A stretch of DNA of 64,000 nt. Source: an uncultured Treponema sp. Lineage in GTDB: Bacteria; Spirochaetota; Spirochaetia; Treponematales; Treponemataceae. Below, in pieces: positions 1-64,000 of this stretch (positions within the stretch are counted from its first letter, which is position 1; each line of letters opens with the position of its first letter). The notes beneath the pieces were generated by a model. That model worked only from the letters and a program-made list of their open reading frames with translations. It was not told the origin of the DNA and did no database searches. Location: the NCBI GenBank assembly GCA_949299755.1, contig CASGBA010000002.1, forward strand, positions 1 through 64,000, given 5' to 3'. A program made the position numbers and the translations under genes.

Positions 1-958
1 CACATCCTGCGGCAATTCCGGACAAATGCACACTGTACCGGTCAGCCTCCATGTCAGGAGCTTCCGGCACAGGTTGTCCGTAATCATCAAAAAACAGGGA
101 ATAATGATCCTGTCCCTGGGCACGGCAGATGTTATCCAGGGCTGTATCCTTTTCCTTTACCAGATTACGCAACTCTTCAAGGCGCTTGGAGGAATTTTCC
201 GCGGCATTGAACGAAGCCAAATTAGCCTGGGCAGCCTCTCTTTCTGTCCCGGCTTTTTTCAGGCGCTCAATTAAGGAAGAAACGTTTTTCACGGCTTCCT
301 CGAAGGGCCCGAAAGCTTCGGTTAAGGTTTCGGAAGAGAAAGCTGAAACCTCATCAATCAGCTTGTCAGCGCTGCCGGACGTGACAAGGGCTTCCACCGC
401 ATCGGCAACACACTGCTCGAACCTGTTCCGCCGGTAATAGAGCTGGGCGGAAACCCCAGCCCCGCGGAACTGGGCCACCATCCGTCCCAGGGTTTTACCC
501 GCTTCCTTACCTTCATTTATGGAACGTTGTTTTTCCTCCAGCTTTTCACATTCCAGCTTTTCAGCCTTTGCGGCTGTGAAAACCGGGGTAAAAGACGGAA
601 AAGCTTCCGGACTGTATTCTTTCCAAAGAGCCGTCGCGGCCCGGATTCCGGCCGCCCGGAGTTTCTTTTTTCCGTCGGACAAGGACTTTTCCATATCCTT
701 TTCCACCTTGCCCAGTTCCTGGAGACGCTTAACCCCGTCTTTTATCTCAAAAACAGCGGAGGCGGCTGTTTCCCGTTCTTTCATCAATTTTTTCCATTCG
801 GAATAACTTTCCGATGCCCCGTCATAAGAATCTTTGTAATTGGCATCCTCATCCTGGAAAATCCTTTCACCCAGTTTTTTGTACAGGGAATCCAACTCCT
901 CTTTTTTCTGTTTGAGGGAAATAGAGAGATTGTGAATGGTTGTGTTCTGTATATCCAT
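1..958 (-). CDS. Hypothetical coiled-coil protein, 3' end cut by window edge
   Basis: The minus strand is open without a stop from an ATG at 956-958 to the first base of the window, giving at least 319 residues. The product starts MDIQNTTIHNLSISLKQKK and is rich in Lys, Glu, Ala and Leu with heptad-like stretches (for example around residues 10-130 and 235-275), so long coiled coils are likely. I see no signal peptide, membrane segment, Walker motif or recognisable enzyme signature in the visible part, and I do not recognise the family. It is divergent from the EF-G-like gene, with about 110 bp between the two starts. No strong Shine-Dalgarno precedes the ATG; an AAGGAA lies about 25 bases upstream. 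Several plus-strand reading frames here are shadows of it. Confident that it is coding, unsure of any function. Confidence 0.7.
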   Translation of the reverse strand, partial: MDIQNTTIHNLSISLKQKKEELDSLYKKLGERIFQDEDANYKDSYDGASESYSEWKKLMKERETAASAVFEIKDGVKRLQELGKVEKDMEKSLSDGKKKLRAAGIRAATALWKEYSPEAFPSFTPVFTAAKAEKLECEKLEEKQRSINEGKEAGKTLGRMVAQFRGAGVSAQLYYRRNRFEQCVADAVEALVTSGSADKLIDEVSAFSSETLTEAFGPFEEAVKNVSSLIERLKKAGTEREAAQANLASFNAAENSSKRLEELRNLVKEKDTALDNICRAQGQDHYSLFFDDYGQPVPEAPDMEADRYSVHLSGIAAGC

Positions 959-986
959 AACTACAATGTACAGCGATATTATTTCC

Positions 987-1016
987 TTGACAATACGCAA
1001 AAACTGAACATAGGAT
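987..1016 (+). promoter_or_regulatory. Sigma70-type promoter of the EF-G-like gene
   Basis: TTGACA at 987-992 and TAGGAT at 1011-1016 are separated by 18 bases. The same -35/spacing/-10 combination (TTGACA-N18-TAGGAT) is seen before the sugar-binding protein gene at 25961-25990, which supports it as a working promoter type in this genome. Confidence 0.6.
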
Positions 1017-1072
1017 ATTATATCATCATGAACATTTTGTACTGGATGAATTTATCTTTTCGGGAGTGTTGA

Positions 1073-3148
1073 ATGAGCTTTACTACGGAACAAATAAGGA
1101 CAGTCGCTATTGCTGGCCACGGACAAACAGGAAAAACCACCTTGACAGAGCATTTGCTTTCCACCGCCGGGATAATCCCCAAAGCAGAAGCTGTGGAATC
1201 GGGAAAAACCGTAAGCGATTTTACACCTGAAGAAATAGAACGAAAAATTTCAATTTATTCCACCCTTTCCAATATTGAATGGCAGGGGAAAAACATAAAT
1301 TTCTGGGATACTCCCGGATCTTCGGACTTCACCGGGGAAGTTATCACCGCTTTCAGAGCATCTGAATCTGCCCTTCTCCTTATAGATGCCAGGGCAGGGG
1401 TACAAATCGAAACCATAAAGCTCTGGCGTAATTTGGACAGCAGGGGAATGCCCAGAATGGTTTTCATAAACAAAATGGACGGGGAAAGGGCGGATTTTGA
1501 CTCCTGCATCCAGGATTTGAGGAACCAGTTCAAAATGGAAATATGTCCCGTGACAATACCCGTGGGACAGGGGCCCCAATACAAAGGATGCATTGATGTG
1601 CTCCATTCCAAGGCCTATGACGAAAACGGAAAGGAAATGCCGATTCCGGCGGATTTGGGGGACACGGTAAAAAGAGCACGGGAAGTTCTGGCCGGTGCGG
1701 CGGCCGAGGGGGATGACGACCTTCTCGTAAAATTCATAGATGAAGCCGGATTAAGCGACGAGGACATCATAAAGGGCTTGAAACTGGCTGTGGCCGCCAA
1801 CGCCATAGTACCGGCTTTCGCAGGGAACGCGGTGTCCTCTTCAGGATGCATCCCCCTGCTTGACTTTATAGCGGAAATTCTTCCGCCGCCGGAAGGCGCC
1901 CCTGAAACAATAGTCCAGGAAGACGGTTCCGAAGGCTCCGTGGAAATTAAAGCCGGCGGGCCCCTTTCAGCCCTGGTTGTAAAAACCGCCAACGACCAAT
2001 TCTCCGGAAAGCTCTCATACATAAAGGTGATTTCAGGAAACCTGCTTCCCGATACGGAAGTTTTCAATATTAACGAAGACAAAAAGGAAAAAATCGGAAA
2101 ACTGTACCGGTGCACGGGGAAAAAGCTCACCGAAACAAAGGAGCTTGCAGCCGGGGATGTGGGAGTCGCCTCCAAACTGCCCTACGCCAAAACAAACGAT
2201 ACCTTCGCGGCATCGGCGGGGGTAAGACCCTTCCGGAAGCTCAGGACACCGGCTCCGGTTTATTCCATGGCGGTTTCCGCCAATGACAAAAAGGACGAGG
2301 ACAAGCTGGGAGGACTTTTGATGAGGGCCTGCGAGGAGGATAAAACCCTTTCATTCACCTTCAATCCGGAAACAAAGCAGAATGTACTTTCCGGCATGGG
2401 GGACCTTCACATCAATATTGTCCTTGACAGGATAAGAACCCAGACAAAAATGAACATAATAACCGCCGAGCCCAGGATTGCCTACAGGGAAACCATCCAG
2501 CGTAAAACCCAGGCGGAATACACCCACAAGAAGCAGTCCGGCGGCCACGGCCAATACGGGCGGGTTGTGCTCAGCCTGGAACCACTGGAACGGGGTGAAG
2601 GCTATTCATTCACAAACGCCATTTTCGGCGGCGCCATCTCCAAGGGATACATTCCCGGTGTGGAAAAGGGCGTAAAGGAAGCCATGGAGTCCGGCGTCCT
2701 TGCCGGCTATCCGGTCGTGGATGTGGGCGTTACGGTTGTTGACGGAAAAGAGCACCCGGTGGATTCCTCCGAGCTTGCATTCAAAATAGCCGCCAGGAAC
2801 GCTTTCCGGGAAGCCATGAAAATGGGCAATCCGATTCTTCTGGAACCAATAATGAATCTGACGGTTTTCGTGGATTCAAAGAACCTGGGGGACATAATGA
2901 GCGACCTTTCCGGAAGGCGTGGCCATATTCTGGGACAAAACAGCCTTGCGGGCGGAATCGAGGAAATAAGGGCTCAGGTACCCCACAAGGAACTGCTGAA
3001 ATACGCCATCGACTTGAGGGCCATAACGAGCAGCACCGGCTCTTTCGAAATGTCTTTTGATCATTACAGCCCCATTTCCGGAAAGGCTGCCGACGAAATC
3101 ATCGCCGCCTCCAAGGAATTCATGAAGCAGGTAACGGAAGACAGCTGA
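1073..3148 (+). CDS. Elongation factor G-like translational GTPase
   Basis: This 691-residue protein has the EF-G layout: G domain, domain II, and domains III-V including the GGHGQYG loop of domain IV. Nucleotide-binding motifs are visible: G1 GHGQTGKT (15-22), G3 DTPG (79-82) and G4 NKMD (133-136). The usual EF-G switch I sequence ERGITI is replaced by ERKISI (56-61), and the G1 loop differs from the canonical AHIDAGKT. This points to the EF-G-like/EF-G2 branch (the Thermus TTHA1498 type), which accompanies a standard FusA in many spirochaetes, and not to the main translocase. Such proteins bind ribosomes and GTP, but their cellular role is less settled. The start is an ATG with GGGAG 6 bases upstream. 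The gene stands alone between a promoter and a hairpin terminator. Confidence 0.9.
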   Translation: MSFTTEQIRTVAIAGHGQTGKTTLTEHLLSTAGIIPKAEAVESGKTVSDFTPEEIERKISIYSTLSNIEWQGKNINFWDTPGSSDFTGEVITAFRASESALLLIDARAGVQIETIKLWRNLDSRGMPRMVFINKMDGERADFDSCIQDLRNQFKMEICPVTIPVGQGPQYKGCIDVLHSKAYDENGKEMPIPADLGDTVKRAREVLAGAAAEGDDDLLVKFIDEAGLSDEDIIKGLKLAVAANAIVPAFAGNAVSSSGCIPLLDFIAEILPPPEGAPETIVQEDGSEGSVEIKAGGPLSALVVKTANDQFSGKLSYIKVISGNLLPDTEVFNINEDKKEKIGKLYRCTGKKLTETKELAAGDVGVASKLPYAKTNDTFAASAGVRPFRKLRTPAPVYSMAVSANDKKDEDKLGGLLMRACEEDKTLSFTFNPETKQNVLSGMGDLHINIVLDRIRTQTKMNIITAEPRIAYRETIQRKTQAEYTHKKQSGGHGQYGRVVLSLEPLERGEGYSFTNAIFGGAISKGYIPGVEKGVKEAMESGVLAGYPVVDVGVTVVDGKEHPVDSSELAFKIAARNAFREAMKMGNPILLEPIMNLTVFVDSKNLGDIMSDLSGRRGHILGQNSLAGGIEEIRAQVPHKELLKYAIDLRAITSSTGSFEMSFDHYSPISGKAADEIIAASKEFMKQVTEDS

Positions 3149-3157
3149 AAAAGCTTT

Positions 3158-3185
3158 CCCTGTATCCGGGATGCCGGATGCGGGG
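3158..3185. terminator. Hairpin between convergent EF-G-like gene and gltA
   Basis: CCCTGTATCCGG (3158-3169) and CCGGATGCGGGG (3174-3185) can form a 12-bp stem with two G-T pairs and a GATG loop. It lies between two converging stop codons and is a likely bidirectional terminator, although the T tract is short on both sides. Confidence 0.5.
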
Positions 3186-3205
3186 GAAACTTCAATTCTT
3201 CCGGT

Positions 3206-4561
3206 TCAGCGGCGGTCAGCCATCTTCACATACTGCCTCATTTCCCCGATTTGCTTAAAGGCCGGCCGGTAAATGCGCCGCCCGGAGCGTATTTCCTCCA
3301 GCCTGTGGGCGCACCATCCGGCTATACGGGAAATGGCGAAAATAGGCGTATATAACTCCCGGGGGATGCCGAGCATTGAATAAACGAAGCCGGAATAGAA
3401 GTCCACGTTCGTGCAAATCTGCTTGTCGGCGCCTTTCTCTTCCTTGAAAATATCCGGGAAGATTTTTTCAATAAGGCGGTAAAGGCCGAATTCCTCTTCG
3501 CAGTGCTTTATCTTTGCCAGTTTTGCGGCTTTGTTCCGGAGCAGGATGGCCCGGGGATCTGAAATCGTATAAACCGCGTGGCCCTGGCCGTAAACCAAAC
3601 CGCTTCTGTCAAAGGCCTCTTTCCGGAGGATTTTCCGCAGGTAATCACCCACTTCCTTTTCATCGGACCAATCGGAAACATTGGCCTTGATGTCGTCCAT
3701 CATTTCCACCACCCGGATATTCGCCCCTCCGTGCCTGCGGCCCTTCAGGGAGCCGACAGCGGCGCCGATGGCGGAATAGGTGTCCGTGTCTGCGGAAGAA
3801 ACCACGTGAACGGTGAAAGAGGAGTTGTTGCCTCCCCCATGTTCAGCATGGAGAATGAAAGCCAAGTCCAGTATTTCGGCTTCAGCCCGGTCGTAAATCT
3901 TATTTGCACGAATCATGCGCAGGAAATTCTCCGAAGTGGATAAATTAGGCAGGGGGTTGTGCAGGTACATACTCTTACCGTCATAATGGCGCCTTTTTGC
4001 CTGGTAACCGTATGCCACCATGGCGGGGAAACGGGCTATGAGCTGGATTGACTGGTACAGGTTGTTGATTATCGAGGAATTCTCAGCGTCCGGATCGTAG
4101 GCGTAGGAGGAAATCACGGAATGTGCAAGCTTATTCATCACGTCGGGGGAAGGGGACTTGAGTATCATGTCCTCCACGAAATTGTAGGGAAGTTCCCGGT
4201 TTTCCCCCAAAATGGCGTCAAATTCGTCTATCTGGGACGCATTTGGAAGGTCGCCGAAGAGGAGGAGATAAATGACCTGCTCGAAACCGAACTGCTCGCT
4301 TTCCTCTATGTCGCTGATAATGTCTTCGACATCATAACCCCGGTAAATGAGTTTTCCGGGAACAGCAACCGTCTCCCCGTCTTTTATTTCATAGCCGAAA
4401 ACGTTTCCTATCTGGGTTAAGCCGACCAGGACGCCCTTCCCATCGGAATCCCGCAAACCCCTTTTAACGTCATATTTTACATAAAGGGACGGATCTATTA
4501 CATCATGTTCCTCGACAAGTTTGGCGAGACTCTCAATAAGAGGAGGATAAACATTTTCCAT
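3206..4561 (-). CDS. gltA: Citrate synthase (Si type)
   Basis: The 451-residue protein condenses oxaloacetate and acetyl-CoA to citrate in the cytoplasm, probably to make 2-oxoglutarate for glutamate in this anaerobe. Family residues are visible: His241 in HAEHGGGNNSSF, His328 in GQGHAVY and Asp387 in NVDFYSG, matching the His-His-Asp catalytic triad of citrate synthases. The length fits the longer clostridial/spirochaetal citrate/2-methylcitrate synthase type. The ATG is preceded by AAGGGAG and AAAGGA. It is transcribed divergently from asnS, and two perfect copies of a palindromic element lie in the shared upstream region. Methylcitrate synthase activity cannot be excluded from sequence. 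No aconitase or isocitrate dehydrogenase gene is present in this window. Confidence 0.9.
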   Translation of the reverse strand: MENVYPPLIESLAKLVEEHDVIDPSLYVKYDVKRGLRDSDGKGVLVGLTQIGNVFGYEIKDGETVAVPGKLIYRGYDVEDIISDIEESEQFGFEQVIYLLLFGDLPNASQIDEFDAILGENRELPYNFVEDMILKSPSPDVMNKLAHSVISSYAYDPDAENSSIINNLYQSIQLIARFPAMVAYGYQAKRRHYDGKSMYLHNPLPNLSTSENFLRMIRANKIYDRAEAEILDLAFILHAEHGGGNNSSFTVHVVSSADTDTYSAIGAAVGSLKGRRHGGANIRVVEMMDDIKANVSDWSDEKEVGDYLRKILRKEAFDRSGLVYGQGHAVYTISDPRAILLRNKAAKLAKIKHCEEEFGLYRLIEKIFPDIFKEEKGADKQICTNVDFYSGFVYSMLGIPRELYTPIFAISRIAGWCAHRLEEIRSGRRIYRPAFKQIGEMRQYVKMADRR

Positions 4562-4618
4562 TCCTTTCTCCCTTCCACCTTAAGTGGCTCAAATTACTGT
4601 GGTTCAATTTTCGTTCAC

Positions 4619-4648
4619 AGTTTAGTCTATTTGAAATAAACGTATCAA
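4619..4648 (-). promoter_or_regulatory. Probable gltA promoter
   Basis: On the minus strand TTGATA (4643-4648) and TAAACT (4619-4624) are separated by 18 bases, about 60 bases ahead of the gltA start. Confidence 0.4.
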
Positions 4649-4675
4649 GATAGCAGGGGCTTTTTTTTACAAAAA

Positions 4676-4711
4676 TGCAAAAACTTGCAGATTTTTATGC
4701 AAAAACTTGCA
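4676..4711. promoter_or_regulatory. Tandem palindromic operator pair upstream of asnS and gltA
   Basis: The palindromic element TGCAAAAACTTGCA (arms TGCAA/TTGCA, 4-base centre) occurs twice without any mismatch, at 4676-4689 and 4698-4711. Centre-to-centre distance is 22 bp, about two helical turns, so two dimers could bind the same DNA face. The pair lies upstream of the gltA -35 and overlaps a weak possible asnS promoter (TTGCAG at 4685, CATAAT at 4710-4715). The regulator is unknown. Confidence 0.55.
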
Positions 4712-4773
4712 TAATTAAAACTATTTCGCCCTGCTTGAAATCTACCGCCCAAAAATGATATTCTCTATCCGTT

Positions 4774-6225
4774 ATGGCTGCAGAAAAACCTTTAATCAAA
4801 GAAATCATTTCCCAAAAAGCGGAGGGACAGGAAGTGACTGTCCTCGGCTGGGTGCGTACAAAACGGGATACAAAAAACCTGACATTCGTCCAGGTGAATG
4901 ACGGCTCCTGCTTTGCCTCAATCCAGGTTACCTTCGACAAGGATGCGAATCCTTCAAACGAAATAGAAACAAACCTCAAAAAAATAACCACAGGCACTTC
5001 GGTGTCCGTAAGGGGGAAACTTGTGCCCTCCCCAGCTTCGGGGCAGGCTGTGGAAGTCCAGGGACTTTCGCTGGAAATCCTGGGGGACGCCCCGGCGGAC
5101 TCTTATCCGCTGCAAAAAAAGAACCATTCCTTTGAGTTTTTAAGGACAGTGGCACACCTGCGGGTCAGGACAAACACCTTCGGGGCTGTCGCCCGGATGA
5201 GAAGCCAGATGTCCTTTGCCATCCACACCTTTTTCCAGGAAAGGGGCTTCCAGTATGTCCACACACCGCTTATCACCGCCTCCGACTGCGAAGGCGCCGG
5301 GGAAATGTTCCGGGTAACAACCATGAATCCCCAGAAAATAGCGGAGGAAGCCTATGAAGCGGGAAAGGCGGGAAAAACGCTTCCTGAAGGGGCGGCGGCC
5401 GCCTTCGCCGATTACAACAACGACTTTTTCGGAAAGCCGGCGAACCTGACGGTTTCCGGCCAGCTGGAGGCTGAAACCTATGCACTGGGCGTTTCCCGGG
5501 TATACACCTTCGGCCCCACCTTCCGGGCGGAAAATTCCAACACAACCCGCCATCTGGCGGAATTCTGGATGATTGAGCCGGAAATGGCATTTTTCCGCCT
5601 TGAGGACAACATGGACATCGCGGAAAACTTCATCAAATACCTGATTAACTGGGCGTTGGAAAAATGCCCGGAAGACATGGCCTTTTTTGACAGCAGGATA
5701 CATCCCGGATTGATTGAAACCCTGAAAAAGGTTTCCTCCTCGGATTTTGCCCGGGTCACTTACACTGAAGCCATGAAAGAGCTTGAAAAATGCGCTGACA
5801 AATTCGAATTCAAGCCCTATTGGGGCTGTGATCTTCAGAGCGAGCATGAAAAATTCCTGACGGAGGAAGTTTACAAACGCCCCGTCATCCTGACTGACTA
5901 CCCGAAGGAAATAAAAGCCTTCTATATGAAGATGAACAATGACGGAAAAACCGTCCGGGCGATGGATGTTCTTGTTCCCGGACTCGGCGAAATCATAGGC
6001 GGTTCAGAAAGGGAAGAAAACCTGGAGAGGCTGGAAAACAGGATAAAAGAGCTGGGACTGGAAAAAGATGACTACTGGTGGTATTTGGATTTGCGCCGTT
6101 TCGGTTCCGTCCCCCATTCCGGGTTCGGCCTGGGATTCGAAAGGCTCCTACTGTACGTAACCGGCATGACAAACATACGGGACGTAATCCCCTATCCCAG
6201 AGCCCCGAAACTGGCGGATTTTTAG
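4774..6225 (+). CDS. asnS: Asparaginyl-tRNA synthetase
   Basis: This 483-residue class IIb synthetase charges tRNA-Asn with asparagine. An N-terminal OB-fold anticodon-binding domain (about 1-120) is followed by the class II core: [10 protein letters not shown], the motif 2 region [20 protein letters not shown], and the C-terminal motif 3 [15 protein letters not shown]. The wording matches AsnRS better than AspRS. It is slightly longer than usual because of an Ala/Glu-rich insertion after the motif [10 protein letters not shown]. No clear Shine-Dalgarno precedes the ATG, so the message may have a short or weak leader. The D,D-carboxypeptidase gene starts 3 bases after its stop, so the two are probably co-transcribed. 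Confidence 0.95.
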
Positions 6226-6228
6226 ACT

Positions 6229-7719
6229 ATGAGCGCAAAGTCTTCTTCCGTTTTAAAAAAGGCCGCTGTTGCCGGTTTAATCATTTTACTGCTGCTGGCA
6301 ACCCTGTTTTTTTATACTGCTGTGCGTCTCAATACCAGGAGCGGAAGGGCGGAATCCCTTATCCGCTCACCGGCGGAAAAAAAACAAGCTGTCTTCTCCC
6401 AGGCTGTGGAGGCATGGGAAAAGTCCCTTTATTCCGGGGGAAGCGCAGTCCAAACCCTGCTAAAACAGGCGCCGGCCTCCCTTACACGGGACGCCTCGCC
6501 CCTTTCACTGAAGGACATTCAGGCTGAATCCGCCATAATCATAGATGCGGCCACCGGCACAATCCTGTTTGAAAAAAACGCCGACAAGGTGATTCCCCCG
6601 GCTTCCATGACGAAAATAGCATCGATGTATACCGCCTTCCGCCTGATGGATGAAAAGGGCATAAGCATGAATCAGAAGGCGGATCTTCCCCCGGAATCCT
6701 GGGCGGTGAATATCCCGCCGGGTTCATCCCTGATGTTTTTGGCGGAGGGCCAGCGGGTGACAATGAAGGAGCTTTTCGAAGGAATGTCCGTGGCCTCAGG
6801 CAATGATGCGGCCATAGCCGTTGCCTGCAATGTTTCGGGTTCTGTACAGGATTTTATAGAAAAAGTAAACGGAGAAATGGCACGGCTGGGACTTATCCAA
6901 ACCCGCTTTGTGGAACCTTCAGGATTAAGTGAATACAACCGCACAACCGCCAGGGAATTTGCCCTTTTCAGCAAAATTTATATTGAAGAATATCCGGAAG
7001 CCTTAAGGGAATTCCATTCCCTGCGTTCCATGGCTTATCCCAAAATATGGAACCTTCCCGAATATGAAGCCAGGACAGCCATGGCGGATCAAGACGGGAA
7101 CACAAACCAGACCATAAAACAACAGGCCACCAACAGGCTTCTGGGAAAAATGGAAGGCTGTGACGGGCTTAAAACCGGATACATCGACGAATCCGGCTAC
7201 AATTTTTCCGTAACCTGTAAGAGGGGCGGAACCAGATTTATCGCGGTTTTAATGGACGGTCCGGGGGAAAGCTCTGCGGAAGGCTCCCGCATACGCACGG
7301 AGGACGGCCAGAAGGCTTTGGAATGGGCTTTTTCCAATTTCCGAACATTCAGGCCGGCTGCCCCGGAACCTGTGGTTATCACCCTGTGGGGTTCCAAAGA
7401 CGGATACGCCACCCTGATTCCCGCCGGAGAGGCGGTTTTCACAGTTACAGCCGGGGATTCTTCCAACAGGGACATATCGTCCGGTGGTGTTGATTATTCC
7501 GGAGCGGGAGTCTTTATGCGTATTGAACTGGAAGAAGACCTGCGGCTTCCGGTGGCAGCCGGGGAAGTTGCGGGCCGGGCTGTGTGGTATTCGCCCTCCA
7601 TGGAGGAAATAGGCTCGGTCAGCCTGATTTCCGCGGAAAACGAGCAGCGTGGAAATGTACTGAAGCGAGCTGTGGATTTCCTTTCAAAAAAATGCGCCCG
7701 GATTCTCGGGAAAATTTAA
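6229..7719 (+). CDS. D-alanyl-D-alanine carboxypeptidase (PBP5/6 type)
   Basis: The 496-residue protein trims the terminal D-alanine from peptidoglycan pentapeptides in the periplasm. The serine-protease-like motifs of the family are present: SMTK (Ser126-Lys129), SGN in the segment VASGNDAA, and KTG in GLKTGYIDESGYN. Residues about 11-34 form a hydrophobic N-terminal segment, read as an uncleaved anchor because no clear cleavage site follows. After the catalytic domain there is a beta-rich C-terminal part consistent with the PBP5 C-terminal domain. A linker of about 60 residues between the anchor and the catalytic domain is longer than usual. It follows asnS by 3 bases. Assignment to dacA, dacC or another paralog cannot be made. 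Confidence 0.9.
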   Translation: MSAKSSSVLKKAAVAGLIILLLLATLFFYTAVRLNTRSGRAESLIRSPAEKKQAVFSQAVEAWEKSLYSGGSAVQTLLKQAPASLTRDASPLSLKDIQAESAIIIDAATGTILFEKNADKVIPPASMTKIASMYTAFRLMDEKGISMNQKADLPPESWAVNIPPGSSLMFLAEGQRVTMKELFEGMSVASGNDAAIAVACNVSGSVQDFIEKVNGEMARLGLIQTRFVEPSGLSEYNRTTAREFALFSKIYIEEYPEALREFHSLRSMAYPKIWNLPEYEARTAMADQDGNTNQTIKQQATNRLLGKMEGCDGLKTGYIDESGYNFSVTCKRGGTRFIAVLMDGPGESSAEGSRIRTEDGQKALEWAFSNFRTFRPAAPEPVVITLWGSKDGYATLIPAGEAVFTVTAGDSSNRDISSGGVDYSGAGVFMRIELEEDLRLPVAAGEVAGRAVWYSPSMEEIGSVSLISAENEQRGNVLKRAVDFLSKKCARILGKI

Positions 7720-7770
7720 AGGTCCCCGTTTTCCGGTGCGCCAACCCGGATTTCAGCCCCATTGGTTATA

Positions 7771-9183
7771 TCACTTTTTATCCAAACGGTATCCTACACC
7801 AAGTCTGATAACGCTGGAACGTTCCAGTATATCTTTTCTGGATGCAAAAACCTCATAGGAAAAACTGTGGACATTTGCAAAGGTGAGGATTATATTCTCG
7901 GTTATTGACAAATCGTAGTAGAATCCTGCCTGCCAGAAGAAAAGAAGGTCGCCGGAATCAGAATGACCGGCGGGAATCAGGGGCATAAAATAAAGAGAAC
8001 TTATCAAAAGGAAATTCCCTGCCCTGCTTTCAGTAATCCCGACGGAAAATTTCACATTGGCGCCGGTTCCATAGAGCTGTATTTGTTCATCAGACCAGTT
8101 GTCAGAGGCCGGTTCAGGATAATAAGTATTGGCGGAAGCAAACATAAGCCATCCGGCATGAAGCTTCAAATCAAAGTTAAGCACATTGGTAATCTGCCTG
8201 AATTTGAAACCGAAATCCAGGGAGGTTCCCCCGAAGGAAACCGTATCCCCAAGCACACAATCGTAATGGAGGGATAATCCGGCGTTTCCTTTACTGCGTT
8301 CACCTGTAATAACCGGAACGGCGAATAAAAACCCTTCGGTGAAAATCGAAAGCTGGTAAACCGGATACCCGATGTCGGCGGCAATGGTCATTTCAAAATG
8401 CCTGAAAGGGTCTGAAAAGGGAACATAGGTTGTAAAGGGATCATTGTAAACCATATCCAAGGCAAGGAACCCTGTCACGGAGAATCCTCCCCGGGATCCC
8501 TTTGTGTCCGGATTGTTTCTGTCAGTCTGCCCGAAGCCGATACCGGCGGTGGCGTCCAAAGCCCAAAGTTCCCCGGAAGGCTTATTTGTCCGTTCCCCGG
8601 GCAAATAAGGATTCAAAAAGTCAAAGGGGCTTATAAAAAACCTCAGGGGAGCCGGAACCTTTTCAGCCGAATAATAAAGCCGGTGGAGGGCTTCACCGAA
8701 AACAACGCCTCCGGTGGTGGTGATAATCAAATCGTTTATAGAAGAGCGGCTGCGCTCACAAAAAACTTCCCATACCACGGAACCAAGGGCCGCATTCACC
8801 GCTGATTCATAGAAATTCCAATTGTTGGCGCGGCCGGCCTGATAATAAAAAACCCCCTGGTATGGATGTCCAAGCTGGTTGGTACGGAAAAGGCTTTGAT
8901 CCCATTGCCATGGGGAAGTTAAATTCGTCTTTATGGAGTCCAGGGTAACCCCGGAAAATTCAGTCTGTGCGATAAAACGGTTCACCACAAAAAGAAGGCC
9001 GTTCGTCAACTGGGATTCAACGAAACCAAGGATGATGTTCCTGCCATTCAGGGCATCTTCCGAAAACACGGCGGTTTCCCCGGCAGCCGGAGATTCTTCC
9101 TGTGAATCTTCAGAAAAAACCGTTGGGGATGCAATCATAAAAAAAAATAAAACAAATAAAAATTTTGAAAAGCTCAATTTCAT
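7771..9183 (-). CDS. DUF3943 outer-membrane/periplasmic protein, copy 1
   Basis: The 470-residue protein has an N-terminal signal peptide (hydrophobic residues about 7-23) and then the DUF3943 signature: NQLGHPYQG, QAGRANNWNFYES, a WEVF segment, and SINDLIITTTGG followed by GEALHRL. The rest alternates hydrophobic and polar residues in strand-like stretches, with aromatic residues near the C terminus, which suggests an outer-membrane beta-barrel. No biochemical function is established for the family. It follows a paralog by 13 bases in the same orientation and is convergent with the carboxypeptidase gene. Probably an envelope protein; nothing in the sequence says what it transports or binds. 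Confidence 0.75.
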   Translation of the reverse strand: MKLSFSKFLFVLFFFMIASPTVFSEDSQEESPAAGETAVFSEDALNGRNIILGFVESQLTNGLLFVVNRFIAQTEFSGVTLDSIKTNLTSPWQWDQSLFRTNQLGHPYQGVFYYQAGRANNWNFYESAVNAALGSVVWEVFCERSRSSINDLIITTTGGVVFGEALHRLYYSAEKVPAPLRFFISPFDFLNPYLPGERTNKPSGELWALDATAGIGFGQTDRNNPDTKGSRGGFSVTGFLALDMVYNDPFTTYVPFSDPFRHFEMTIAADIGYPVYQLSIFTEGFLFAVPVITGERSKGNAGLSLHYDCVLGDTVSFGGTSLDFGFKFRQITNVLNFDLKLHAGWLMFASANTYYPEPASDNWSDEQIQLYGTGANVKFSVGITESRAGNFLLISSLYFMPLIPAGHSDSGDLLFFWQAGFYYDLSITENIILTFANVHSFSYEVFASRKDILERSSVIRLGVGYRLDKK

Positions 9184-9196
9184 AGGTATGTTTATC

Positions 9197-10735
9197 TTAC
9201 ATTAAATACAAACGCATGAAAAGGGACAGACTCTCCGATCTGTCAAAAATGTCAGGAGCCGTATCAAAGAAATCCTTTTTGAGATAACAGACAGCGGAAA
9301 TTCCCGCCGACAGGTTTTCAACAAAAACCTGCCTTTCGTAAGAGGCCCGCAGGAAACAGAGGAATTCCGCGCCGCCGGAACCGTATTCCGGAATGGCGTC
9401 ATCGATTATCTTCCAGGCGAAACCGGCCGCATCCAGCAAGAACCTTCCGCCCACCGGATGGTACAGCTCAAGCCCGGTGCGGAGGGCGCCTCCTATCCCC
9501 AGGCTGTAATTCCGTCTTTCCTCAATACCGACAGGATCCGGGTAAGTGCCGTCCCGGAGGAAATAATAGTCGCTGGCTCCAAGGAACACAAAGTCGGCGC
9601 CGTAGGAGGAGCGGAATTCAAGACCGCTGCCGAAAACACGTTCTTCCTTGAACACAATCCCCACGGACTGGGAGCTGAAATCCACGTTGAAATCAAAAAC
9701 GGCGTCAAGACGCATTGTGATGCCGAAGGTGTTTTTCACGGAAGGGGTTATCCTCGGGGCGACTGAAAAAAGGATGCCTTCGGAAAACAGGGCGGCGGAA
9801 TAATAACCGGCGGAAAAAGCGAAAAAACCTTCCATGGAGAAAACATCAAACGGAACCCGTATTTCCCTGCCATAGGGGTAGCCGTATTGGAGACGGATTC
9901 CCATATTTCCCGTTGGGAGGGGGGTATCGTCTATGTCCGTGCGGGCGCTGCTGAATTCCATGTTATGGAAAACCACTCCACCTCCGGCGGAAACTGACAG
10001 GGCATAAATATTACCCGCAGGCCTTTCAACATATCTTCCGAACAATTTTGAGTTAAGGGCCGAAAAGGGATCAAAAACAAAGGAAAGCGGAAAACCGGCT
10101 TCATCGGTGACACTCCAAAGCCGGTGAAGTATTTCACCCCATACCATACCTCCGGTGGGGCTTACAATCAAATCATTGATCGAAGGAGTCTCGTTTTCAC
10201 ACAGAAGTTCCCAGCTGACACTTCCAAATACAGCCAGAAGCCCTGATTCATAAAAATTCAGGTTATTAGCCCTTCCTGCCTGGAAATAAAAGGAACCCTG
10301 GTATGGATGTCCAAGCTGATTGACGGAAAATGTATCATTGTCCCAAACCCAAAGGGAAGTGAAATTCCGTTTTATATCCTCAAATCCCACCTGGGCGTAA
10401 ATCTGTTTTGTAACCCACCGGTTGAAGGAAAAGAGAACCAGGTTACTGAAAGCGGCTTCCAGAACAGCCGTACCGTAATATTTCGGAACCTCTCCGTCCG
10501 ACAAACTGTCCTCCCGGAAAGCTTCGGCCCCGGAATTCCCGGTGTGCTCCTCCACAAACAGCGAATTCTGACCGCCGGAAACAGGGGAAGAAAACAGTGA
10601 AAAATGAAAAACCAAAACTGAAAAAAGAACAGCCGCTGATTTTTTTTTGATTAAAAAAAACAACCGGCCTTTTTTAATAAAGTCCGAAAAAAACAAAGCA
10701 TTGTTTATCATTAAGTTTTCGCCGCAGGCATCCAA
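9197..10735 (-). CDS. DUF3943 outer-membrane/periplasmic protein, copy 2
   Basis: A 512-residue paralog of the downstream gene, sharing NQLGHPYQG, QAGRANNLNFYES, SINDLIVSPTGG and GEILHRLW. A strongly hydrophobic stretch (AAVLFSVLVFHFSLFSS) preceded by KKK acts as signal sequence but lies about 34 residues from the first codon. The start is therefore uncertain: a TTG at 10735 has GGAG 11 bases upstream, an ATG lies at 10711, and an internal TTG just before the KKK would give the most normal signal peptide. The distal part looks like barrel strands. The two genes form an apparent operon, this copy first. tRNA-Val lies upstream on the same strand. The function is unknown. Confidence 0.72.
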   Translation of the reverse strand: MDACGENLMINNALFFSDFIKKGRLFFLIKKKSAAVLFSVLVFHFSLFSSPVSGGQNSLFVEEHTGNSGAEAFREDSLSDGEVPKYYGTAVLEAAFSNLVLFSFNRWVTKQIYAQVGFEDIKRNFTSLWVWDNDTFSVNQLGHPYQGSFYFQAGRANNLNFYESGLLAVFGSVSWELLCENETPSINDLIVSPTGGMVWGEILHRLWSVTDEAGFPLSFVFDPFSALNSKLFGRYVERPAGNIYALSVSAGGGVVFHNMEFSSARTDIDDTPLPTGNMGIRLQYGYPYGREIRVPFDVFSMEGFFAFSAGYYSAALFSEGILFSVAPRITPSVKNTFGITMRLDAVFDFNVDFSSQSVGIVFKEERVFGSGLEFRSSYGADFVFLGASDYYFLRDGTYPDPVGIEERRNYSLGIGGALRTGLELYHPVGGRFLLDAAGFAWKIIDDAIPEYGSGGAEFLCFLRASYERQVFVENLSAGISAVCYLKKDFFDTAPDIFDRSESLSLFMRLYLM

Positions 10736-10776
10736 GACCCGGCAAACTCCGTTTTGAAAAGACTGTAAGTTTAAAA

Positions 10777-10850
10777 TGGGCGATACTGGAATCGAACCAG
10801 TGACCCCAAGCGTGTCATGCTTGTACTCTAACCAACTGAGCTAATCGCCC
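10777..10850 (-). tRNA. tRNA-Val (anticodon GAC)
   Basis: The reverse complement folds as a cloverleaf: acceptor GGGCGAT pairs with ATCGCCC, the anticodon stem CAAGC/GCTTG encloses the loop ATGACAC with anticodon GAC, and the T arm contains GGTTCGAATCC. The 3' CCA is not encoded. Length is 74 bases. Confidence 0.95.
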
Positions 10851-10863
10851 TGCAAAAATCAAG

Positions 10864-10905
10864 CAGTATGGGGCATAACATACTGTTTTTTTAGCTTTAC
10901 GTCAA
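10864..10905 (-). promoter_or_regulatory. tRNA-Val promoter with overlapping inverted repeat
   Basis: On the minus strand TTGACG (10900-10905) and TATGTT (10877-10882) are 17 bases apart, about 26 bases before the tRNA. An inverted repeat CAGTATG/CATACTG (10864-10870 and 10879-10885, 8-base spacer) covers the -10 and start region. It could be an operator or chance. Confidence 0.5.
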
Positions 10906-10963
10906 GGGATAACAGCAGTATCATTACAGGACAGTTTCGAATAAATTTTTAAGGGGGAAATTT

Positions 10964-11344
10964 ATGGCAGAAGATGCAAAGATTTACATCTGCAAAAAAT
11001 GCGGTAACATTGCGGGGATGATTGCGGACCATGGCTGTGTCCCATCATGTTGCGGAATACCGATGGAACAATTAAAAGCCAACACCACGGATGCCGCGAC
11101 TGAAAAACATGTACCCGTTGTCGCTGTAACCGGAAACAAAATTTCTGTGAAAGTGGGGAGCGTGTCCCATCCCATGACGGAGGAACATTACATACAGTGG
11201 ATAATGATAACAACGGAAAAGGGGCGGCAACGAAAAACTCTTAAACCCGGGAACGAACCATCCGCAGATTTCGAGCTTACCGCTGATGACAAGTTCATAT
11301 CCGCGGAGGCTTACTGCAACCTCCACGGACTTTGGAAAAGTTAA
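10964..11344 (+). CDS. dfx: Desulfoferrodoxin (superoxide reductase, 2Fe class I)
   Basis: The 126-residue cytoplasmic protein reduces superoxide to hydrogen peroxide without making oxygen, a typical defence in anaerobes. The N-terminal rubredoxin-like Fe(Cys)4 site is complete (Cys10, Cys13, Cys29, Cys30), and the catalytic Fe(His)4Cys site is intact (His49, His69, His75, Cys118, His121), with the EKHVP loop that carries the active-site Lys48. This differs from the neelaredoxin of Treponema pallidum, which is known to lack most of the centre I cysteines. The ATG has AAGGGGG 7 bases upstream. The gene appears monocistronic between two tRNA genes. A rubredoxin or other electron donor is not in the window. 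Confidence 0.93.
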   Translation: MAEDAKIYICKKCGNIAGMIADHGCVPSCCGIPMEQLKANTTDAATEKHVPVVAVTGNKISVKVGSVSHPMTEEHYIQWIMITTEKGRQRKTLKPGNEPSADFELTADDKFISAEAYCNLHGLWKS

Positions 11345-11392
11345 AAATTTCCGGGTCATTTCCGGGATAAAAGATCCCTTGCTTATGGCCTC

Positions 11393-11421
11393 TTGACTTT
11401 TTTTTCCCTGTCTGCTATCCT
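11393..11421 (+). promoter_or_regulatory. tRNA-Leu promoter
   Basis: TTGACT (11393-11398) and TATCCT (11416-11421) are 17 bases apart, and the tRNA begins 12 bases after the -10. Confidence 0.65.
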
Positions 11422-11433
11422 CTTCTCACTTAT

Positions 11434-11515
11434 GCGGCGATGGTGGAATTGGTAGACACGCCAGCTTGAGGTGCTGGTACCGCGAGGTATGGAAGTTCAA
11501 GTCTTCTTCGCCGCA
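11434..11515 (+). tRNA. tRNA-Leu (anticodon GAG)
   Basis: Acceptor GCGGCGA pairs with TCGCCGC. The anticodon stem CCAGC/GCTGG encloses TTGAGGT, giving anticodon GAG. A long variable arm follows, as expected for Leu. Length is 82 bases and CCA is not encoded. Confidence 0.93.
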
Positions 11516-11516
11516 T

Positions 11517-11548
11517 AAAAGACTGCCTTTCCGGCAGTCTTTTTTTTT
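11517..11548 (+). terminator. Rho-independent terminator after tRNA-Leu
   Basis: GACTGCC (11521-11527) and GGCAGTC (11533-11539) form a 7-bp stem with loop TTTCC, extended by AAAA/TTTT and followed by a run of nine T. Confidence 0.85.
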
Positions 11549-11716
11549 ATTTTCCATATCATGTGATGCCACTGATTCCTGCGGAATCAGCCCTTTCAAG
11601 CCGGATTACTCCTGCCGGATTTCACCCGGGAATTTAAATTCCAGGTTTGTTCTGCCGATGTAATAAGAAGAACCCTATTAGAATCTATTACCAATCTAAC
11701 ACCCAGGGGGAGGAAA

Positions 11717-14539
11717 ATGGGACAGAATAAAGGTAAAATCATGGCATTTTCCGCGGCGGTTTTAACAGCCGCAATATTTTTATCCTGCGAAAGCATGCCG
11801 AAAACAGTGGCTCCGGACAGTCAGAAAAAAGATGAAACACTGCTAGATCTTATTTCAAAGGGAAAAACCGATGAGCTGAAAAAACGTCTTTCAGGGGAAG
11901 AGTCAATTAACCAGCAGAACAAGCAGGGACAAACCCTTCTCCATATCGCCGCATTAAACAATGATGCGGAGCTTGTGGAATTCCTGCTCACATTGAAACC
12001 GGACACGGAGATACAGGATAAAAACGGAGACACACCGTTCTCTGCGGCGGTAAAAGAAGGTTGTTATGATGCGGCGAAAACACTGTCAGAAGCTGACGCT
12101 TATATTTTTGCGAAAAACAACGATGGATTTTCCGTATACGACATTGCGGCGGCACAGGGAAACAAAGCCTTGAAGGCCGCCATAAGCGAGAAAACAGCGG
12201 AACAGCAAAACGGTTTCGGGAAAACACCCCTTCATTTGGCGGCGGAAAGCCTCAATAAAGAAGCTCTGGAAATATCAATGGAGAAGAGCCGGAATCTTTC
12301 GGTTGAAGACTTAAATGGTAAAACGCCTCTCATGTATATTTACGGGCATCCCCAGGATTCCCTGGCACCGGAGCTGGCGGCGGAACTTCTCTTAAAAGGA
12401 GCCGAACCGGTACACAGGGACTTTGCGTATTTTGAAACGGCAATTCTTAAACGTAACCTCTCCATGCGCTTTGACGAGGGGAAAACCCCGCTTCATTTCG
12501 CAGCGGAACGGGGGGATGACGGCTTTGTGGAATACCTCATTGCCAACGGTGCCCAGATAAACGCGAAGGATTCGTCCTCCTCCACCCCTCTCCACGAGGC
12601 GGTAAGGAACGGAAGGATAAGCAGCGCCAACCTGCTGATAGAAGCTGGGGCGGACGTCAATATCCGGGATTCTGCCGGGAACACGCCGCTGCACCTTGTG
12701 ATGCCTGTAAGCTCCAGGAGACCCCTTTTCACGTCGCTCCTCCAGGCAGGAGCGGATCCGAATATTAAAGACATATACGGCGAAACGCCCCTCCATATCA
12801 CCGCAAGGATTGCCATGGAACCGGATTTAATAACAAGCCTTGTGGAAGCCGGAGGGGATTTGAATGAGAGGAACAAAAAGGGAATAACACCCCTTTCCCT
12901 TGCAATCGAACGCAATCAAATCCAGCAGGCTGAGTTTTTCGTAAAACTGGGGGCGGATATCCACGCCGAAGACATTGAAGAAACCACAGCGCTTACAAAG
13001 GCCCTTAAAAGCGGATTAAAAATGACCAAGGCAGTCATAAAAAAAGACAATATCCAAACAAGGGATTCCGCGGGAAGGACTCCCCTCCACATCGCTGTCA
13101 TAGAAAAGGCACCGCCGGAAATAATTAACTACATGATTTCCCTGGGAGCGGATGTAAACGCCCGGGATAAAAACGGGAACACCCCCCTCCATACAGCAGC
13201 CGCTTATAATTTCAGGCAGACAGGGGAGCTACTACTGGCGGCCGGAGCCGATGTGTTTTATCCTAACGTTACCGGTGATTCTGTGCTGAAAACAGCCCTA
13301 ACCAGGCTTGAAGGCAGGGAAGAGTGGATACTGGATTCAAATGTCATAAAATCCTGTGACGGTGCGGGAAACACTCCCCTGCATTTGGCGGCGGAATGGA
13401 ATCTTATTCCGGCCATCTCCATAATACTGAAAAAGGGAGGTGACATTAACGCTAAAAACGCCAACGGGGAAACTCCCCTTTTCAATGCGGTGAAAACAGA
13501 CAGCCAGGAAATGACCGCAGCTCTTCTCTCTTCCGATTACGGTAAAACCGCAGACATAAATGCCCGTAATTTCCTTGGCGACTCCGCCCTATATTCCTGC
13601 ATCCGGTGGCAGGCGGTAAAATCCGCCTCCGTTCTCATTGACCGGGATGTCAGGACAAACGGTAAAAAACTCATTAACGCCAAAAACCTGGCGGGAAAAA
13701 CCGTTCTCCACGAGTCGGCACGGACAGGGAACATGGAGCTTTTGCTGATGGTCTTAAAGGCGGGAGCGGATGTAAACGCCGATGATGAGACCGGGCGCAC
13801 ACCGCTGACGGATGCGGTTTCTTCTGACAACAAAGAGGTGGCGGAAACCCTGCTTCTTTATGGGGCTTCACCACTGATACAGGATATGTACGGGCGCACA
13901 CCACTGCACGAAGCGGCTGAATATTCAGGAACGGAAATAATCGTCCTTCTCAGAAAAGAAGGGGCAAATCCCATGAGCCGGGACGCTTATGGGAAAACCC
14001 CTCTTTCACTGGCTTTCAAAAGATCCCCTGAAATAGTCGACGCAGTGCTGGGCGGAAGCACAATTATAGCGGATTCAGACGGGAACACCCCCTTCCATCT
14101 TGCGGTCGAGGAAAATGCGGCAACATGGATTTTCGAGGACTTGGTTTCCCGTGGTTATCCTGTGAACAACCGTAACAGGACCGGGACCACAGCCCTGCAA
14201 ATGGCACTGAAAAAAGACAATGAGGAAGCCATGAGGATTCTGCTGGAAGCGGGAGCCGATCCGTACATAACGGATTCCGAAGGTAATTCGGTGGTCAGCA
14301 TTATCCTGAGCGAAAAAACCGGATATATAACCCTGTTGTCGGAATTCGCCGGTGACAAAACGGACGCGACGGGAGACGGACTGTTACATTACGCCGCCAG
14401 GCTCTCATCCGGGGATACAGTATCCCAGCTGAGGAAAATGCAGCGTATTGATCCATACGCAAAGAACATTGAAGGTGAAACCCCTGCGGATATCGCGGCA
14501 AGATGGAAAAGGCCGGAAATTCAGGAACTTTTGAAGTAA
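11717..14539 (+). CDS. Large ankyrin-repeat lipoprotein
   Basis: The 940-residue protein begins with a basic n-region, a hydrophobic segment and a spirochaete-like lipobox ending IFLSC, so it is probably lipidated and sits on the periplasmic side of a membrane. Almost the whole mature protein is ankyrin repeats: I count about 26 units with the GxTPLHxAA signature, from near residue 54 to the C terminus, several of them degenerate (for example GDSVLKTAL, GNSVVSIIL). Ankyrin arrays bind proteins; no partner or enzymatic domain is visible. The ATG has GGGGGAGGA just upstream, and a strong hairpin terminator follows, so the gene is monocistronic. An outside role in host interaction or a periplasmic scaffold role are both possible; neither is shown by the sequence. 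Confidence 0.85.
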   Translation: MGQNKGKIMAFSAAVLTAAIFLSCESMPKTVAPDSQKKDETLLDLISKGKTDELKKRLSGEESINQQNKQGQTLLHIAALNNDAELVEFLLTLKPDTEIQDKNGDTPFSAAVKEGCYDAAKTLSEADAYIFAKNNDGFSVYDIAAAQGNKALKAAISEKTAEQQNGFGKTPLHLAAESLNKEALEISMEKSRNLSVEDLNGKTPLMYIYGHPQDSLAPELAAELLLKGAEPVHRDFAYFETAILKRNLSMRFDEGKTPLHFAAERGDDGFVEYLIANGAQINAKDSSSSTPLHEAVRNGRISSANLLIEAGADVNIRDSAGNTPLHLVMPVSSRRPLFTSLLQAGADPNIKDIYGETPLHITARIAMEPDLITSLVEAGGDLNERNKKGITPLSLAIERNQIQQAEFFVKLGADIHAEDIEETTALTKALKSGLKMTKAVIKKDNIQTRDSAGRTPLHIAVIEKAPPEIINYMISLGADVNARDKNGNTPLHTAAAYNFRQTGELLLAAGADVFYPNVTGDSVLKTALTRLEGREEWILDSNVIKSCDGAGNTPLHLAAEWNLIPAISIILKKGGDINAKNANGETPLFNAVKTDSQEMTAALLSSDYGKTADINARNFLGDSALYSCIRWQAVKSASVLIDRDVRTNGKKLINAKNLAGKTVLHESARTGNMELLLMVLKAGADVNADDETGRTPLTDAVSSDNKEVAETLLLYGASPLIQDMYGRTPLHEAAEYSGTEIIVLLRKEGANPMSRDAYGKTPLSLAFKRSPEIVDAVLGGSTIIADSDGNTPFHLAVEENAATWIFEDLVSRGYPVNNRNRTGTTALQMALKKDNEEAMRILLEAGADPYITDSEGNSVVSIILSEKTGYITLLSEFAGDKTDATGDGLLHYAARLSSGDTVSQLRKMQRIDPYAKNIEGETPADIAARWKRPEIQELLK

Positions 14540-14556
14540 CAGAAACAAAACAGACG

Positions 14557-14602
14557 AAACCCGCATCGCAGCCTTAGAGTTAAAGGCGGATGCGGGTTTT
14601 TA
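14557..14602 (+). terminator. Terminator after the ankyrin gene
   Basis: AAACCCGCATC (14557-14567) pairs with GATGCGGGTTT (14589-14599), with an inner GCAGCCTT/AAGGC-like stem and T-rich tail. It may serve the converging GGDEF gene as well. Confidence 0.7.
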
Positions 14603-14630
14603 TATGCGGGGACATGATATCGTAGCCAGG

Positions 14631-16055
14631 CTATGCATCTTCAAGAAAATCGGTCCTTTCATCTTCCCGGCCAGGGAAAAACCCGGTGTCACTGAAGATA
14701 TTTTCCGAGTAAAGACAATAGGATTTTTTTCCTGAGTATTTGACTTTGTAGAGGGCTTGGTCAGCATTGGAATAAATCTTGTCAAAATTCATGCCCTCTG
14801 TCCTGTAAGCAGCACCGATACTCAAAGATAGATTCACCGAGGGGTATTTTTTTTCTGAAATCAATTTGAATTCATTTTGCAGCTTTTCCGCCCGGGCGCT
14901 GGCAATCTCGGGGGATACAAGCCCCGGATAATATACAATGAACTCATCTCCGCCTAACCGGGCAACAACATCGGAAGTACTTGTATAATTAAGAAGAAGG
15001 TTAGCCACATCCTTAAGAACGACATCCCCCACCTGATGCCCGAGGGTATCATTCAGTTTCTTAAAATTATCCATGTCAATGATGAACAAAAAACCTTTTT
15101 TATGCTGGGAAAAGGAAGTCTCTATTAGTTTTATGGCGGCCTTTCTATTCAACAGAGGTGTCAGGACATCCCTGGAGGCTTCCTGTATCAACTGCTCCTG
15201 GAAGAATACCATCTTTGAAATATTCATCATCACACTTATAAAAACAGGACGGTTTTCCAGTGAATTTATTACCTTTCCCTTGGCATAAATCCAAATGAAT
15301 GAAGCGCCTTTCTGCATAAGCCGGAACTGGAGCTCATATTCCCCGGATGTTTCCAAGCTGGATAAAATCATGCGCTCCACCATTTTACGGTCATCGGGAT
15401 GGATTATGTTAACAATCATTCCGCCCGTAGCATTTATGAATTCCTCGTAGGTGAAATCCATGTATCTTAGGATTTCATCATTAACAATATAAAATGGCAA
15501 TCCTTTTTCAGCATAGGCTCCGATAATTCCTCCCGGAAGTATTTGCGGCATAACAGCGGTCAGTGCATGACCTGCCTTCCGAGTTTCCTGTCCCGCAAAA
15601 GATCGTTTGTAATGCAAATCAGGCAGGAAGGAATCCTCAGCCTGCTCGTAAGCGGGGAGGGAAAGATGCAAACTGGTGATTTTCCATGAGCCACCGGAAA
15701 GAACACAACTTCCGGTAAACCGTCCGGGAAAGGTTTCTTCCGGCTGCATCCTGCGTCCGTCTTTTTCCACAGCGGGAGGTATTATTATTTTCACACTGGA
15801 AAAACAAATGAAGGAATCAGGTGACTGCCGGAATTCCTTAAAACCGCACAATTCAAAGTCGAAAGGTCCTGGAGTTGAGTTAAATTCAGCCGCAAAAAGT
15901 TCAGTAAAGGCTTTTTTACCTACAGCTACTTCCTGTACACCGGTACCGAGGGACACAATATCATCGGAAACCAAGGCAAGAACTTTTTCCAGATTTCTTT
16001 CCCGTAAATATGAGGTAAAAAAATTTTCAAAAACATCGAATATCTTGCTTCCCAC
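14631..16055 (-). CDS. Diguanylate cyclase with NTF2-like and PAS sensor domains
   Basis: The 474-residue cytoplasmic protein should make cyclic di-GMP from two GTP. Domains in order: an NTF2/SnoaL-like domain (about 1-135), a linker, a PAS domain (about 175-290, with YMDFTYEEFINATGG and IIHPDDR), and a GGDEF domain (about 300-460) with DMDNFKKLNDTLGHQVGD and intact RLGGDEF. The inhibitory I-site RxxD before the GGDEF is degenerate (SxxD, no Arg), so product inhibition is probably absent. No membrane segment is seen. The start is a GTG at 16055; AAAGGA lies only one base before it, so the initiation site is not certain. It is convergent with the ankyrin gene and has no evident operon partner. 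Confidence 0.88.
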   Translation of the reverse strand: MGSKIFDVFENFFTSYLRERNLEKVLALVSDDIVSLGTGVQEVAVGKKAFTELFAAEFNSTPGPFDFELCGFKEFRQSPDSFICFSSVKIIIPPAVEKDGRRMQPEETFPGRFTGSCVLSGGSWKITSLHLSLPAYEQAEDSFLPDLHYKRSFAGQETRKAGHALTAVMPQILPGGIIGAYAEKGLPFYIVNDEILRYMDFTYEEFINATGGMIVNIIHPDDRKMVERMILSSLETSGEYELQFRLMQKGASFIWIYAKGKVINSLENRPVFISVMMNISKMVFFQEQLIQEASRDVLTPLLNRKAAIKLIETSFSQHKKGFLFIIDMDNFKKLNDTLGHQVGDVVLKDVANLLLNYTSTSDVVARLGGDEFIVYYPGLVSPEIASARAEKLQNEFKLISEKKYPSVNLSLSIGAAYRTEGMNFDKIYSNADQALYKVKYSGKKSYCLYSENIFSDTGFFPGREDERTDFLEDA

Positions 16056-16168
16056 GTCCTTTAATCCGCATGATTAAAAGTGCCAGTCCAAGTAAATTTA
16101 CGCGACCCGCAAATATAATTCATATAAACAGTAAGAGACTGTTTCAGCCAACGCCAATCATAAAAAGA

Positions 16169-17680
16169 TCACAGGGTGGAAGTAAACCGTCCGAATGCGG
16201 CAGCCCCTTCGGGGGTTCGCTTGAAAACACCGGCATCGCAAAGTACCTTTTCAAAAACAAGTCCTGTTTCACGCCTGAGCACCTGGTGAACGTTTTCCGC
16301 CGTGCATTCAGAAGCGAAACCGGCCGCCCAATCCGCATGTTTTGCGGTAAGCTCATCGGCACGCAGATCCCTGCCTTCAACGATGGCGGAAGCAAGGGCG
16401 TCAAGCTCCGTGCGCAGCCGCGCGGGAAGAATGGCGAGCCCCATAACCTCGATTAACCCGATGTTTTCTTTTTTTATGTGATGAAGCTCCGCATGAGGAT
16501 GATAGACACCCAGAGGATGTTCCTCCGTTGTAATGTTGTTCCTCAAAGCCAGATCAAGCTCGAACAAGCCGCCGCGGCTGCGGGCTATGGGCGTTATCGT
16601 ATTATGAGGCGTTCCGTCCGTTTCGGCAAATATAAACGCATCCCTGTCGGTATACGCCCTCCACTTGTCCAGAATATAAGCGGCGGCCGAAGCCAGCTCG
16701 CCGCTGTCCCCGCCTGAAATACGTATCACGGACATGGGCCATTTGAGGATTCCGGCTGAAACCCCGGGGAACCCCTTCAGGCTGAAAGACCTTTCGACGG
16801 GAGCCCTGGCCATGGGGAACTCGTAATTCCCTCCCTGAAAATGCTCGTGGGCAAGGATTGAACCTCCTACAATGGGCAAATCCGCATTCGATCCGACAAT
16901 ATAATGGGGAAACTGGCGGACAAAATCAAACAGCTTGGAGAAAACAGCCTTGTCTATGACCATCGGCACATGTGCTTTATTCAGCACAATACAGTGCTCG
17001 TTGTAATAAACATAGGGTGAATATTGGAAACCCCAGGGCTCACCGAGAATCTTTATAGGTATTATGCGGTGGTTTCCCCGCGCGGGATGGTCAAGACGGC
17101 CCGCATACCCCTCGTTTTCAATGCAAAGCTGGCATTTCGGGTAGGCGGCCTTCGCCTGATTTTTCGCCGCGGCGATTGCCTTAGGATCTTTTTCAGGCTT
17201 TGACAGGTTTATCGTAATATCAAGGGCGCCGTAATCCGTATCGACAGTCCATTTTATATCCTTCGCGATGCGGTAATCCCGGATATAATCGGTCGAGCGG
17301 GAAAACGCATAAAACCAGTCCGTAGCCGCCTGCGGAGACTTTGAAGAATACAGATCCGAAAAACGCGCATTGACTTCCGACGGCGGAGGCGTGAAACAAG
17401 CCATCACTTCCGTGTCAAAAAGATCCCGGTAAGCCGTGGAATTTTCAGGAACCAGTTTATTTTCACAGGCGTAGTCAAGGATTCCCGCCAGAATCTCTTC
17501 AAGCGGAACGGATGACAATGAGGAAGACGCCATTTCCTCCGCCGACGGGAAAGCCGCCGAATCGCCGGACAGCTTCAGAAGTGAAAAAAGCCTGTTCACC
17601 GAATAAACCAAATCATCCTCACATACTATACCCCGGGACAAGGCATAAACAGCCAGCTTTTTTATCAAATCGTATATCAA
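16169..17680 (-). CDS. galT: UDP-glucose-hexose-1-phosphate uridylyltransferase (class II GalT)
   Basis: The 503-residue cytoplasmic enzyme exchanges galactose-1-phosphate with UDP-glucose in the Leloir pathway. It is the long GalT type found in Firmicutes and spirochaetes (family II), not the 350-residue E. coli type. Typical segments are CQLCIENEGYAGR, the WGFQYSPYVYYNEHCI region, and GGSILAHEHFQGG, which resembles the family's His-containing active-site region. The start is a TTG with GGAGG 8 bases upstream. It follows galK by 22 bases, so galK-galT form an operon. No galE or galM is in the window. It would process galactose released by the GH35 enzyme encoded 12 kb away. Confidence 0.92.
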   Translation of the reverse strand: MIYDLIKKLAVYALSRGIVCEDDLVYSVNRLFSLLKLSGDSAAFPSAEEMASSSLSSVPLEEILAGILDYACENKLVPENSTAYRDLFDTEVMACFTPPPSEVNARFSDLYSSKSPQAATDWFYAFSRSTDYIRDYRIAKDIKWTVDTDYGALDITINLSKPEKDPKAIAAAKNQAKAAYPKCQLCIENEGYAGRLDHPARGNHRIIPIKILGEPWGFQYSPYVYYNEHCIVLNKAHVPMVIDKAVFSKLFDFVRQFPHYIVGSNADLPIVGGSILAHEHFQGGNYEFPMARAPVERSFSLKGFPGVSAGILKWPMSVIRISGGDSGELASAAAYILDKWRAYTDRDAFIFAETDGTPHNTITPIARSRGGLFELDLALRNNITTEEHPLGVYHPHAELHHIKKENIGLIEVMGLAILPARLRTELDALASAIVEGRDLRADELTAKHADWAAGFASECTAENVHQVLRRETGLVFEKVLCDAGVFKRTPEGAAAFGRFTSTL

Positions 17681-17702
17681 TTACTTTTCCTCCGGTTCAG
17701 AA

Positions 17703-18941
17703 TCAATTCAAGGCGGAAGCGCCGTCGCCGGTACCGCACTCAAAGAAAGACGCGTCGTAGCCTATCTTTTCACGGTACACCGAGCCGACTTTCTCCGTGA
17801 ATTCCCCGAAACAGTCCTTGTGAATGAGGGCGATTCCGCATCCGCCGAACCCGGCTCCGGTCACGCGGGAACCTATGCAGCCGCTTATTTTTCCCGCTTC
17901 CTCATGAAGCGTATCAAGCTCAATTCCGGTCGTCTCATAATCCAGGCGGAGTGACTCGTGGGACGCGTCCATAAGCCTGCCCAGCTCCTGCAGGTTTCCG
18001 GCTTTCAACGCGGCCACAGCCGCATAAACACGGGCGTTTTCGGTCACGCAATGCCTTACACGCCGGAGGAGGACATCATCGGTGAGGCAGGATTTCAGGG
18101 ATTCAAACTGCTCCGCGGAACATGAGCACAAATCCGGCAGCGCCGGTTCGCCGCGTTTTTCAAGCTCGGCATTCATAATACCGAGGGCGGTTTTGCATTC
18201 GCTTACCCTTTCATTGTACTTTGAATCACTGAGCTGGCGCTTTTTATTCGTATTCATGACTACAAACCGGTAATCGCCGAGTTCAAGCGGGACATACTCG
18301 TAATCCAGGGTGGCGCAGTCCAGGAGAATCGCACGGTCCTTCTTCCCCATGGCTATTATGAACTGATCCATGATCCCGCAATTCACATTCATGAAGCGGT
18401 GCTCCGACTCCTGGCCTATCTTGGCGATTTCAACGCCGTCAACATTCAGATTATAAATGGAAGAAACCGCATAGGCGAAGCAGCATTCCAAAGCGGAGGA
18501 AGAGGAAATTCCCCCTCCGGGAGGTATACAGCTGAAAAACAGGGCGTCAAAACCCTTCGGGAATGTAAATCCCCGGCTTTTAAGGATTGAGAGGATTCCA
18601 TTCAGATAGTTGCAGTAATCGTTTTCTTTTTTATAGGCGAAAGTCTCCGTTATGTCGAAGGTGAAAACGCCGGGGAAACGGACGTCGTCGTAACGGATCA
18701 CGGAATCGTTCCGGCGGCGTATCGCAAGGTAAATGTATTTGTCAATCGCGGCGGGGAAAACCTTTCCGCCGTTGTAATCGATGTGCTCGCCGATAATATT
18801 GATGCGGGCGGGGGCGGCGAAAAACATTACTGGCTCGGATGACTGTCCGTATTGTCTTTCAAATATAACGGAAAGTTCCCTCTTTAAAGCGTCTGTATCT
18901 TTCTGAGCGTATTCAGCCAAAACGCTGTAATCATTAGCCAT
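17703..18941 (-). CDS. galK: Galactokinase
   Basis: This GHMP-family kinase (412 residues from the chosen start) phosphorylates galactose to galactose-1-phosphate. Signatures are GEHIDYNGGKVFPAAI (substrate-binding N-terminal motif), the ATP loop PPGGGISSSSALE, and the C-terminal GSRVTGAGFGGCGIAL. I take the ATG at 18941 as start since GGAGG lies 5-9 bases before it; a GTG four codons earlier would overlap that ribosome-binding site. It is the first gene of galK-galT and diverges from a LacI-family regulator with about 150 bp between them. A TATAAT -10 and an inverted repeat lie in that gap. Confidence 0.93.
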   Translation of the reverse strand: MANDYSVLAEYAQKDTDALKRELSVIFERQYGQSSEPVMFFAAPARINIIGEHIDYNGGKVFPAAIDKYIYLAIRRRNDSVIRYDDVRFPGVFTFDITETFAYKKENDYCNYLNGILSILKSRGFTFPKGFDALFFSCIPPGGGISSSSALECCFAYAVSSIYNLNVDGVEIAKIGQESEHRFMNVNCGIMDQFIIAMGKKDRAILLDCATLDYEYVPLELGDYRFVVMNTNKKRQLSDSKYNERVSECKTALGIMNAELEKRGEPALPDLCSCSAEQFESLKSCLTDDVLLRRVRHCVTENARVYAAVAALKAGNLQELGRLMDASHESLRLDYETTGIELDTLHEEAGKISGCIGSRVTGAGFGGCGIALIHKDCFGEFTEKVGSVYREKIGYDASFFECGTGDGASALN

Positions 18942-18966
18942 AAAATCCTCCACAAAATAATCTGCG

Positions 18967-18989
18967 TAATAACAGAGGGGATTATTATA
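18967..18989 (-). promoter_or_regulatory. galK -10 region with overlapping inverted repeat
   Basis: A perfect TATAAT (minus strand, 18984-18989) has no good -35, which fits an activated or weak promoter. An inverted repeat TAATAA (18967-18972) / TTATTA (18982-18987) spans the expected start site. A second one, TGAAAA/TTTTCA, lies at 19012-19017 and 19025-19030. Either could be the LacI-family operator. Confidence 0.4.
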
Positions 18990-19092
18990 TCATATATTCT
19001 TTTTTATAACATGAAAATTTCCACTTTTCAAAAAGAGTTTTTTATGTTTTATTCATATCAGCTTGTTAATTTGATTTTATGGATATTTCATA

Positions 19093-20127
19093 ATGAAAAA
19101 CACCCGGATAAAAAACGTAACACAGGAAGATGTAGCAAAGCGGGCCGGAGTCACCAGAAGCATAGTGTCGTATGTTCTGAACGGAACAGACAGGGCTGTC
19201 GCACCGGAAACCAGAAAAAAGATACTGCAGGCCATCGCAGAGCTGGATTACAGGCCGAACCAATACGCGCAGGCACTTTTGACCGGCAAAGCAGCCATGG
19301 CGAAAAACCATATAGGTATAATACTCCACAACAGCAGCGCCTTCCTCCGCCCCTATTATACGGAAATCCTTGCCGGCATTTATACAACCGCCCACAAGGC
19401 AGGACACCACATACGGTTTCTCAGGTTTTTTGAGGAGCTTGAAAACCCGATTTTATTCAACAGTCTTATCCACGAAGAGGAGATAAGCGGATTGATAATC
19501 ATCGGTCTGGATCAGGTGCCACAGACAGCGGAAAGCAGGGATATAACACAGCGTATAAAGGAAAGGATAAAGCAGGTTGTCGTGGTGGACTGCCAGAGCG
19601 AGGATTTTCCGGCTGTGGCTTTTGACCGCAGGGACGCCGGTTACAAGGCTACACGGTACCTCCAGAAAAAGGGATACAGGCGGATATTCTTCATAGGACA
19701 GAAGGACGGACGCCTTTCAGGCTTCAAGCAGGCGATGTTTGAAAACATGCCGGAGGAAATGACGGAAAGCATCGTGAAAAGCGCTGTTGATATCGAGGGC
19801 GGATATGAGGCTGCGGCATCACTTTACACAGAACTGGGAGGGAAAATGCCGGAAGCCATATTCGCCGGTTCCGATGAAATAGCGGTGGGGGTCATAAAAT
19901 TCCTTCACAACAAGAAAATCAGGATTCCCGGGGATACCGCCATCATCAGCATAGATAACCTGGAATTATCGGGATACAGCTATCCGTCATTGACAAGCGT
20001 GAATGTCCACAAAAAGCAGATGGGCGAAAAAGCGGTGGACATGATTGCGTCGGGGAAGGCAGGTACAAACCAGGGAAACCTGGCGGTTATCCTGCCGACA
20101 GAAATCACCGAAAGGGAATCCTGCTGA
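19093..20127 (+). CDS. LacI-family transcriptional regulator
   Basis: The 344-residue protein has an N-terminal LacI helix-turn-helix (about 9-55; TQEDVAKRAGVTRSIVSYVL, then the hinge-helix region RPNQYAQAL) and a periplasmic-binding-protein-like sugar-sensing domain with IFAGSDEIAVGVIKFL and PGDTAIISIDNLELSGY near the C terminus. It is divergent from galK-galT, so a galactose- or galacto-oligosaccharide-responsive repressor is the likeliest role. It might also bind the 20-bp palindrome at the GH53/ABC divergent promoters, 6 kb away. The ligand is not shown by the sequence. The Shine-Dalgarno is weak (GGAT). Its 3' end faces the TAXI transporter genes across a hairpin. Confidence 0.9.
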   Translation: MKNTRIKNVTQEDVAKRAGVTRSIVSYVLNGTDRAVAPETRKKILQAIAELDYRPNQYAQALLTGKAAMAKNHIGIILHNSSAFLRPYYTEILAGIYTTAHKAGHHIRFLRFFEELENPILFNSLIHEEEISGLIIIGLDQVPQTAESRDITQRIKERIKQVVVVDCQSEDFPAVAFDRRDAGYKATRYLQKKGYRRIFFIGQKDGRLSGFKQAMFENMPEEMTESIVKSAVDIEGGYEAAASLYTELGGKMPEAIFAGSDEIAVGVIKFLHNKKIRIPGDTAIISIDNLELSGYSYPSLTSVNVHKKQMGEKAVDMIASGKAGTNQGNLAVILPTEITERESC

Positions 20128-20143
20128 ATACGCCGCTCCGGCA

Positions 20144-20170
20144 TGGACCGCGGATTCGCTCCGCAGTCCA
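20144..20170. terminator. Hairpin between lacI and the TAXI permease gene
   Basis: TGGAC-C-GCGGA and TCCGC-A-GTCCA pair around a TTCGC loop with one internal mismatch. There is no T tract, so it may need Rho or only protect 3' ends. Confidence 0.4.
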
Positions 20171-20182
20171 CGGGACGGCGGG

Positions 20183-22201
20183 TCAGGCGTTTCCGCGCGG
20201 ATTCTCCTCTTTTGTGCGCATCCCGAATTCGTAAGCGACGACGGCGCCGAGAGTGACGAAGCCCACAAGGTCGGAGACGGTTCCCGGCACAACCATGCAG
20301 AGCCCCGCAAGCGCGAGGATGATTCTGACAAGCCAATTCAGCCTGCGCGCGAGGAATCCGTTGAGCGCCGCCGCAATGCCGAAAATACCGAGCAAAGACG
20401 TTATGCAGATTTGTACCACCGTCATAACGCCGTCAACATCCACAAAAAGCATGGCAGGATTGAGCGCGAAAACATACGGGACGATGAACGCCGCCACCGC
20501 AAGTTTTGTGGCCGCGAATCCGGTTTTCATCGGATCCGATTTCGCTATCGCCGCGCCGGCATATGCCGCAAGCGCAACCGGCGGAGTTATGTCCGCGACA
20601 ATCCCGAAGTAGAACACGAAGAAATGAGCAGCCACAGGCTCCACGTTGAGCGCAATCAGAATCGGCGCGCACACACCCGCCATGATGCAGTAATTCGCGG
20701 TTGTCGGGACGCCCATTCCGAGAACAATGCAGCACAGCATCGTAAGGACGAGGGCGACAATCACATACCCCTGCGAAAGCGCGACGATTGTTCCGAGCAG
20801 GATTGACGCAAGCCCGGTGACCGTTATGCATCCGGAAATAATCCCGGCTATTCCGCACGCCACAACGACGGTTATTGAACTGCGCGCGCCGCCCTCAAAG
20901 GCGTCAAGAATCCACCTGAAGGAAAGGCTCGGTTTTTCGCCTGCCTCCTGCTCCTCTTCCCCGTCCTTGGAAAATCCGATGTGCGGGATAATCTTGTGGA
21001 TGACGCCGACGACCATCGCGACGATTATCGAAAGCGTCGCGGAATACGCCATCGTGAACGTATTCGTCCCCACAAGATAAATGAGCGCAATCAGGGGCAG
21101 AAGCAGATAAATCTCCCGCACCAGTTCCCTCGGTTTGGGCAGCATCTCCTTCGGAATGCCCTTCATGCCGGTCCGCTTCGCCTCAAGATGGACGGCGATG
21201 AAAATACCGGCAAAGTACAACACCGCCGGCAGTATCGCCATGAGCGCAATCCGTCCGTAGGGAAGCCCGGTGAATTCAGCCATCAGGAACGCAGCCGCGC
21301 CCATAATCGGCGGCATTATCTGCCCTCCGGTGGAGGCGGCGGCTTCAACCGCGGCGGCGAATTCGGGACGGTACCCCATCCGCTTCATCATCGGGATGGT
21401 GATTGAACCGGAGCCGACGGTGTTCGCGACGGATGAACCCGACGCCATGCCCTCCAAGGCGGAGGCCACAACGGCGACTTTTGCAGGGCCGCCGACAAAG
21501 CGTCCCACAGCGGCGTTCGCAAACCGTATGAAGAAATCGGCGACGCCCGTCCGTTCAAGGAACGCACCGAATATGATGAAAATCGAAATGTACTTCACGC
21601 ATACGCTGACCGGGGTGGAGAAAATCCCGTTGGCCGTGAAAAACAGCGTCCGGACAAGCTGGGGGAACCGTATCCCGCTTGCGAGCGCGTAAACCACGAG
21701 GACGCCCGCGACGCACAGAATCGGCAGGCCCACGCACCGGCGGCACAATTCAACCAGCGCCAGAATGCCGATGACGCCGACGGTCATGTAGAGCGGATTC
21801 GCCATGATTTTCGCCGACATTTTTATGACGGTAAGGGCGTTCGCGGCGTAGAAGAAAAACGCGCCGGAACCGACAAGCATTATCACGATGTCATACCACG
21901 GTATATGGTTCGGCCGCTCGCATCCTTTCCTGACGGGAAAGGTGAGGAATCCGAGCAGCACAATCATCCCGAGAAAGAACGGATACCGGATTTCCTGGAT
22001 GGTCGTAAGAAAGATTGCGTCTATAATGCAGTAAACGGCGAACGCCGCCATCAAATAATGGATGACCGTTTTGGGGACGCCTTCCCATACCCTGACATTC
22101 GACTCACGGTCATATTTTTTCATCACCGCTTCGACATCGGCCATTGTTCCCGTCGAAACGTCATGGAGCGGTTGTTCCGCGGTTTTTTCTTTGTTTTCCA
22201 A
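20183..22201 (-). CDS. TRAP transporter fused permease, TAXI family (4TM-12TM)
   Basis: The 672-residue multi-spanning membrane protein combines the small (DctQ-like) and large (DctM-like) TRAP membrane subunits, as is usual for TAXI-type systems. Hydrophobic segments run through the whole length; the large-subunit part shows GMASGSSVANTVGSGSITIP and GMGVPTTANYCIMAGV, typical of the family. It drives ion-coupled uptake of a substrate delivered by the receptor encoded upstream; TAXI substrates are mostly unknown (glutamate and other carboxylates in studied cases). The start is a TTG with AGGAG 7 bases upstream. The gene and its partner are visibly GC-richer than the neighbours (one sampled 60-base line: 36 of 60 G+C), which suggests separate ancestry. 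Confidence 0.92.
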   Translation of the reverse strand: MENKEKTAEQPLHDVSTGTMADVEAVMKKYDRESNVRVWEGVPKTVIHYLMAAFAVYCIIDAIFLTTIQEIRYPFFLGMIVLLGFLTFPVRKGCERPNHIPWYDIVIMLVGSGAFFFYAANALTVIKMSAKIMANPLYMTVGVIGILALVELCRRCVGLPILCVAGVLVVYALASGIRFPQLVRTLFFTANGIFSTPVSVCVKYISIFIIFGAFLERTGVADFFIRFANAAVGRFVGGPAKVAVVASALEGMASGSSVANTVGSGSITIPMMKRMGYRPEFAAAVEAAASTGGQIMPPIMGAAAFLMAEFTGLPYGRIALMAILPAVLYFAGIFIAVHLEAKRTGMKGIPKEMLPKPRELVREIYLLLPLIALIYLVGTNTFTMAYSATLSIIVAMVVGVIHKIIPHIGFSKDGEEEQEAGEKPSLSFRWILDAFEGGARSSITVVVACGIAGIISGCITVTGLASILLGTIVALSQGYVIVALVLTMLCCIVLGMGVPTTANYCIMAGVCAPILIALNVEPVAAHFFVFYFGIVADITPPVALAAYAGAAIAKSDPMKTGFAATKLAVAAFIVPYVFALNPAMLFVDVDGVMTVVQICITSLLGIFGIAAALNGFLARRLNWLVRIILALAGLCMVVPGTVSDLVGFVTLGAVVAYEFGMRTKEENPRGNA

Positions 22202-22212
22202 TAATCAACTCC

Positions 22213-22246
22213 TGTAAAAAACAACAGGCTGCCTTCCGACAGCCTG
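22213..22246 (-). terminator. Intercistronic hairpin between TAXI receptor and permease
   Basis: CAGGCTG/CAGCCTG (22225-22231, 22240-22246) form a 7-bp stem followed on the minus strand by TTGTTTTTTA. Placed after the receptor gene, it is likely a leaky terminator that lowers permease relative to receptor expression. Confidence 0.65.
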
Positions 22247-22261
22247 CAAAACGGAATCCTG

Positions 22262-23218
22262 TCAGTTTGTCGGAACGGTTATACCGTGCTCGGCAAAATA
22301 CCGCGCCGCACCCGGATGATACGGAACCGTCTTAATCGAAGAGGCGAAATTGACGTCCAGCTCACGTCCCTTGTCGTGGCTTTTTGCAATCTCCTCCTTG
22401 TCGTCGAAAATCGTGGAAACGATATTGTAGACATCATCGTCGGAAACCTCATTGCTCACGATGACCACCGCGCCCACCGCAACCGTCTGGCAGTCCTCAT
22501 CCATTCCGTAAACGGAAGCGGGAATTGTATACGGGCTGTAATAGGGAGAAGTCTCGATGAGCTTCGCGATGTGCCCGTCATCGATTGACACAAGACGCAC
22601 CTTGTGGGTTGTGGAAAGGGTCGAGACCGCGACCGTCGGAGCCCCCGCAACGATAAAGGCGGCGTCGATTTTTCCGTCCTGAAGGGAATCCACGCTGTCA
22701 CCGAAGCTCTGGTATGTGGGGTTTATGTCCTCTTCCGTCATTCCGTAAACTCCGAGGATGTCGAGCGCATTGTAATAGACGCCGGAACCTGAGGAGCCTA
22801 TCGAGACGTTCTTTCCGCGCAAATCCGCGACGGTCTTGATGTCGGGATTGATTGTGACAATCTGCACCTGTTCCATGTACAGCGCCGCGGCGGTGGAAAA
22901 CCCGGTGACGGCGCCGGATTCGGCGAACAGGTTCGTGCCGTTGTAGGCGTAGCTCATAACGTCAGTCTGGACGAATCCGAGCTTGTAACTGCCCATATCC
23001 ATCATCTCGATATTGTCCTGGCTGCCCGCGCTGACAACCGCAGTGACGGATGTCGGCGTCTCGGTGGAAATCCTCTGCGCCAGAACATTGCCGAATCCGT
23101 AATATGTCCCCTGGTCGCCGCCGGTTCCGAACATAAGCGAATCGGATGCGCCGCCGGCCATCACGGGAACGCAAAGAACAGCGGCGATTACCGCCGCGAC
23201 CACAAATCTCTTTTTCAT
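22262..23218 (-). CDS. TAXI-family TRAP solute receptor
   Basis: The 318-residue periplasmic substrate-binding protein carries a signal peptide (MKKRFVVAAVIAAVLCVPVMA). It starts its mature part with the TAXI hallmark: a GTGGDQGTYYGFG segment, followed by SAGSQDNIEMM, VADLRGKNVSIGSSGSGVY and PYHPGAARYFAEHG near the C terminus. It delivers its ligand to the fused permease encoded 60 bases downstream. The ATG has AAGGGGG upstream. Base composition is GC-rich like its partner. No catabolic gene adjoins the pair, so the substrate cannot be guessed. Family assignment is firm, substrate unknown. Confidence 0.92.
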   Translation of the reverse strand: MKKRFVVAAVIAAVLCVPVMAGGASDSLMFGTGGDQGTYYGFGNVLAQRISTETPTSVTAVVSAGSQDNIEMMDMGSYKLGFVQTDVMSYAYNGTNLFAESGAVTGFSTAAALYMEQVQIVTINPDIKTVADLRGKNVSIGSSGSGVYYNALDILGVYGMTEEDINPTYQSFGDSVDSLQDGKIDAAFIVAGAPTVAVSTLSTTHKVRLVSIDDGHIAKLIETSPYYSPYTIPASVYGMDEDCQTVAVGAVVIVSNEVSDDDVYNIVSTIFDDKEEIAKSHDKGRELDVNFASSIKTVPYHPGAARYFAEHGITVPTN

Positions 23219-23233
23219 ATAATTCCCCCTTAT

Positions 23234-23294
23234 CCGGGAATCTCCCGGAGAATTTTCGTGCGTTAATTATACATTATCTTTCGCATTTCTTAAA
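23234..23294 (-). promoter_or_regulatory. Promoter and leader hairpin of the TAXI operon
   Basis: TATAAT (23266-23271) with TTTAAG 17 bases upstream (23289-23294) on the minus strand. The leader holds a perfect small hairpin, CCGGGA/TCCCGG (23234-23239, 23243-23248), just before the ribosome-binding site. Confidence 0.55.
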
Positions 23295-23862
23295 GAGCAA
23301 AAGGGAAAATTAACGGAGGAAAAATTGGCGGCGGACAGTATTTTATGGAAACAACATGCGTAAATTTGCATCCGGCTTCAAGATATGATTTCAGATTTGT
23401 CCTGTCGGATACTTCCCCTACACACATTCCGCCCGTTACTTCATTTCCAACCTGAACCATATCCGGCACAAGTCCTGATGCGAAAAGCTCTGGGAACACC
23501 TCTGTGGTGTAACGGCTGATTTCTGTTTCAATATCATTTGAATTTCATGATGCCGGTATAATCTGCTGTCCGGGAGGTGTCCATGTGTCGCTGTAATGGA
23601 AGTCCGGCAGCCACCGTAATCCGGTGTTCTCCGCACGAAGGGCAAGCTCTTTTATTGTGTCAATATCGCAAAGCCCTGCGGATAAGTCGGATCCGATGTT
23701 CCGACAGTACCCGCGTATGTTTCTGGATCCACCCACAAACGGAACCGTACCAAATTGACACCATAACTTTTTATTATTTTGAAGTCTGCTGTTGTACCGC
23801 TGTTTGTTTTATAAATGCCTCCGTTATCCTCCAGATATTTGACTATGGAAGCGTCCACACCG
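23290..23862 (-). pseudogene. Remnant of a second GH53 endo-beta-1,4-galactanase
   Basis: Conceptual translation of the minus strand gives a degraded GH53 catalytic domain. GVDASIVKYLEDNGG and GVNLVRFRLWVDP match the N-terminal part of GH53 enzymes, then a frameshift near 23664-23680 moves the reading to LPDFHYSDTWTPPGQQ. In that same frame an in-frame TGA at 23545-23547 sits where family members usually have Trp. Reading on, MVQVGNEVTGGM preserves the acid/base Glu region. Similarity fades near 23364, so the C-terminal half with the nucleophile is lost, as are the signal peptide and start. It sits directly behind the intact GH53 gene but differs from it clearly in sequence, so it is a diverged paralog, not a recent duplicate. 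Confidence 0.85.
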
Positions 23863-23882
23863 CACGGCAAAACACCGTGCGG
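23860..23882 (-). terminator. Hairpin after the intact GH53 gene
   Basis: CCGCACGG (23860-23867) and CCGTGCGG (23875-23882) form a perfect 8-bp stem with a 7-base loop, 18 bases after the GH53 stop. No T tract follows. The pseudogene's similarity begins right at its far edge. Confidence 0.5.
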
Positions 23883-23899
23883 AATCCAACGGCGGCGCG

Positions 23900-25813
23900 T
23901 CAGTTCGGCTCCAGATAGAACTCCACGTCGTCAAAGTTGCCCCAGTTCCCGCCGTTCGCATCGATGTGGATGCCGATTGTGCATTTCCCGCCGCGGACTT
24001 CGATTCCGCTGACCGTGTACTGCTTCCAGTTTTTCCAGCCGGTATTCACGACTTCGGTGAAAACCCGCGGCCCGCCGTAGTTCTCCGCGAACAGCTCGAT
24101 GGTGTTCTCACCGCCGCCGCCCATCGCGTAAAGCGAAAGCGTGTACGTGCCGTCCGGTATTCCGGTGAACGTGCGGCTCAACGTGCTCTTGAAGGGATCC
24201 GACCACCAGTATTTGTAGGTCCACGTTCCGCTGTAGGCGTTCGACTTGTTGTTCTCCACAAAGCAGTACTTTCCGTTTCCGTCCAGAACCCAATCCCCCA
24301 GCTTGCCGCTTTCCCAGGAAGAATCGGTGACAAGATTCACCTTGCGGCTTATGGTAACGTCAGCGGTCACCGGGAACCCGCTGTCCCGGGTTTTTCCGCT
24401 AAGGCTGAATGTCCTTTCCCTTTTCTCCCCGGAAAAGTCATGGTTTTCCCAAACCACCGGGACTGCTTCCAGGGAATCATCATTGAATATTATCTTGACT
24501 TCAGCGGGCAGAACCGGTTCCGTGCCAACAGGCACCGTTATTTTCGCCGGCTCACAGGCGACAGCCTTTATTTCCGGAACCTGGTTGTCAAATACACGTT
24601 TGAATACGCTCAGGGACGGAAGTTCCCGGCCCTTGTAGTCGAACATAGCCTGATTCTCCCAGTTGTTTCCTTCCCCTGTACGCCAACCGGCACCCTCCAC
24701 GGGAATCCACGCCGGCTCCCAGTAAAACACGCCAAGCCCTTTTTCACCGGCAGCCTCGTGCACCGCGGCAATCACATCCCTGACCTCGGTGGCCTGCCCC
24801 TGCACGGTGGGCAGGTATCCGTGTTTTTCATCACTGTAAACCTGAAAGACATTGCCCTGGTTATCCCCGTCCTCTTCTGTGAAAGCGTAGGCGGTTTCCA
24901 CCACGCATACTTCCTTCCCGTACCGGACGGTTATATCCCTTATGTTCGCTTTCAGGGCATCGATTGAACCGTGCCAATAAGGATAAAAGGACAAGCCTAT
25001 CACATCAAAATCAATTTTTGCCTTTGTGATTTCATCAAAAACATAACGGTAAAGGGAATTGTCGGCACCATCAGCCAAGTGAATCATCACCTTCACAAAG
25101 GATCCCCTAGGTTTTGCCTTATTCACAGCACGGATTCCCTGTTTCAACAGGCCTGTGAAGCCCGCAAAGCCGCCGATTTTTTCCCCATTGTCTGACCAGG
25201 TTTTTCCATCGGGCCAAAGCATACCTCCATTCAGTTCATTTCCTATTTGAACCATATCAGGGAAACATTTCTCGTCTTTCATTTTTTCCAGGGTTTCATA
25301 AGTGTATTTGTAAACCGCTTCCTCCAGTTTTTTTCCCGAAAGCTTTGCCCAGGCACGGGGTTTGTTCTGCTTGTCCGGATCAGCCCAGAAATCGCTGTAA
25401 TGGAAATTAAGAAGAACCTTGAAACCTGCGGCCTTTGCCCTTTTCGCCATGGAGAGGGTTCGCTCCAGATTATTGTTTCCCCCTCCGGAGGGGTCGCCCC
25501 GCTTTGATATGACATTTCCCCCCACCACAACATTCGCCGGATTCACAGGGTTATGCCACAACCGGAGCCTTATCCAATTCACCCCGGCGTTTTTAAGGAT
25601 GGAGAACAAATCCTCTTCCTTTCCGGCGGAGTTGTAATATTTACCGCCGCATTCTTCTATCCATGCCAAGGTGGAAACATCGGCACCACAGATAAAATCC
25701 CGGGATAATCCTGGAACCGGTTCCACAATTATTTGTTCCCCGGAGGACGGGGACAGACAGAACAGGGTGAGTAAAACTGAAAACACTGCCATAAAAGAAA
25801 AATAACGAGCCAT
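23900..25813 (-). CDS. Arabinogalactan endo-beta-1,4-galactanase (GH53) with Big_4 and CBM61
   Basis: The 637-residue secreted enzyme cuts the beta-1,4-galactan side chains of pectin. A signal peptide (about 1-25) precedes the GH53 barrel (about 35-405) with acid/base Glu193 in IGNELNGGM and nucleophile Glu306 in VVETAYAF. A bacterial Ig-like (Big_4) domain follows (about 415-490), then a C-terminal beta-sandwich (about 495-637; SSWESGKLGDW, YSGTWTYKYWWSDPF, NWGNFDDVEFYL) that matches the galactan-binding CBM61 family. The ATG has AAAGGAGG upstream. It diverges from the oligosaccharide importer genes, and a 20-bp palindrome overlies its expected transcription start. It works with the importer, GH35, GalK and GalT. 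Confidence 0.93.
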   Translation of the reverse strand: MARYFSFMAVFSVLLTLFCLSPSSGEQIIVEPVPGLSRDFICGADVSTLAWIEECGGKYYNSAGKEEDLFSILKNAGVNWIRLRLWHNPVNPANVVVGGNVISKRGDPSGGGNNNLERTLSMAKRAKAAGFKVLLNFHYSDFWADPDKQNKPRAWAKLSGKKLEEAVYKYTYETLEKMKDEKCFPDMVQIGNELNGGMLWPDGKTWSDNGEKIGGFAGFTGLLKQGIRAVNKAKPRGSFVKVMIHLADGADNSLYRYVFDEITKAKIDFDVIGLSFYPYWHGSIDALKANIRDITVRYGKEVCVVETAYAFTEEDGDNQGNVFQVYSDEKHGYLPTVQGQATEVRDVIAAVHEAAGEKGLGVFYWEPAWIPVEGAGWRTGEGNNWENQAMFDYKGRELPSLSVFKRVFDNQVPEIKAVACEPAKITVPVGTEPVLPAEVKIIFNDDSLEAVPVVWENHDFSGEKRERTFSLSGKTRDSGFPVTADVTISRKVNLVTDSSWESGKLGDWVLDGNGKYCFVENNKSNAYSGTWTYKYWWSDPFKSTLSRTFTGIPDGTYTLSLYAMGGGGENTIELFAENYGGPRVFTEVVNTGWKNWKQYTVSGIEVRGGKCTIGIHIDANGGNWGNFDDVEFYLEPN

Positions 25814-25902
25814 ATAACCTCCTTTAATCCCGCCTTTCCATATCCGCCGGATGATAAAAGGATTTTTAATCTTGACAGATACGGAAAGTCATGTTATACG
25901 TG

Positions 25903-25922
25903 TAATCATCACGTGTTGATTA
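25903..25922. promoter_or_regulatory. 20-bp palindromic operator at the GH53/ABC divergent promoters
   Basis: TAATCATCACGTGTTGATTA is a near-perfect palindrome centred on CACGTG, with a single non-pairing position per half. It covers the expected start of the GH53 transcript (promoter 25924-25952) and lies 38 bases before the -35 of the importer promoter, so a bound repressor could act on one or both. Confidence 0.55.
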
Positions 25923-25923
25923 A

Positions 25924-25952
25924 ACTTTAAATCGGTTTTTTCAGTCTGTCAA
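25924..25952 (-). promoter_or_regulatory. GH53 promoter
   Basis: On the minus strand TTGACA (25947-25952) and TAAAGT (25924-25929) are 17 bases apart. Confidence 0.55.
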
Positions 25953-25960
25953 TAAAAAGT

Positions 25961-26026
25961 TTGACACTTTGATAAAAAACCTGATAGGATAGTCCAAAGG
26001 ATGTAATCAAGTAAAAAAAAACTTGA
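25961..26026 (+). promoter_or_regulatory. Promoter and leader hairpin of the galacto-oligosaccharide importer operon
   Basis: TTGACA (25961-25966) and TAGGAT (25985-25990) are 18 bases apart, the same form as the EF-G-like gene promoter. In the leader, TCAAGT (26007-26012) and ACTTGA (26021-26026) can pair around an A8 loop; this could stabilise the message or be a binding site. Confidence 0.6.
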
Positions 26027-26072
26027 CTTATCCCTGACACCGATAGTTTCGCATTCATGAGGAGGAGTAAAA

Positions 26073-27266
26073 ATGAAATTTGCGAAAATCTTTGTCTGCG
26101 TCCTGTGTGTCGTGGCAATTGCTTTCACCGGATGCTCAAAATCCGAATCGAAAGATACAATTGAGCTCACAGTATGGGAATCCACAAACGGACCCGACGC
26201 ATTCATTCAACAGGCTGGGGAAGCCTTCACAAAACTTCACCCGAATATCACCATCAAATATGTTAATGTCGAGCTTGGGGATTCTTCCGGACAAATCGCC
26301 CTTGACGGTCCCGCCGGAGTGGGTCCCGACGTATTCGCCGCACCCCATGACAAGCTGGGTGAATTGGTAACAGGAGGCCATGTGGCCCCCACAGCAAACG
26401 CTGACGCGGTACGCAACGCTGTCCTTGCATCCTGTGTTACGGCTCTTACATATAACGGAGTTATGTACGGATACCCGGTTTCCGCGGAAACCTATGCCCT
26501 TTTCTACAACAGGACACTTATCAACGAGGCTGATGTCCCCACAACCTGGGAAGACCTGAAAGCTTTCTGCGAGGAATTCAACGCCCAGAACCCCGGCAAA
26601 CACGGTTTTGTGATGGACGTGGGAAACGGCTATTACAGCATCATCTTCACGACAGCTGACGGGAACAGGCTTTTCGGCCCCACCGGAACAGACACAAACA
26701 ACACAAACATCAACTCCCCTGCTTCCGTTGAAGGCATGAAATTCTTCCAGAGCCTCCGCTCTGCCCTCAACGTTCCTTCCGCGGACCTGACCACTTCCGT
26801 AACAGACGCAGCCTTTGCTTCCGGAAATGCTGTCATGCACATCACCGGTCCCTGGAATGTGGCGCCCTTCATCGACCAGGGCGTGGACTTCGGCGTAACA
26901 TGCCTGCCCTCACTGCCCGGCGACACAACACCCGCCTCTTCCTTCTCAGGAACAAGGGCTATGTTTGTGTCCGCCTACAGCGAACACCCGGAAGAAGCCG
27001 CCGCTTTTGCGGAATTCCTGATTTCACCTGAAATGCAGAAACTCCGCTTCGACATCACAGGCGCCCTTCCCTCCGTGGACATTCCTGTTGAAAGCCCCTA
27101 TATCAAGGGCTTCCTCAAGCAGCTCGAATACGCATTCCCCATGCCTTCCATCCCTGCGATGGGTTCCTACTGGGATGCCATGAACGCCGCCAGCCGCAAT
27201 ATCTGGGACGGAGCTGATGTCCAGGCTGAACTTGATGCCTGTAACGCTGCCATTCTTGGCAAATAA
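26073..27266 (+). CDS. Sugar ABC transporter substrate-binding lipoprotein (MalE/GanS type)
   Basis: The 397-residue extracytoplasmic protein has a signal sequence with a lipobox ending AFTGC, so it is anchored by lipid at the cell surface side of the inner membrane. The mature part is a family 1 extracellular solute-binding protein: ELTVWEST near the N terminus, the TWEDLKAFCEEFN motif, and a C-terminal lobe with PEEAAAFAEFLISPEMQ. By context between GH53 and GH35 it should bind galacto-oligosaccharides made from galactan. AGGAGGAG precedes the ATG. A strong hairpin separates it from the two permease genes, typical for systems that need excess binding protein. No ATPase gene is nearby, so a shared MsmK/MalK-type ATPase elsewhere is likely. 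Confidence 0.9.
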   Translation: MKFAKIFVCVLCVVAIAFTGCSKSESKDTIELTVWESTNGPDAFIQQAGEAFTKLHPNITIKYVNVELGDSSGQIALDGPAGVGPDVFAAPHDKLGELVTGGHVAPTANADAVRNAVLASCVTALTYNGVMYGYPVSAETYALFYNRTLINEADVPTTWEDLKAFCEEFNAQNPGKHGFVMDVGNGYYSIIFTTADGNRLFGPTGTDTNNTNINSPASVEGMKFFQSLRSALNVPSADLTTSVTDAAFASGNAVMHITGPWNVAPFIDQGVDFGVTCLPSLPGDTTPASSFSGTRAMFVSAYSEHPEEAAAFAEFLISPEMQKLRFDITGALPSVDIPVESPYIKGFLKQLEYAFPMPSIPAMGSYWDAMNAASRNIWDGADVQAELDACNAAILGK

Positions 27267-27298
27267 GCGTCCGTCCATGGTCTCCATGCACGGATAAG

Positions 27299-27330
27299 AA
27301 AAAGCCGGCGCTGTTCCGCCGGCTTTTTTT
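27299..27330 (+). terminator. Terminator/attenuator between binding protein and permeases
   Basis: AAAGCCGGCG (27301-27310) pairs with CGCCGGCTTT (27317-27326) around a 6-base loop, followed by more T. It should cause partial termination, keeping permease levels below the binding protein. Confidence 0.85.
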
Positions 27331-27405
27331 CCGCTTCTGGAAATTGCAAAACAGCGGTTCAATCAAAGGCTGTTTTATCCATAATTTTTATTTTGAGGGT
27401 AATAT

Positions 27406-28728
27406 ATGGCGAAACAACTTTCTCAAGACGGCTCCGACATAAAAAAAGTAAAACGCGCGGCTGTCTCCTTCATGGGGATGGGGCACATCGTTTATCTAAA
27501 GGATTACGTGAAAGGGTTTTTCTTCGCGTTTCTTGAATTAGCTTTTATCGTCCTTCTGCCGCTGATATGCAATAAAATCTTCGATCTCATAACCCTGGGT
27601 GAACCTAGGCCTGACCTTCCGATAAAACAACGGGACAATTCGATTTTCATGCTGGTTGACGGGATACTAATCCTTTCAATCGTAGCCATATTCATTGTCA
27701 TGTATGTCCTGTCGGTCAGGAGCGCAGTGACTGGCTACAAAGAATACTGCCAGCGTAAAAAGTACGTGACAGCCCATACCAGCCTGGGACAGGCCGCCGG
27801 AAAAGCTTTCCCGATTTTCGGACTGGCACCGGCTTTCCTTCTGATAGTATTTTTTGTAATCGTTCCCCTTATTTTTTCAATCTGCGTTGCCTTCACCAAT
27901 TACTCATCGCCGGAACATATTCCGCCCAACAACACGGTGGACTGGGTGGGATTCCAGAATTTCCATGACCTTATGGGAGGAAGCACCACCTGGTCGCAGG
28001 GTTTTGTGCGGGTGGCTGTCTGGAACCTGGTATGGGCGGTCATGGCAACCGCCACCTGTTATTTCGGAGGGCTGATAATCGCTGTCCTGCTGAAAGAAAT
28101 TGACTTCAGGATTTCGCCGATTTTCAGGATAATTTTCATACTGCCTTATGCGGTGCCCTCCGTTATCAGTATGCTGGTTTGGCAAAACCTGCTGAACGGA
28201 ACCTTCGGCACCGTGAACAGAACCCTCCAGTACCTGGGGATTATTCAGGGTTCAATACCCTGGCTTTCAAACGCGCTTCTCGCAAAGATAACGGTAATCC
28301 TCATAAACCTGTGGGCCGGGTTCGGCTATTTCATGCTTCTTTCGATGGGAACAATGACCGCCATATCCGACGATATGTATGAAGCGGCGAAAATTGACGG
28401 CGCTTCCAGGTTCCAGATTCTGAAGCACATTACACTTCCCCTGGTTATGTACCAGACGATGCCCCTGATAATAATGTCATTCACCCACAACATAAACAAC
28501 TTCGGTGCCATATTCTTCCTTACAGGAGGAGACCCGACTGTAGCGGACTCCACAACAACAGGAGCCGGCGGCACAGACCTTTTGATAACCTGGATTTACA
28601 AACTGACAATCACCCTGTTGAAATACAATTATGCCTCTGTAATCGCGGTTATGATTTTCATTGTCCTTGCACCCTTCGCGATTTTCAATTTCCGCAGAAC
28701 TAAAGCTTATAAGGAAGGTTCCGTATGA
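27406..28728 (+). CDS. Sugar ABC transporter permease (MalF/GanP type)
   Basis: The 440-residue inner-membrane permease has an N-terminal extension with two extra membrane segments (about 38-58 and 80-105) and then the usual six-segment core, as in Bacillus MdxF/GanP proteins. The cytoplasmic EAA loop that docks the ATPase is visible as EAAKIDGASRFQILKHITLP. The start is an ATG with GAGGG upstream. It overlaps the next permease gene by 4 bases (ATGA), so the two are translationally coupled. Together they should form the heterodimeric channel for galacto-oligosaccharides delivered by the upstream lipoprotein. Confidence 0.9.
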   Translation: MAKQLSQDGSDIKKVKRAAVSFMGMGHIVYLKDYVKGFFFAFLELAFIVLLPLICNKIFDLITLGEPRPDLPIKQRDNSIFMLVDGILILSIVAIFIVMYVLSVRSAVTGYKEYCQRKKYVTAHTSLGQAAGKAFPIFGLAPAFLLIVFFVIVPLIFSICVAFTNYSSPEHIPPNNTVDWVGFQNFHDLMGGSTTWSQGFVRVAVWNLVWAVMATATCYFGGLIIAVLLKEIDFRISPIFRIIFILPYAVPSVISMLVWQNLLNGTFGTVNRTLQYLGIIQGSIPWLSNALLAKITVILINLWAGFGYFMLLSMGTMTAISDDMYEAAKIDGASRFQILKHITLPLVMYQTMPLIIMSFTHNINNFGAIFFLTGGDPTVADSTTTGAGGTDLLITWIYKLTITLLKYNYASVIAVMIFIVLAPFAIFNFRRTKAYKEGSV

Positions 28729-29561
28729 ACGATAAAATCAACGTTATCAACAAATGGATTATCATTTTTATTTTTCTTCCGATTTCGTTTTTGGTTCTCT
28801 ATCCGTTGGTTTATGTTGTCAGCGCGGCTTTTTCGCCGGGCAATTCCATCGCCAGCCTGAGCATAATCCCCTTCGGGGACGGGTTTACAGTGAAGCACTT
28901 CACAAGACTTTTCACGGAAACGAATTTCGTGCTGTGGTTCAAGAATACAATCATCATCGCCGTTTCAACTTCGGTGGTCACGGTCATTGTCGCTTCCCTT
29001 TCCGCCTATGTATTCTCGCGGTTTTCGTTTGTATTCAAAAAATCCATGATGATGAGCCTTTTAATCCTCCAGATTTTCCCCTCCTTTGTAGGCATGGTGG
29101 CCATTTACATCATCCTTTTGAGGATAGGCGGACTGGATACCCTGTGGGGGTTGATTCTCGTGTACATAGCGGGAAACATTCCCTACAACACCTGGCTTGT
29201 CAAAAGTTATCTCGACACGGTTCCAAGAAGCCTTGACGAAGCGGCAAGGATTGAAGGTGCGAACCACTTTAAGATTTACAGATCCATCATAATGCCGGTG
29301 GCAAAGCCAATCATCACTTTCCTTGCCATCACAAGTTTCACCGCACCCTGGATGGACTTTATTTTCCCGAAGATGGTTCTCCGTTCCGCGGAAAAACAAA
29401 CCCTTGCCCTGGGATTATTCGGATTCATCACTGACAAGAAAAATGAATTCACAACCTTCGCAGCCGGAGCTTTGATTGTCGCTGTACCGTTTATTATTCT
29501 TTTTGCCCTTTCACAAAAGATAATGGTGACAAGTTTCGGACAAGCCGCAGTAAAAGAATAA
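28725..29561 (+). CDS. Sugar ABC transporter permease (MalG/GanQ type)
   Basis: The 278-residue inner-membrane permease has six predicted membrane segments. Its EAA loop reads LDEAARIEGANHFKIYRSIIMP, shown here by its start and end: LDEAARIEGA at about residue 169 and IIMP at about 187. The length is typical of MalG homologs. It overlaps the MalF-type gene by 4 bases and pairs with it to make the transport channel. A strong hairpin follows 7 bases after the stop, so the operon's main transcript probably ends here, with the GH35 gene beyond it. Confidence 0.9.
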   Translation: MNDKINVINKWIIIFIFLPISFLVLYPLVYVVSAAFSPGNSIASLSIIPFGDGFTVKHFTRLFTETNFVLWFKNTIIIAVSTSVVTVIVASLSAYVFSRFSFVFKKSMMMSLLILQIFPSFVGMVAIYIILLRIGGLDTLWGLILVYIAGNIPYNTWLVKSYLDTVPRSLDEAARIEGANHFKIYRSIIMPVAKPIITFLAITSFTAPWMDFIFPKMVLRSAEKQTLALGLFGFITDKKNEFTTFAAGALIVAVPFIILFALSQKIMVTSFGQAAVKE

Positions 29562-29567
29562 AACCAA

Positions 29568-29602
29568 ACCGGGCTGGACATACCTCCAGCCCGGTGTTCT
29601 TT
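29568..29602 (+). terminator. Terminator after the permease genes
   Basis: ACCGGGCTGGA (29568-29578) and TCCAGCCCGGT (29585-29595) form a perfect 11-bp stem with a 6-base loop, followed by GTTCTTT. Confidence 0.75.
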
Positions 29603-29662
29603 CCACAAACCTTTAATACATCATCAAACATGGTAAAACCTAACACATTGCAGGAGAATTTT

Positions 29663-32032
29663 ATGTCATCTTATGGTTTCACGAACGCTTATCTTACCAG
29701 GAACAAAATTCCCTGGTTCCCGGTGATGGGGGAAATACACTATTCCAGATTACGGGAAGAGGAGTGGGAAAAATCCCTGTTCAAGATGAAAGCCGGCGGG
29801 GTTACGCTGGCTTCAACTTACGTCATATGGATACACCACGAGGAAGAAGAGGGAAATCCTGATTTTTCCGGAAACAAGAACCTGCGCAAATTCATTGAGA
29901 CGGCAGACAGGTGCGGCATAAAAATTGCCCTGCGCATAGGGCCTTGGTCCCACGGGGAAGTGAGGAACGGGGGTTTTCCTGACTGGCTTCTGGAAAAAGC
30001 CCGCAGGGGGAATTTCAAACTGCGTTCCAACGACAGGGAATACCTTGAGGAAGTGGAGAAATTCTACGGGGCTGTCCACAGCCAGGCGGAGGGGCTTTTT
30101 TTCAACCCGGAAACCGGAGAAGGCCCCATTGTCGCCGTTCAGATTGAAAACGAATACGGGCACTGCGGCGGCTTAACCGGCGAGGAAGGAGAAAAGCACA
30201 TGAGGACGCTGGCGGAGATGGCCAGGTCTGCCGGCTTTGACGCGCCTCTGTACACAGCCACCGGCTGGGGAGGGGCAGTGACAGGAGGCCTGATTCCGGT
30301 CATGGGCGGATACTGCGAGTCGCCCTGGGATCAGCGGCTTACGGAAATAGAGCCCAGCGGAAATTATATTTTCACTTACGAGAGGAACGACCACAACATC
30401 GGAAGCGACTTCGGATTCGGAACAGGAATAACCTTTGACATCAGCCGTTTCCCCTATTTGACCGCCGAATTGGGAGGCGGACTCCAGATCACACGGCACA
30501 GAAGACCGGTGGCTTACGCCTCCGACATAGGAGCCATGTCCCTCGTTAAATTAGGGAGCGGAGTGAACCTGTTGGGGTACTATATGTATCATGGGGGAAC
30601 AAACCCCACGGGGAAACTGTCAACGTTGCAGGAAACCAGGGAAACCGGTTCCCCGAACGACCTTCCGGAATTCTCCTACGACTTCAGGGCTCCATTAAGG
30701 GAATACGGACAGGTGTCGCCTACCTTCAGGGAACTGAAACTGCTGACGCTTTTCCTACGGGATTTTGGTTCCTCCTTGTGTATGCTGCCGGCGGAAATCC
30801 CGGAGAAAAACCCGCTTAAACCGGACAACCGCGGAGACCTGCGCCATTCTTTCAGGTTCTCCGAAGGCAGGGGATACGCATTCATAAGCAACTATCAGAG
30901 AAGGAAAATCCTTGACAGCCACAGGGATGTGAGGCTCTCTGTCCCCGGGACGAATGAGAAGCTCCCCCCCTTCGACATAGAAAACGGGGAGTATTTCTTC
31001 ATGCCATTCAACATGGAGCTGGAGGGGAAGAGCACCGGGGACAGGCAAATCCTGAAAAGCGCTCAGGCCTCACCGCTGTGCATTCTCCACAGGGGGAAAG
31101 GCGGGGAGGAACCCGTATACGTGTTCTATTCAAGAAACGGGAAGCCTGCAACGGGAGAAGGCGTTTTTAACTTTGAAGGGAAAATCACCACACCTGTCCT
31201 TGCACTCACCAGGGATGAAGCCCTGGATGCGTGGCCTGTACAGACAGGTGACGGCGAGCATCTTCTGGTAACGGAGGGAACAATTGTGGAAAGCGGGGAG
31301 AACGCTTCATATATTTTCACCACCCGGCGTCCCTGCGGAAGTTCCGTAGAAAACCATGCGGTAAGGCTGGATGGTTTTGCAGCCTACCCTCCTCTTGCTT
31401 CCATTCCGGAAGGTTTCACAGGAGCCGGGAATGTTATCCCGGAGCCGGCGGCGGCAGGGATTCCTTCCATTGGAGGCAAACGGTATGTGCGTTCAGCTGA
31501 AAAGGAAATACAGGATATACTCCGGCTTGCAGAAAACTTTTCCGCAAGCGCATCTTTTTCTCCGGAAATTGAAGCGGAACCCCGGTGGGATCATTCCGGG
31601 GACGCATACTCTTCAGGGAAACCCTTTGTGTACAAAATCACCCTGTCAGGGCTCCCATCTTCCCTGAAGGAAAAGGCAACCCTTGCCGGTAAGCCTGTGC
31701 TTTCGGATGTCTTTCTCCGCATAGAATACGAGGGGGAGAGCGCCCGCCTTTATCTTAACGGTAAGCCGGTGGCTGACAATCTTTATCCGGGGAAATTGAA
31801 AAACGAGCGGAATGAGGAAGCGGATACAGTTTCCCCTGTATGGGAAGTTTCACTTAAAAGCATATGGGACGGGAAAGAAAACCCCGGGGAACTCAAACTG
31901 GAAATTTTCCCGTTGGCGGAAGGAGCCCCGGTATTCATCGAAAGGAAACCGGTGTTCCAGAATGGAACTGTCGGGAAACTCCTGGGTGTTTCCCTTGAAG
32001 CGGAATTTGAAACGAAGCTGTGTTTAAACTGA
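29663..32032 (+). CDS. Beta-galactosidase, glycoside hydrolase family 35
   Basis: The 789-residue enzyme should release galactose from the non-reducing end of imported galacto-oligosaccharides. GH35 hallmarks: GEIHYSR (23-29), RIGPWSHGEVRNGGFPDW (91-108), the acid/base Glu164 in QIENEYG, and nucleophile Glu269 in TAELGGG. The rest (about 380-789) is beta-rich and probably forms accessory jelly-roll domains. There is no signal peptide, so it acts in the cytoplasm, which fits an oligosaccharide importer. I take the ATG at 29663 because AGGAG lies 8 bases upstream; upstream in-frame codons lie within the terminator region. Bacillus galactan loci use a GH42 enzyme in this role, so GH35 here is a substitution. 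A hairpin terminator follows. Confidence 0.92.
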   Translation: MSSYGFTNAYLTRNKIPWFPVMGEIHYSRLREEEWEKSLFKMKAGGVTLASTYVIWIHHEEEEGNPDFSGNKNLRKFIETADRCGIKIALRIGPWSHGEVRNGGFPDWLLEKARRGNFKLRSNDREYLEEVEKFYGAVHSQAEGLFFNPETGEGPIVAVQIENEYGHCGGLTGEEGEKHMRTLAEMARSAGFDAPLYTATGWGGAVTGGLIPVMGGYCESPWDQRLTEIEPSGNYIFTYERNDHNIGSDFGFGTGITFDISRFPYLTAELGGGLQITRHRRPVAYASDIGAMSLVKLGSGVNLLGYYMYHGGTNPTGKLSTLQETRETGSPNDLPEFSYDFRAPLREYGQVSPTFRELKLLTLFLRDFGSSLCMLPAEIPEKNPLKPDNRGDLRHSFRFSEGRGYAFISNYQRRKILDSHRDVRLSVPGTNEKLPPFDIENGEYFFMPFNMELEGKSTGDRQILKSAQASPLCILHRGKGGEEPVYVFYSRNGKPATGEGVFNFEGKITTPVLALTRDEALDAWPVQTGDGEHLLVTEGTIVESGENASYIFTTRRPCGSSVENHAVRLDGFAAYPPLASIPEGFTGAGNVIPEPAAAGIPSIGGKRYVRSAEKEIQDILRLAENFSASASFSPEIEAEPRWDHSGDAYSSGKPFVYKITLSGLPSSLKEKATLAGKPVLSDVFLRIEYEGESARLYLNGKPVADNLYPGKLKNERNEEADTVSPVWEVSLKSIWDGKENPGELKLEIFPLAEGAPVFIERKPVFQNGTVGKLLGVSLEAEFETKLCLN

Positions 32033-32045
32033 CAGAAAGAAAATA

Positions 32046-32086
32046 AAAACTCCACAGTCAGGGGATCTGTCCCACTGTGGAGTTTT
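32046..32086. terminator. Bidirectional terminator between GH35 and the lipocalin-like gene
   Basis: AAAACTCCACAGT (32046-32058) pairs with ACTGTGGAGTTTT (32074-32086), with A and T tracts on either side that would serve both converging transcripts. Confidence 0.8.
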
Positions 32087-32108
32087 CCTGATTAAAATCA
32101 GGTACAAC

Positions 32109-32693
32109 CTATTCAAAAAGACGGCCATCGGAAAAACCATTCCCGGAAGAATCCTTGGGGATATCTTTGGAAAAGAAGATTATCCCGTCTTCTTCAAATG
32201 AATAGCGGATTTTCCATTTGCCGGAAGAGACCACGATTTTTTCGGTTAAGAATTCCCGGGTTCCGGTTTCAGTGTAGCTGAACGTCAGGGAAGAACCGGT
32301 TTCCTTGTATGTCCCGCGCCAAAAGGAAGTCTTCAAGCCTTCTTTTTGCTCCACTTCCATGGTTCCGTCCTTGTTGATTGTAATGACAGTGACGGTTTTT
32401 CCGCCGTTGTATTTCCATTTTCCGGTTAAAGTGTTTTCTTTTCCACTTTCCTTTTCCTGGATCATCTTTTCAAATTCCTGGCTCGCTTCGGAAAAACCTT
32501 CCTCAACCTTCTTGCCGGCTTCGTTGAAAAAATTGCCAGCTTCCTGCACGGCGCTTTTCCCGGCAGAGGTAAAATCCTTCCATGCATTGTTTAATGCGGA
32601 TGATTCCTCTTCACCGTAAACCATGCAAGCGATAAAAACAAACAAAAACACGGCTATTTCTTTCATGTCCGGTTTTTTCTTTTTCCTTTCCAT
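32109..32693 (-). CDS. Secreted hypothetical protein with lipocalin-like C-terminal domain
   Basis: The protein has 194 residues from the chosen start. A charged N terminus and hydrophobic segment (AVFLFVFIACMVYG) form a signal peptide. A helical, Lys/Glu-rich stretch (about 30-85) follows, and the C-terminal half (about 88-185) reads as a small beta domain starting LTGKWKYNGGKTVTVITI, with repeated short strands as in lipocalin-like/DUF4488-type envelope domains. The ATG at 32693 is preferred over one 11 codons upstream because GGAGG lies 7 bases before it. I do not recognise a specific family and no binding partner is suggested. It lies behind the acetyltransferase gene in the same direction, 60 bases away. 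Confidence 0.65.
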   Translation of the reverse strand: MERKKKKPDMKEIAVFLFVFIACMVYGEEESSALNNAWKDFTSAGKSAVQEAGNFFNEAGKKVEEGFSEASQEFEKMIQEKESGKENTLTGKWKYNGGKTVTVITINKDGTMEVEQKEGLKTSFWRGTYKETGSSLTFSYTETGTREFLTEKIVVSSGKWKIRYSFEEDGIIFFSKDIPKDSSGNGFSDGRLFE

Positions 32694-32753
32694 CCTGTTA
32701 CCTCCAATTTTCATGATTAAAAACACCCATCCTTTCGGGAGTTTTCACTGCAA

Positions 32754-33395
32754 TCAGTTTTTCCAATCATCATTCATCGGGACACCTTTCCGGATCCAGT
32801 TACGGTCGTCATCTGTTATCTGTCTGACAACACGGCAAGGCACCCCGAAGGCCAGAACGTTCGCAGGAACATCTTTTGTCACTATGCTACCCGCACCGAT
32901 GACAGCACCGTCACCGATGGTCACACCGGGAAGTACAACCACATTCGCCCCCAACCAAACACCGTTTCCTATTTTCACCGCAAGAGAAAACTGGGCACCC
33001 TGTCGGCGGAATTCAGCGCAAAGGGGATGCCCGGCGGTAGCGATTGTAACGTTAGGGGCACACATCACATCATCACCGATATATACCTTGCTGTCATCCA
33101 CAACTGTCAAATTAAAATTGGAATAAAAATTGTTGCCTATGTATGTGTTGCTGCCGTAAGAAAAATGGACAGGGGCTTCCAGAAAAGGATTGGAACCAAG
33201 ACCACCCAGGAACCCGCGCAGGATTTTTTCTTTCTTACGGTACTTTGACGGCAGAGTCCTGTTGTATTCAAAGGCCGCATCCTTTGCCCTCATCCGGAGT
33301 TTTGTCAATGTTTCAGCATATACCCTGTCCCTGGGATCGGAATGCCCGTATTCCACATACACCTTTCCACTTTCAATCTGTTCAGCGAGAGACAT
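32754..33395 (-). CDS. Sugar O-acetyltransferase (LacA/Maa family)
   Basis: The 213-residue left-handed beta-helix enzyme moves an acetyl group from acetyl-CoA to a sugar hydroxyl. An N-terminal maltose/galactoside acetyltransferase cap (about 1-60) is followed by hexapeptide repeats: GSNTYIGNNFYSNFNL, VYIGDDV, the substrate/catalytic TAGHP, then WLGANVVVLPGVTIGDGAVIGAGS. Its position beside the GH35 beta-galactosidase suggests a LacA-like thiogalactoside/galactoside acetyltransferase, possibly detoxifying non-metabolisable galactosides, but the sequence does not separate LacA from Maa. AAGGAGG precedes the ATG. Confidence 0.88.
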   Translation of the reverse strand: MSLAEQIESGKVYVEYGHSDPRDRVYAETLTKLRMRAKDAAFEYNRTLPSKYRKKEKILRGFLGGLGSNPFLEAPVHFSYGSNTYIGNNFYSNFNLTVVDDSKVYIGDDVMCAPNVTIATAGHPLCAEFRRQGAQFSLAVKIGNGVWLGANVVVLPGVTIGDGAVIGAGSIVTKDVPANVLAFGVPCRVVRQITDDDRNWIRKGVPMNDDWKN

Positions 33396-33497
33396 CTAAA
33401 CCTCCTTACATCGGTTATATCCTTCAGTATACAGAAGGTTGGATAAAAAGCAAGCGGCGGAAGGGAATATTCTTTCAGGGTCTCCCTGCAGTCTTCC

Positions 33498-33526
33498 TTC
33501 ACACAGCATGACAATCATGTTATAAT
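33498..33526 (+). promoter_or_regulatory. Promoter of the helicase-nuclease gene
   Basis: TTCACA (33498-33503) and a perfect TATAAT (33521-33526) are 17 bases apart, 19 bases before the start codon, so the leader is very short and has only a weak Shine-Dalgarno (TGGA). Confidence 0.65.
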
Positions 33527-33545
33527 AAAATGAAATGGAATTAAT

Positions 33546-36500
33546 ATGAAAAACACCGGGAAAAACATATATAAAGCTATCCACGAAGGGAAATGGCTGT
33601 ACATTGAATATAAAAACCTGGAACAGGAAATATCCAAATTTTGGTTCGGAATAGAAAACATCAATATTGAAAGAAAGGTTCTGGAAGGCAAAGGATTACA
33701 CCTTAAACGATACACCATTTCACAGAACATGAGAATCTATATTGACTGTATTATGTCGTCAAAAATAGTAGACGGGACATATATGCCTGTAAACCGGCTG
33801 CTTGTAGAAGACATACGGGTGAATCCTGAAAAGTTTGAATCCCTGTTTCCGGTATCCGTCAATTTAGGGATTCTCAGTTACCTTGCGGATTGCAACAAAC
33901 TGGAAGGAATCCCTGCGTTAAATTCAAATTTCCACCTCATAGACCAATTCGACGACAGTACCGCAAAATACAATGAACCCTTCCGGCTGTCTGAAAAACA
34001 ATTCACGCAAATTCTGGAAAAATTTTACAGGGGGACATATAAAACAGAAGATACTGAAAGAAAACAAACAGAACAGCTTTGCCTGAATATCTTGAGCATC
34101 CACACCCCGAAAGGGTTGTATGTATTAGCCTACAGGGAGCTTCTATTTGATGTTGAAAACAGAACTTTAAGACCGGATCCAAAGATAAAATTAAATAAGG
34201 AATTCGCATATTCAACTGATAAACAGGAAAAAGATGAAAAAGACAGCATAACCCGCTTCATCGACGCCGAAGACTTATATCTTCTGGAGAATTTTGAAAA
34301 CAACCTGGATGAGATTGAAAATCTTATTGGGACACGTCTAGGAAAAAAACAAGCCATCGATGACAGACCTTATTTTTTATGCTTATACCGCAATTGCAAT
34401 GTGGATTTGGAAAAAGAATATGAATCAATTATAAGGATGTACATGGGGAATTGTGTCACGGTTCCAATCCGGGCTTTCTTTGGAGAACTGAAATCAATAG
34501 AACAAAATGAAAATCCTTATCCAATAACATTGTTAAACAACAACATAAACCTTGACCAATTGCTTTCAATATATAATGCCATGAACTATCCTGTCACTTA
34601 TATACAAGGTCCGCCAGGCACAGGAAAGACGAATACGATTATAAACACAATTATCACTGCATTCTTTAATGAAAAAACGGTTTTATTTTCCTCATATAAC
34701 AATCATCCCATCGATACCGTAGCCAAAAATTTATCCACGCTGGAATACAAGCGTAAAAACGGTTTTAGTGAAACAATACCTTTCCCCATCCTGCGTTTGG
34801 GAAATAACCAGAAAGTGAAAGAAGCCTTGAAATATATAAAAGACTTGTATCTCAAGGTCAAGGACATTCCAGTTTATCCTGAAACCCTTATGAGGAACAA
34901 AGATGAAAAAATAGAGCAGACAAAAAGAATCGTGGAATTATTAAAATGTCATCAGGAAGCGGTGGATTTAAGGGAAAGGAAGCAAACCCTCGAAGCCCTT
35001 ATTGAAAAAAGCCCTAACATGGAATTCCGCATGGTTCTAGAGGGGAACCAACTTTCCCAGATAAAAAAAAGACTGGATGAAATAGGAACAATTACAGATA
35101 AAGACGCCTTAGCGCTATTGGAACTGGAAAAAGAAAATGACTTCAGAAAATATTTGTACTTCAAATCTGTTTCATATATAAAACGGCTGGAAGAACCTTC
35201 TTTTGAATCTTTCATGGAAATACTTCTTTTGAATGACGAAGACAGGCGTTTAATTTTATTCAACAAGTTTATTTCAAATTCCGTCAACCTGAAACTTTTG
35301 CAAAAGATATTTCCTGTAATATGCACAACCTGTATTTCTGCCCATAAACTGGGTGACTCTGAACCTGACTTTGATATTACAATAATTGATGAAGCAAGCC
35401 AATGCAACACCGCTGTTTCACTGGTACCTATTATCCGGGGAAAATCTCTGATGCTGGTAGGAGATCCGCAACAATTGAATCCTGTGATTACATTGGATCC
35501 TGCGATAAACAAATCACTGAAAAAGCAGTATAATGTAAGCGATGATTATGACTATATTTCCAATTCTATTTACAAATCATTCCTGGCTAATGACTCTGTG
35601 AGTGAAGAAATTCTTTTGCACAACCATTACCGGTGCGCAAAGAAAATCATAGATTTTAACAACAAAAAATATTATAACAACCAACTCAACCTATCCTGCA
35701 AAAAGGATGCCGCTGAACCCCTTGTCTTTTATAATGTAAAAGACACAAACGATAATTTGAAAAACACTTCAGAAGCCGAGGCTAAAAAAATTGTTTCATA
35801 TATAAAGGAAAACCCAAGGAAAAGCATCGGGATAATCACACCATTCAAAAATCAGGAGGAATTAATCAGGTACACCATAAAAGAAGAAGGCATTGATGAA
35901 AACAAATACCCTGTAGGAACTGTCCATGCATTCCAAGGCGATGAAAAAGAAGCCATTTTGTTTTCATTGGCCTTAACAGGGAAAACACATCCCAAAACCT
36001 ATGATTGGGTTTGCAACAACCGGGAGCTTATAAATGTTGCCACATCCCGGGCAAAAGATAAACTTGTTTTACTAACGGACGAAGATGTAGTTTCCAAACT
36101 ACACAACGCACTCCCGGATAAAAAAGAAGATGATTTATATGAGCTTGTAGGCTACATAAAAAACAACGGAACATATAAAGTGTCGTACAGGGAGAATTTT
36201 TCCAGAGCCTTGGGTACAAAACCTTACAAAACAGAGACGGAATTAGCATTTCTGACAACTTTGAATCATGCCATTTCGAATATTGTTACTGACAGAAAAA
36301 AATACAAAGTAGAAACGGAAGTACAAATATCACATTTATTCCAAAACAACATATCAAACTCGGATTTTTTCTATAGGGGGAGTTTTGATTTTGTGATTTA
36401 TCAGATTGGATTCAGGGGAAAAGAAATCCCGGTGATTGCAATTGAACTGAACGGAAGGGAACATTACGAAGATGAAAAAGTTAAACGCCGGGATGAAGAA

Positions 36501-36611
36501 AAAAAACGCATTTGCAGGGAACAGGGTTTTGAATTGATTTATGTGCAGAATTCCTACGCCCGCCGGTACAATTTTATAAAACAAATTTTAGCGGATTACT
36601 TTAACAGGTAG
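33546..36611 (+). CDS. SF1 (UPF1-like) helicase fused to a DUF2726/PD-(D/E)xK-type nuclease domain
   Basis: The 1021-residue cytoplasmic protein has three parts. Residues 1-330 are of unknown family; the start (EGKWLYIEYKN) weakly resembles a WYL-type ligand-binding domain. A superfamily 1 helicase core follows: Walker A GPPGTGKT (355-362), DEAS Walker B (615-618), GDPQQL (639-644), HYR (694-696), VGTVHAFQGDE (790-800) and VATSRAKDKL (831-840), typical of AAA_11/AAA_12 helicases. Residues about 893-1021 carry Asp948, the AIELNG strand with Glu967, and His973, as in DUF2726/Vsr-like endonucleases. It is a solo gene with its own promoter and terminator and is AT-rich (a sampled line: 21 of 60 G+C). 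A nucleic-acid-targeting defence role is plausible but unproven; DNA or RNA repair is the alternative. Confidence 0.85.
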   Translation: MKNTGKNIYKAIHEGKWLYIEYKNLEQEISKFWFGIENINIERKVLEGKGLHLKRYTISQNMRIYIDCIMSSKIVDGTYMPVNRLLVEDIRVNPEKFESLFPVSVNLGILSYLADCNKLEGIPALNSNFHLIDQFDDSTAKYNEPFRLSEKQFTQILEKFYRGTYKTEDTERKQTEQLCLNILSIHTPKGLYVLAYRELLFDVENRTLRPDPKIKLNKEFAYSTDKQEKDEKDSITRFIDAEDLYLLENFENNLDEIENLIGTRLGKKQAIDDRPYFLCLYRNCNVDLEKEYESIIRMYMGNCVTVPIRAFFGELKSIEQNENPYPITLLNNNINLDQLLSIYNAMNYPVTYIQGPPGTGKTNTIINTIITAFFNEKTVLFSSYNNHPIDTVAKNLSTLEYKRKNGFSETIPFPILRLGNNQKVKEALKYIKDLYLKVKDIPVYPETLMRNKDEKIEQTKRIVELLKCHQEAVDLRERKQTLEALIEKSPNMEFRMVLEGNQLSQIKKRLDEIGTITDKDALALLELEKENDFRKYLYFKSVSYIKRLEEPSFESFMEILLLNDEDRRLILFNKFISNSVNLKLLQKIFPVICTTCISAHKLGDSEPDFDITIIDEASQCNTAVSLVPIIRGKSLMLVGDPQQLNPVITLDPAINKSLKKQYNVSDDYDYISNSIYKSFLANDSVSEEILLHNHYRCAKKIIDFNNKKYYNNQLNLSCKKDAAEPLVFYNVKDTNDNLKNTSEAEAKKIVSYIKENPRKSIGIITPFKNQEELIRYTIKEEGIDENKYPVGTVHAFQGDEKEAILFSLALTGKTHPKTYDWVCNNRELINVATSRAKDKLVLLTDEDVVSKLHNALPDKKEDDLYELVGYIKNNGTYKVSYRENFSRALGTKPYKTETELAFLTTLNHAISNIVTDRKKYKVETEVQISHLFQNNISNSDFFYRGSFDFVIYQIGFRGKEIPVIAIELNGREHYEDEKVKRRDEEKKRICREQGFELIYVQNSYARRYNFIKQILADYFNR

Positions 36612-36626
36612 CCTCTCCCGCCACAA

Positions 36627-36656
36627 AAAACCCGCAGGGGAAAACCTGCGGGTTCA
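36627..36656. terminator. Terminator between helicase and GGGtGRT genes
   Basis: AACCCGCAGG (36629-36638) and CCTGCGGGTT (36645-36654) form a perfect 10-bp stem with A and T tracts on the two sides; it likely serves both converging genes. Confidence 0.75.
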
Positions 36657-36686
36657 AAAGCAGCGACCGGTTAAACCGGAATACTG

Positions 36687-37697
36687 TTATTTGCTCAGGG
36701 CTGTAGCCACGTCAACAGCAACCGCTACCGTGGCGCCAACCATGGGGTTGTTTCCGATTCCCAGGAAGCCCATCATTTCAACGTGGGCGGGAACGGAAGA
36801 GGAGCCGGCGAACTGGGCGTCGCTGTGCATACGTCCCATGGTATCGGTCATTCCGTAGGAAGCGGGACCTGCAGCCATGTTGTCCGGATGCAGGGTGCGT
36901 CCGGTTCCACCGCCTGAAGCGACGGAGAAGTACTTCTTGCCCTTCTCCACGCACTCTTTCTTGTAGGTACCGGCAACAGGATGCTGGAACCGGGTGGGGT
37001 TGGTGGAGTTTCCGGTAATAGAAACATCAACACCCTCGTGCCACATGACGGCTACACCTTCCCGTACATCGTCAACACCGTAGCATTTTACTTTTGCCCG
37101 TTCACCCTTTGAATAGGGGATTTCTTTTACAACTTTCAGTTCGCCGGTGAAATAATCAAACTGGGTCTGCACGTAGGTAAACCCGTTGATGCGGCTGATA
37201 ATCTGGGCGGCGTCTTTACCCAAACCGTTCAGGATACAGCGCAGAGGTTCCTTGCGGACTTTGTCTGCTTTTGCGGCGATTTTAATGGCGCCTTCAGCGG
37301 CGGCGAAAGATTCGTGCCCTGCCAGAAAGGCGAAACATTTTGTCTCTTCCCGGAGAAGGCGGGCTGCCAGGTTACCGTGGCCCAGACCTACTTTGCGGTC
37401 TTCCGCAACGGAGCCGGGGATGCAGAAAGCCTGGAGGCCGATACCGATTGCTTCCGCGGCATCGGCGGCGTTTTTGCAGCCTTTCTTCAAGGCGATGGCG
37501 GCACCAACCACGTATGCCCATTTGGCGTTTTCAAAACAGATGGGCTGGGTTTCTTCAACCGTCTTGTAAGGATCAATGCCTGCCTTGTCGCAGATTTCTT
37601 TTGCTTCTTCAATAGAAGAAATGCCGTTTTCTTTCAGAGCCTTGTTGATTTTATCAATACGGCGTTCATAGCTTTCAAAGGTAATTTTTTCTGCCAT
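36687..37697 (-). CDS. GGGtGRT family protein
   Basis: The 336-residue protein is recognised by the eponymous motif SGGGTGRTLHPDNMAAGPASYG near the C terminus (GGGTGRT at about 262-268) and by the closing segment VEMMGFLGIGNNPMVGATVAVAV. An N-terminal region with IDKINKALKENGISS and Cys-containing turns precedes it. No biochemical function is known for the family. It is consistently found next to a NifU/IscU-like scaffold gene in anaerobes, as here, where the scaffold gene ends 12 bases upstream, so the two are co-transcribed. AAAGGAG precedes the ATG. Glycine-rich loops suggest nucleotide or phosphate binding, but that is inference. Family assignment is firm, function unknown. Confidence 0.92.
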   Translation of the reverse strand: MAEKITFESYERRIDKINKALKENGISSIEEAKEICDKAGIDPYKTVEETQPICFENAKWAYVVGAAIALKKGCKNAADAAEAIGIGLQAFCIPGSVAEDRKVGLGHGNLAARLLREETKCFAFLAGHESFAAAEGAIKIAAKADKVRKEPLRCILNGLGKDAAQIISRINGFTYVQTQFDYFTGELKVVKEIPYSKGERAKVKCYGVDDVREGVAVMWHEGVDVSITGNSTNPTRFQHPVAGTYKKECVEKGKKYFSVASGGGTGRTLHPDNMAAGPASYGMTDTMGRMHSDAQFAGSSSVPAHVEMMGFLGIGNNPMVGATVAVAVDVATALSK

Positions 37698-37709
37698 ATC
37701 AATACTCCT

Positions 37710-38411
37710 TTATTCCTTGCGGGGGTCAATCAGCTTGACTGCACCCTGCTCTTCCGTGGTACGGCCGTATGAACCGCGGGCTTTATCCATGGCTGTCGCC
37801 GGGTCATCACCCTTCTTGATGAATTCCATCATTTTTCCGAAATGGATGAATTTGTAACCGATAATTGCGCCTTCTGAATCAACGGCAACCTTTTCCACAT
37901 AGCCTTCCGCCATTTCCAGATAGCGGGGGCCTTTTTTCAGGGTGGCGAACATAGTTCCCACCTGGGAGCGGAGTCCTTTCCCCAAGTCTTCAAGGGAAGC
38001 GCCCACAACGAGACCGCCTTCAGAGAAAGCAGACTGGCTGCGTCCGTATACAATCTGAAGGAACAATTCCCGCATTGCGGTGTTGATGGCGTCGCACACC
38101 AAGTCGGTGTTCAACGCTTCAAGGATTGTTTTTCCGATAAGGATTTCAGAAGCCATTGCCGCTGAGTGGGTCATACCGGAACAACCGATTGTCTCAACCA
38201 GCGCTTCCTGGATTACCCCTTCCTTAACATTCAGTGTCAGCTTGCAGGCTCCCTGCTGGGGTGCACACCAGCCGATACCGTGGGTAAAACCGGAAATGTC
38301 CTTGATTTCTTTTGCCTGAACCCATTTTCCTTCTTCCGGAATGGGAGCAGGTCCATGATAAGCGGCCTTAGCCAGCGGACACATGTGTTCCACTTCTGCC
38401 GAATAAACCAT
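37710..38411 (-). CDS. Iron-sulfur scaffold-like protein (NifU/IscU N-terminal family) paired with GGGtGRT
   Basis: The 233-residue protein resembles the NifU/IscU scaffold family around TIGCSGMTHSAAMASEILIG, where Cys and neighbouring residues correspond to one of the scaffold's cysteine positions; further Cys are at 11 (HMCPLAK) and in GWCAPQQGACKL. The full three-cysteine pattern of a standard IscU is not obvious, so true Fe-S assembly is unproven. It is longer than IscU (about 130 residues) because of a C-terminal part with VGASLEDLGKGLRSQVG. AGGAG precedes the ATG. It is the first gene of a two-gene operon with GGGtGRT. No sulfur-donating IscS/NifS gene lies nearby. Databases usually label this type as an iron-sulfur cluster assembly scaffold protein. 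Confidence 0.82.
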   Translation of the reverse strand: MVYSAEVEHMCPLAKAAYHGPAPIPEEGKWVQAKEIKDISGFTHGIGWCAPQQGACKLTLNVKEGVIQEALVETIGCSGMTHSAAMASEILIGKTILEALNTDLVCDAINTAMRELFLQIVYGRSQSAFSEGGLVVGASLEDLGKGLRSQVGTMFATLKKGPRYLEMAEGYVEKVAVDSEGAIIGYKFIHFGKMMEFIKKGDDPATAMDKARGSYGRTTEEQGAVKLIDPRKE

Positions 38412-38566
38412 AGGTTTCTCCTAAATTCCCCGCTTTCGCGGTAAAGATATCGTATCAGTATAAACTTTTATCGGTTAATATTCCAGACCCCAGCCGCCTT
38501 TTCATGAATTTCCCAGCACGGACCGCTGCCAAGGAAATATATTTCACAAAGGGAAAGACCATTATT

Positions 38567-38575
38567 CCCCCCCCC
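38567..38575. repeat. Homopolymeric C9/G9 tract
   Basis: Nine consecutive C on the plus strand lie between the pdxA stop and the promoter region of the scaffold/GGGtGRT operon, about 155 bases from the scaffold start. Long poly-G tracts upstream of genes vary in length and tune expression in Treponema pallidum; whether this one varies is not known. Confidence 0.6.
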
Positions 38576-38590
38576 ATCGGGATATGTTTT

Positions 38591-39598
38591 CTAATGCCGC
38601 TTCACCTTAAAAGCCGGGGAGTATTTTGCCGCAAGGAGGATGGCTTCAACCATGCTCACCTCCCCGGCTGTCCCCGTGCCGGCTATGTCAAAGGCTGTCC
38701 CGTGGTCAACGGAGGTTCTCAATATGGGCATCCCGTTGGTCACCGAGATGGTTCTGTCAAAATCCAGGGTCTTTGCGGCTATGTGGCCCTGATCATGGTA
38801 TAAAGACAGGACACTGTTGTATTTCCCCAGGACGCACTGGTGGAAAACCGAGTCGGCGCCTATGGGACCCGCCACGTCGTATCCGGCGGCTTTGAGGGTT
38901 TCAACCGCCGGGACAATCTCCTTCACTTCCTCATCCCCGAAAAGCCCGTGTTCGCCGCTGTGGGGATTCAATCCGGCCACCGCCATGGTTCCCCGGTCAA
39001 CCCCCAGCCGCCTTAAAGCCCCGGTGCATCTTATGACGTAATCAATGATTCTTTCCTTTTTTATCATATCCAGCATATTCCTCAGGGATACGTGGCGGGT
39101 TAAAAAGAACACACGCATTCCCCTGGTTTCAAACATGGTGAGCGGATCCTCTGTTCCGGTCAGGGCGGCAAAAATTTCGGTATGGCCTATGTACGGTATG
39201 CCCGCAGCACGGAGGGATTCCTTGTTGATGGGGGTTGTACTCACCGCATCGGCTTCCCCGGCCATGGCCAGGGCGACACTCTTTTTTATGAACTCAAAAG
39301 CAGCCTTCCCGCCCATGGAACTGACCCTTCCCCACTCAAAATTATTCATGTCAACAGCTTCAATATTTATCAAATTAACGATTCCAGGCCTGTCTTCCGC
39401 TGAAAGCGGATTGTCTATTATATTGAATTCCAGGTTGACCCCGGTTACCTTCATCGCCAGGGACAAAACATTCTTATCCCCCACAACAGTACACACAGCC
39501 TTATCCCAGGTTTTTCCCGAAGCCAAGGCTTTCACGACTATCTCAGGACCGATTCCCGCCGGATCTCCCATGGGTACAACTATCAGAGGTTTTTTCAT
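38591..39598 (-). CDS. pdxA: 4-hydroxythreonine-4-phosphate dehydrogenase family (PdxA/PdxA2)
   Basis: The 335-residue metal- and NAD-dependent dehydrogenase has family signatures: [11 protein letters not shown] at the N terminus, [36 protein letters not shown], the metal-binding LYHDQGHI and [16 protein letters not shown]. In classical vitamin B6 synthesis PdxA oxidises 4-phosphohydroxy-threonine, but many PdxA homologs outside pdxJ-containing operons are PdxA2 enzymes acting on 4-phospho-threonate. There is no pdxJ or threonate kinase gene beside this one, so the choice between PdxA and PdxA2 stays open. AAAGGTGA precedes the ATG. It is divergent from a lipoprotein gene. Confidence 0.85.
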
Positions 39599-39730
39599 AC
39601 ATTGTCACCTTTATAAACGGGTATACTTCAGACACCAGAAGTTTAACACATCTGAATATATTTTACATTATTTATAGCATATAAATATTCTTATCTGGAT
39701 TTTATGGTGAAAATATCATATACTTATCAC

Positions 39731-40468
39731 ATGAAATATTTTTTGCGTCTTTCTGTGCTTTTGTGTGCGGTAACGTTATTTTCTCAAATTTCATGCACAA
39801 AAAACAACAGAGACATGGCTGTACAAATTGATTCCGGGAAAAAATCCCGTCTTCTTATACTGGCAGGGGAAGATTTCGGACCACAAGGCGGTGCCACCGG
39901 CCTGATTTCCAGGGTATACGGACTGGCCGAAGAAAAAGGCAGGATCCGCATCCTCTACTGGCCGGAAACCTTCGATCATAACAATTCATCCCTGCGGCTT
40001 TTTTCCTCCACCGCCGATGAGGAAAAACCGGAGATTGTGGTAAATCTCGGAGGGCCGGAAGGAACATTGAGAGAGCTTAGACGGATAAAAGAAATGTTCC
40101 CGGAAACAAAAATTATAAGCATTTTCCCTCTGGATGAAGCCATTCCCGTAGAGGCTGTATCCGACCTAATGGTGGATGTTTATGTCCCAAGTTTGGAATC
40201 GGATACTGCCGCTCCCCAAGATGAAAAAGAAACCTCTGTGGAAATAAGCGGAGAGGAAACATCGCTTATCCTTTTGGGAGCGGTACTGGCAACTGAAACA
40301 GACGGAAGTGATTCCGTCAAATCAGACAGCCTGGCAGCAGGAATAAAAAAAGCCGCGGAAATGGCGGATATCGGAAAAGACATGACAGATGGATGGGAGT
40401 ACCTGCAGGCTGTAGACGCGGATACAGGAATCCGGTCAAAAAAGCATGTACTTATCAAAGTAAACTGA
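39731..40468 (+). CDS. Hypothetical lipoprotein
   Basis: The protein has 245 residues from the chosen start. The signal sequence MKYFLRLSVLLCAVTLFSQISC ends in a lipobox Cys22, so it should be lipidated. The mature part has alternating alpha/beta segments (KSRLLILAGEDFGPQG, KPEIVVNLGG, TKIISIFPLDEAIP, SLILLGAVLATETDGSD) that look like a Rossmann-type periplasmic-binding fold, perhaps related to BMP/DUF3798-type proteins, but I do not recognise the family. A start nine codons upstream (39704) is possible; neither has a good ribosome-binding site, and the shorter form gives a normal signal peptide. The phosphodiesterase gene begins 13 bases after the stop, so they are probably co-transcribed. 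Confidence 0.65.
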   Translation: MKYFLRLSVLLCAVTLFSQISCTKNNRDMAVQIDSGKKSRLLILAGEDFGPQGGATGLISRVYGLAEEKGRIRILYWPETFDHNNSSLRLFSSTADEEKPEIVVNLGGPEGTLRELRRIKEMFPETKIISIFPLDEAIPVEAVSDLMVDVYVPSLESDTAAPQDEKETSVEISGEETSLILLGAVLATETDGSDSVKSDSLAAGIKKAAEMADIGKDMTDGWEYLQAVDADTGIRSKKHVLIKVN

Positions 40469-40481
40469 AAATGGAGCTGTA

Positions 40482-41153
40482 ATGAATTCGCTGGAAGAAT
40501 GTAAACCTGGAATGTTTGGAAATCCGGACAATATTTCTAAATTGGAAAACGCAGATTCCGCCCGTATTCTTGTCATTGCAGATACCCATGAACGTATGCA
40601 GGTTCTCAGGGGAATCCTCCAGGAGCACGGTCCAAAGTGTGATGCCCTTATTTTTGCCGGTGATGGTGTAGCCGACATACTGGAATGCAGGGAGGAAGCG
40701 CTGGAAGAAGAAAAAATGCGCCTTCTCCTTCCTCCACTAGTGGTAATGGTAATGGGGAATTGTGATCTTCCGGCTTACAAGGTTACATCGGAAAAGGATC
40801 CACGCAAAAGCGTAATATTCCGGATTCCGCCCATGCAGATTATAAACATATGCGGCAACAATATTCTGATAGCCCACGGTCATCTTCATTCAGTCACTTT
40901 TTCCCCGGAACCGATTGTAAATTCGGCAAGGCACAATTCCTGCTCCATTGCGGTTTACGGACATACGCACATCCCTTCCGCGGAAAGATACCACGCTATT
41001 TTTACCTTGAATCCAGGAAGCACCTGTATACCCAGGGGAGATTCCCAGGCTAATTTTGCGTTGATGACAATTTCATCCAATTCAACCCTGGAATACTCAT
41101 TTGAAATGCCTGGGAAAGGAATCCCTGCTTTCAGGAAACATTCCAGGCGGTAA
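40482..41153 (+). CDS. YfcE/MJ0936-family metallophosphoesterase
   Basis: The 223-residue cytoplasmic enzyme carries the calcineurin-like metal-binding motifs: DTHE (a variant of the DxH motif; VIADTHE), GD in FAGDGVAD, GNCD, GHLH in IAHGHLH and GHTH in VYGHTHIPS. YfcE-like proteins hydrolyse phosphodiesters such as bis-pNPP with manganese; the physiological substrate is usually unknown. It is somewhat longer than the 180-residue norm because of a Glu-rich insert after the GD motif and an N-terminal extension of about 27 residues. GGAG precedes the ATG at 40482. It follows the lipoprotein gene by 13 bases and converges on mazG. Confidence 0.88.
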   Translation: MNSLEECKPGMFGNPDNISKLENADSARILVIADTHERMQVLRGILQEHGPKCDALIFAGDGVADILECREEALEEEKMRLLLPPLVVMVMGNCDLPAYKVTSEKDPRKSVIFRIPPMQIINICGNNILIAHGHLHSVTFSPEPIVNSARHNSCSIAVYGHTHIPSAERYHAIFTLNPGSTCIPRGDSQANFALMTISSNSTLEYSFEMPGKGIPAFRKHSRR

Positions 41154-41167
41154 CAGCATAAGGAAAA

Positions 41168-42058
41168 TCAAAGCCCCTTTTCCTTTGCCCTGTCCCATAA
41201 GGAATCCATCTCGCCAAGGTTATTTTTATCCATGGGAATCCCTTTTTCTTTCATCCCCTCTTCCACATATTTAAATCGGCGGATGAATTTAGCGTTTGCC
41301 CGGGACAGGGCAACAGCCGGATTTATTTTCAATCTTCTGGCAAGATTCACAACGGAAAACAGGAAGTCCCCCATTTCATCCTCCAGCGCTTCAGAAGGGA
41401 TTCCGTCTTTTTCCGTCCTCGCAAGTTCCAGTTTTATTTCATCACTTTCTTCCCTGATTTTTTCCCAAACCCCTTCAAGGGAAGGAAAGTCAAACCCAAC
41501 CTTGGCGGCTTTTTTCTGGATTTTTGCGGCACGCATCAGAGGAGGGAGTGCTTCCGGAATCCCGTCTAAAAGACTTTCCCGGACACGGCCTTCCACCTTC
41601 GTCTTTATGTCGTCCCACTGGGATAAAACCGCGTCCACCGTGGATGCTTTGCCGGAGTCCCCGGGGCCTGCGAAATCTTCAAGAGATCCGAACACATGGG
41701 GATGCCGGCGGATTAACTTGTCTGAAACAGAATTAAAGGTGTCCGCCACTGAAAAGGTTCCTTCCTGCTGGTAAATGTAGGAAATCATGAGGGCGTTCAA
41801 AAGCACATCCCCCAGTTCCTCCTTTGCGTGTTCCGCGTTACCCTCTGTTATGGCATCGACGGTTTCATAGGCTTCTTCGATAATTGTTTCCCGCAACGTA
41901 CCTGGAGTCTGTTCCCTGTCCCAGGGACAACCATCAGGAGCCCGGAGGCGGCAAATAATCCTGAAAAGTCTTTCAAAGGATTTTATCCGCTCAAGGTCTG
42001 TATCATCACATCCGCACAAAAGTTCCTGTATATCAATATTTTTTCCGCTGTTCTCCAT
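41168..42058 (-). CDS. mazG: Nucleoside triphosphate pyrophosphohydrolase MazG
   Basis: The 296-residue enzyme hydrolyses NTPs or dNTPs to monophosphates and pyrophosphate and so helps clear aberrant nucleotides and modulate the stringent response. It has two MazG domains: the N-terminal one with GCPWDREQTPGTLR, EEAYETVDAI and the metal-binding EELGDVLLNA, and a C-terminal one with EDEMGDFLFSVVNLAR. The length is slightly above the E. coli MazG (263). It follows pth by 28 bases in the same direction, so the two are probably co-transcribed, as translation- and nucleotide-quality genes. It converges on the phosphodiesterase gene. Confidence 0.93.
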   Translation of the reverse strand: MENSGKNIDIQELLCGCDDTDLERIKSFERLFRIICRLRAPDGCPWDREQTPGTLRETIIEEAYETVDAITEGNAEHAKEELGDVLLNALMISYIYQQEGTFSVADTFNSVSDKLIRRHPHVFGSLEDFAGPGDSGKASTVDAVLSQWDDIKTKVEGRVRESLLDGIPEALPPLMRAAKIQKKAAKVGFDFPSLEGVWEKIREESDEIKLELARTEKDGIPSEALEDEMGDFLFSVVNLARRLKINPAVALSRANAKFIRRFKYVEEGMKEKGIPMDKNNLGEMDSLWDRAKEKGL

Positions 42059-42086
42059 CGTATCCCTCCATATGAAACGCGGTTCA

Positions 42087-42695
42087 TCACATTATTTTTT
42101 TCTTGGCCCACTCTTTCAGCAGGGAAGCCGGGTTCCCCGTAAGAACAGAAGAAAGAAGGTTCCCCGCATAAGCGAATATTTCCGGCAGGGCTTCCCTTTC
42201 CTGCTTTGAGAAGGGCGAAAGCACATAGGAAGCGACATCCGGATGGGAAGGCTTCCCCACACCTATACGGAGACGCCAAAAATCAGCGGTTCCCAGGGAA
42301 GCCTTCATCGACCGCAGACCGTTGTGTCCTCCCAGACCCCCACCGTTTTTCAAGGATATTGTGGCAAAATCCAATTCAATTTCATCATGAACAACAAGAA
42401 TTTCCCTGGGCGGAATTTTATAAAAGTCTGCCATGCCAGCGGCGCTTTCACCTGAAAGATTCATATAAGTTTCCGGCATAAGGAAAAAAACCGGCCTTTC
42501 CGTCCCGTCCTCCCACGGGAAAGAAAGCTTTGCCCACTGTCCCTTGAATTTACGCTGCCAGGAAAGTTTAGGGTAAAAATCAAGGGAGGAGGCTAAAAGC
42601 CATGCGGCGTTGTGCCTTGTCATTTTGTATTCATCCCCGTAATTTCCCAAAAAAACCACTAGGGATATTTTTTCCTGTTGTAAAACCATGGGCAT
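42087..42695 (-). CDS. pth: Peptidyl-tRNA hydrolase
   Basis: The enzyme (202 residues from the chosen start) releases peptides from prematurely dropped peptidyl-tRNA. Family residues are visible: LGNYGDEYKMTRHNAAW with the catalytic His, ETYMNLSG, VVHDEIELDFATISLKNGG shown by VVHDEIEL and its Asp, and GGHNGLRS. The usual LGNPG is LGNYG here. A longer frame extends 30 codons upstream but reads MSGFLCPIINIFF, which overlaps the promoter and start of the divergent pyrophosphatase, so I take one of the two adjacent ATG codons (42695 or 42689). No good ribosome-binding site is seen. mazG follows 28 bases downstream. Confidence 0.9.
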   Translation of the reverse strand: MPMVLQQEKISLVVFLGNYGDEYKMTRHNAAWLLASSLDFYPKLSWQRKFKGQWAKLSFPWEDGTERPVFFLMPETYMNLSGESAAGMADFYKIPPREILVVHDEIELDFATISLKNGGGLGGHNGLRSMKASLGTADFWRLRIGVGKPSHPDVASYVLSPFSKQEREALPEIFAYAGNLLSSVLTGNPASLLKEWAKKKIM

Positions 42696-42723
42696 AAGTC
42701 TATATGAATTCCGAAAAATAGTG

Positions 42724-42729
42724 TATACT
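42724..42729 (+). promoter_or_regulatory. -10 element (TATACT) of the pyrophosphatase gene
   Basis: TATACT ends directly before an ATG at 42730, so transcription would begin near 42736 and translation most likely uses the next ATG at 42739. The message would be nearly leaderless, which fits the lack of a ribosome-binding site. No good -35 is seen. Confidence 0.35.
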
Positions 42730-42738
42730 ATGATTAAT

Positions 42739-44397
42739 ATGGATGAAAAAAAAATATTTATTATCGGGCACAGGAATCCGGACACAGATTCAATTGTCTC
42801 AGCGGCAGCCTATGCGGCATTTAAGCAAACCCAAGGAATAGAAAACTGCCGGGCTATCCGTGCCGGGAAGCCCACCCCACAGACAGAATATATTTTTGAG
42901 CGTTTTAAAGTACCGCTGCCGGAATTTGTACCGGATTTAATTCCCAAGGCGGAATATTATTACAAGCCAGGAACCCCGACCGTACTTGACTCCAGTTCCC
43001 TACGGGACGCAATGAAACTTCTGGAAGAAACGGGAAACCGGGTTCTTCCTGTAACAGACAAAAACGGGAAATACCATTCCCTTCTCCATTACAGCGCCTT
43101 CGCCCAGGAAGTGCTTAAGATGATGAATCCCAGGCAAAAAACCGTCATACGTACCAGTGCGGAACTTCTTTCACATGTACTGAATGCCCAGCCGGTGGTT
43201 CTGAAAAAAGAGAAGGAAATAAAAAAAAGCCCGGTAATTGTGGCGGCGGCCGAGGGGGAAAGTTTCCGGAAACATTTAAATGAGCACATTCCTGAAAATA
43301 CAATTGTAATTGTGGGGAACCGCACTGACATTCAAAAATACGTGATTGAATCAAAGGTTAGGATTTTAATTATCACCAGCGGGAATGTGCTTGACCGTGA
43401 ACTACGCACCATGGCAGAAGAAAACGGAGTGTCGGTTTTAATAAGCCCCTATGACACAGCTTCCACCGTTTTTCTCCTTATTTATTCAATGCCGGTTTCC
43501 TGCGTATCAAATTCATCGCTGGTTCCTGTAAATAAAACAGACCAGTTGAAAAAGGTGGCGCCGATGCTTGCCGTGGCACCCGGAAAGACCCTTCCCGTTG
43601 TGGATGAATCCGATAACGTGCTGGGGTTGATTTCCGAAAGCGATTTATTCAACGAACCGAACATTGACATAATAATGGTTGACCACAACGAAATGACACA
43701 GGCAGTGGAAGGGGCGGATCAATTCAGAATACTTGAAATCATAGACCACCACCGCCTGGGTAATTTAAGCACCAGGTATCCAATAACATTCATAAACAAA
43801 CCGGTTGGGGCAACCTGTACGATAATCACAGAATTATACCAGCAAAAACACACACCCATCAGAAACGAAATAGCTTCTATTCTTTTATGCGGTATCTTGG
43901 CAGACACCCTGGCCCTTCAGTCTGCCACAACAACACCGGAAGACAAAAGGGCTGCGGAATTCCTTGCTGACATAACAAACCTGGATATTGACACGCTAGG
44001 GAAAGAAGTCCTATCCGCAGCAAGCAATATTTCCGGGCGCACAGCGTTGGAGCTTATTTCACAGGACATGAAAGTTTATGATGACGGCGGATACTCTTTC
44101 AGCGTCAGTCAGATTGAAGTTGAAAATCCCGTGGAAATAACAAAACGTAAAAAAGAATTCATAGATATTCTGGATTCAGAACGGGTAAAAACAGGAAGAC
44201 TTTTCTGCTCACTTCTTGTAACGGACATAACAAGACTTTCCAGCCTGCTTTTAATAACAGCACCCCAGGATTTCCTTCAAACACTTACTTTGCAAAAACA
44301 GGAGGACAACATTTATTTCATGAAGGATGTGGTTTCCAGGAAAAAACAGCTTATGCCGATTCTTTCAGAAATAATCGAAAATTACGGCTCCAAATAG
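42739..44397 (+). CDS. Manganese-dependent inorganic pyrophosphatase with CBS-DRTGG-CBS insert (family II)
   Basis: The protein (552 residues from the chosen start) hydrolyses pyrophosphate to two phosphates. The DHH phosphoesterase motifs are IIGHRNPDTDSI near the N terminus, MVDHNE, and EIIDHHRLGN; the DHHA2 domain is at the C terminus. Between the first and second DHH motifs lies a roughly 240-residue regulatory insert with two CBS modules (PTVLDSSSLRDAMKLLEE region and LAVAPGKTLPVVDESDN region) around a DRTGG-like domain. CBS-PPases are known to be inhibited by AMP/ADP and activated by diadenosine polyphosphates. Longer in-frame starts exist upstream, but they lie before the -10 element. 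The HD-hydrolase gene follows 34 bases downstream. Confidence 0.92.
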   Translation: MDEKKIFIIGHRNPDTDSIVSAAAYAAFKQTQGIENCRAIRAGKPTPQTEYIFERFKVPLPEFVPDLIPKAEYYYKPGTPTVLDSSSLRDAMKLLEETGNRVLPVTDKNGKYHSLLHYSAFAQEVLKMMNPRQKTVIRTSAELLSHVLNAQPVVLKKEKEIKKSPVIVAAAEGESFRKHLNEHIPENTIVIVGNRTDIQKYVIESKVRILIITSGNVLDRELRTMAEENGVSVLISPYDTASTVFLLIYSMPVSCVSNSSLVPVNKTDQLKKVAPMLAVAPGKTLPVVDESDNVLGLISESDLFNEPNIDIIMVDHNEMTQAVEGADQFRILEIIDHHRLGNLSTRYPITFINKPVGATCTIITELYQQKHTPIRNEIASILLCGILADTLALQSATTTPEDKRAAEFLADITNLDIDTLGKEVLSAASNISGRTALELISQDMKVYDDGGYSFSVSQIEVENPVEITKRKKEFIDILDSERVKTGRLFCSLLVTDITRLSSLLLITAPQDFLQTLTLQKQEDNIYFMKDVVSRKKQLMPILSEIIENYGSK

Positions 44398-44431
44398 GAC
44401 TTTCAACAAATAAGATTTTGACGGGGAAATT

Positions 44432-45043
44432 ATGGAAGATATTTTCAAAAACATAGAAAACGAAAAATTGCGGCGCAGGCTTTTTTTTATTTCTGAAATT
44501 GATAAAATGAAGCAAATCATGAGAAAGACTTTGCTTATTGACGGCTCACGGCAGGAGAATGACGCGGAGCATTCATGGCACCTGGGGGTGATGGCATTCA
44601 TCCTTGAAGAATACACGAAGGAACCATTCTCCATGGAACGTGTCTTGAAAATGGTTCTTATACATGATCTGGTGGAAATATACGCAGGAGACACATTCGC
44701 TTTTGACAAAGAAGCAAATATGCAGAAAGAAGAAAGGGAAAAAGCCGCGGCGGATAAACTTTTTACCCTGCTGCCGGAAGGTCAGGGAGAAGAACTGCGC
44801 GCCCTGTGGGAAGAATTTGACAGGATGGACACACCGGATTCCAAATACGCCGCGGCCCTGGACAGGCTCCAGCCCTTTGTGCACAACCTCCTTACAGGAG
44901 GGCACACATGGGTTCTTGGAAACGTAAAACTTCAGCAAGTGTTGGAACGCTCCGGCCCAGTGATGGAAATACTTCCGGAACTAAAACCCTGGATGGAGGA
45001 GCAGATAAACCTTGCCGTAAAAAAGGGCTGGATTAAGGATTAA
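44432..45043 (+). CDS. HD-domain phosphohydrolase (YfbR/HDDC2-like)
   Basis: The 203-residue cytoplasmic protein has an HD metal-binding pattern: ENDAEHSWH with His at the first position, then LIHDLVEIYAGD with the HD pair, and AAALDRLQPFVHN with the distal Asp. This is the HD_3 type found in YfbR 5'-deoxynucleotidases and human HDDC2, which remove phosphate from deoxynucleoside monophosphates. The exact substrate cannot be stated. GGGG precedes the ATG. It follows the pyrophosphatase by 34 bases and converges on paaK. Confidence 0.87.
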   Translation: MEDIFKNIENEKLRRRLFFISEIDKMKQIMRKTLLIDGSRQENDAEHSWHLGVMAFILEEYTKEPFSMERVLKMVLIHDLVEIYAGDTFAFDKEANMQKEEREKAAADKLFTLLPEGQGEELRALWEEFDRMDTPDSKYAAALDRLQPFVHNLLTGGHTWVLGNVKLQQVLERSGPVMEILPELKPWMEEQINLAVKKGWIKD

Positions 45044-45072
45044 ACCCGCACTGGAAACCAGACCGTTACTTT

Positions 45073-46395
45073 TCAATCCTTGGGACGTCTGTCATCAACC
45101 CGCTTTGCCTTCCCTTCGGAAACAGGAAGGGAACCGGGCTGTTTTATTTCCACCACCGGATTGATGGTGATAAGGGCCGCCATCTCGCTTCTCAGCCGGT
45201 CGCGGAGAGCGTTTATCAAACGGCTGTCGTCAGCGAACATTTCAGGGGTGATTTCAACCTGCACTGTCAATTTATCGAGGACTCCGTTTTTATCAACAAT
45301 GATGAAATAATTCGCCCCAACACCTTTCGTCCTAAGCAATACTTCTTCAATTTGGCTCGGGAAAACATTCACACCGTTTATGATAAGCATATCATCGGTA
45401 CGTCCCGTAAGTCTTGCTATTTTTCTATGGGTGCGCCCGCATTCACAGGGTTCTGTGATAAAACGGGTTAAGTCCCTGGTCCTGTAGCGTATCAGAGGCA
45501 TGGCATCCCGGCACAAAATTGTTAGGACAAGTTCTCCTGTTTCTCCTTCAGGAACAGGCTCAAGCGTCTCAGGATCTATTATCTCGGCAATGTATCTGTC
45601 CTCCCAAATGTGCATTCCGTTCCGGAAAACACATTCAATGGCAGGGCCGGGGCCATTCATCTCGCTCATTCCGTAATTGTTGTATACTTCGATACCAAGG
45701 GTTCTTTCTATTTTACGGCGCAACTCTTCTGAATGGGGCTCCGCGCCGGCAATGGCTTTCCGTAACTTGAAATCGGAACGGAGGGAACCACTTTCTTCGA
45801 TTGCGGCATGAAGGTGGAGCAAATAACTCGGAGTGGCGTGCACTACGGTAGTGCCAAAGTCTTTCATGAACTTTATCTGGCGTATTGTATTACCGGAACT
45901 GGTGGGGACAACCATCATTCCGAGTTTTTCGGCACCATAATGGAGGCCGAGTCCTCCCGTAAATAGACCGTAGGTCATCATATTCTGGAGTATGTCCTGT
46001 CTGGAACATCCGGCGGCACGTAAACTGCGGGCCATTGTATCAGCCGCCATATCCAAATCCTTCTGTGTAAGATAAATCACAGTGGCGGCACCGGTTGTTC
46101 CGCTGGAAGCATGAAGCCTGACTACATCATCTTTCGGCACTGCCAGAAGACCGAATGGATAAGCGTCCCGTAAATCGTTCTTTGTTGTAAAAGGAAGCTT
46201 CCGTATATCATCAAGAGTAGATACAGTATCTTCGGTAATTCCCAGATCTTTGTATTTCTTACGGTAAAAATCAGTACGCAAGGCGGCCTTTATTTGATTT
46301 TTCAAACCGGCAAGCTGTATTCTTTCAATTTCCTCCCGGGGAGCCGTTTCAATTTTTTTATCCAAAAAAGGAATTTCCACATCTTTACCGAACAT
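45073..46395 (-). CDS. paaK: Phenylacetate-CoA ligase (PaaK family)
   Basis: The 440-residue ANL-superfamily enzyme forms aryl-CoA from an aryl acid, ATP and CoA. Signatures: the phosphate loop HASSGTTGAATVIYLT, NNYGMSEMNGPG, the hinge TGRTDDMLIINGVNVFP, and a C-terminal domain ending with the Lys-containing PVSEGKAKRV. Next to an indolepyruvate oxidoreductase subunit, its likely role is in aromatic amino acid fermentation (interconversion of arylacetyl-CoA and arylacetate with ATP gain or cost). It follows iorB by 14 bases. The Shine-Dalgarno is weak (AGGCG). Direction of the reaction in the cell cannot be read from sequence. Confidence 0.9.
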   Translation of the reverse strand: MFGKDVEIPFLDKKIETAPREEIERIQLAGLKNQIKAALRTDFYRKKYKDLGITEDTVSTLDDIRKLPFTTKNDLRDAYPFGLLAVPKDDVVRLHASSGTTGAATVIYLTQKDLDMAADTMARSLRAAGCSRQDILQNMMTYGLFTGGLGLHYGAEKLGMMVVPTSSGNTIRQIKFMKDFGTTVVHATPSYLLHLHAAIEESGSLRSDFKLRKAIAGAEPHSEELRRKIERTLGIEVYNNYGMSEMNGPGPAIECVFRNGMHIWEDRYIAEIIDPETLEPVPEGETGELVLTILCRDAMPLIRYRTRDLTRFITEPCECGRTHRKIARLTGRTDDMLIINGVNVFPSQIEEVLLRTKGVGANYFIIVDKNGVLDKLTVQVEITPEMFADDSRLINALRDRLRSEMAALITINPVVEIKQPGSLPVSEGKAKRVDDRRPKD

Positions 46396-46409
46396 ACGCA
46401 GCGCCTGTA

Positions 46410-46976
46410 TTAAGATTTTTCCCCGAGTTTCATAGCTTTCATATTCGCTTCCACAACCCGGGGATCTTTTTTGGCGAATATATCTTTCACGCTTTCCGCC
46501 ACAGCTTTTTCCGACACTGGAAGAGAGGAGACAGCCGCGCCAATCAAAGCCATATTCACAGCCTTTGCGTTACCGGCTTCCCTGGCTATGGCCTCCGCAT
46601 CCACAATACGGTGGGCAGGGAGAGAGCGGATTGAGGACAAAACTGTCTCTATCTCCGGATAATCAGGAATATTGACAAACGGAGTACTGGCCGTAACCAC
46701 AACACCTCCAGGCTTTAAAAACGAAAGATACCTTAACGCCTCCAGGGGTTCCATTGAAAGAATCATGTCAGCACAACCGGAGGGAATTAAATCCGAATAA
46801 ATCGGTCCGTCTGAAATACGCATATGGGCTTGAACCCCGCCACCACGCTGGCTCATACCGTGCACCTCAGACTGCCTGACTTCGAGACCGTCCGCCATGG
46901 CAGCCCTGGCAATAATAGTCGCAAGAGAAAGGACACCCTGTCCTCCGACACCTGCAAGAATAATATCATATGTCAT
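46410..46976 (-). CDS. iorB: Indolepyruvate ferredoxin oxidoreductase, beta subunit
   Basis: The 188-residue protein is the gamma-domain-type subunit of the enzyme that oxidatively decarboxylates aryl pyruvates (from Trp, Phe, Tyr) to aryl-CoA and reduced ferredoxin. Typical segments are AGVGGQGVLSLATII at the N terminus, SEVHGMSQRGGGVQAH, and MEPLEALRYLSFLKPGG. The thiamine-diphosphate/ferredoxin subunit IorA, usually adjacent, is missing: the upstream gene is pepF, whose stop overlaps the iorB start by 4 bases (ATGA), and paaK follows 14 bases downstream. IorA must be encoded elsewhere for this to work. The family could also be a 2-oxoacid oxidoreductase gamma subunit of other specificity. 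Confidence 0.88.
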   Translation of the reverse strand: MTYDIILAGVGGQGVLSLATIIARAAMADGLEVRQSEVHGMSQRGGGVQAHMRISDGPIYSDLIPSGCADMILSMEPLEALRYLSFLKPGGVVVTASTPFVNIPDYPEIETVLSSIRSLPAHRIVDAEAIAREAGNAKAVNMALIGAAVSSLPVSEKAVAESVKDIFAKKDPRVVEANMKAMKLGEKS

Positions 46977-48943
46977 TTTTGAATCCCCTTTGCATGGTCT
47001 TTGATTCTACCAGTTTTTACCATATTATGGAAGAGCTTTTCAAAAACGGCTATTTCATCCTTAAAAAACCTGGTCCCCTGTTTCCAGAAATCCGGCTCTT
47101 CAATATTAAAACCGGCGGAGGAAGCAATTTCAGCGGCTGAATTCCTTCCCGTATCCAACAGAAGTTTTTTATACACTTCCGAGAATTTACCGCCTTCATT
47201 TTTAAACCTTGAAAAAAGCGCAAATGAAAAAAGCTGCCCGAAAGCATATGGAAAATTGTAAAAGGCAAGGTCAGCTGAATAATAATGGCATTTGACAACC
47301 CACATATACGGGTGAAGGGCATTCTCATCCAAAGCACCACCATAAGCCTTTTTCTGGCAATCCGTCATAATCCGGCAAAAATCTCCGGAAACTAAAGAAC
47401 CTTTGCCGCATTCATCAAACACCGCCCGCTCAAAATAAAAGCGGGAAAGGATGTCGCATATAATCTGGCATCCGTCCTGGATATTCATTTCTATCAGAGT
47501 AAGTTTTTCTCCGTCCGGAACAGAATCAAGGTGGGAATTAAAAACCAGGGTTTCAGCAAAAATAGAAGCTGTTTCCGCCAAAGTCATTGGAAGTTCCTGT
47601 TCCCTGGCTGGAAGGTTTTTCATAATTTCAAAATGATAAGCATGACCCAACTCATGGGCAAGGGTCATAACGCTGTTAAATGTCCCGTCAAAGTTGCACA
47701 TAACGCGGGACTCCTTAACATAAGGGAAGGCGGTCATGTAAGCACCGCCTATTTTCCCTGGACGCATTTTTCCGTCAACCCAGCCGGATTTAAAAGCTTT
47801 TTCAGCGAAATCCGCCATGTCCTGCGAAAATGATGAGAAACATTCTATCACTTTCCGGCAAGCTTCATCCCAGCTGTACTCTTTTAAAGCACTGGTTCCA
47901 CTATGAATCGGGGCGAACAAGTCATAAAAAGCGCACTTACCCACACCGAGGATTTCCGCCTTCAAATTCAAATAACGGGCAAAATCCGGAACCACATCTT
48001 CCATGGCGGCCAACAAGGCGGACAAGGCTGTCCGGGAAACCCGTCCTTGCCAGGCAGATTTTTCCAGAGACCCGCATCCCGCAAGGCTGGCGGCTCCGGA
48101 TTTTACTCCTCCCCTGGTATATGCTTCGCCACTGTCCCCGGAGAAACCTGCCCATCCCCTGCGTTTATTCAAGGATGCGGATATACCTTTCACTGCATTC
48201 AGAGAAGCTGCCACAGGCAGTGAAATTGACCGGCAGGTTTCAAGTTCCAGCTTGAAGGCTTTTTCCCGGACTGCCCTGTCACCGGAATAAGCCAAAGCCC
48301 GCAATTCCACAAGGGTTTTCCGTTCCCCGGTTTCCGCATCCCAAACACATCCGGCGGTTCCAGTCAGTTGATCCTGCAAGCGGCCCCAGGCATCCGCATC
48401 GAAACGGGCAAGATCAGCCGCCAGATCTTCCTCCTCCGGTGACATCAGTTTGGCACGCCGGAATAAAAGCTCTTCAATATATTTTTTATAACCGGAAAAA
48501 GATTCATTCCGGAGACAAATATCCATCAGTGTTTTTTCACGGCGTTTTATCCTGTCAAGGAGTTTCACAAAGATTCCGTCATAAGGCCTGCGGATTTCTT
48601 CCGAACGGGATAAGGCGGCCAGAGCCTCGGGGGAATCCGTATTAACCGAATAGGAAGCGTAACAATAGGATTCGATTGTTTCCGCCAGAGACAGATATTC
48701 ATCATTTAAGGAAACAAAGGTTTCAAACCAGTTTATGGTTTCAGAAACAGAGTCATTGTTTTTTTCCGTGAACACACTATCCTCTTCAGGACAACAGGAG
48801 GAAAGGGCATCAAGTTTTTCCAGAAGATATGTCAATCTGCCGCAGGCAGAAACATATTCATTACTTTCAAAAGAAGGGAAAACCGAAGACAATTGCCATT
48901 CGGGTACAAGAACCGGCGTGCCGGTATTTTTCTCATCTGCCAT
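46973..48943 (-). CDS. pepF: Oligoendopeptidase F family metallopeptidase
   Basis: The protein (656 residues from the chosen start) cleaves short peptides in the cytoplasm. It has the M3 zinc-binding motif HELGH (in MTLAHELGHAYHF) with a downstream Glu in LAETASIFAETL, and the family C-terminal region. The ATG at 48943 is preferred to a TTG 12 codons earlier, whose N terminus would start MKKLLFCVTSCV; neither has a good ribosome-binding site. Compared with usual PepF proteins there is a Gly/Ser-rich insert of roughly 30 residues after LNKRRGW (around residues 260-290), including a lone GDSGEAYTRGG stretch. The stop overlaps the iorB start, so peptide and amino-acid breakdown genes are co-expressed. 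Confidence 0.9.
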   Translation of the reverse strand: MADEKNTGTPVLVPEWQLSSVFPSFESNEYVSACGRLTYLLEKLDALSSCCPEEDSVFTEKNNDSVSETINWFETFVSLNDEYLSLAETIESYCYASYSVNTDSPEALAALSRSEEIRRPYDGIFVKLLDRIKRREKTLMDICLRNESFSGYKKYIEELLFRRAKLMSPEEEDLAADLARFDADAWGRLQDQLTGTAGCVWDAETGERKTLVELRALAYSGDRAVREKAFKLELETCRSISLPVAASLNAVKGISASLNKRRGWAGFSGDSGEAYTRGGVKSGAASLAGCGSLEKSAWQGRVSRTALSALLAAMEDVVPDFARYLNLKAEILGVGKCAFYDLFAPIHSGTSALKEYSWDEACRKVIECFSSFSQDMADFAEKAFKSGWVDGKMRPGKIGGAYMTAFPYVKESRVMCNFDGTFNSVMTLAHELGHAYHFEIMKNLPAREQELPMTLAETASIFAETLVFNSHLDSVPDGEKLTLIEMNIQDGCQIICDILSRFYFERAVFDECGKGSLVSGDFCRIMTDCQKKAYGGALDENALHPYMWVVKCHYYSADLAFYNFPYAFGQLFSFALFSRFKNEGGKFSEVYKKLLLDTGRNSAAEIASSAGFNIEEPDFWKQGTRFFKDEIAVFEKLFHNMVKTGRIKDHAKGIQK

Positions 48944-49012
48944 AACACATGATGTAACACAAAATAGAAGCTTCTTCAAGACAGAATGGAAAAACGCCGG
49001 ACACGCCGTAAT

Positions 49013-50290
49013 TTATTTAAATTTCAAAATGGAGGAAATATCAGCCATGCGGCAACCGGGATTCAAGTCACAGGCCCGCATCAAAAAGTTCAATTTATCT
49101 ATCCTCTCTCCTGATCTGGGCGCACCGTTTTTTATAAAACCTACCTGCAAACCCACAGCCAAATCCATCACCACATCACCAACAACTCCACCGGAACGGC
49201 CGGAAGGTGTTGCAATCAATCCGTTTTCAACGGCGTATTCATATGTATACAAAGCTTCGGTGATGGTTCCAACCTGATTGGGTTTCAATATAAAACCGTC
49301 TATGGAATCTGCTTTATGGGCTCTCTCCAAACGTTCCATATTTGTTACAATAAAGTCATCACCGAGTATATTTGTCCTGTGTATGGCGGCATGGGCTTTC
49401 GCATATCCGTCCCAATCCTCCTCATCCAATAAATCCTCCACAAATACAAAGTTGAATTTTTCAGTCAACTCTTTCATGTAACCTATCAACTCATCAGAGG
49501 AAACACGCTTACCGTGAAGGAGATATGTTTTGGTTGAGGAATCGTACATTTCACTGGAAGCGCAGTCCAAAGCGTAGCCCATCTTTCCGGTATAACCGCA
49601 TCTGTCAACAGCCTCCGAAATAATTTCCAAAATTTCAGCGGGATCTTCAGATGGCGCCGCATAACCGTAAGAAGAGGCTGTCTGGGGCTTTTCACCGGTG
49701 CGTTCCTTTATAACTTTTTCCAAACATTTAAAAGTCAAAACCCCCATTTCAACCGCATGGTAAATATCATCCGCACCGTAGGGCATGATGATGAATTCAT
49801 TGAAAGGCTGCGTAAGGGTATCATATCTGCCGCCATTCACCACATTAAAGCTGGGAACAGGAACGGTTTTTACCGGCCCGGAAGCAAGGTAATTGTACAG
49901 GGGCATACGGTTTACTTCAGCTGCGGCACGCAGAGCTGCAATTGAAACTGAATAAACCGCATTACCGCCAAGACGGATTTTATCTTTGGTTCCGTCCAAA
50001 TCTATCATAATACCGTCGATTTCGGTTTGATCCGTAACTTCCTTTCCAATCAAAGCCGGAGCAATTATGTTATTGACATTGTCCACCGCCTTATGGACAC
50101 TCATACCCATATATTCGTTGGGGTCATTGTCACGCAAAACAAATGATTCAAATTTTCCGACAGATGAACCTGTAGGCGCACATCCCCGACCGAGGCAACC
50201 GTTGTCTGTCACCACATCAACCTCAACCATCGGACGGCATTTACAGTCTATTATTTGCCGTGCATGGACGGCCGAAATTTTCGCATTCAT
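49013..50290 (-). CDS. Enolase-superfamily protein, divergent enolase paralog
   Basis: This 425-residue protein is collinear with enolase but altered in the active site. Compared with E. coli enolase as I recall it, the metal ligands Asp242, Glu285 and Asp311 and the catalytic base Lys336 are kept, as are Arg365, Ser366 and Lys387. The second catalytic acid (E. coli Glu208 in GDEGG) is replaced in SSYGYAAP, His369 of SHRSGE is Gly364 in SGRSGG, and His158 is lost in NGGRYDT. It is therefore probably not the housekeeping enolase. It follows a glycerate 2-kinase gene by 11 bases, so its substrate may derive from 2-phosphoglycerate or a related phosphorylated acid. AGGAG precedes the ATG. Databases may call it phosphopyruvate hydratase. 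Confidence 0.8.
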   Translation of the reverse strand: MNAKISAVHARQIIDCKCRPMVEVDVVTDNGCLGRGCAPTGSSVGKFESFVLRDNDPNEYMGMSVHKAVDNVNNIIAPALIGKEVTDQTEIDGIMIDLDGTKDKIRLGGNAVYSVSIAALRAAAEVNRMPLYNYLASGPVKTVPVPSFNVVNGGRYDTLTQPFNEFIIMPYGADDIYHAVEMGVLTFKCLEKVIKERTGEKPQTASSYGYAAPSEDPAEILEIISEAVDRCGYTGKMGYALDCASSEMYDSSTKTYLLHGKRVSSDELIGYMKELTEKFNFVFVEDLLDEEDWDGYAKAHAAIHRTNILGDDFIVTNMERLERAHKADSIDGFILKPNQVGTITEALYTYEYAVENGLIATPSGRSGGVVGDVVMDLAVGLQVGFIKNGAPRSGERIDKLNFLMRACDLNPGCRMADISSILKFK

Positions 50291-50301
50291 ATTTTCTCCT
50301 G

Positions 50302-51708
50302 TTATTTTGTTCCCACATCCGGAATATATAATATATTAAAATCACACAAATTGGTACCTGTGTTTCCCGTAAAAACCGTATCCCCCATAGCGTTCAAAGC
50401 TTCATAACAGGCGTGTCCGCGCAAAGCCCCGTGGATGTCCACTCCTTTTTCTTTCGCGACAGCATAACTTGTGGAATCAGTAATTCCTCCGGCAACAGGT
50501 GTTGTACCGTCTGTTCCCTCTGAATCTATCGAAAGCATACAGGCTCCCTTTGTTTTTGCCGCAAGGAGTGCAAAGGAGGCAGTTAATTCCTGGGAAGGCC
50601 CGCCATGTCCTGTAATCTCTTTGTTATCAAGGATTTTTGTGGTAACTTCGCCGGAACTCAAAATAACACAGGGAGGCTTTATGGGATTTCCATAAGCCTG
50701 CACTTCCCTGGCAATTGAAGCAAAGAAAGAGCCTGCGTCCCTGCTTTCCCCTTCCAGGAAAGATGTAAGTATCATACAGTTGAGTCCCATCTCCTCCGCA
50801 ATCTCTTTGGCATAAATACAGGAATCAGGAAGAGTATTCAACAGGAAATAAGTGTTCTCGGGGAATTCCTTGGGAGTTTCCGCTTCAGGTCCTGCATTCA
50901 TCAAATAATCCACAACATTTTTCGGGAGCCTGTCAGCTACATTATAATCTTTAATAACCCTTCGGGCATCATCCAAAGTGGTTTTATCCGGACCTATGGG
51001 AGTACTGGCGTATTTCGCATAGGGAACGCCGATGTCACCGGTGGCAGGATTTCCAACCGCATCGCTTATACCGAACCCTATCATTTCCGCCCCTGTTTTC
51101 CTGATGCGCTTGGCAAGCATACCGCCATTCATTGCGGAAATATGACGGCGGACAGCATTCACTTCATAAATACCTGCTCCGGATTTCAGCATTACATCCG
51201 TAGTATCTATTTCTTCCTGGAGAGTGATTCCATCTATGGGACAGCTCATCAAGGCAGAGCTGCCGCCGGAAATTACACAAATAAAAAGATCTTCCGGACC
51301 GGCACTGTCAACAAGCTCAAGGATTTTGAGACAGGCTTTATATCCTTCTTCATTAGGAAGGGGATGGCCACCCACATAGACATCAGTGTGACGGAACACA
51401 TCCGTATCTTCAGGCACTTTAACAATAACAATTCCTTTCGTGAGGTAATCTCCCAAAACCTCATCTACAGCCATAGCCATATGGTTGCAGGCTTTACCCG
51501 CCCCCAGAAGATACACGTGTTTCTTTTTGGAAAGATCCCAGCTCTTTGTTCCAATATGAAGAACCGAGCCCTCCATATGCATTATACTTTTAATTCTTTC
51601 CTTTGAGTCAAGCCGGAGGAGGGTTTTTTCCGTGATGTCAAGAACCACCTTCCTCGATTCTATGTCACCGTGCGAAATCAAATCATCATAATTACGTATC
51701 TTTCTCAT
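50302..51708 (-). CDS. Glycerate 2-kinase (DUF4147/MOFRL family)
   Basis: The protein (468 residues from the chosen start) belongs to the GckA/TtuD-like kinase family that phosphorylates glycerate at C2 to give 2-phosphoglycerate. The N-terminal DUF4147 domain has LLGAGKACNHMA, VGGHPLPNEEG and ISGGSSALMSCP; the C-terminal MOFRL domain has LSSGEVTT, GGPSQELTASFAL and DSEGTDGTTPVAGG. The start at 51708 is chosen because GGAG lies 6 bases upstream; an upstream in-frame extension of 50 codons crosses the promoter. It is the first gene before the enolase-like gene, divergent from gdhA, with a palindrome-rich region between. The true substrate could be a glycerate analogue such as tartronate-derived acids. 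Confidence 0.9.
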   Translation of the reverse strand: MRKIRNYDDLISHGDIESRKVVLDITEKTLLRLDSKERIKSIMHMEGSVLHIGTKSWDLSKKKHVYLLGAGKACNHMAMAVDEVLGDYLTKGIVIVKVPEDTDVFRHTDVYVGGHPLPNEEGYKACLKILELVDSAGPEDLFICVISGGSSALMSCPIDGITLQEEIDTTDVMLKSGAGIYEVNAVRRHISAMNGGMLAKRIRKTGAEMIGFGISDAVGNPATGDIGVPYAKYASTPIGPDKTTLDDARRVIKDYNVADRLPKNVVDYLMNAGPEAETPKEFPENTYFLLNTLPDSCIYAKEIAEEMGLNCMILTSFLEGESRDAGSFFASIAREVQAYGNPIKPPCVILSSGEVTTKILDNKEITGHGGPSQELTASFALLAAKTKGACMLSIDSEGTDGTTPVAGGITDSTSYAVAKEKGVDIHGALRGHACYEALNAMGDTVFTGNTGTNLCDFNILYIPDVGTK

Positions 51709-51738
51709 AAAACTCTCCGGGTAAACCTGCGAAATTTT

Positions 51739-51794
51739 AATACAAAATGTATTATCTGATACACAGTGTAAAGCACTATGTATTTTTCTGTCAA
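51739..51794 (-). promoter_or_regulatory. Glycerate-kinase promoter with palindromic operators
   Basis: On the minus strand TTGACA (51789-51794) and TACACT (51765-51770) are 18 bases apart. A palindrome TACAC-A-GTGTA (51760-51770) covers the -10, and a perfect AATACA-AAA-TGTATT (51739-51753) lies just downstream of the expected start. TGTAT/ATACA half-sites recur in the whole gap to gdhA. Confidence 0.55.
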
Positions 51795-51819
51795 GAAAAA
51801 AAAATTTAAAAAATTCCTC

Positions 51820-51886
51820 TTGACAATCCTGAATTTGGGTGTATTTTGAATTATACATTTTGTTTTATTTAGTACATAAAACAAAA
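51820..51886 (+). promoter_or_regulatory. gdhA promoter and operators, with element shared with the TRAP operon
   Basis: TTGACA (51820-51825) and TATTTT (51842-51847) are 16 bases apart. TGTATTTTGAATTATACA (51840-51857) is an inverted repeat. TTTTGTTTTAT (51858-51868) and ATAAAACAAAA (51876-51886) form a perfect 11-bp inverted repeat over the leader. The 16 bases at 51860-51875 recur exactly at 58539-58554, and the -35 context TTGACA(A)TCCTGAATTT recurs at the same TRAP-operon promoter. Confidence 0.65.
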
Positions 51887-51898
51887 GGAGGACATTTT

Positions 51899-53161
51899 AT
51901 GCCGACTCAATATGATCCCTATCAGAATGTTTGCACCATTGTAAAAAATGCGGCAAAAATGCTGGGGTATCAGGAAAAAGACTATGAAGCCATTTTACAT
52001 CCGGAAAGAGAACTGAAAGTTTCTGTCCCTGTAATGATGGATGACGGGACTGTCAAAGTTTTTGAGGGATACAGGATACAGCATTCCACCTCCCGGGGAC
52101 CAGCGAAGGGGGGTATACGGTATCATCACAAGGTAGATTTGAATGAAGTACGGGCTCTTGCTGCCTGGATGACATTCAAATGTGCAGTGGTGAATATTCC
52201 CTACGGCGGCGGGAAAGGTGGTGTATTATGCAACCCGGCGGAAATGTCGGAAAATGAAATCAGAATGCTTACCCGCCGTTTTGTTGCCATGATTGCGCCC
52301 ATAATAGGCCCGGACACGGACATTCCGGCACCGGATGTTGGTACAAATCCGCAGGTTATGGGATGGATTATGGATACATTCAGTATGTTGAAAGGACACT
52401 GCACTCCTGGAGTTGTAACCGGGAAACCTTTGGAACTCGGTGGCGCTGTCGGAAGAAATGAAGCCACTGGGCGAGGTGTAACACTGTGTATTCTGTCCAT
52501 ACTGAAAAAACTCGGGCTTTCACCGAAGAATTCAACCGCAGTCATCCAAGGTATGGGAAATGTAGGAAGCACGGCGGCAAAACTTTGCAACCAGGAAGGG
52601 ATAAAGGTAATCGCTGTAAGCGATGTTTCAGGAGGACTGTATTCACCTGACGGACTCAATATTCCCGCCATCATAGAATACTTGACTGCAAAAAAGGGGA
52701 ATACATTGGAAAACCTTCACATGGAAGGAACAAAGCACATTACCAACGCAGAACTCCTGGAATTGCCCTGTGACATTCTGGTTCCTGCCGCATTGGAAAA
52801 CCAAATCAACTCGGGCAATGCGGAAAACATAAAGGCGGAGGTTATTGTAGAGGGTGCCAACGGGCCCACAACAGTGGAGGCAGATGCCATCCTTGGAAAA
52901 AAAGGAATAACCGTTGTGCCTGATATTATCGCAAATTCCGGCGGTGTAATAGTCTCGTATTTTGAATGGGTACAGAATATACAGTCGGTTTCTTGGAGTG
53001 AAGATTACATTGACAACCAGCTTCAGGAAATTCTCGGAAGGGCTTTTTCCGCGGTTTATTCTCTTGCGGAAGAAAAAGGCGTACCGTTGAGGACAGCGGC
53101 TTATCTCATCGCCGTCAAACGGGTTATAGACGCAAAAAAACTCAGAGGAATATGGCCGTAA
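51899..53161 (+). CDS. gdhA: Glutamate dehydrogenase (Glu/Leu/Phe/Val dehydrogenase family)
   Basis: The protein (420 residues from the chosen start) interconverts glutamate and 2-oxoglutarate plus ammonia with NAD(P). Family motifs: RGPAKGGIRYH, the catalytic-lysine region PYGGGKGGV, PAPDVGTNPQVMGW, and the dinucleotide fold IQGMGNVGSTAAK. The length fits hexameric 420-residue catabolic enzymes. The ATG at 51899 has AAAAGGAGG 7 bases upstream. By its promoter elements it belongs with the TRAP/cyclodeaminase operon, so here it probably works in amino-group transfer or nitrogen release from an imported compound. It is divergent from the glycerate kinase gene and convergent with the RpiR regulator gene. 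Confidence 0.93.
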   Translation: MPTQYDPYQNVCTIVKNAAKMLGYQEKDYEAILHPERELKVSVPVMMDDGTVKVFEGYRIQHSTSRGPAKGGIRYHHKVDLNEVRALAAWMTFKCAVVNIPYGGGKGGVLCNPAEMSENEIRMLTRRFVAMIAPIIGPDTDIPAPDVGTNPQVMGWIMDTFSMLKGHCTPGVVTGKPLELGGAVGRNEATGRGVTLCILSILKKLGLSPKNSTAVIQGMGNVGSTAAKLCNQEGIKVIAVSDVSGGLYSPDGLNIPAIIEYLTAKKGNTLENLHMEGTKHITNAELLELPCDILVPAALENQINSGNAENIKAEVIVEGANGPTTVEADAILGKKGITVVPDIIANSGGVIVSYFEWVQNIQSVSWSEDYIDNQLQEILGRAFSAVYSLAEEKGVPLRTAAYLIAVKRVIDAKKLRGIWP

Positions 53162-53202
53162 CAGTCAGCCGGTACATGCCCTGAAAAAAGTATACGGAAA
53201 AA

Positions 53203-53214
53203 CCGGCGCGCCGG
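53203..53214. terminator. Short palindrome between gdhA and the regulator gene
   Basis: CCGGCGCGCCGG is self-complementary and is flanked by AAAA/TTTT-type tracts on one side; it may act as a weak terminator for the minus-strand gene. Confidence 0.3.
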
Positions 53215-53228
53215 AAACACAGGAAAAA

Positions 53229-54077
53229 TCAAAGACCCAGGTAACACCCTTGATTGAGTATGGATTCCACCCGTGTAAGAACCCGGCGCGCCCTGCCCCG
53301 GTCGCTGTCAGCCACAGCTGCCGCAAGATAATTGGAAAGGCACAGTGTCGCCGCGAAGGAATTTTTATACGTAACACTCGAAATGGCACAGGGCAGGATT
53401 ATATCCCCGTAGGTTTTTACGGCGGAATAATTCAAGCTGGTTATCAGAATTACCTTAACCCCTTCCTTCCTCATCCAAGCTATGGCGGAAGCTGCGGATC
53501 TGGAATATCTCGGAAAAAGATAAGCGATGCAAACATCACCCTTTGTAGCGTCCGCTATTTCTTCCGGATAAATCATACCTGTAGACTGTACCAAACGGAC
53601 ATTATCTTTTATTTCCCCAATTCTAGAAGCAAGATAATGTGCCATGGCATAGGAGCTGCGCATACCCAAAATATAAATTTTATTGGATGAGGAAATGAAA
53701 TTCACCGCTGTCTCCAAATCATGTTCATTCTGGGCTGAAAGGGTTTCCTGTATATTCCGGATATCAAGAGCAAAGGATTTTGTAAGAAGCTGATTGGCAG
53801 GTATTTCACCACCTGAGCTTTCAAGTCTTTCAGGCAGTGCGGCCTTATTTTGGATGTTATTCTGAAAATCTTTTTGCATTTCAGAATAACCACTGTAATC
53901 AAGTATCCGTGCAAAACGGATTACAGTTGTAGTACTGACTCCTATGCGCTCCGAAAGTTCCTGAAGGGAACAAAAAGCGGCCACATCAGGATGGTCCATC
54001 AAATAACCTGCAACCATTTTTTGCGAATGAGTGAATTCGCTGTAACGTTCGTTTAACTTGGAAACAAAATCTATCAT
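53229..54077 (-). CDS. RpiR/MurR-family transcriptional regulator
   Basis: The protein (282 residues from the chosen start) has an N-terminal RpiR helix-turn-helix domain (about 1-75; FTHSQKMVAGYLMDHPD and GVSTTTVIRFARILDYSGY) and a C-terminal SIS sugar-phosphate-type sensor domain (about 120-260; IYILGMRSSYAMAHYLASR, KGDVCIAYLFPRYS, EGVKVILITS). Such regulators respond to phosphorylated sugars or acids. The ATG at 54077 is chosen because AAGGA lies about 7 bases upstream; an in-frame extension of 16 codons exists. A perfect palindrome lies 17-32 bases before the start. It is the natural candidate to control gdhA, the glycerate kinase/enolase pair and the TRAP operon around it. Confidence 0.9.
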   Translation of the reverse strand: MIDFVSKLNERYSEFTHSQKMVAGYLMDHPDVAAFCSLQELSERIGVSTTTVIRFARILDYSGYSEMQKDFQNNIQNKAALPERLESSGGEIPANQLLTKSFALDIRNIQETLSAQNEHDLETAVNFISSSNKIYILGMRSSYAMAHYLASRIGEIKDNVRLVQSTGMIYPEEIADATKGDVCIAYLFPRYSRSAASAIAWMRKEGVKVILITSLNYSAVKTYGDIILPCAISSVTYKNSFAATLCLSNYLAAAVADSDRGRARRVLTRVESILNQGCYLGL

Positions 54078-54093
54078 AACATCCTTGTTAAAT

Positions 54094-54109
54094 TTTCTAA
54101 TTTTAGAAA
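54094..54109. promoter_or_regulatory. Perfect palindrome before the RpiR gene
   Basis: TTTCTAATTTTAGAAA is a perfect 16-bp palindrome in the leader of the regulator gene, just downstream of a TATAAT-like -10 (minus strand). It is a likely autoregulatory site but differs from the 16-bp element shared by gdhA and the TRAP operon. Confidence 0.5.
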
Positions 54110-54205
54110 CATTATAAACTAACAATTCAAAATGATAAAAGTCATTCTTGCTTTTGTCAAGTTTTAAATACTTTATCAGAGGATTTATTTGCCGGTATTA
54201 CGGGA

Positions 54206-54235
54206 ACAAAAAAGGGCGGCCGTTAAGCCGCCCCA
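54206..54235 (-). terminator. Terminator of the TRAP operon
   Basis: GGGCGGC (54214-54220) and GCCGCCC (54227-54233) form a 7-bp GC-only stem, followed on the minus strand by six T. It separates dctQ from the regulator gene. Confidence 0.8.
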
Positions 54236-54261
54236 AGAGAGAGCACAGAAATAAGCGGAAG

Positions 54262-54843
54262 TTACTTAGGTTCATCAACCTTATTGAATTCTTCAGCTAC
54301 TTTTTCAACCTCGGATTCGATGGCAACAGTATAAGCGTCGTTTGTCACTCCAATTTCCTTTCCTTCCCTGTAATCCTTCAAATCTGAAAGAACATTGCGC
54401 AATTCATAAATCGAAATAAAGAAAAACGAAAACGGAATAGCCGCATAAAGCAACGGGTAAGGAAGTCCCGTAGCAGGGGTACTCCTTCCAATTCCATCTA
54501 CGACCTGACGTATACCGATGTAAACAACCATAACGGATACGACATACAGAAGAACCTGCGCGACAAGAGTGAAAAGCTGCTCCAGTTCTTTCGGCATCAT
54601 TTTCTTGAAAATTACAATACTGACATGCCCACGTTCCAAGGCAATGACGGACGTACTCATCAGGCAGAACCATACCAAAAGAAACTTCATGAATTCCTCA
54701 GACCATGTAAGAGAGCTATTCAAGACATACCGACAGAATACATGCGCCCAAGCCGTCACAAGCATTACAATGCCGACAGCAACTATCAGAACCTTCAGGA
54801 ACAATCTTATTCCCGGAATAATCCTGTCAAGAAATTTCAGCAT
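54262..54843 (-). CDS. TRAP transporter small permease (DctQ type)
   Basis: The protein (193 residues from the chosen start) has four hydrophobic membrane segments and the DctQ signature with SSLTWSEEFMKFLLVW and LERGHVSI. It pairs with the large permease DctM to move a substrate supplied by DctP, driven by an ion gradient. The C-terminal cytoplasmic tail of about 40 residues is charged. The ATG at 54843 has AAGGAG 8 bases upstream. It is the last gene of the operon, 19 bases after dctP, and a strong terminator follows. The gene order M-P-Q is unusual relative to the common P-Q-M. Confidence 0.9.
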   Translation of the reverse strand: MLKFLDRIIPGIRLFLKVLIVAVGIVMLVTAWAHVFCRYVLNSSLTWSEEFMKFLLVWFCLMSTSVIALERGHVSIVIFKKMMPKELEQLFTLVAQVLLYVVSVMVVYIGIRQVVDGIGRSTPATGLPYPLLYAAIPFSFFFISIYELRNVLSDLKDYREGKEIGVTNDAYTVAIESEVEKVAEEFNKVDEPK

Positions 54844-54862
54844 AAACTTCTCCTTAAAAATT

Positions 54863-55957
54863 TCAGTTGACACCCTTTGTCACATCCGACAGTACTTCTT
54901 CCATTCCGGCAAAGAAAGCGTCAACATACTCGCCGCCGATGGATTCCCGGACAGCCTCGGTAACCACGCCCTGGGTTGCCGCACGCATTTCTTCTTTTAC
55001 GCTGTCGTCCGGATCAAGAACTGTCATGCCTTTTTCCTGCAGAAGCTCTTTCAGCAAATCTTCACGCTCATAATTGCAGAAACGGCTGTAGTTCTGTCCT
55101 ATCAGGGCGCCTTTTATGATAATGGTCTGATATTCCGCAGGCAGGGAATTCCACCAGTCAAGGTTGGCTATGAGAGGCATCGTGTCATAGATGTGCCCCG
55201 TCAAAGTAAGGGCCTTTTGAACTTCATACATATTCAAGTCCCAGACATTGGCTATCGGATTCTCCTGGCCGTCAACAATTTTCTGTGAAAGAGCCATATA
55301 AAGTTCCGAGAAAGGAACGGGAGTAGGATTAGCACCTATGGTCTGGAAATTCAGGATATGCATCGGGGCAGCCATTGTCCTGAGCTTTACACCGGAAAAA
55401 TCGGAAATTGAAGCTATAGGTTTGGAAGCGGTTGTCGTGTGACGGAAGCCGTTCTCCATCCAAGCGAGACCTTTCATGTTGACTTCCTCAAGAGTAGCCA
55501 TCAGCTCCTCTCCTACATAGCTGTCCAACACCAACCAAGCCTCTTCGTAGCTTCCAAATAGGAAAGGAATATCCATGACCTGGAATTTATTCTGGTACAC
55601 GGTTATCGGGGCGAGAGAAGCGGTACACATCTCCAAAGTACCGGACTGAACCTGCTCAAGTGACATTTCCTCACTTCCAAGCTGACCGTTAGGATATATG
55701 TTCACTTCGATTTTTCCTAAAGACTGTTCCTCCACATATTTTTCCATCGCGAACAAACCGAGTGTCTGAGGATGATTGATGGAGTTACAGGCGCTTATTC
55801 TTATCGCGATATTTCCGAGTTCGGAAAGATCCCTGTGCGCCGTCACAACGGTACGCCGGGAATTCTTAACTAAACTGAAACACATGCAAAGAATCAACAA
55901 TCCCGTGGCAATCGCCATAACAACAACAAAAAAATTCGTTATCGCCTTTTTCATCAT
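54863..55957 (-). CDS. TRAP transporter solute receptor (DctP type)
   Basis: The 364-residue periplasmic binding protein has a long hydrophobic N-terminal segment (about 8-30) that may be an uncleaved anchor or signal peptide. Typical DctP features are IEVNIYPNGQLGSEEMSLEQVQSG shown by PNGQLGSEE, the conserved Arg in GVKLRTMAAP that pairs with a carboxylate, and SQKIVDGQENP. The conserved arginine indicates a carboxylic-acid-containing ligand. It lies between dctM and dctQ, 22 and 19 bases away. The ligand is probably an amino or hydroxy acid given the neighbouring cyclodeaminase-family enzyme and glutamate dehydrogenase, but this is inference. Confidence 0.92.
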   Translation of the reverse strand: MMKKAITNFFVVVMAIATGLLILCMCFSLVKNSRRTVVTAHRDLSELGNIAIRISACNSINHPQTLGLFAMEKYVEEQSLGKIEVNIYPNGQLGSEEMSLEQVQSGTLEMCTASLAPITVYQNKFQVMDIPFLFGSYEEAWLVLDSYVGEELMATLEEVNMKGLAWMENGFRHTTTASKPIASISDFSGVKLRTMAAPMHILNFQTIGANPTPVPFSELYMALSQKIVDGQENPIANVWDLNMYEVQKALTLTGHIYDTMPLIANLDWWNSLPAEYQTIIIKGALIGQNYSRFCNYEREDLLKELLQEKGMTVLDPDDSVKEEMRAATQGVVTEAVRESIGGEYVDAFFAGMEEVLSDVTKGVN

Positions 55958-55979
55958 TTGTTTTCTCCTAGTAAAAATT

Positions 55980-57254
55980 TTAGTATCCCATCAGTCTGGG
56001 CAGTGTCGTCACAAGAGGCGGAAAGAAAGTAAGAAGCAGCAGGATAATGATACACGCCGCTATATACGGAATCGCCTCTTTTACAGTTTCCTCTATAGTA
56101 ACACCAGCCGTCGGTGAAGTGACAAAAAGCGTGATTCCGAATGGAGGTGTCGCCAATCCGATGACAAGGTTCACGCAAATTATGATTCCGATATGCAGTG
56201 GATCGACACCGAGCTGCCAGGCTATAGGAGCGATTATGGGGGCAAGAATAACTATGGAAGCATAATCATCCATAAAGCATCCGCAAATCAACAGCACGAT
56301 ATTCACCAGGAGGAGGAAAAGCCAGACGGGCATTTGAGACATCGGTTCAATAAGGATACTGAGAACCCGTTCATTTGCGATGGCCCAGGCCATTACGCTT
56401 CCGGCACCGGCAAGAATCAAAACAAGTCCCGTTGTTGTCGTGGCTTCCATGAAAAGCTCCGGAATATCCTTCAACTTTATCGTCTTCTTTACAAAAAACG
56501 CTATTATAAAACTGTAAAGCACAGCGACAGCTGAAGCTTCGGTAATGGTAAATATACCGCTGAAAATTCCGCCGAGGATGATGACGGGAAGAATCAAAGC
56601 GGGAAGAGCCTTGATTGTGACGTCCCTCTTATGGGCCCATGTGCTTTTTCCGAATGAAGGATAATTACGCTTGACAGCGGTTCTGTGGGCTATCACCATT
56701 TCAGCGGCGGCTATCAAAATCGCCGGCACAACGGCGGCCAGGAACAAACCGGCGATTGACGTTCCGCCAACAGAAATGCTGTACATTATCATCAGAACTG
56801 ACGGAGGCATTATCGGCCCCAGCAACGCGGCGGAAGACATTGTTGCGGAAGCGAACGCGGGTGAGTAACCTTCTTTTTTCATCATAGGAATAAGGAATAC
56901 GCCAAGGGAAGCCGCGGATGCGACAGCGAGCCCAACGATAGAGCCCATGAGCAAAGACGCGCCTATTGTCACGATGGCGATTGCCCCTTTATAACGGCCG
57001 AAGAACGCATTCACAAAGTCAATCAGCAGCTGGAGCAAACCTCCCCGCAACATAAGCTGTCCTGTGATAACAAAAAAAGGTACAGCGAGGAAAGAAAAGC
57101 TGTTCATTCCCTCATACAACTTTGTTCCGACAATCGTAATGTCATAACCCATGACGAGCATATAAACGCTTGAGCTGACAATAAGATTGTAGGCAATCGG
57201 AACACCCATTATCATAAGGGCAAAAAAGCAGATAACCATTATGCCTAGTTCCAT
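55980..57254 (-). CDS. TRAP transporter large permease (DctM type)
   Basis: The 424-residue inner-membrane protein has about a dozen hydrophobic segments and the DctM pattern: VPFFVITGQLMLRGGL, a GSIVGLAVASAASLG segment, PPSVLMIMYSISVGG and GCFMDDYASIVILAPI. It forms the translocation channel with DctQ. AAGGAGG precedes the ATG. It is the second gene in the operon, after the ornithine-cyclodeaminase-family gene, with a hairpin-containing gap of 95 bases between them. Confidence 0.93.
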   Translation of the reverse strand: MELGIMVICFFALMIMGVPIAYNLIVSSSVYMLVMGYDITIVGTKLYEGMNSFSFLAVPFFVITGQLMLRGGLLQLLIDFVNAFFGRYKGAIAIVTIGASLLMGSIVGLAVASAASLGVFLIPMMKKEGYSPAFASATMSSAALLGPIMPPSVLMIMYSISVGGTSIAGLFLAAVVPAILIAAAEMVIAHRTAVKRNYPSFGKSTWAHKRDVTIKALPALILPVIILGGIFSGIFTITEASAVAVLYSFIIAFFVKKTIKLKDIPELFMEATTTTGLVLILAGAGSVMAWAIANERVLSILIEPMSQMPVWLFLLLVNIVLLICGCFMDDYASIVILAPIIAPIAWQLGVDPLHIGIIICVNLVIGLATPPFGITLFVTSPTAGVTIEETVKEAIPYIAACIIILLLLTFFPPLVTTLPRLMGY

Positions 57255-57290
57255 AATTCCTCCTTCATAAATAAAAACCAGGTCAAACTG

Positions 57291-57346
57291 AAAAATACGG
57301 TGAAACCTCCCGCATCAAAATCCCGCGGGAAATTCCACCGCAGTAT
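57291..57346 (-). terminator. Imperfect hairpin between the cyclodeaminase-family gene and dctM
   Basis: On the minus strand an outer ATAC/GTAT and GGTG/CACC stem encloses an inner CCCGC/GCGGG stem (57309-57313, 57325-57329) and is followed by five T. It may be an attenuator that lowers transporter expression relative to the enzyme. Confidence 0.4.
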
Positions 57347-57349
57347 TTT

Positions 57350-58477
57350 TTATTCCTTCATTTGATACGGTTCATCCCACAGAAGAAGCTTTGTTCCTAT
57401 ACCTTTGTCCAAAGCAGTCTTCCACAGGTCATAGCCGAGACCGACATCGAAGGTAGCCATGCCGCAGGCAACAAATGTAACACGCTCGTCATCGCTTTCA
57501 CGGCCGGGACGTGTTTTCAGAATCACATCACCGATACTGGTGGAATCCTTCAGCGCCGGCAGTTTTCCGTCATCAATCAACGTGTAAATCGGCCCGCCGA
57601 TTACAGCCGCATAACCGGCCTTCTTGTCTCCTGACTCGACGGCTTCCTGCACATAAGCTTCATGAAGCCTGACATTATCGTATATGAGTTTTGTGCTCGT
57701 CCAATAAGAATCATCAAACTGGACAGGCCCGGAAATCAAAACGGTACACCCTTTTTTAATCCACTCATCCTTCAGGATAAGAGGTTTAAGGCGGGAAGCG
57801 GCGACAGTAACCACATCAGCGTTTTTCAAAGCAAGTTCAAGATCCGTGACGCCCTCCCCCTTTATTCCTGTTTCCTTTTCCGCCCAGGCGGCGAAATCCT
57901 TTGACTTTTCCTCAAAAAGGTCAAAGCAGAAAACTTTTTCCAGCGAAGGAAGCTGGGAGGCTATCGAACGGAAGCAGGACTTGTTTATAGGTCCGCAACC
58001 AAGCACGGCGCACACCTTCGAGTCTTTGCGGGCAAGATGACGCGCGGCTACGCCTGGAACAGCGCCTGTCCTCGCGGCGCTCAGAAGGTTCGCCGACATG
58101 AAAGCGAGAGGCTCCCCCGTATCCTTGTCATTCAGTGTCACGGTGAGAACCGACCGGGGCAGCCCTTTTGAAGGATTCGCGGCATTGGAACCGTACCATT
58201 TCTGCCCGCAGATATCAAAACGGCCGCCAAGATAAGCCGGCATGGCGACAAAACGCCTGTCGGGACCCGCCACAGGCATATTCGGGAACGGGGTTTCCTT
58301 CGGGAAAACAATTCCCAAACCATGGCTGTTATGATTAGGACCACCCATAAGATAATCACCCTGACTCAACAACTTGAAAACTTCTTCGGCATTATCAACG
58401 CATTTTTTCGCATCCAAAACACCGGCAGCTATTGTGTCGGCCTCGGACAAATACAAAAATTCTGTTTTTTTCGCCAT
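57350..58477 (-). CDS. Ornithine cyclodeaminase/mu-crystallin family protein
   Basis: The protein (375 residues from the chosen start) has the family's substrate part (about 1-130; FVAMPAYLGGRFDICGQKWYGSN, split here as FVAMPAYLGG and GQKWYGSN) and an NAD-binding Rossmann part with VCAVLGCGPINKSCF and LKNADVVTVAAS. LLSAARTGAVPGVAARHLA is the typical Arg-containing active-site region. Members include ornithine cyclodeaminase, ketimine/pyrroline-carboxylate reductases and the opine-like enzyme SbnB, so the reaction is open; a database label for close relatives is tyramine oxidase subunit B. GGAGGAG precedes the ATG at 58477. It leads the operon with DctMPQ and probably acts first on the imported compound. 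Confidence 0.85.
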   Translation of the reverse strand: MAKKTEFLYLSEADTIAAGVLDAKKCVDNAEEVFKLLSQGDYLMGGPNHNSHGLGIVFPKETPFPNMPVAGPDRRFVAMPAYLGGRFDICGQKWYGSNAANPSKGLPRSVLTVTLNDKDTGEPLAFMSANLLSAARTGAVPGVAARHLARKDSKVCAVLGCGPINKSCFRSIASQLPSLEKVFCFDLFEEKSKDFAAWAEKETGIKGEGVTDLELALKNADVVTVAASRLKPLILKDEWIKKGCTVLISGPVQFDDSYWTSTKLIYDNVRLHEAYVQEAVESGDKKAGYAAVIGGPIYTLIDDGKLPALKDSTSIGDVILKTRPGRESDDERVTFVACGMATFDVGLGYDLWKTALDKGIGTKLLLWDEPYQMKE

Positions 58478-58538
58478 TGCTTCTCCTCCGTAAAAACAGC
58501 TTATCAATCTGTTTATGATATGACATATCTATAACAAA

Positions 58539-58590
58539 TTGTTTTATTTAGTACTTTTTGTAGTATAAGACCTAAAATTCAGGATGTCAA
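58539..58590 (-). promoter_or_regulatory. Strong TRAP-operon promoter with the shared 16-bp element
   Basis: On the minus strand TTGACA (58585-58590) and TATACT (58562-58567) are exactly 17 bases apart. TTGTTTTATTTAGTAC (58539-58554) lies on the expected start site and is identical to 51860-51875 at gdhA. The spacer begins TCCTGAATTT, also shared with gdhA. Confidence 0.75.
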
Positions 58591-58663
58591 ATTTTATTTT
58601 TAATTGTTTGCAAATAATTGCCGGATAAAAAGGACAATTTACAAGATGAATTTGATAATGAGA

Positions 58664-58692
58664 TTGAAAAAAAAAAATCAATATGTTAGAAT
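58664..58692 (+). promoter_or_regulatory. tRNA-Arg promoter
   Basis: TTGAAA (58664-58669) and TAGAAT (58687-58692) are 17 bases apart; the tRNA begins 11 bases after the -10. The rest of the 58591-58663 stretch is AT-rich with nothing else recognisable. Confidence 0.6.
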
Positions 58693-58703
58693 CAGAATAT
58701 ATT

Positions 58704-58777
58704 GATCCATTAGCTCAGATGGATAGAGCGGCTGCCTCCTAAGCAGCAGGTCGGACGTTCGAATCGTCTATGGGTCA
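58704..58777 (+). tRNA. tRNA-Arg (anticodon CCT)
   Basis: Acceptor GATCCAT pairs with ATGGGTC (one G-T pair). The anticodon stem GCTGC/GCAGC encloses CTCCTAA, giving anticodon CCT. The T loop contains GTTCGAATC. CCA is not encoded. The last 10 bases overlap, on the opposite strand, the 3' end of the amino-acid ABC ATPase gene. Confidence 0.95.
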
Positions 58778-59535
58778 TCGCTGTAACGCTTTAAAAAGGC
58801 TTTTGTGCGTTCATTTTTCGGGTTTTCAACCACATCCACCGCGGCACCTTCTTCCACAATAAGGCCCCCGTCCATGAATATAATCCTGTCCGACACATCC
58901 CTGGCAAAGGGAATTTCATGGGTTACAATCACCATGGTCATTTTTTCGGCGGCAAGGGACCGGATAACCCTCAGTATTTCCCCGGTAAGCTCCGGGTCAA
59001 GGGCACTGGTGGGCTCATCAAAAAAGAGAACCTCCGGCTCAAGAGCGAGTGCCCGGGCAATGGAAACACGCTGTTGCTGACCGCCGGAAAGCTCATAAGG
59101 GTAAGAGCCGGCTTTTTCATATAATCCCATCTTTGTAAGAAGCTTAAAGGCTTTTTCCTCCGCATCTTTGCGCTCCAAACCGAGAACATGAATCTGGGCT
59201 TCAGTTATATTCCTCAGAACGGAAAAATGCGGAAAGAGATTGAAATTCTGGAAAACAAGTCCCACCTTCAGACAAATACGGCGGAGGGTTTCCCGGTCGG
59301 CGTAAACACCGTCTTTTACCATCACCTGGCCGGCGACAGTAATAGTACCCTTCTCCACCTTTTCAAGCTGGGTTACAGAACGCAAAAGGGTAGATTTCCC
59401 CGAGCCGGACGGGCCTATAATCGAGACGACCTCCCCCTTCCTTACGGAAAAGGAAAAATCCTTTATGACTTTCAGCGGACCGTAGGATTTGGAAAGATGT
59501 GAAACTGAAATAATTTCTTCATTATCCTGATTCAT
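58768..59535 (-). CDS. Polar amino-acid ABC transporter ATP-binding protein
   Basis: The protein (255 residues from the chosen start) powers import by ATP hydrolysis. Motifs: Walker A GPSGSGKST, Q-loop FQNFNLFPH, signature LSGGQQQR, Walker B VLFFDEPTSALD and the switch His in VTHEIPFARD. It belongs to the GlnQ/HisP family. An ATG at 59535 is taken as start; a GTG three codons earlier is possible. The final codons and the TAG stop are formed by the 3' end of the tRNA-Arg gene on the other strand. It is the last gene of argG-receptor-permease-ATPase in this direction. Confidence 0.93.
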   Translation of the reverse strand: MNQDNEEIISVSHLSKSYGPLKVIKDFSFSVRKGEVVSIIGPSGSGKSTLLRSVTQLEKVEKGTITVAGQVMVKDGVYADRETLRRICLKVGLVFQNFNLFPHFSVLRNITEAQIHVLGLERKDAEEKAFKLLTKMGLYEKAGSYPYELSGGQQQRVSIARALALEPEVLFFDEPTSALDPELTGEILRVIRSLAAEKMTMVIVTHEIPFARDVSDRIIFMDGGLIVEEGAAVDVVENPKNERTKAFLKRYSDDP

Positions 59536-59547
59536 ACCCCACACCTT

Positions 59548-60198
59548 TCACCTGTAATACGATAATTTCTTTTCAGCGACGGAAAATGCCTTGGCCACAG
59601 CCCAATTCATAATGAAATAGAATACACCGGCCACAAAAATCGGCGTTGTCGAAAACTTCTGGGAAGAGGCGGTTTTCGCATAATGAAACAATTCCGGGAC
59701 GGCAAGCGTTGACGCAAGGGCCGTATCCTTGACCAGAGTGATGACTTCGTTTGACAGCGCAGGAAGAATCCGTTTGACGACCTGGGGCAGAACAATCCTG
59801 AAAAAGGTCTGGTTTTTCGTAAACCCGAGAACCTTTCCCGCCTCATACTGACCCTTAGGAATCGACTCGATTCCGCCGCGGTAAATTTCCGCGAAATAGG
59901 CGGCGTAGTTCAGCACAAAGGCAATTATGACGGCGACAAACCTGTCATATGCGACATCTATATTAAGGGCCAGAAAAATCTTCAGCGGAACATAAAAAAC
60001 AAATATAAGCTGGAGAATCAGCGGAGTACCGCGCATAATCAGCAGGTATCCGCTTATAAATATACGGAGAGGGGCGCATTTAGACATCCGAGCCAAAGCC
60101 ACCGGAAGCGCCAGGGGAATGGCAAAAAGCAGCGTAAGAAAAAATATTTCCAACGAGACAAGACTTTCCGCAGCCATGTCCATGAGCATTTTTGCCAT
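59548..60198 (-). CDS. Polar amino-acid ABC transporter permease
   Basis: The 216-residue inner-membrane protein has about five hydrophobic segments and the HisM/GlnP-type pattern: LLIMRGTPLILQL, AYFAEIYRGGIESIPKGQYEAG with the EAG ATPase-docking loop, and PQVVKRILPALSNEVITLVKDT. As the only permease gene here, it probably works as a homodimer. It lies 12 bases before the ATPase gene and 33 bases after the receptor gene. Confidence 0.92.
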   Translation of the reverse strand: MAKMLMDMAAESLVSLEIFFLTLLFAIPLALPVALARMSKCAPLRIFISGYLLIMRGTPLILQLIFVFYVPLKIFLALNIDVAYDRFVAVIIAFVLNYAAYFAEIYRGGIESIPKGQYEAGKVLGFTKNQTFFRIVLPQVVKRILPALSNEVITLVKDTALASTLAVPELFHYAKTASSQKFSTTPIFVAGVFYFIMNWAVAKAFSVAEKKLSYYR

Positions 60199-60231
60199 AC
60201 AACCCCTCTAAAAAAAGCTGTTCAGCGGAAG

Positions 60232-61035
60232 TTATTTTCCAATAACTGAAATATCCGATCCGAACCACTTTTCGGAATAAGAAGCCACTGTTCCGTCAGC
60301 GGCCATTTCTTCAAGAACCTGCTGGACCTTATCCCTCAGCATAACATCGTTTTTGCGGAAGCCGATACCGTAATTTTCAGGGGCAAGGGACTCAGTTAAG
60401 ATGCGGAAATCCTTTCCGGAACGGTTGATACTGTCATTCGCCACAAGCAAATCCATGACAACACCGTCCACACCCTTCAGCTCAAGATCAAGGAGAGCGG
60501 TAAGATTGTCCTTGAACTCCGCGACGCTGGAAAGAGACGCCTTGAATTCAACAGCTGAATCCAACGCCGCCTGGGCGGATGAACCGGCCTGAAGTCCGAT
60601 TGTTTTTCCTTTGAGATCCTCAAGGGTATTATAAGGTGAATCAGAGCGAACGACAATCACCTGGGCATTCCGCAGATAGGGTTTTGAGAAACACAGGGCT
60701 TCTTCCCTCTCCGGGGTCATAGTGAAACCGTTCCAGATGCAGTCGATTTTCCTGGTGTTGAGCTCCATTTCCTTCGCCGCCCAGTCAATAGGCTGAAGAA
60801 CCAATTCAACGCCCATTCTCCGGCAGGCTTCCCTGGCCAAATCCACATCATAACCGACAATCTCGTTATCCTCATTGCGGAAACCCATCGGCGGGAAAGA
60901 ATCGTCAAGTCCCATGATGAATGTCCCTTTTTCCATGACGTAATCAAGGGATTCATCCACGGCATCTTTTTTTCCGCCGGCGAACACCATTGCAACCGCA
61001 CATACCATAAATAATATCACGGTTATTTTTTTCAT
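60232..61035 (-). CDS. Polar amino-acid ABC transporter binding protein
   Basis: The 267-residue family 3 solute-binding protein has a signal peptide (MKKITVILFMVCAVAMVFAGG) and the family pattern FPPMGFRNEDNEIVGYDVDLA, shown by its ends FPPMGF and GYDVDLA, with WNGFTMTPEREEAL and YNTLEDLKGKTIGLQAGS. The signal ends AGGKK without a lipobox Cys, so it is periplasmic or loosely bound. Ligand identity cannot be read; location right after argG (54-base gap) makes arginine, citrulline or another arginine-pathway amino acid a reasonable guess. GGAGG precedes the ATG. Confidence 0.9.
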   Translation of the reverse strand: MKKITVILFMVCAVAMVFAGGKKDAVDESLDYVMEKGTFIMGLDDSFPPMGFRNEDNEIVGYDVDLAREACRRMGVELVLQPIDWAAKEMELNTRKIDCIWNGFTMTPEREEALCFSKPYLRNAQVIVVRSDSPYNTLEDLKGKTIGLQAGSSAQAALDSAVEFKASLSSVAEFKDNLTALLDLELKGVDGVVMDLLVANDSINRSGKDFRILTESLAPENYGIGFRKNDVMLRDKVQQVLEEMAADGTVASYSEKWFGSDISVIGK

Positions 61036-61089
61036 TTTTTCCTCCGGAATATCAAAAATATTTCTGCAATTCAGAATAAACGGACGGCA

Positions 61090-62355
61090 TCATTCAACAG
61101 GACGCTTCCTGAGATTCTTGTTTCCTGCCACAGCCTGCCCTTCCCCAACCTGTTGCTCCATCATGGCACGCACTTTAAGGGGAAGCCCGAACAGGGTTAT
61201 AAAGCCCTGGGCATCCTTGTGGTCGTACAAATCGCCGGTCGTGAAGGAGGCGATATTTTCATTGTACAGGCTGTATTTTGAATAGGAACCCGCCCCGCGT
61301 ATCGAGCCTTTATACAGTTTGAGTTTCACCCAGCCGGTGACGGTTTCTTCGGTGGAGTCGATGAAAGCGCGGCAGGCATCCATCAGCATGGTGAAGAATT
61401 TTCCGTCATAGATAAGCTCGCCCATCTTTATGGAAACGTGCTGTTTAAAGTGATAGGTGTCCCTGTCAATGCAAAGCTGATCCAGCATTGTATGGGCTGT
61501 GTAAAGGATTGTTCCGCCGGGAGTTTCGTAAACGCCGCGGCTTTTCATGCCTACACAGCGGTTCTCGCATATATCAGCCAGACCCACTCCGTTACGGCTT
61601 CCTATTTTGTTCAGTTCCAGCATCAAATCAAGGGCATTCATTTTCTTTTCGTTCACAGCAACGGGTATACCCTTTTCAAAATCTATCCGGACATATTCCC
61701 CTTCCTCCGGTGCTTCTTCAGGAACAACGGTAAGCTGAAGCATATGTTTCCAATCGGGCTCATTTTCAGTCTTCTCAAGCTCAAGACCTTCATGGGAAAG
61801 ATGCCATATATTCTCGTCCCGGCTGTATGACTGATCCTTTTTCATGGGAACTTCGTATCCCCTGTCCTCCAGGAATTTAATCTCCGCTTCCCGGCTGTCC
61901 ATATTCCAAAGGGGATCACGCCAGGCGGCTATGACACGCAGATCCGGAGCGAAAGCTTTTATAGCCAATTCAAACCTTACCTGGTCGTTTCCCTTTCCGG
62001 TAGCCCCGTGACAAATTGCGGAAGCCCCTTCCTGACGGGCATATTCAACAAGAATTTTTCCGATTAAAGGACGAGCGGTGGAAGTCCCGAGAAGATATTT
62101 GTCCTCATAAACACAATTGGCTTTCAGCGCGGGCCAGATAAAGTCCGTGATGTATTCTTCACGCGCATCAACGATATAACAGGCCGACGCGCCTGTTTTC
62201 AGGGCGCGTTCCTTTATTTTCGCCCAGTCTTCTTTCTGGCCGAGATCAATGCAAACGGCGATTACATCGTAATCATAATTTTCCTTAAGCCAAGGGATAA
62301 TAACAGTCGTATCAAGCCCACCTGAATACGATAAAATGACTTTCTCTCTCCCCAT
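61090..62355 (-). CDS. argG: Argininosuccinate synthase
   Basis: The protein (421 residues from the chosen start) joins citrulline and aspartate with ATP to give argininosuccinate. Signatures: the ATP pyrophosphatase P-loop SYSGGLDTT at the N terminus, CIDLGQKEDW, CHGATGKGNDQVRFE, and IAAWRDPLWN with the ending AVAGNKNLRKRPVE typical of the longer family members. The ATG at 62355 has AGGAGG 6 bases upstream; an 8-codon extension has none. No argH is adjacent; the next genes are an amino-acid ABC transporter in the same direction, so argG may be its first gene. Confidence 0.94.
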   Translation of the reverse strand: MGREKVILSYSGGLDTTVIIPWLKENYDYDVIAVCIDLGQKEDWAKIKERALKTGASACYIVDAREEYITDFIWPALKANCVYEDKYLLGTSTARPLIGKILVEYARQEGASAICHGATGKGNDQVRFELAIKAFAPDLRVIAAWRDPLWNMDSREAEIKFLEDRGYEVPMKKDQSYSRDENIWHLSHEGLELEKTENEPDWKHMLQLTVVPEEAPEEGEYVRIDFEKGIPVAVNEKKMNALDLMLELNKIGSRNGVGLADICENRCVGMKSRGVYETPGGTILYTAHTMLDQLCIDRDTYHFKQHVSIKMGELIYDGKFFTMLMDACRAFIDSTEETVTGWVKLKLYKGSIRGAGSYSKYSLYNENIASFTTGDLYDHKDAQGFITLFGLPLKVRAMMEQQVGEGQAVAGNKNLRKRPVE

Positions 62356-62449
62356 AGGAACCTCCTGTATTTCCGGCACACATGGTACACCGAAAAAGAC
62401 TTTTAATGCAAGCGGACAGACGCTGGAGCCGGAATGAAAAACCGGGGTA

Positions 62450-64000
62450 TCATCTTTTCTCCAAATCGGCCGCCTTTGAAGTAAGCTCGAGAACCTTCAT
62501 GTGGAAGAACTTCTCTACAAGGATTGTTTCCACCAACCCAAGGAATTTTCCGGAGGATGAAACAACGGGGATGCTGTCAACCTGATAAACCCTGAAAAGC
62601 TCCTTCACCTTCGACACAGGCGTATCAGGAGAACATACCACCGGGGAAGGATCCATTATGTCATACGCCAGAAGAGAGTCCGAGACAGAGCTTCCCAAGG
62701 CAATCGCCTCTTTCAAGTGTTCTATCGTTATAATGCCGGAAAACCTGCCCGTAACATCCGCAACGGGACAGCTTAAAGAAGTCTGTGTTCCGAAACTTTC
62801 TATAACACCGGAAAAGGGGGTTGTATCCAGAACCATTCTTCCGGCCTTGTTTTCCGGAACAATGGAGAGGACATCCTGTACCGTGCTACTACGCAGAAGG
62901 TCTTCCTCAGTTATATCGAGACCAGCCTCGCCTGCCTTCGTTATTCCGTATTTAACGCAGACAGGGCCCAGCATCTGCACAATGAATGTGGTCGCCGTTA
63001 TTACAAGAGGAACCGTATTCCCCAATTCAGAACCGGCAAAAATCGTGGATGCGGAAATTGAAAGACCAATCGCAACTCCGGCCTGGCTTAAAAGGCACCA
63101 CCTCATGTATTTACGAACAGTCGCGGGGGCTCCGGTTATTTTTGCGCCGAAACTGGAACCGATTGATTTTCCGAAAGTCCTCGCAATCACGTAAATCACG
63201 GCGATGACAGCGAACAACGGGGTTATAACACGCAGATTCAGATTGGCGCCTACCAGAACAAAAAACAGAGTGTAAACAGGCGGCGTAAATTTATTTATGT
63301 TTTTAAAAAACTGCGCTGTTGAAAAGAACGCGGTGTTTACTATTAAACATCCGCAGGCCATTGCCACAAGAATTGTATCCAGGTTGAAAAAAGCGGCGGC
63401 ACCTGTTGAAACCATTATGGTTCCCAGGGAAAAACAGAGACTCCTGCCGTCATCGTTTTTTATGCGGCTCAAAATCAGATTGAGGAAAAAACCGGCAAGC
63501 ACGCCGACAGCTATCGATACAAAAATCTTATACAGAATGCCAAGCATCTGGGAACCGAAAGACACCTGCGCGGCCCCGATTAAACCTGACGCCACGGAAG
63601 AGGCCGCGGCGAAAAGAAACAAAGCGACGGCATCGTCCATCGCGACGATTCCCAGCAAAATCGTTGTAAGAGGCCCTTTGCTTCTGTTTTCCGCCAGCAC
63701 ATCGGTTGTGGCGGCAGGCGCAGTGGCAGAAGATATGGCTCCCAGGACAATACCAAGGGCAATGGAATTACGGAGTTCACCGGTGACAAAATAAGAAACG
63801 GCTGTAATCAGAATACTGACCGTAAAGAAGGGAACTATCGATTCAAAAATTAAAATCCCGAGAAACTGCCTGCCGTATTTTTTTATGACATCAAATTTCA
63901 GCTCGGCTCCGATGAGAAAACCTATAAGCGAAAGGGCAAGGCTGCTTACCGGTGTAAGACTCTGCAAAACCTCCTGCCCGAAAATACGCGCCCCGGAAAG
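62450..64000 (-). CDS. Na+/H+ (or K+/H+) antiporter, CPA2 type, with C-terminal CBS domains; 5' end outside window
   Basis: The minus-strand frame stays open to the last base of the window, so the visible 516 residues lack the N terminus (the visible start reads LSGARIFGQEVLQ). About ten hydrophobic segments follow the Na_H_Exchanger pattern, including APAATTDVLAENRSKGPL and AMDDAVALFLF, where DD corresponds to the ion-binding Asp pair region. The C-terminal part (about residues 365-500) has two CBS modules (CPVADVTGRFSGII and YDIMDPSPVVCSPDTPVSK) that probably sense adenine nucleotides and gate transport. Known relatives exchange Na+ or K+ for protons; which ion is used here is unclear. Confidence 0.88.
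   Translation of the reverse strand, partial: LSGARIFGQEVLQSLTPVSSLALSLIGFLIGAELKFDVIKKYGRQFLGILIFESIVPFFTVSILITAVSYFVTGELRNSIALGIVLGAISSATAPAATTDVLAENRSKGPLTTILLGIVAMDDAVALFLFAAASSVASGLIGAAQVSFGSQMLGILYKIFVSIAVGVLAGFFLNLILSRIKNDDGRSLCFSLGTIMVSTGAAAFFNLDTILVAMACGCLIVNTAFFSTAQFFKNINKFTPPVYTLFFVLVGANLNLRVITPLFAVIAVIYVIARTFGKSIGSSFGAKITGAPATVRKYMRWCLLSQAGVAIGLSISASTIFAGSELGNTVPLVITATTFIVQMLGPVCVKYGITKAGEAGLDITEEDLLRSSTVQDVLSIVPENKAGRMVLDTTPFSGVIESFGTQTSLSCPVADVTGRFSGIITIEHLKEAIALGSSVSDSLLAYDIMDPSPVVCSPDTPVSKVKELFRVYQVDSIPVVSSSGKFLGLVETILVEKFFHMKVLELTSKAADLEKR

Follow-up and report, generated by a model that had tools for sequence, protein, structure and literature searches.

What reaction is catalysed by an enolase homologue that has kept its metal ligands and its catalytic base and has lost the general acid and two histidines? 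The question is raised by a gene in a 64,000-nucleotide stretch of DNA from an uncultured Treponema species, here called the window. The enolase-like protein (eL, 425 amino acids) is encoded at 49013-50290 on the minus strand, as indicated by reading-frame, profile, alignment and structure-model evidence. The plus-strand reading of the same interval is full of stops. The start codon, an ATG at 50290, is preceded by an AGGAG, and 11 bp separate it from the stop codon of a kinase gene.

Fold and active site of the enolase-like protein

The Pfam domains Enolase_N and Enolase_C were both found in eL and cover almost its whole length. With TIGR01060, the NCBIfam equivalog model for enolase (cut-off 300), eL scored 378.7 bits; therefore, automatic annotation names eL phosphopyruvate hydratase. 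A second NCBIfam model that matched, PRK08350 (NF006223, enolase-related hypothetical protein), reached just 73 bits against a cut-off of 624, and the match was limited to residues 22-157. Among the best matches listed, solved enolases align to residues 5-408. An AlphaFold model of eL, calculated from a 31-row alignment, had a mean pLDDT of 93.6. Compared with known structures the predicted model resembled enolases, with TMq values of 0.90-0.94 in Foldseek (best 50 matches listed). In VIA the best 50 matches listed for the model were all enolases (Z 50.4-54.1), the closest to the predicted fold being the M. tuberculosis enzyme with Z 54.1 and an rmsd of 1.7 Å across 419 residues. The acid-sugar dehydratases of the MR/MLE group differ in this respect; by sequence and predicted structure eL is an enolase proper. 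Those dehydratases remove an alpha-proton beside a magnesium-bound carboxylate and then carry out a beta-elimination, as is proposed below for eL.

A scan of genome contigs yielded 37 loci, 36 of them with a usable protein (identities of 58-92%). The active site was examined in an alignment of 37 family members (the window protein and 36 relatives) with 29 canonical enolases from related genomes. Nine more distant relatives extended this to 46 family members, the window eL included, and 29 canonical sequences. Open reading frames of more than 440 amino acids, fused ones among them, were cut to the last 430 residues. A 66-residue fragment (L068) and a canonical fragment (L020) were dropped. L090 and L092, the same places as L050 and L052, were left out of the 46-row set, and L113, the same place as L053, was counted once; the eL of L095 was counted although in-frame stops occur near its end. 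The acid loop was re-examined with an HMM built from the 29 canonical rows. Canonical residues are given below in yeast numbering and codons are on the minus strand.

An earlier note, made from the letters of the window, had matched Asp242, Glu285, Asp311 and Lys336 to the metal ligands and the base of enolase. Alignment and canonical HMM agreed. The Mg(I) ligands Asp246, Glu295 and Asp320 correspond to Asp242 (49565-49567), Glu285 (49436-49438) and Asp311 (49358-49360), the catalytic base Lys345 to Lys336 (49283-49285), and each was kept in 46 of 46 family members. Just as invariant were E165 (Glu168), R365 (Arg374) and K387 (Lys396). S43, equivalent to the Mg(II)-binding Ser39, was kept in 45 members and is a Thr in one.

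The note had further claimed that the acid of GDEGG and the histidines of SHRSGE and NGGxHAD are lost. All three are replaced family-wide, as judged by alignment and HMM. The DEGG motif reads SSYG in the window eL and mostly [PGR]SYG across the family. The acid loop has a one-residue insertion; therefore, the general acid Glu211 falls on Ser207 or Tyr208 (49667-49672). The residue aligned with Glu211 is Ser in 42, Tyr in three and Ala in one of the 46 members, and the following residue is Tyr in 41. An acidic residue at this position, Glu208 in the numbering of the note, was sought in all 46 sequences and not found; none of them has Asp or Glu between alignment columns 204 and 212. At column 203, Asp or Glu is present in 13 of 46. 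Relocation of the acid within the loop was rejected on these grounds; the conserved E215 and D216 sit further on. At the position of His159 (Tyr156 in the window, 49823-49825) there is Tyr in 35 and Asn in 11 members, i.e. NGGxH became NGGxY or NGGxN. His373 is lost to Gly364, next to the retained Arg365 (49196-49201), with Gly in 43, Gln in two and Ser in one of the 46. SHRSGE reads SGR[SA]GG in nearly all members, and its Glu377 is Gly in every one. Gln167 is Asn in 42 and is retained in four. Arg19 is a new residue in eL. In the family alignment, neither Lys nor Arg occurs among the replacements of the known C3-side residues. Half-site retention is thus real and common to all 46 members. 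The rebuilt active site is nearly uniform across the family, and the changes exceed chance.

The residues lost in eL presumably lie mostly near C3 of the substrate, away from the metal and carboxylate side. In enolase, Lys345 takes the C2 proton, Ser39 binds Mg(II) and Glu211 assists the departure of hydroxide (PMC4450660). In M. tuberculosis enolase, the mutant E204A, equivalent to Glu211, is reported as non-functional when assayed from PEP to 2-phosphoglycerate, and a Ser42 mutant retained about 5% in the same assay (PMC10619443). Taken together, canonical enolase (TIGR01060; EC 4.2.1.11) and eL have in common the fold, both domains, the Mg(I) ligands, the Mg(II) serine, the base lysine, the arginine and the second lysine, at 33-41% identity. 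Unlike canonical enolase, eL is without Glu211, His159, His373, Gln167 and Glu377, forms its own clade, adjoins or is fused with a kinase, and in 15 of 17 other hosts is present beside a canonical enzyme.

The kinase partner and the surrounding genes

The partner of eL is a class II glycerate 2-kinase homologue of 468 amino acids with DUF4147 and MOFRL domains (50302-51708, minus strand; Pfam and alignment). Its open reading frame opens at 51858, and the copy of a congener begins at the position matching 51708. The kinase adjoins eL in all 36 usable loci of the first set. In nine of these loci (L051-L058, L066) both are fused in one open reading frame, kinase first; seven fusions are full-length (895-931 amino acids) and two are cut by contig ends. 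The single protein of L053 carries DUF4147, MOFRL, Enolase_N and Enolase_C. A second set of nine stretches (L072, L089-L096; two are first-set places) has the kinase in all, with exceptions in layout: it is truncated in L091 and lies nearby on the other strand in L093 and L094. The earlier proposal that the substrate of eL may derive from the kinase product is well supported. Pairwise distances of kinase and eL were correlated (r 0.81, 34 pairs, none of 2000 permutations as high). This is supportive only, because it is expected of genes that travel together or of a shared descent of neighbours.

Motifs common to 1x3l and 2b8n, two solved members of its family, are retained in the kinase. Between ISD.VG and PD.TT it has an eight-residue insertion, with ASTPIGPD where 1x3l and 2b8n have ASGP. 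TP and GPD are invariant in 34 kinase rows, and TP.GPD stands where SGPT..D is usual. Curated cut-offs for glycerate 2-kinase were missed by a wide margin (181.9 against 550 bits in NF041176, 138.8 against 670 in NF040791). Because of its position in the alignment and its invariant residues, this insertion suggests that the substrate side of the kinase is changed as well; kinase and eL thus both seem altered on the substrate side. As the insertion is family-specific and precedes the PD.TT motif, 2-phosphoglycerate as the substrate is not well supported. A class II glycerate 2-kinase of the same family acts together with pyruvate kinase in the glycerate catabolism of T. tenax and Pseudomonas, and in some bacteria its gene is next to those of PEP-using enzymes (PMC2063504). 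There, 2-phosphoglycerate continues via the common enolase; the words 'fusion' and 'fused' are absent from that paper (PMC2063504). In contrast to that route, kinase and eL here both carry family-specific changes.

Divergent from the kinase is a glutamate dehydrogenase (GDH, 51839-53161, plus strand; family and structure search). The following genes are on the minus strand. An RpiR-type regulator (53229-54125) was named from its sequence by eye. A TRAP transporter comprises the small subunit DctQ (54262-54873) and the large subunit DctM (55980-57254), both assigned by position and sequence, and the solute-binding protein DctP (54863-55957), with 4p47, 4p9k/4pak, 4pdh and 4pdd as nearest solved relatives. 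A dehydrogenase of the ornithine cyclodeaminase/mu-crystallin family (OCD, 57350-58507) shares 80% identity with the L033 copy, and the latter scores over the PRK06199 cut-off. Neighbours were counted by clustering across the 37 first-set loci, many of which are cut by contig ends. OCD was found at 26 loci, dctP at 16, dctM and dctQ at 15 each, GDH at 13, RpiR at 12 and GntR at 11; rarer were LarA-like genes (four), D-2-hydroxyacid dehydrogenases (three) and M20 hydrolases (three). In G061 and G065, OCD lies at a greater distance, and G070 has it on a separate contig; a search in G348, G622 and G518 returned only distant relatives in the first two and none in G518. Three of the 13 GDH neighbours are of a second type, about 32% identical. 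A GDH of unusual specificity was considered and rejected: the protein resembles ordinary GDHs (21 solved ones at E <= 1e-100), with scores below the curated NCBIfam cut-offs. LarA-like genes, i.e. of 2-hydroxy-acid racemase type, are present in L044, L053, L054 and L062 and in L109, a wider stretch around L036. Both these and the D-2-hydroxyacid dehydrogenase homologues score below curated cut-offs.

Other transporters at the family loci were of the GPH, NCS1, DUF3100 and Dpp-like types by family search and, by eye only, of the amino-acid ABC, APC, GltS-like and TctABC-like types; an NCBIfam search with the TctA-like protein gave no match. The neighbouring transporters are so varied (amino-acid, NCS1, GPH, Dpp- and Tct-like) that they do not single out one upstream substrate. 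The DctP of the window has R, R, N, F and E at Arg152, Arg173, Asn213, the aromatic position 196 and the acidic position 76 in 4P47 numbering. Such positions contact the carboxylate and, typically, a hydroxyl, and 4P47-type relatives hold pantoate, erythronate, sugar acids or orotate, many of these crystal ligands having co-purified (PMC11668362). IseP, which binds the sulfonate isethionate, keeps the same residues (PMC11668362); therefore, they do not fix the ligand.

Altogether, OCD and GDH would suit amino-acid substrates, and TRAP and LarA would suit hydroxy acids. With its transporter, regulators and amino-acid dehydrogenase the cluster looks catabolic. It looks like a pathway that degrades a hydroxy acid, sometimes derived from an amino acid, and would end in PEP or a similar enol phosphate. 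In L042, one locus of 37, eL is followed at a distance of 13 bp by a pyruvate kinase gene that is truncated where the contig stops; this hints at PEP as the product.

Two side observations concern these loci. First, the window stretch 54358-56278 and positions 1-1921 of the congener locus L032 (dctQ, dctP and the beginning of the part of dctM that was compared) are 99.7% identical over 1921 bp of DNA. On the enolase side (window 44001-54167) identity to L032 is 78-79% in a comparison that spans the extent of L032. A recent exchange or sweep of the transporter genes probably explains the 99.7% stretch, to judge by the DNA comparison. Second, a very large protein follows the second-type GDH (L036:8996-13272, L064:8854-13272, L043:8656-13272, L109:8018-12841). 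It is complete in L109 with 1607 amino acids, and HD and cytidylyltransferase-like domains were recognised in the copy of L036.

Distribution of the family and the missing enolase

By record title, the family loci belong to Treponema, Lachnospiraceae, Oscillospiraceae/Oscillibacter, Synergistaceae, Sporolactobacillus and Planctomycetota, and several are from gut samples. L033 lies in genome G059; in a sample of the bacterial family to which G059 belongs, an eL member was found at E <= 1e-90 in 10 of 397 genomes, and the distribution is therefore sporadic. A maximum-likelihood tree of 76 proteins, calculated without L073, placed the 46 eL members on one side of a 100/100 branch. The window eL and the congener's copy nest among Lachnospiraceae copies (98/91), which suggests that the treponemes obtained eL by horizontal transfer. 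The distant systems L072 and L096 have long branches, which leaves their exact position unsure; in the case of the L072 pair, its long branch moreover joins the long one of the canonical group. A recent duplicate of the enolase of the organism's own bacterial family was ruled out by the separate 100/100 clade and by the place of the window copy among those of Lachnospiraceae. Between the window eL and the congener's (L032) dN was 0.055 and dS about 2, i.e. near saturation, which indicates strongly purifying selection on eL. A decayed pseudogene was ruled out by these values together with the conserved site in 46 members. Within the reach of our literature search no description of this enolase-kinase module was found.

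Several enolase homologues lie at the periphery of this family. L073 (7306-8577, G062), 30% identical to eL, lacks D246 and D320 among the metal ligands and also the base lysine; it is apparently an enolase pseudoenzyme, and no kinase of the eL-partner type adjoins. The distant kinase systems L096 (7987-10571) and L072 (6432-9014) have two tandem enolase-like genes each and a separate gene of MR/MLE dehydratase type nearby; perhaps the enzymes are heteromeric. In Planctomycetota, L074 (179-1504, G072) encodes an enolase paralogue of 304 bits with an intact acid loop, in which SARSGE replaces SHRSGE.

The earlier note had also asked for a canonical eno elsewhere in the genome and had named its absence, in combination with normal enolase activity, as a result that would speak against a different reaction. 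There is none: in this genome, which is 99.2% complete, eL is the only PF00113 match, and a canonical enolase of the bacterial family used as query finds only eL. The same holds for PF00113 in the congener (G002). The window genome encodes phosphoglycerate kinase (PGK), iPGM, pyruvate kinase and PPDK. In the same bacterial family, PF00113 matched in 161 of 274 genomes. When the set is restricted to a completeness of 90% or more and a contamination of 5% or less, a match is present in 92 of 128 genomes and absent from 36, the single-contig genome G112 included. Six of the enolase-less genomes were checked; PGK and iPGM are present in all, pyruvate kinase in three, and no match to eL or enolase was found in any of the six. 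Since relatives without eL lack enolase as well, the loss is independent of eL. Outside this genome, 15 of 17 other hosts carry a canonical enolase (at least 414 bits) besides eL; the two without one are the congener and a Synergistaceae assembly of small size (1.6 Mb). Within the reach of our literature search nothing was found on enolase loss in treponemes. With 36 of 128 family genomes devoid of enolase and 15 of 17 other hosts keeping both proteins, the absent eno does not settle the role of eL.

These data bear on the most obvious alternative, that eL is a working 2-phosphoglycerate enolase, supplied by the kinase and/or iPGM, in which Tyr208 or Ser207 stands in for Glu211 and which replaces the canonical enzyme in this spirochaete. 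With ordinary enolase activity eL would close a gap, because no other enolase is found in this genome or in the congener while PGK, iPGM and pyruvate kinase are present. The TIGR01060 score above cut-off and the pyruvate kinase gene in L042 fit as well. However, the E204A enzyme of M. tuberculosis is reported as non-functional (PMC10619443), and most other hosts retain a canonical enolase. Both eL and enolase are missing from six family genomes that encode PGK and iPGM, so the gap needs no eL. PPDK (1306.7 bits in G000, over cut-off) could make PEP from pyruvate, and the fusion with a kinase points to a private substrate. We therefore consider a replacement enolase unlikely.

A candidate reaction and its alternatives

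Because eL is tied to, and sometimes fused with, a hydroxy-acid kinase, its substrate is probably other than 2-phosphoglycerate. The earlier note had deduced a different reaction from the half-site. That deduction stands in so far as the half-site is common to the whole family and the kinase is strongly linked to eL; the lack of a canonical eno in the genome speaks against it. The most likely reading, to which we give about even chances, is that kinase and eL form a two-enzyme kinase-lyase module in which a 2-hydroxy acid is converted to a 2-phospho acid and this to an enol phosphate of the PEP type, the group at C3 being something other than a plain hydroxyl. The MOFRL kinase would phosphorylate a 2-hydroxy acid, either taken up by the cell or formed inside it, at its 2-hydroxyl. 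The 2-phospho acid would be bound by eL via Mg(I) (D242, E285, D311), Mg(II) (S43) and R365. K336 would take the C2 proton, as in enolase, and the resulting intermediate would be held by magnesium. The C3 group would then leave without Glu211. We infer that it is not a plain hydroxide expelled by that residue; it may be a non-hydroxide leaving group, e.g. an amine as from 2-phospho-isoserine. Alternatively, a C3-substituted hydroxyl may leave with the help of the conserved Tyr208/Ser207, i.e. Tyr208 or Ser207 might act as an acid. The product would be PEP or a substituted enol phosphate.

For such a module speak the adjacency and fusion with the kinase, the 100/100 clade, the invariant ligands with K336, R365, K387 and E165, the loop devoid of an acid and the loss of function in E204A. 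Against it stand the gap that ordinary enolase activity would fill and TIGR01060, which calls eL an enolase. More tentatively, and as a narrower claim, the enolase subgroup proper may have acquired a second reaction, that of a kinase-coupled, magnesium-dependent lyase which forms PEP from a 2-phospho-3-substituted acid by expelling a non-water group, e.g. an amine.

The same residues permit other readings. The enzyme could act on the antipode, L-2-phosphoglycerate from L-glycerate or another one, with the Glu168 homologue as base and the lysine as acid, again forming PEP. LarA-like racemase genes (L044, L053, L054, L062, L109) would suit this, and so would the losses if, as we assume, they lie mostly near C3 and not on the metal and carboxylate side. 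However, the neighbouring 2-hydroxyacid dehydrogenases resemble D-specific enzymes; the antipode is quite improbable. Or eL could be a racemase or epimerase that abstracts the proton without elimination and turns one 2-phospho acid into its epimer. The loss of Glu211 removes the elimination step, and base and metals remain; yet a second base is not obviously introduced, and a canonical enolase, absent here, would then be needed. This appears less probable again.

A lyase for 2-phospho-3-sulfolactate would release sulfite, the reverse of the phosphosulfolactate synthase reaction of methanogens, and sulfite leaves without needing an acid. OCD and 2-hydroxyacid dehydrogenase could conceivably turn cysteate into sulfolactate, a NIR_SIR domain is encoded in 11 of 16 hosts, and the TRAP transporter has a DctP whose checked residues also occur in the isethionate-binding IseP (PMC11668362). 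The possibility is weakened by the window genome and the congener, from which, as from three more hosts (together five of 16), the NIR_SIR domain is absent. Among the neighbours no sulfite exporter was recognised by eye, and there is no new Lys or Arg among the C3-side replacements, though Arg19 is new. Sulfite release is thus very unlikely. Least credible is a catalytically dead enolase that serves the kinase as partner or scaffold: fusion would suit it and L073 demonstrates that enolase homologues without metal ligands exist, but metal ligands, base, arginine and lysine of eL are invariant in 46 of 46 members.

Enolase is usually regarded as a subgroup with one function. Here, an NCBIfam equivalog names a protein phosphopyruvate hydratase though the assigned general acid is missing. 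The nearly uniform rebuilt site together with a fused kinase would make eL a clean case of new chemistry arising from a core glycolytic enzyme. The kinase limits the substrate to acids which it can phosphorylate; therefore, a small substrate library is testable. If the group that eL expels is indeed not water, gut bacteria would have a catabolic route, hitherto undescribed, that leads straight to PEP.
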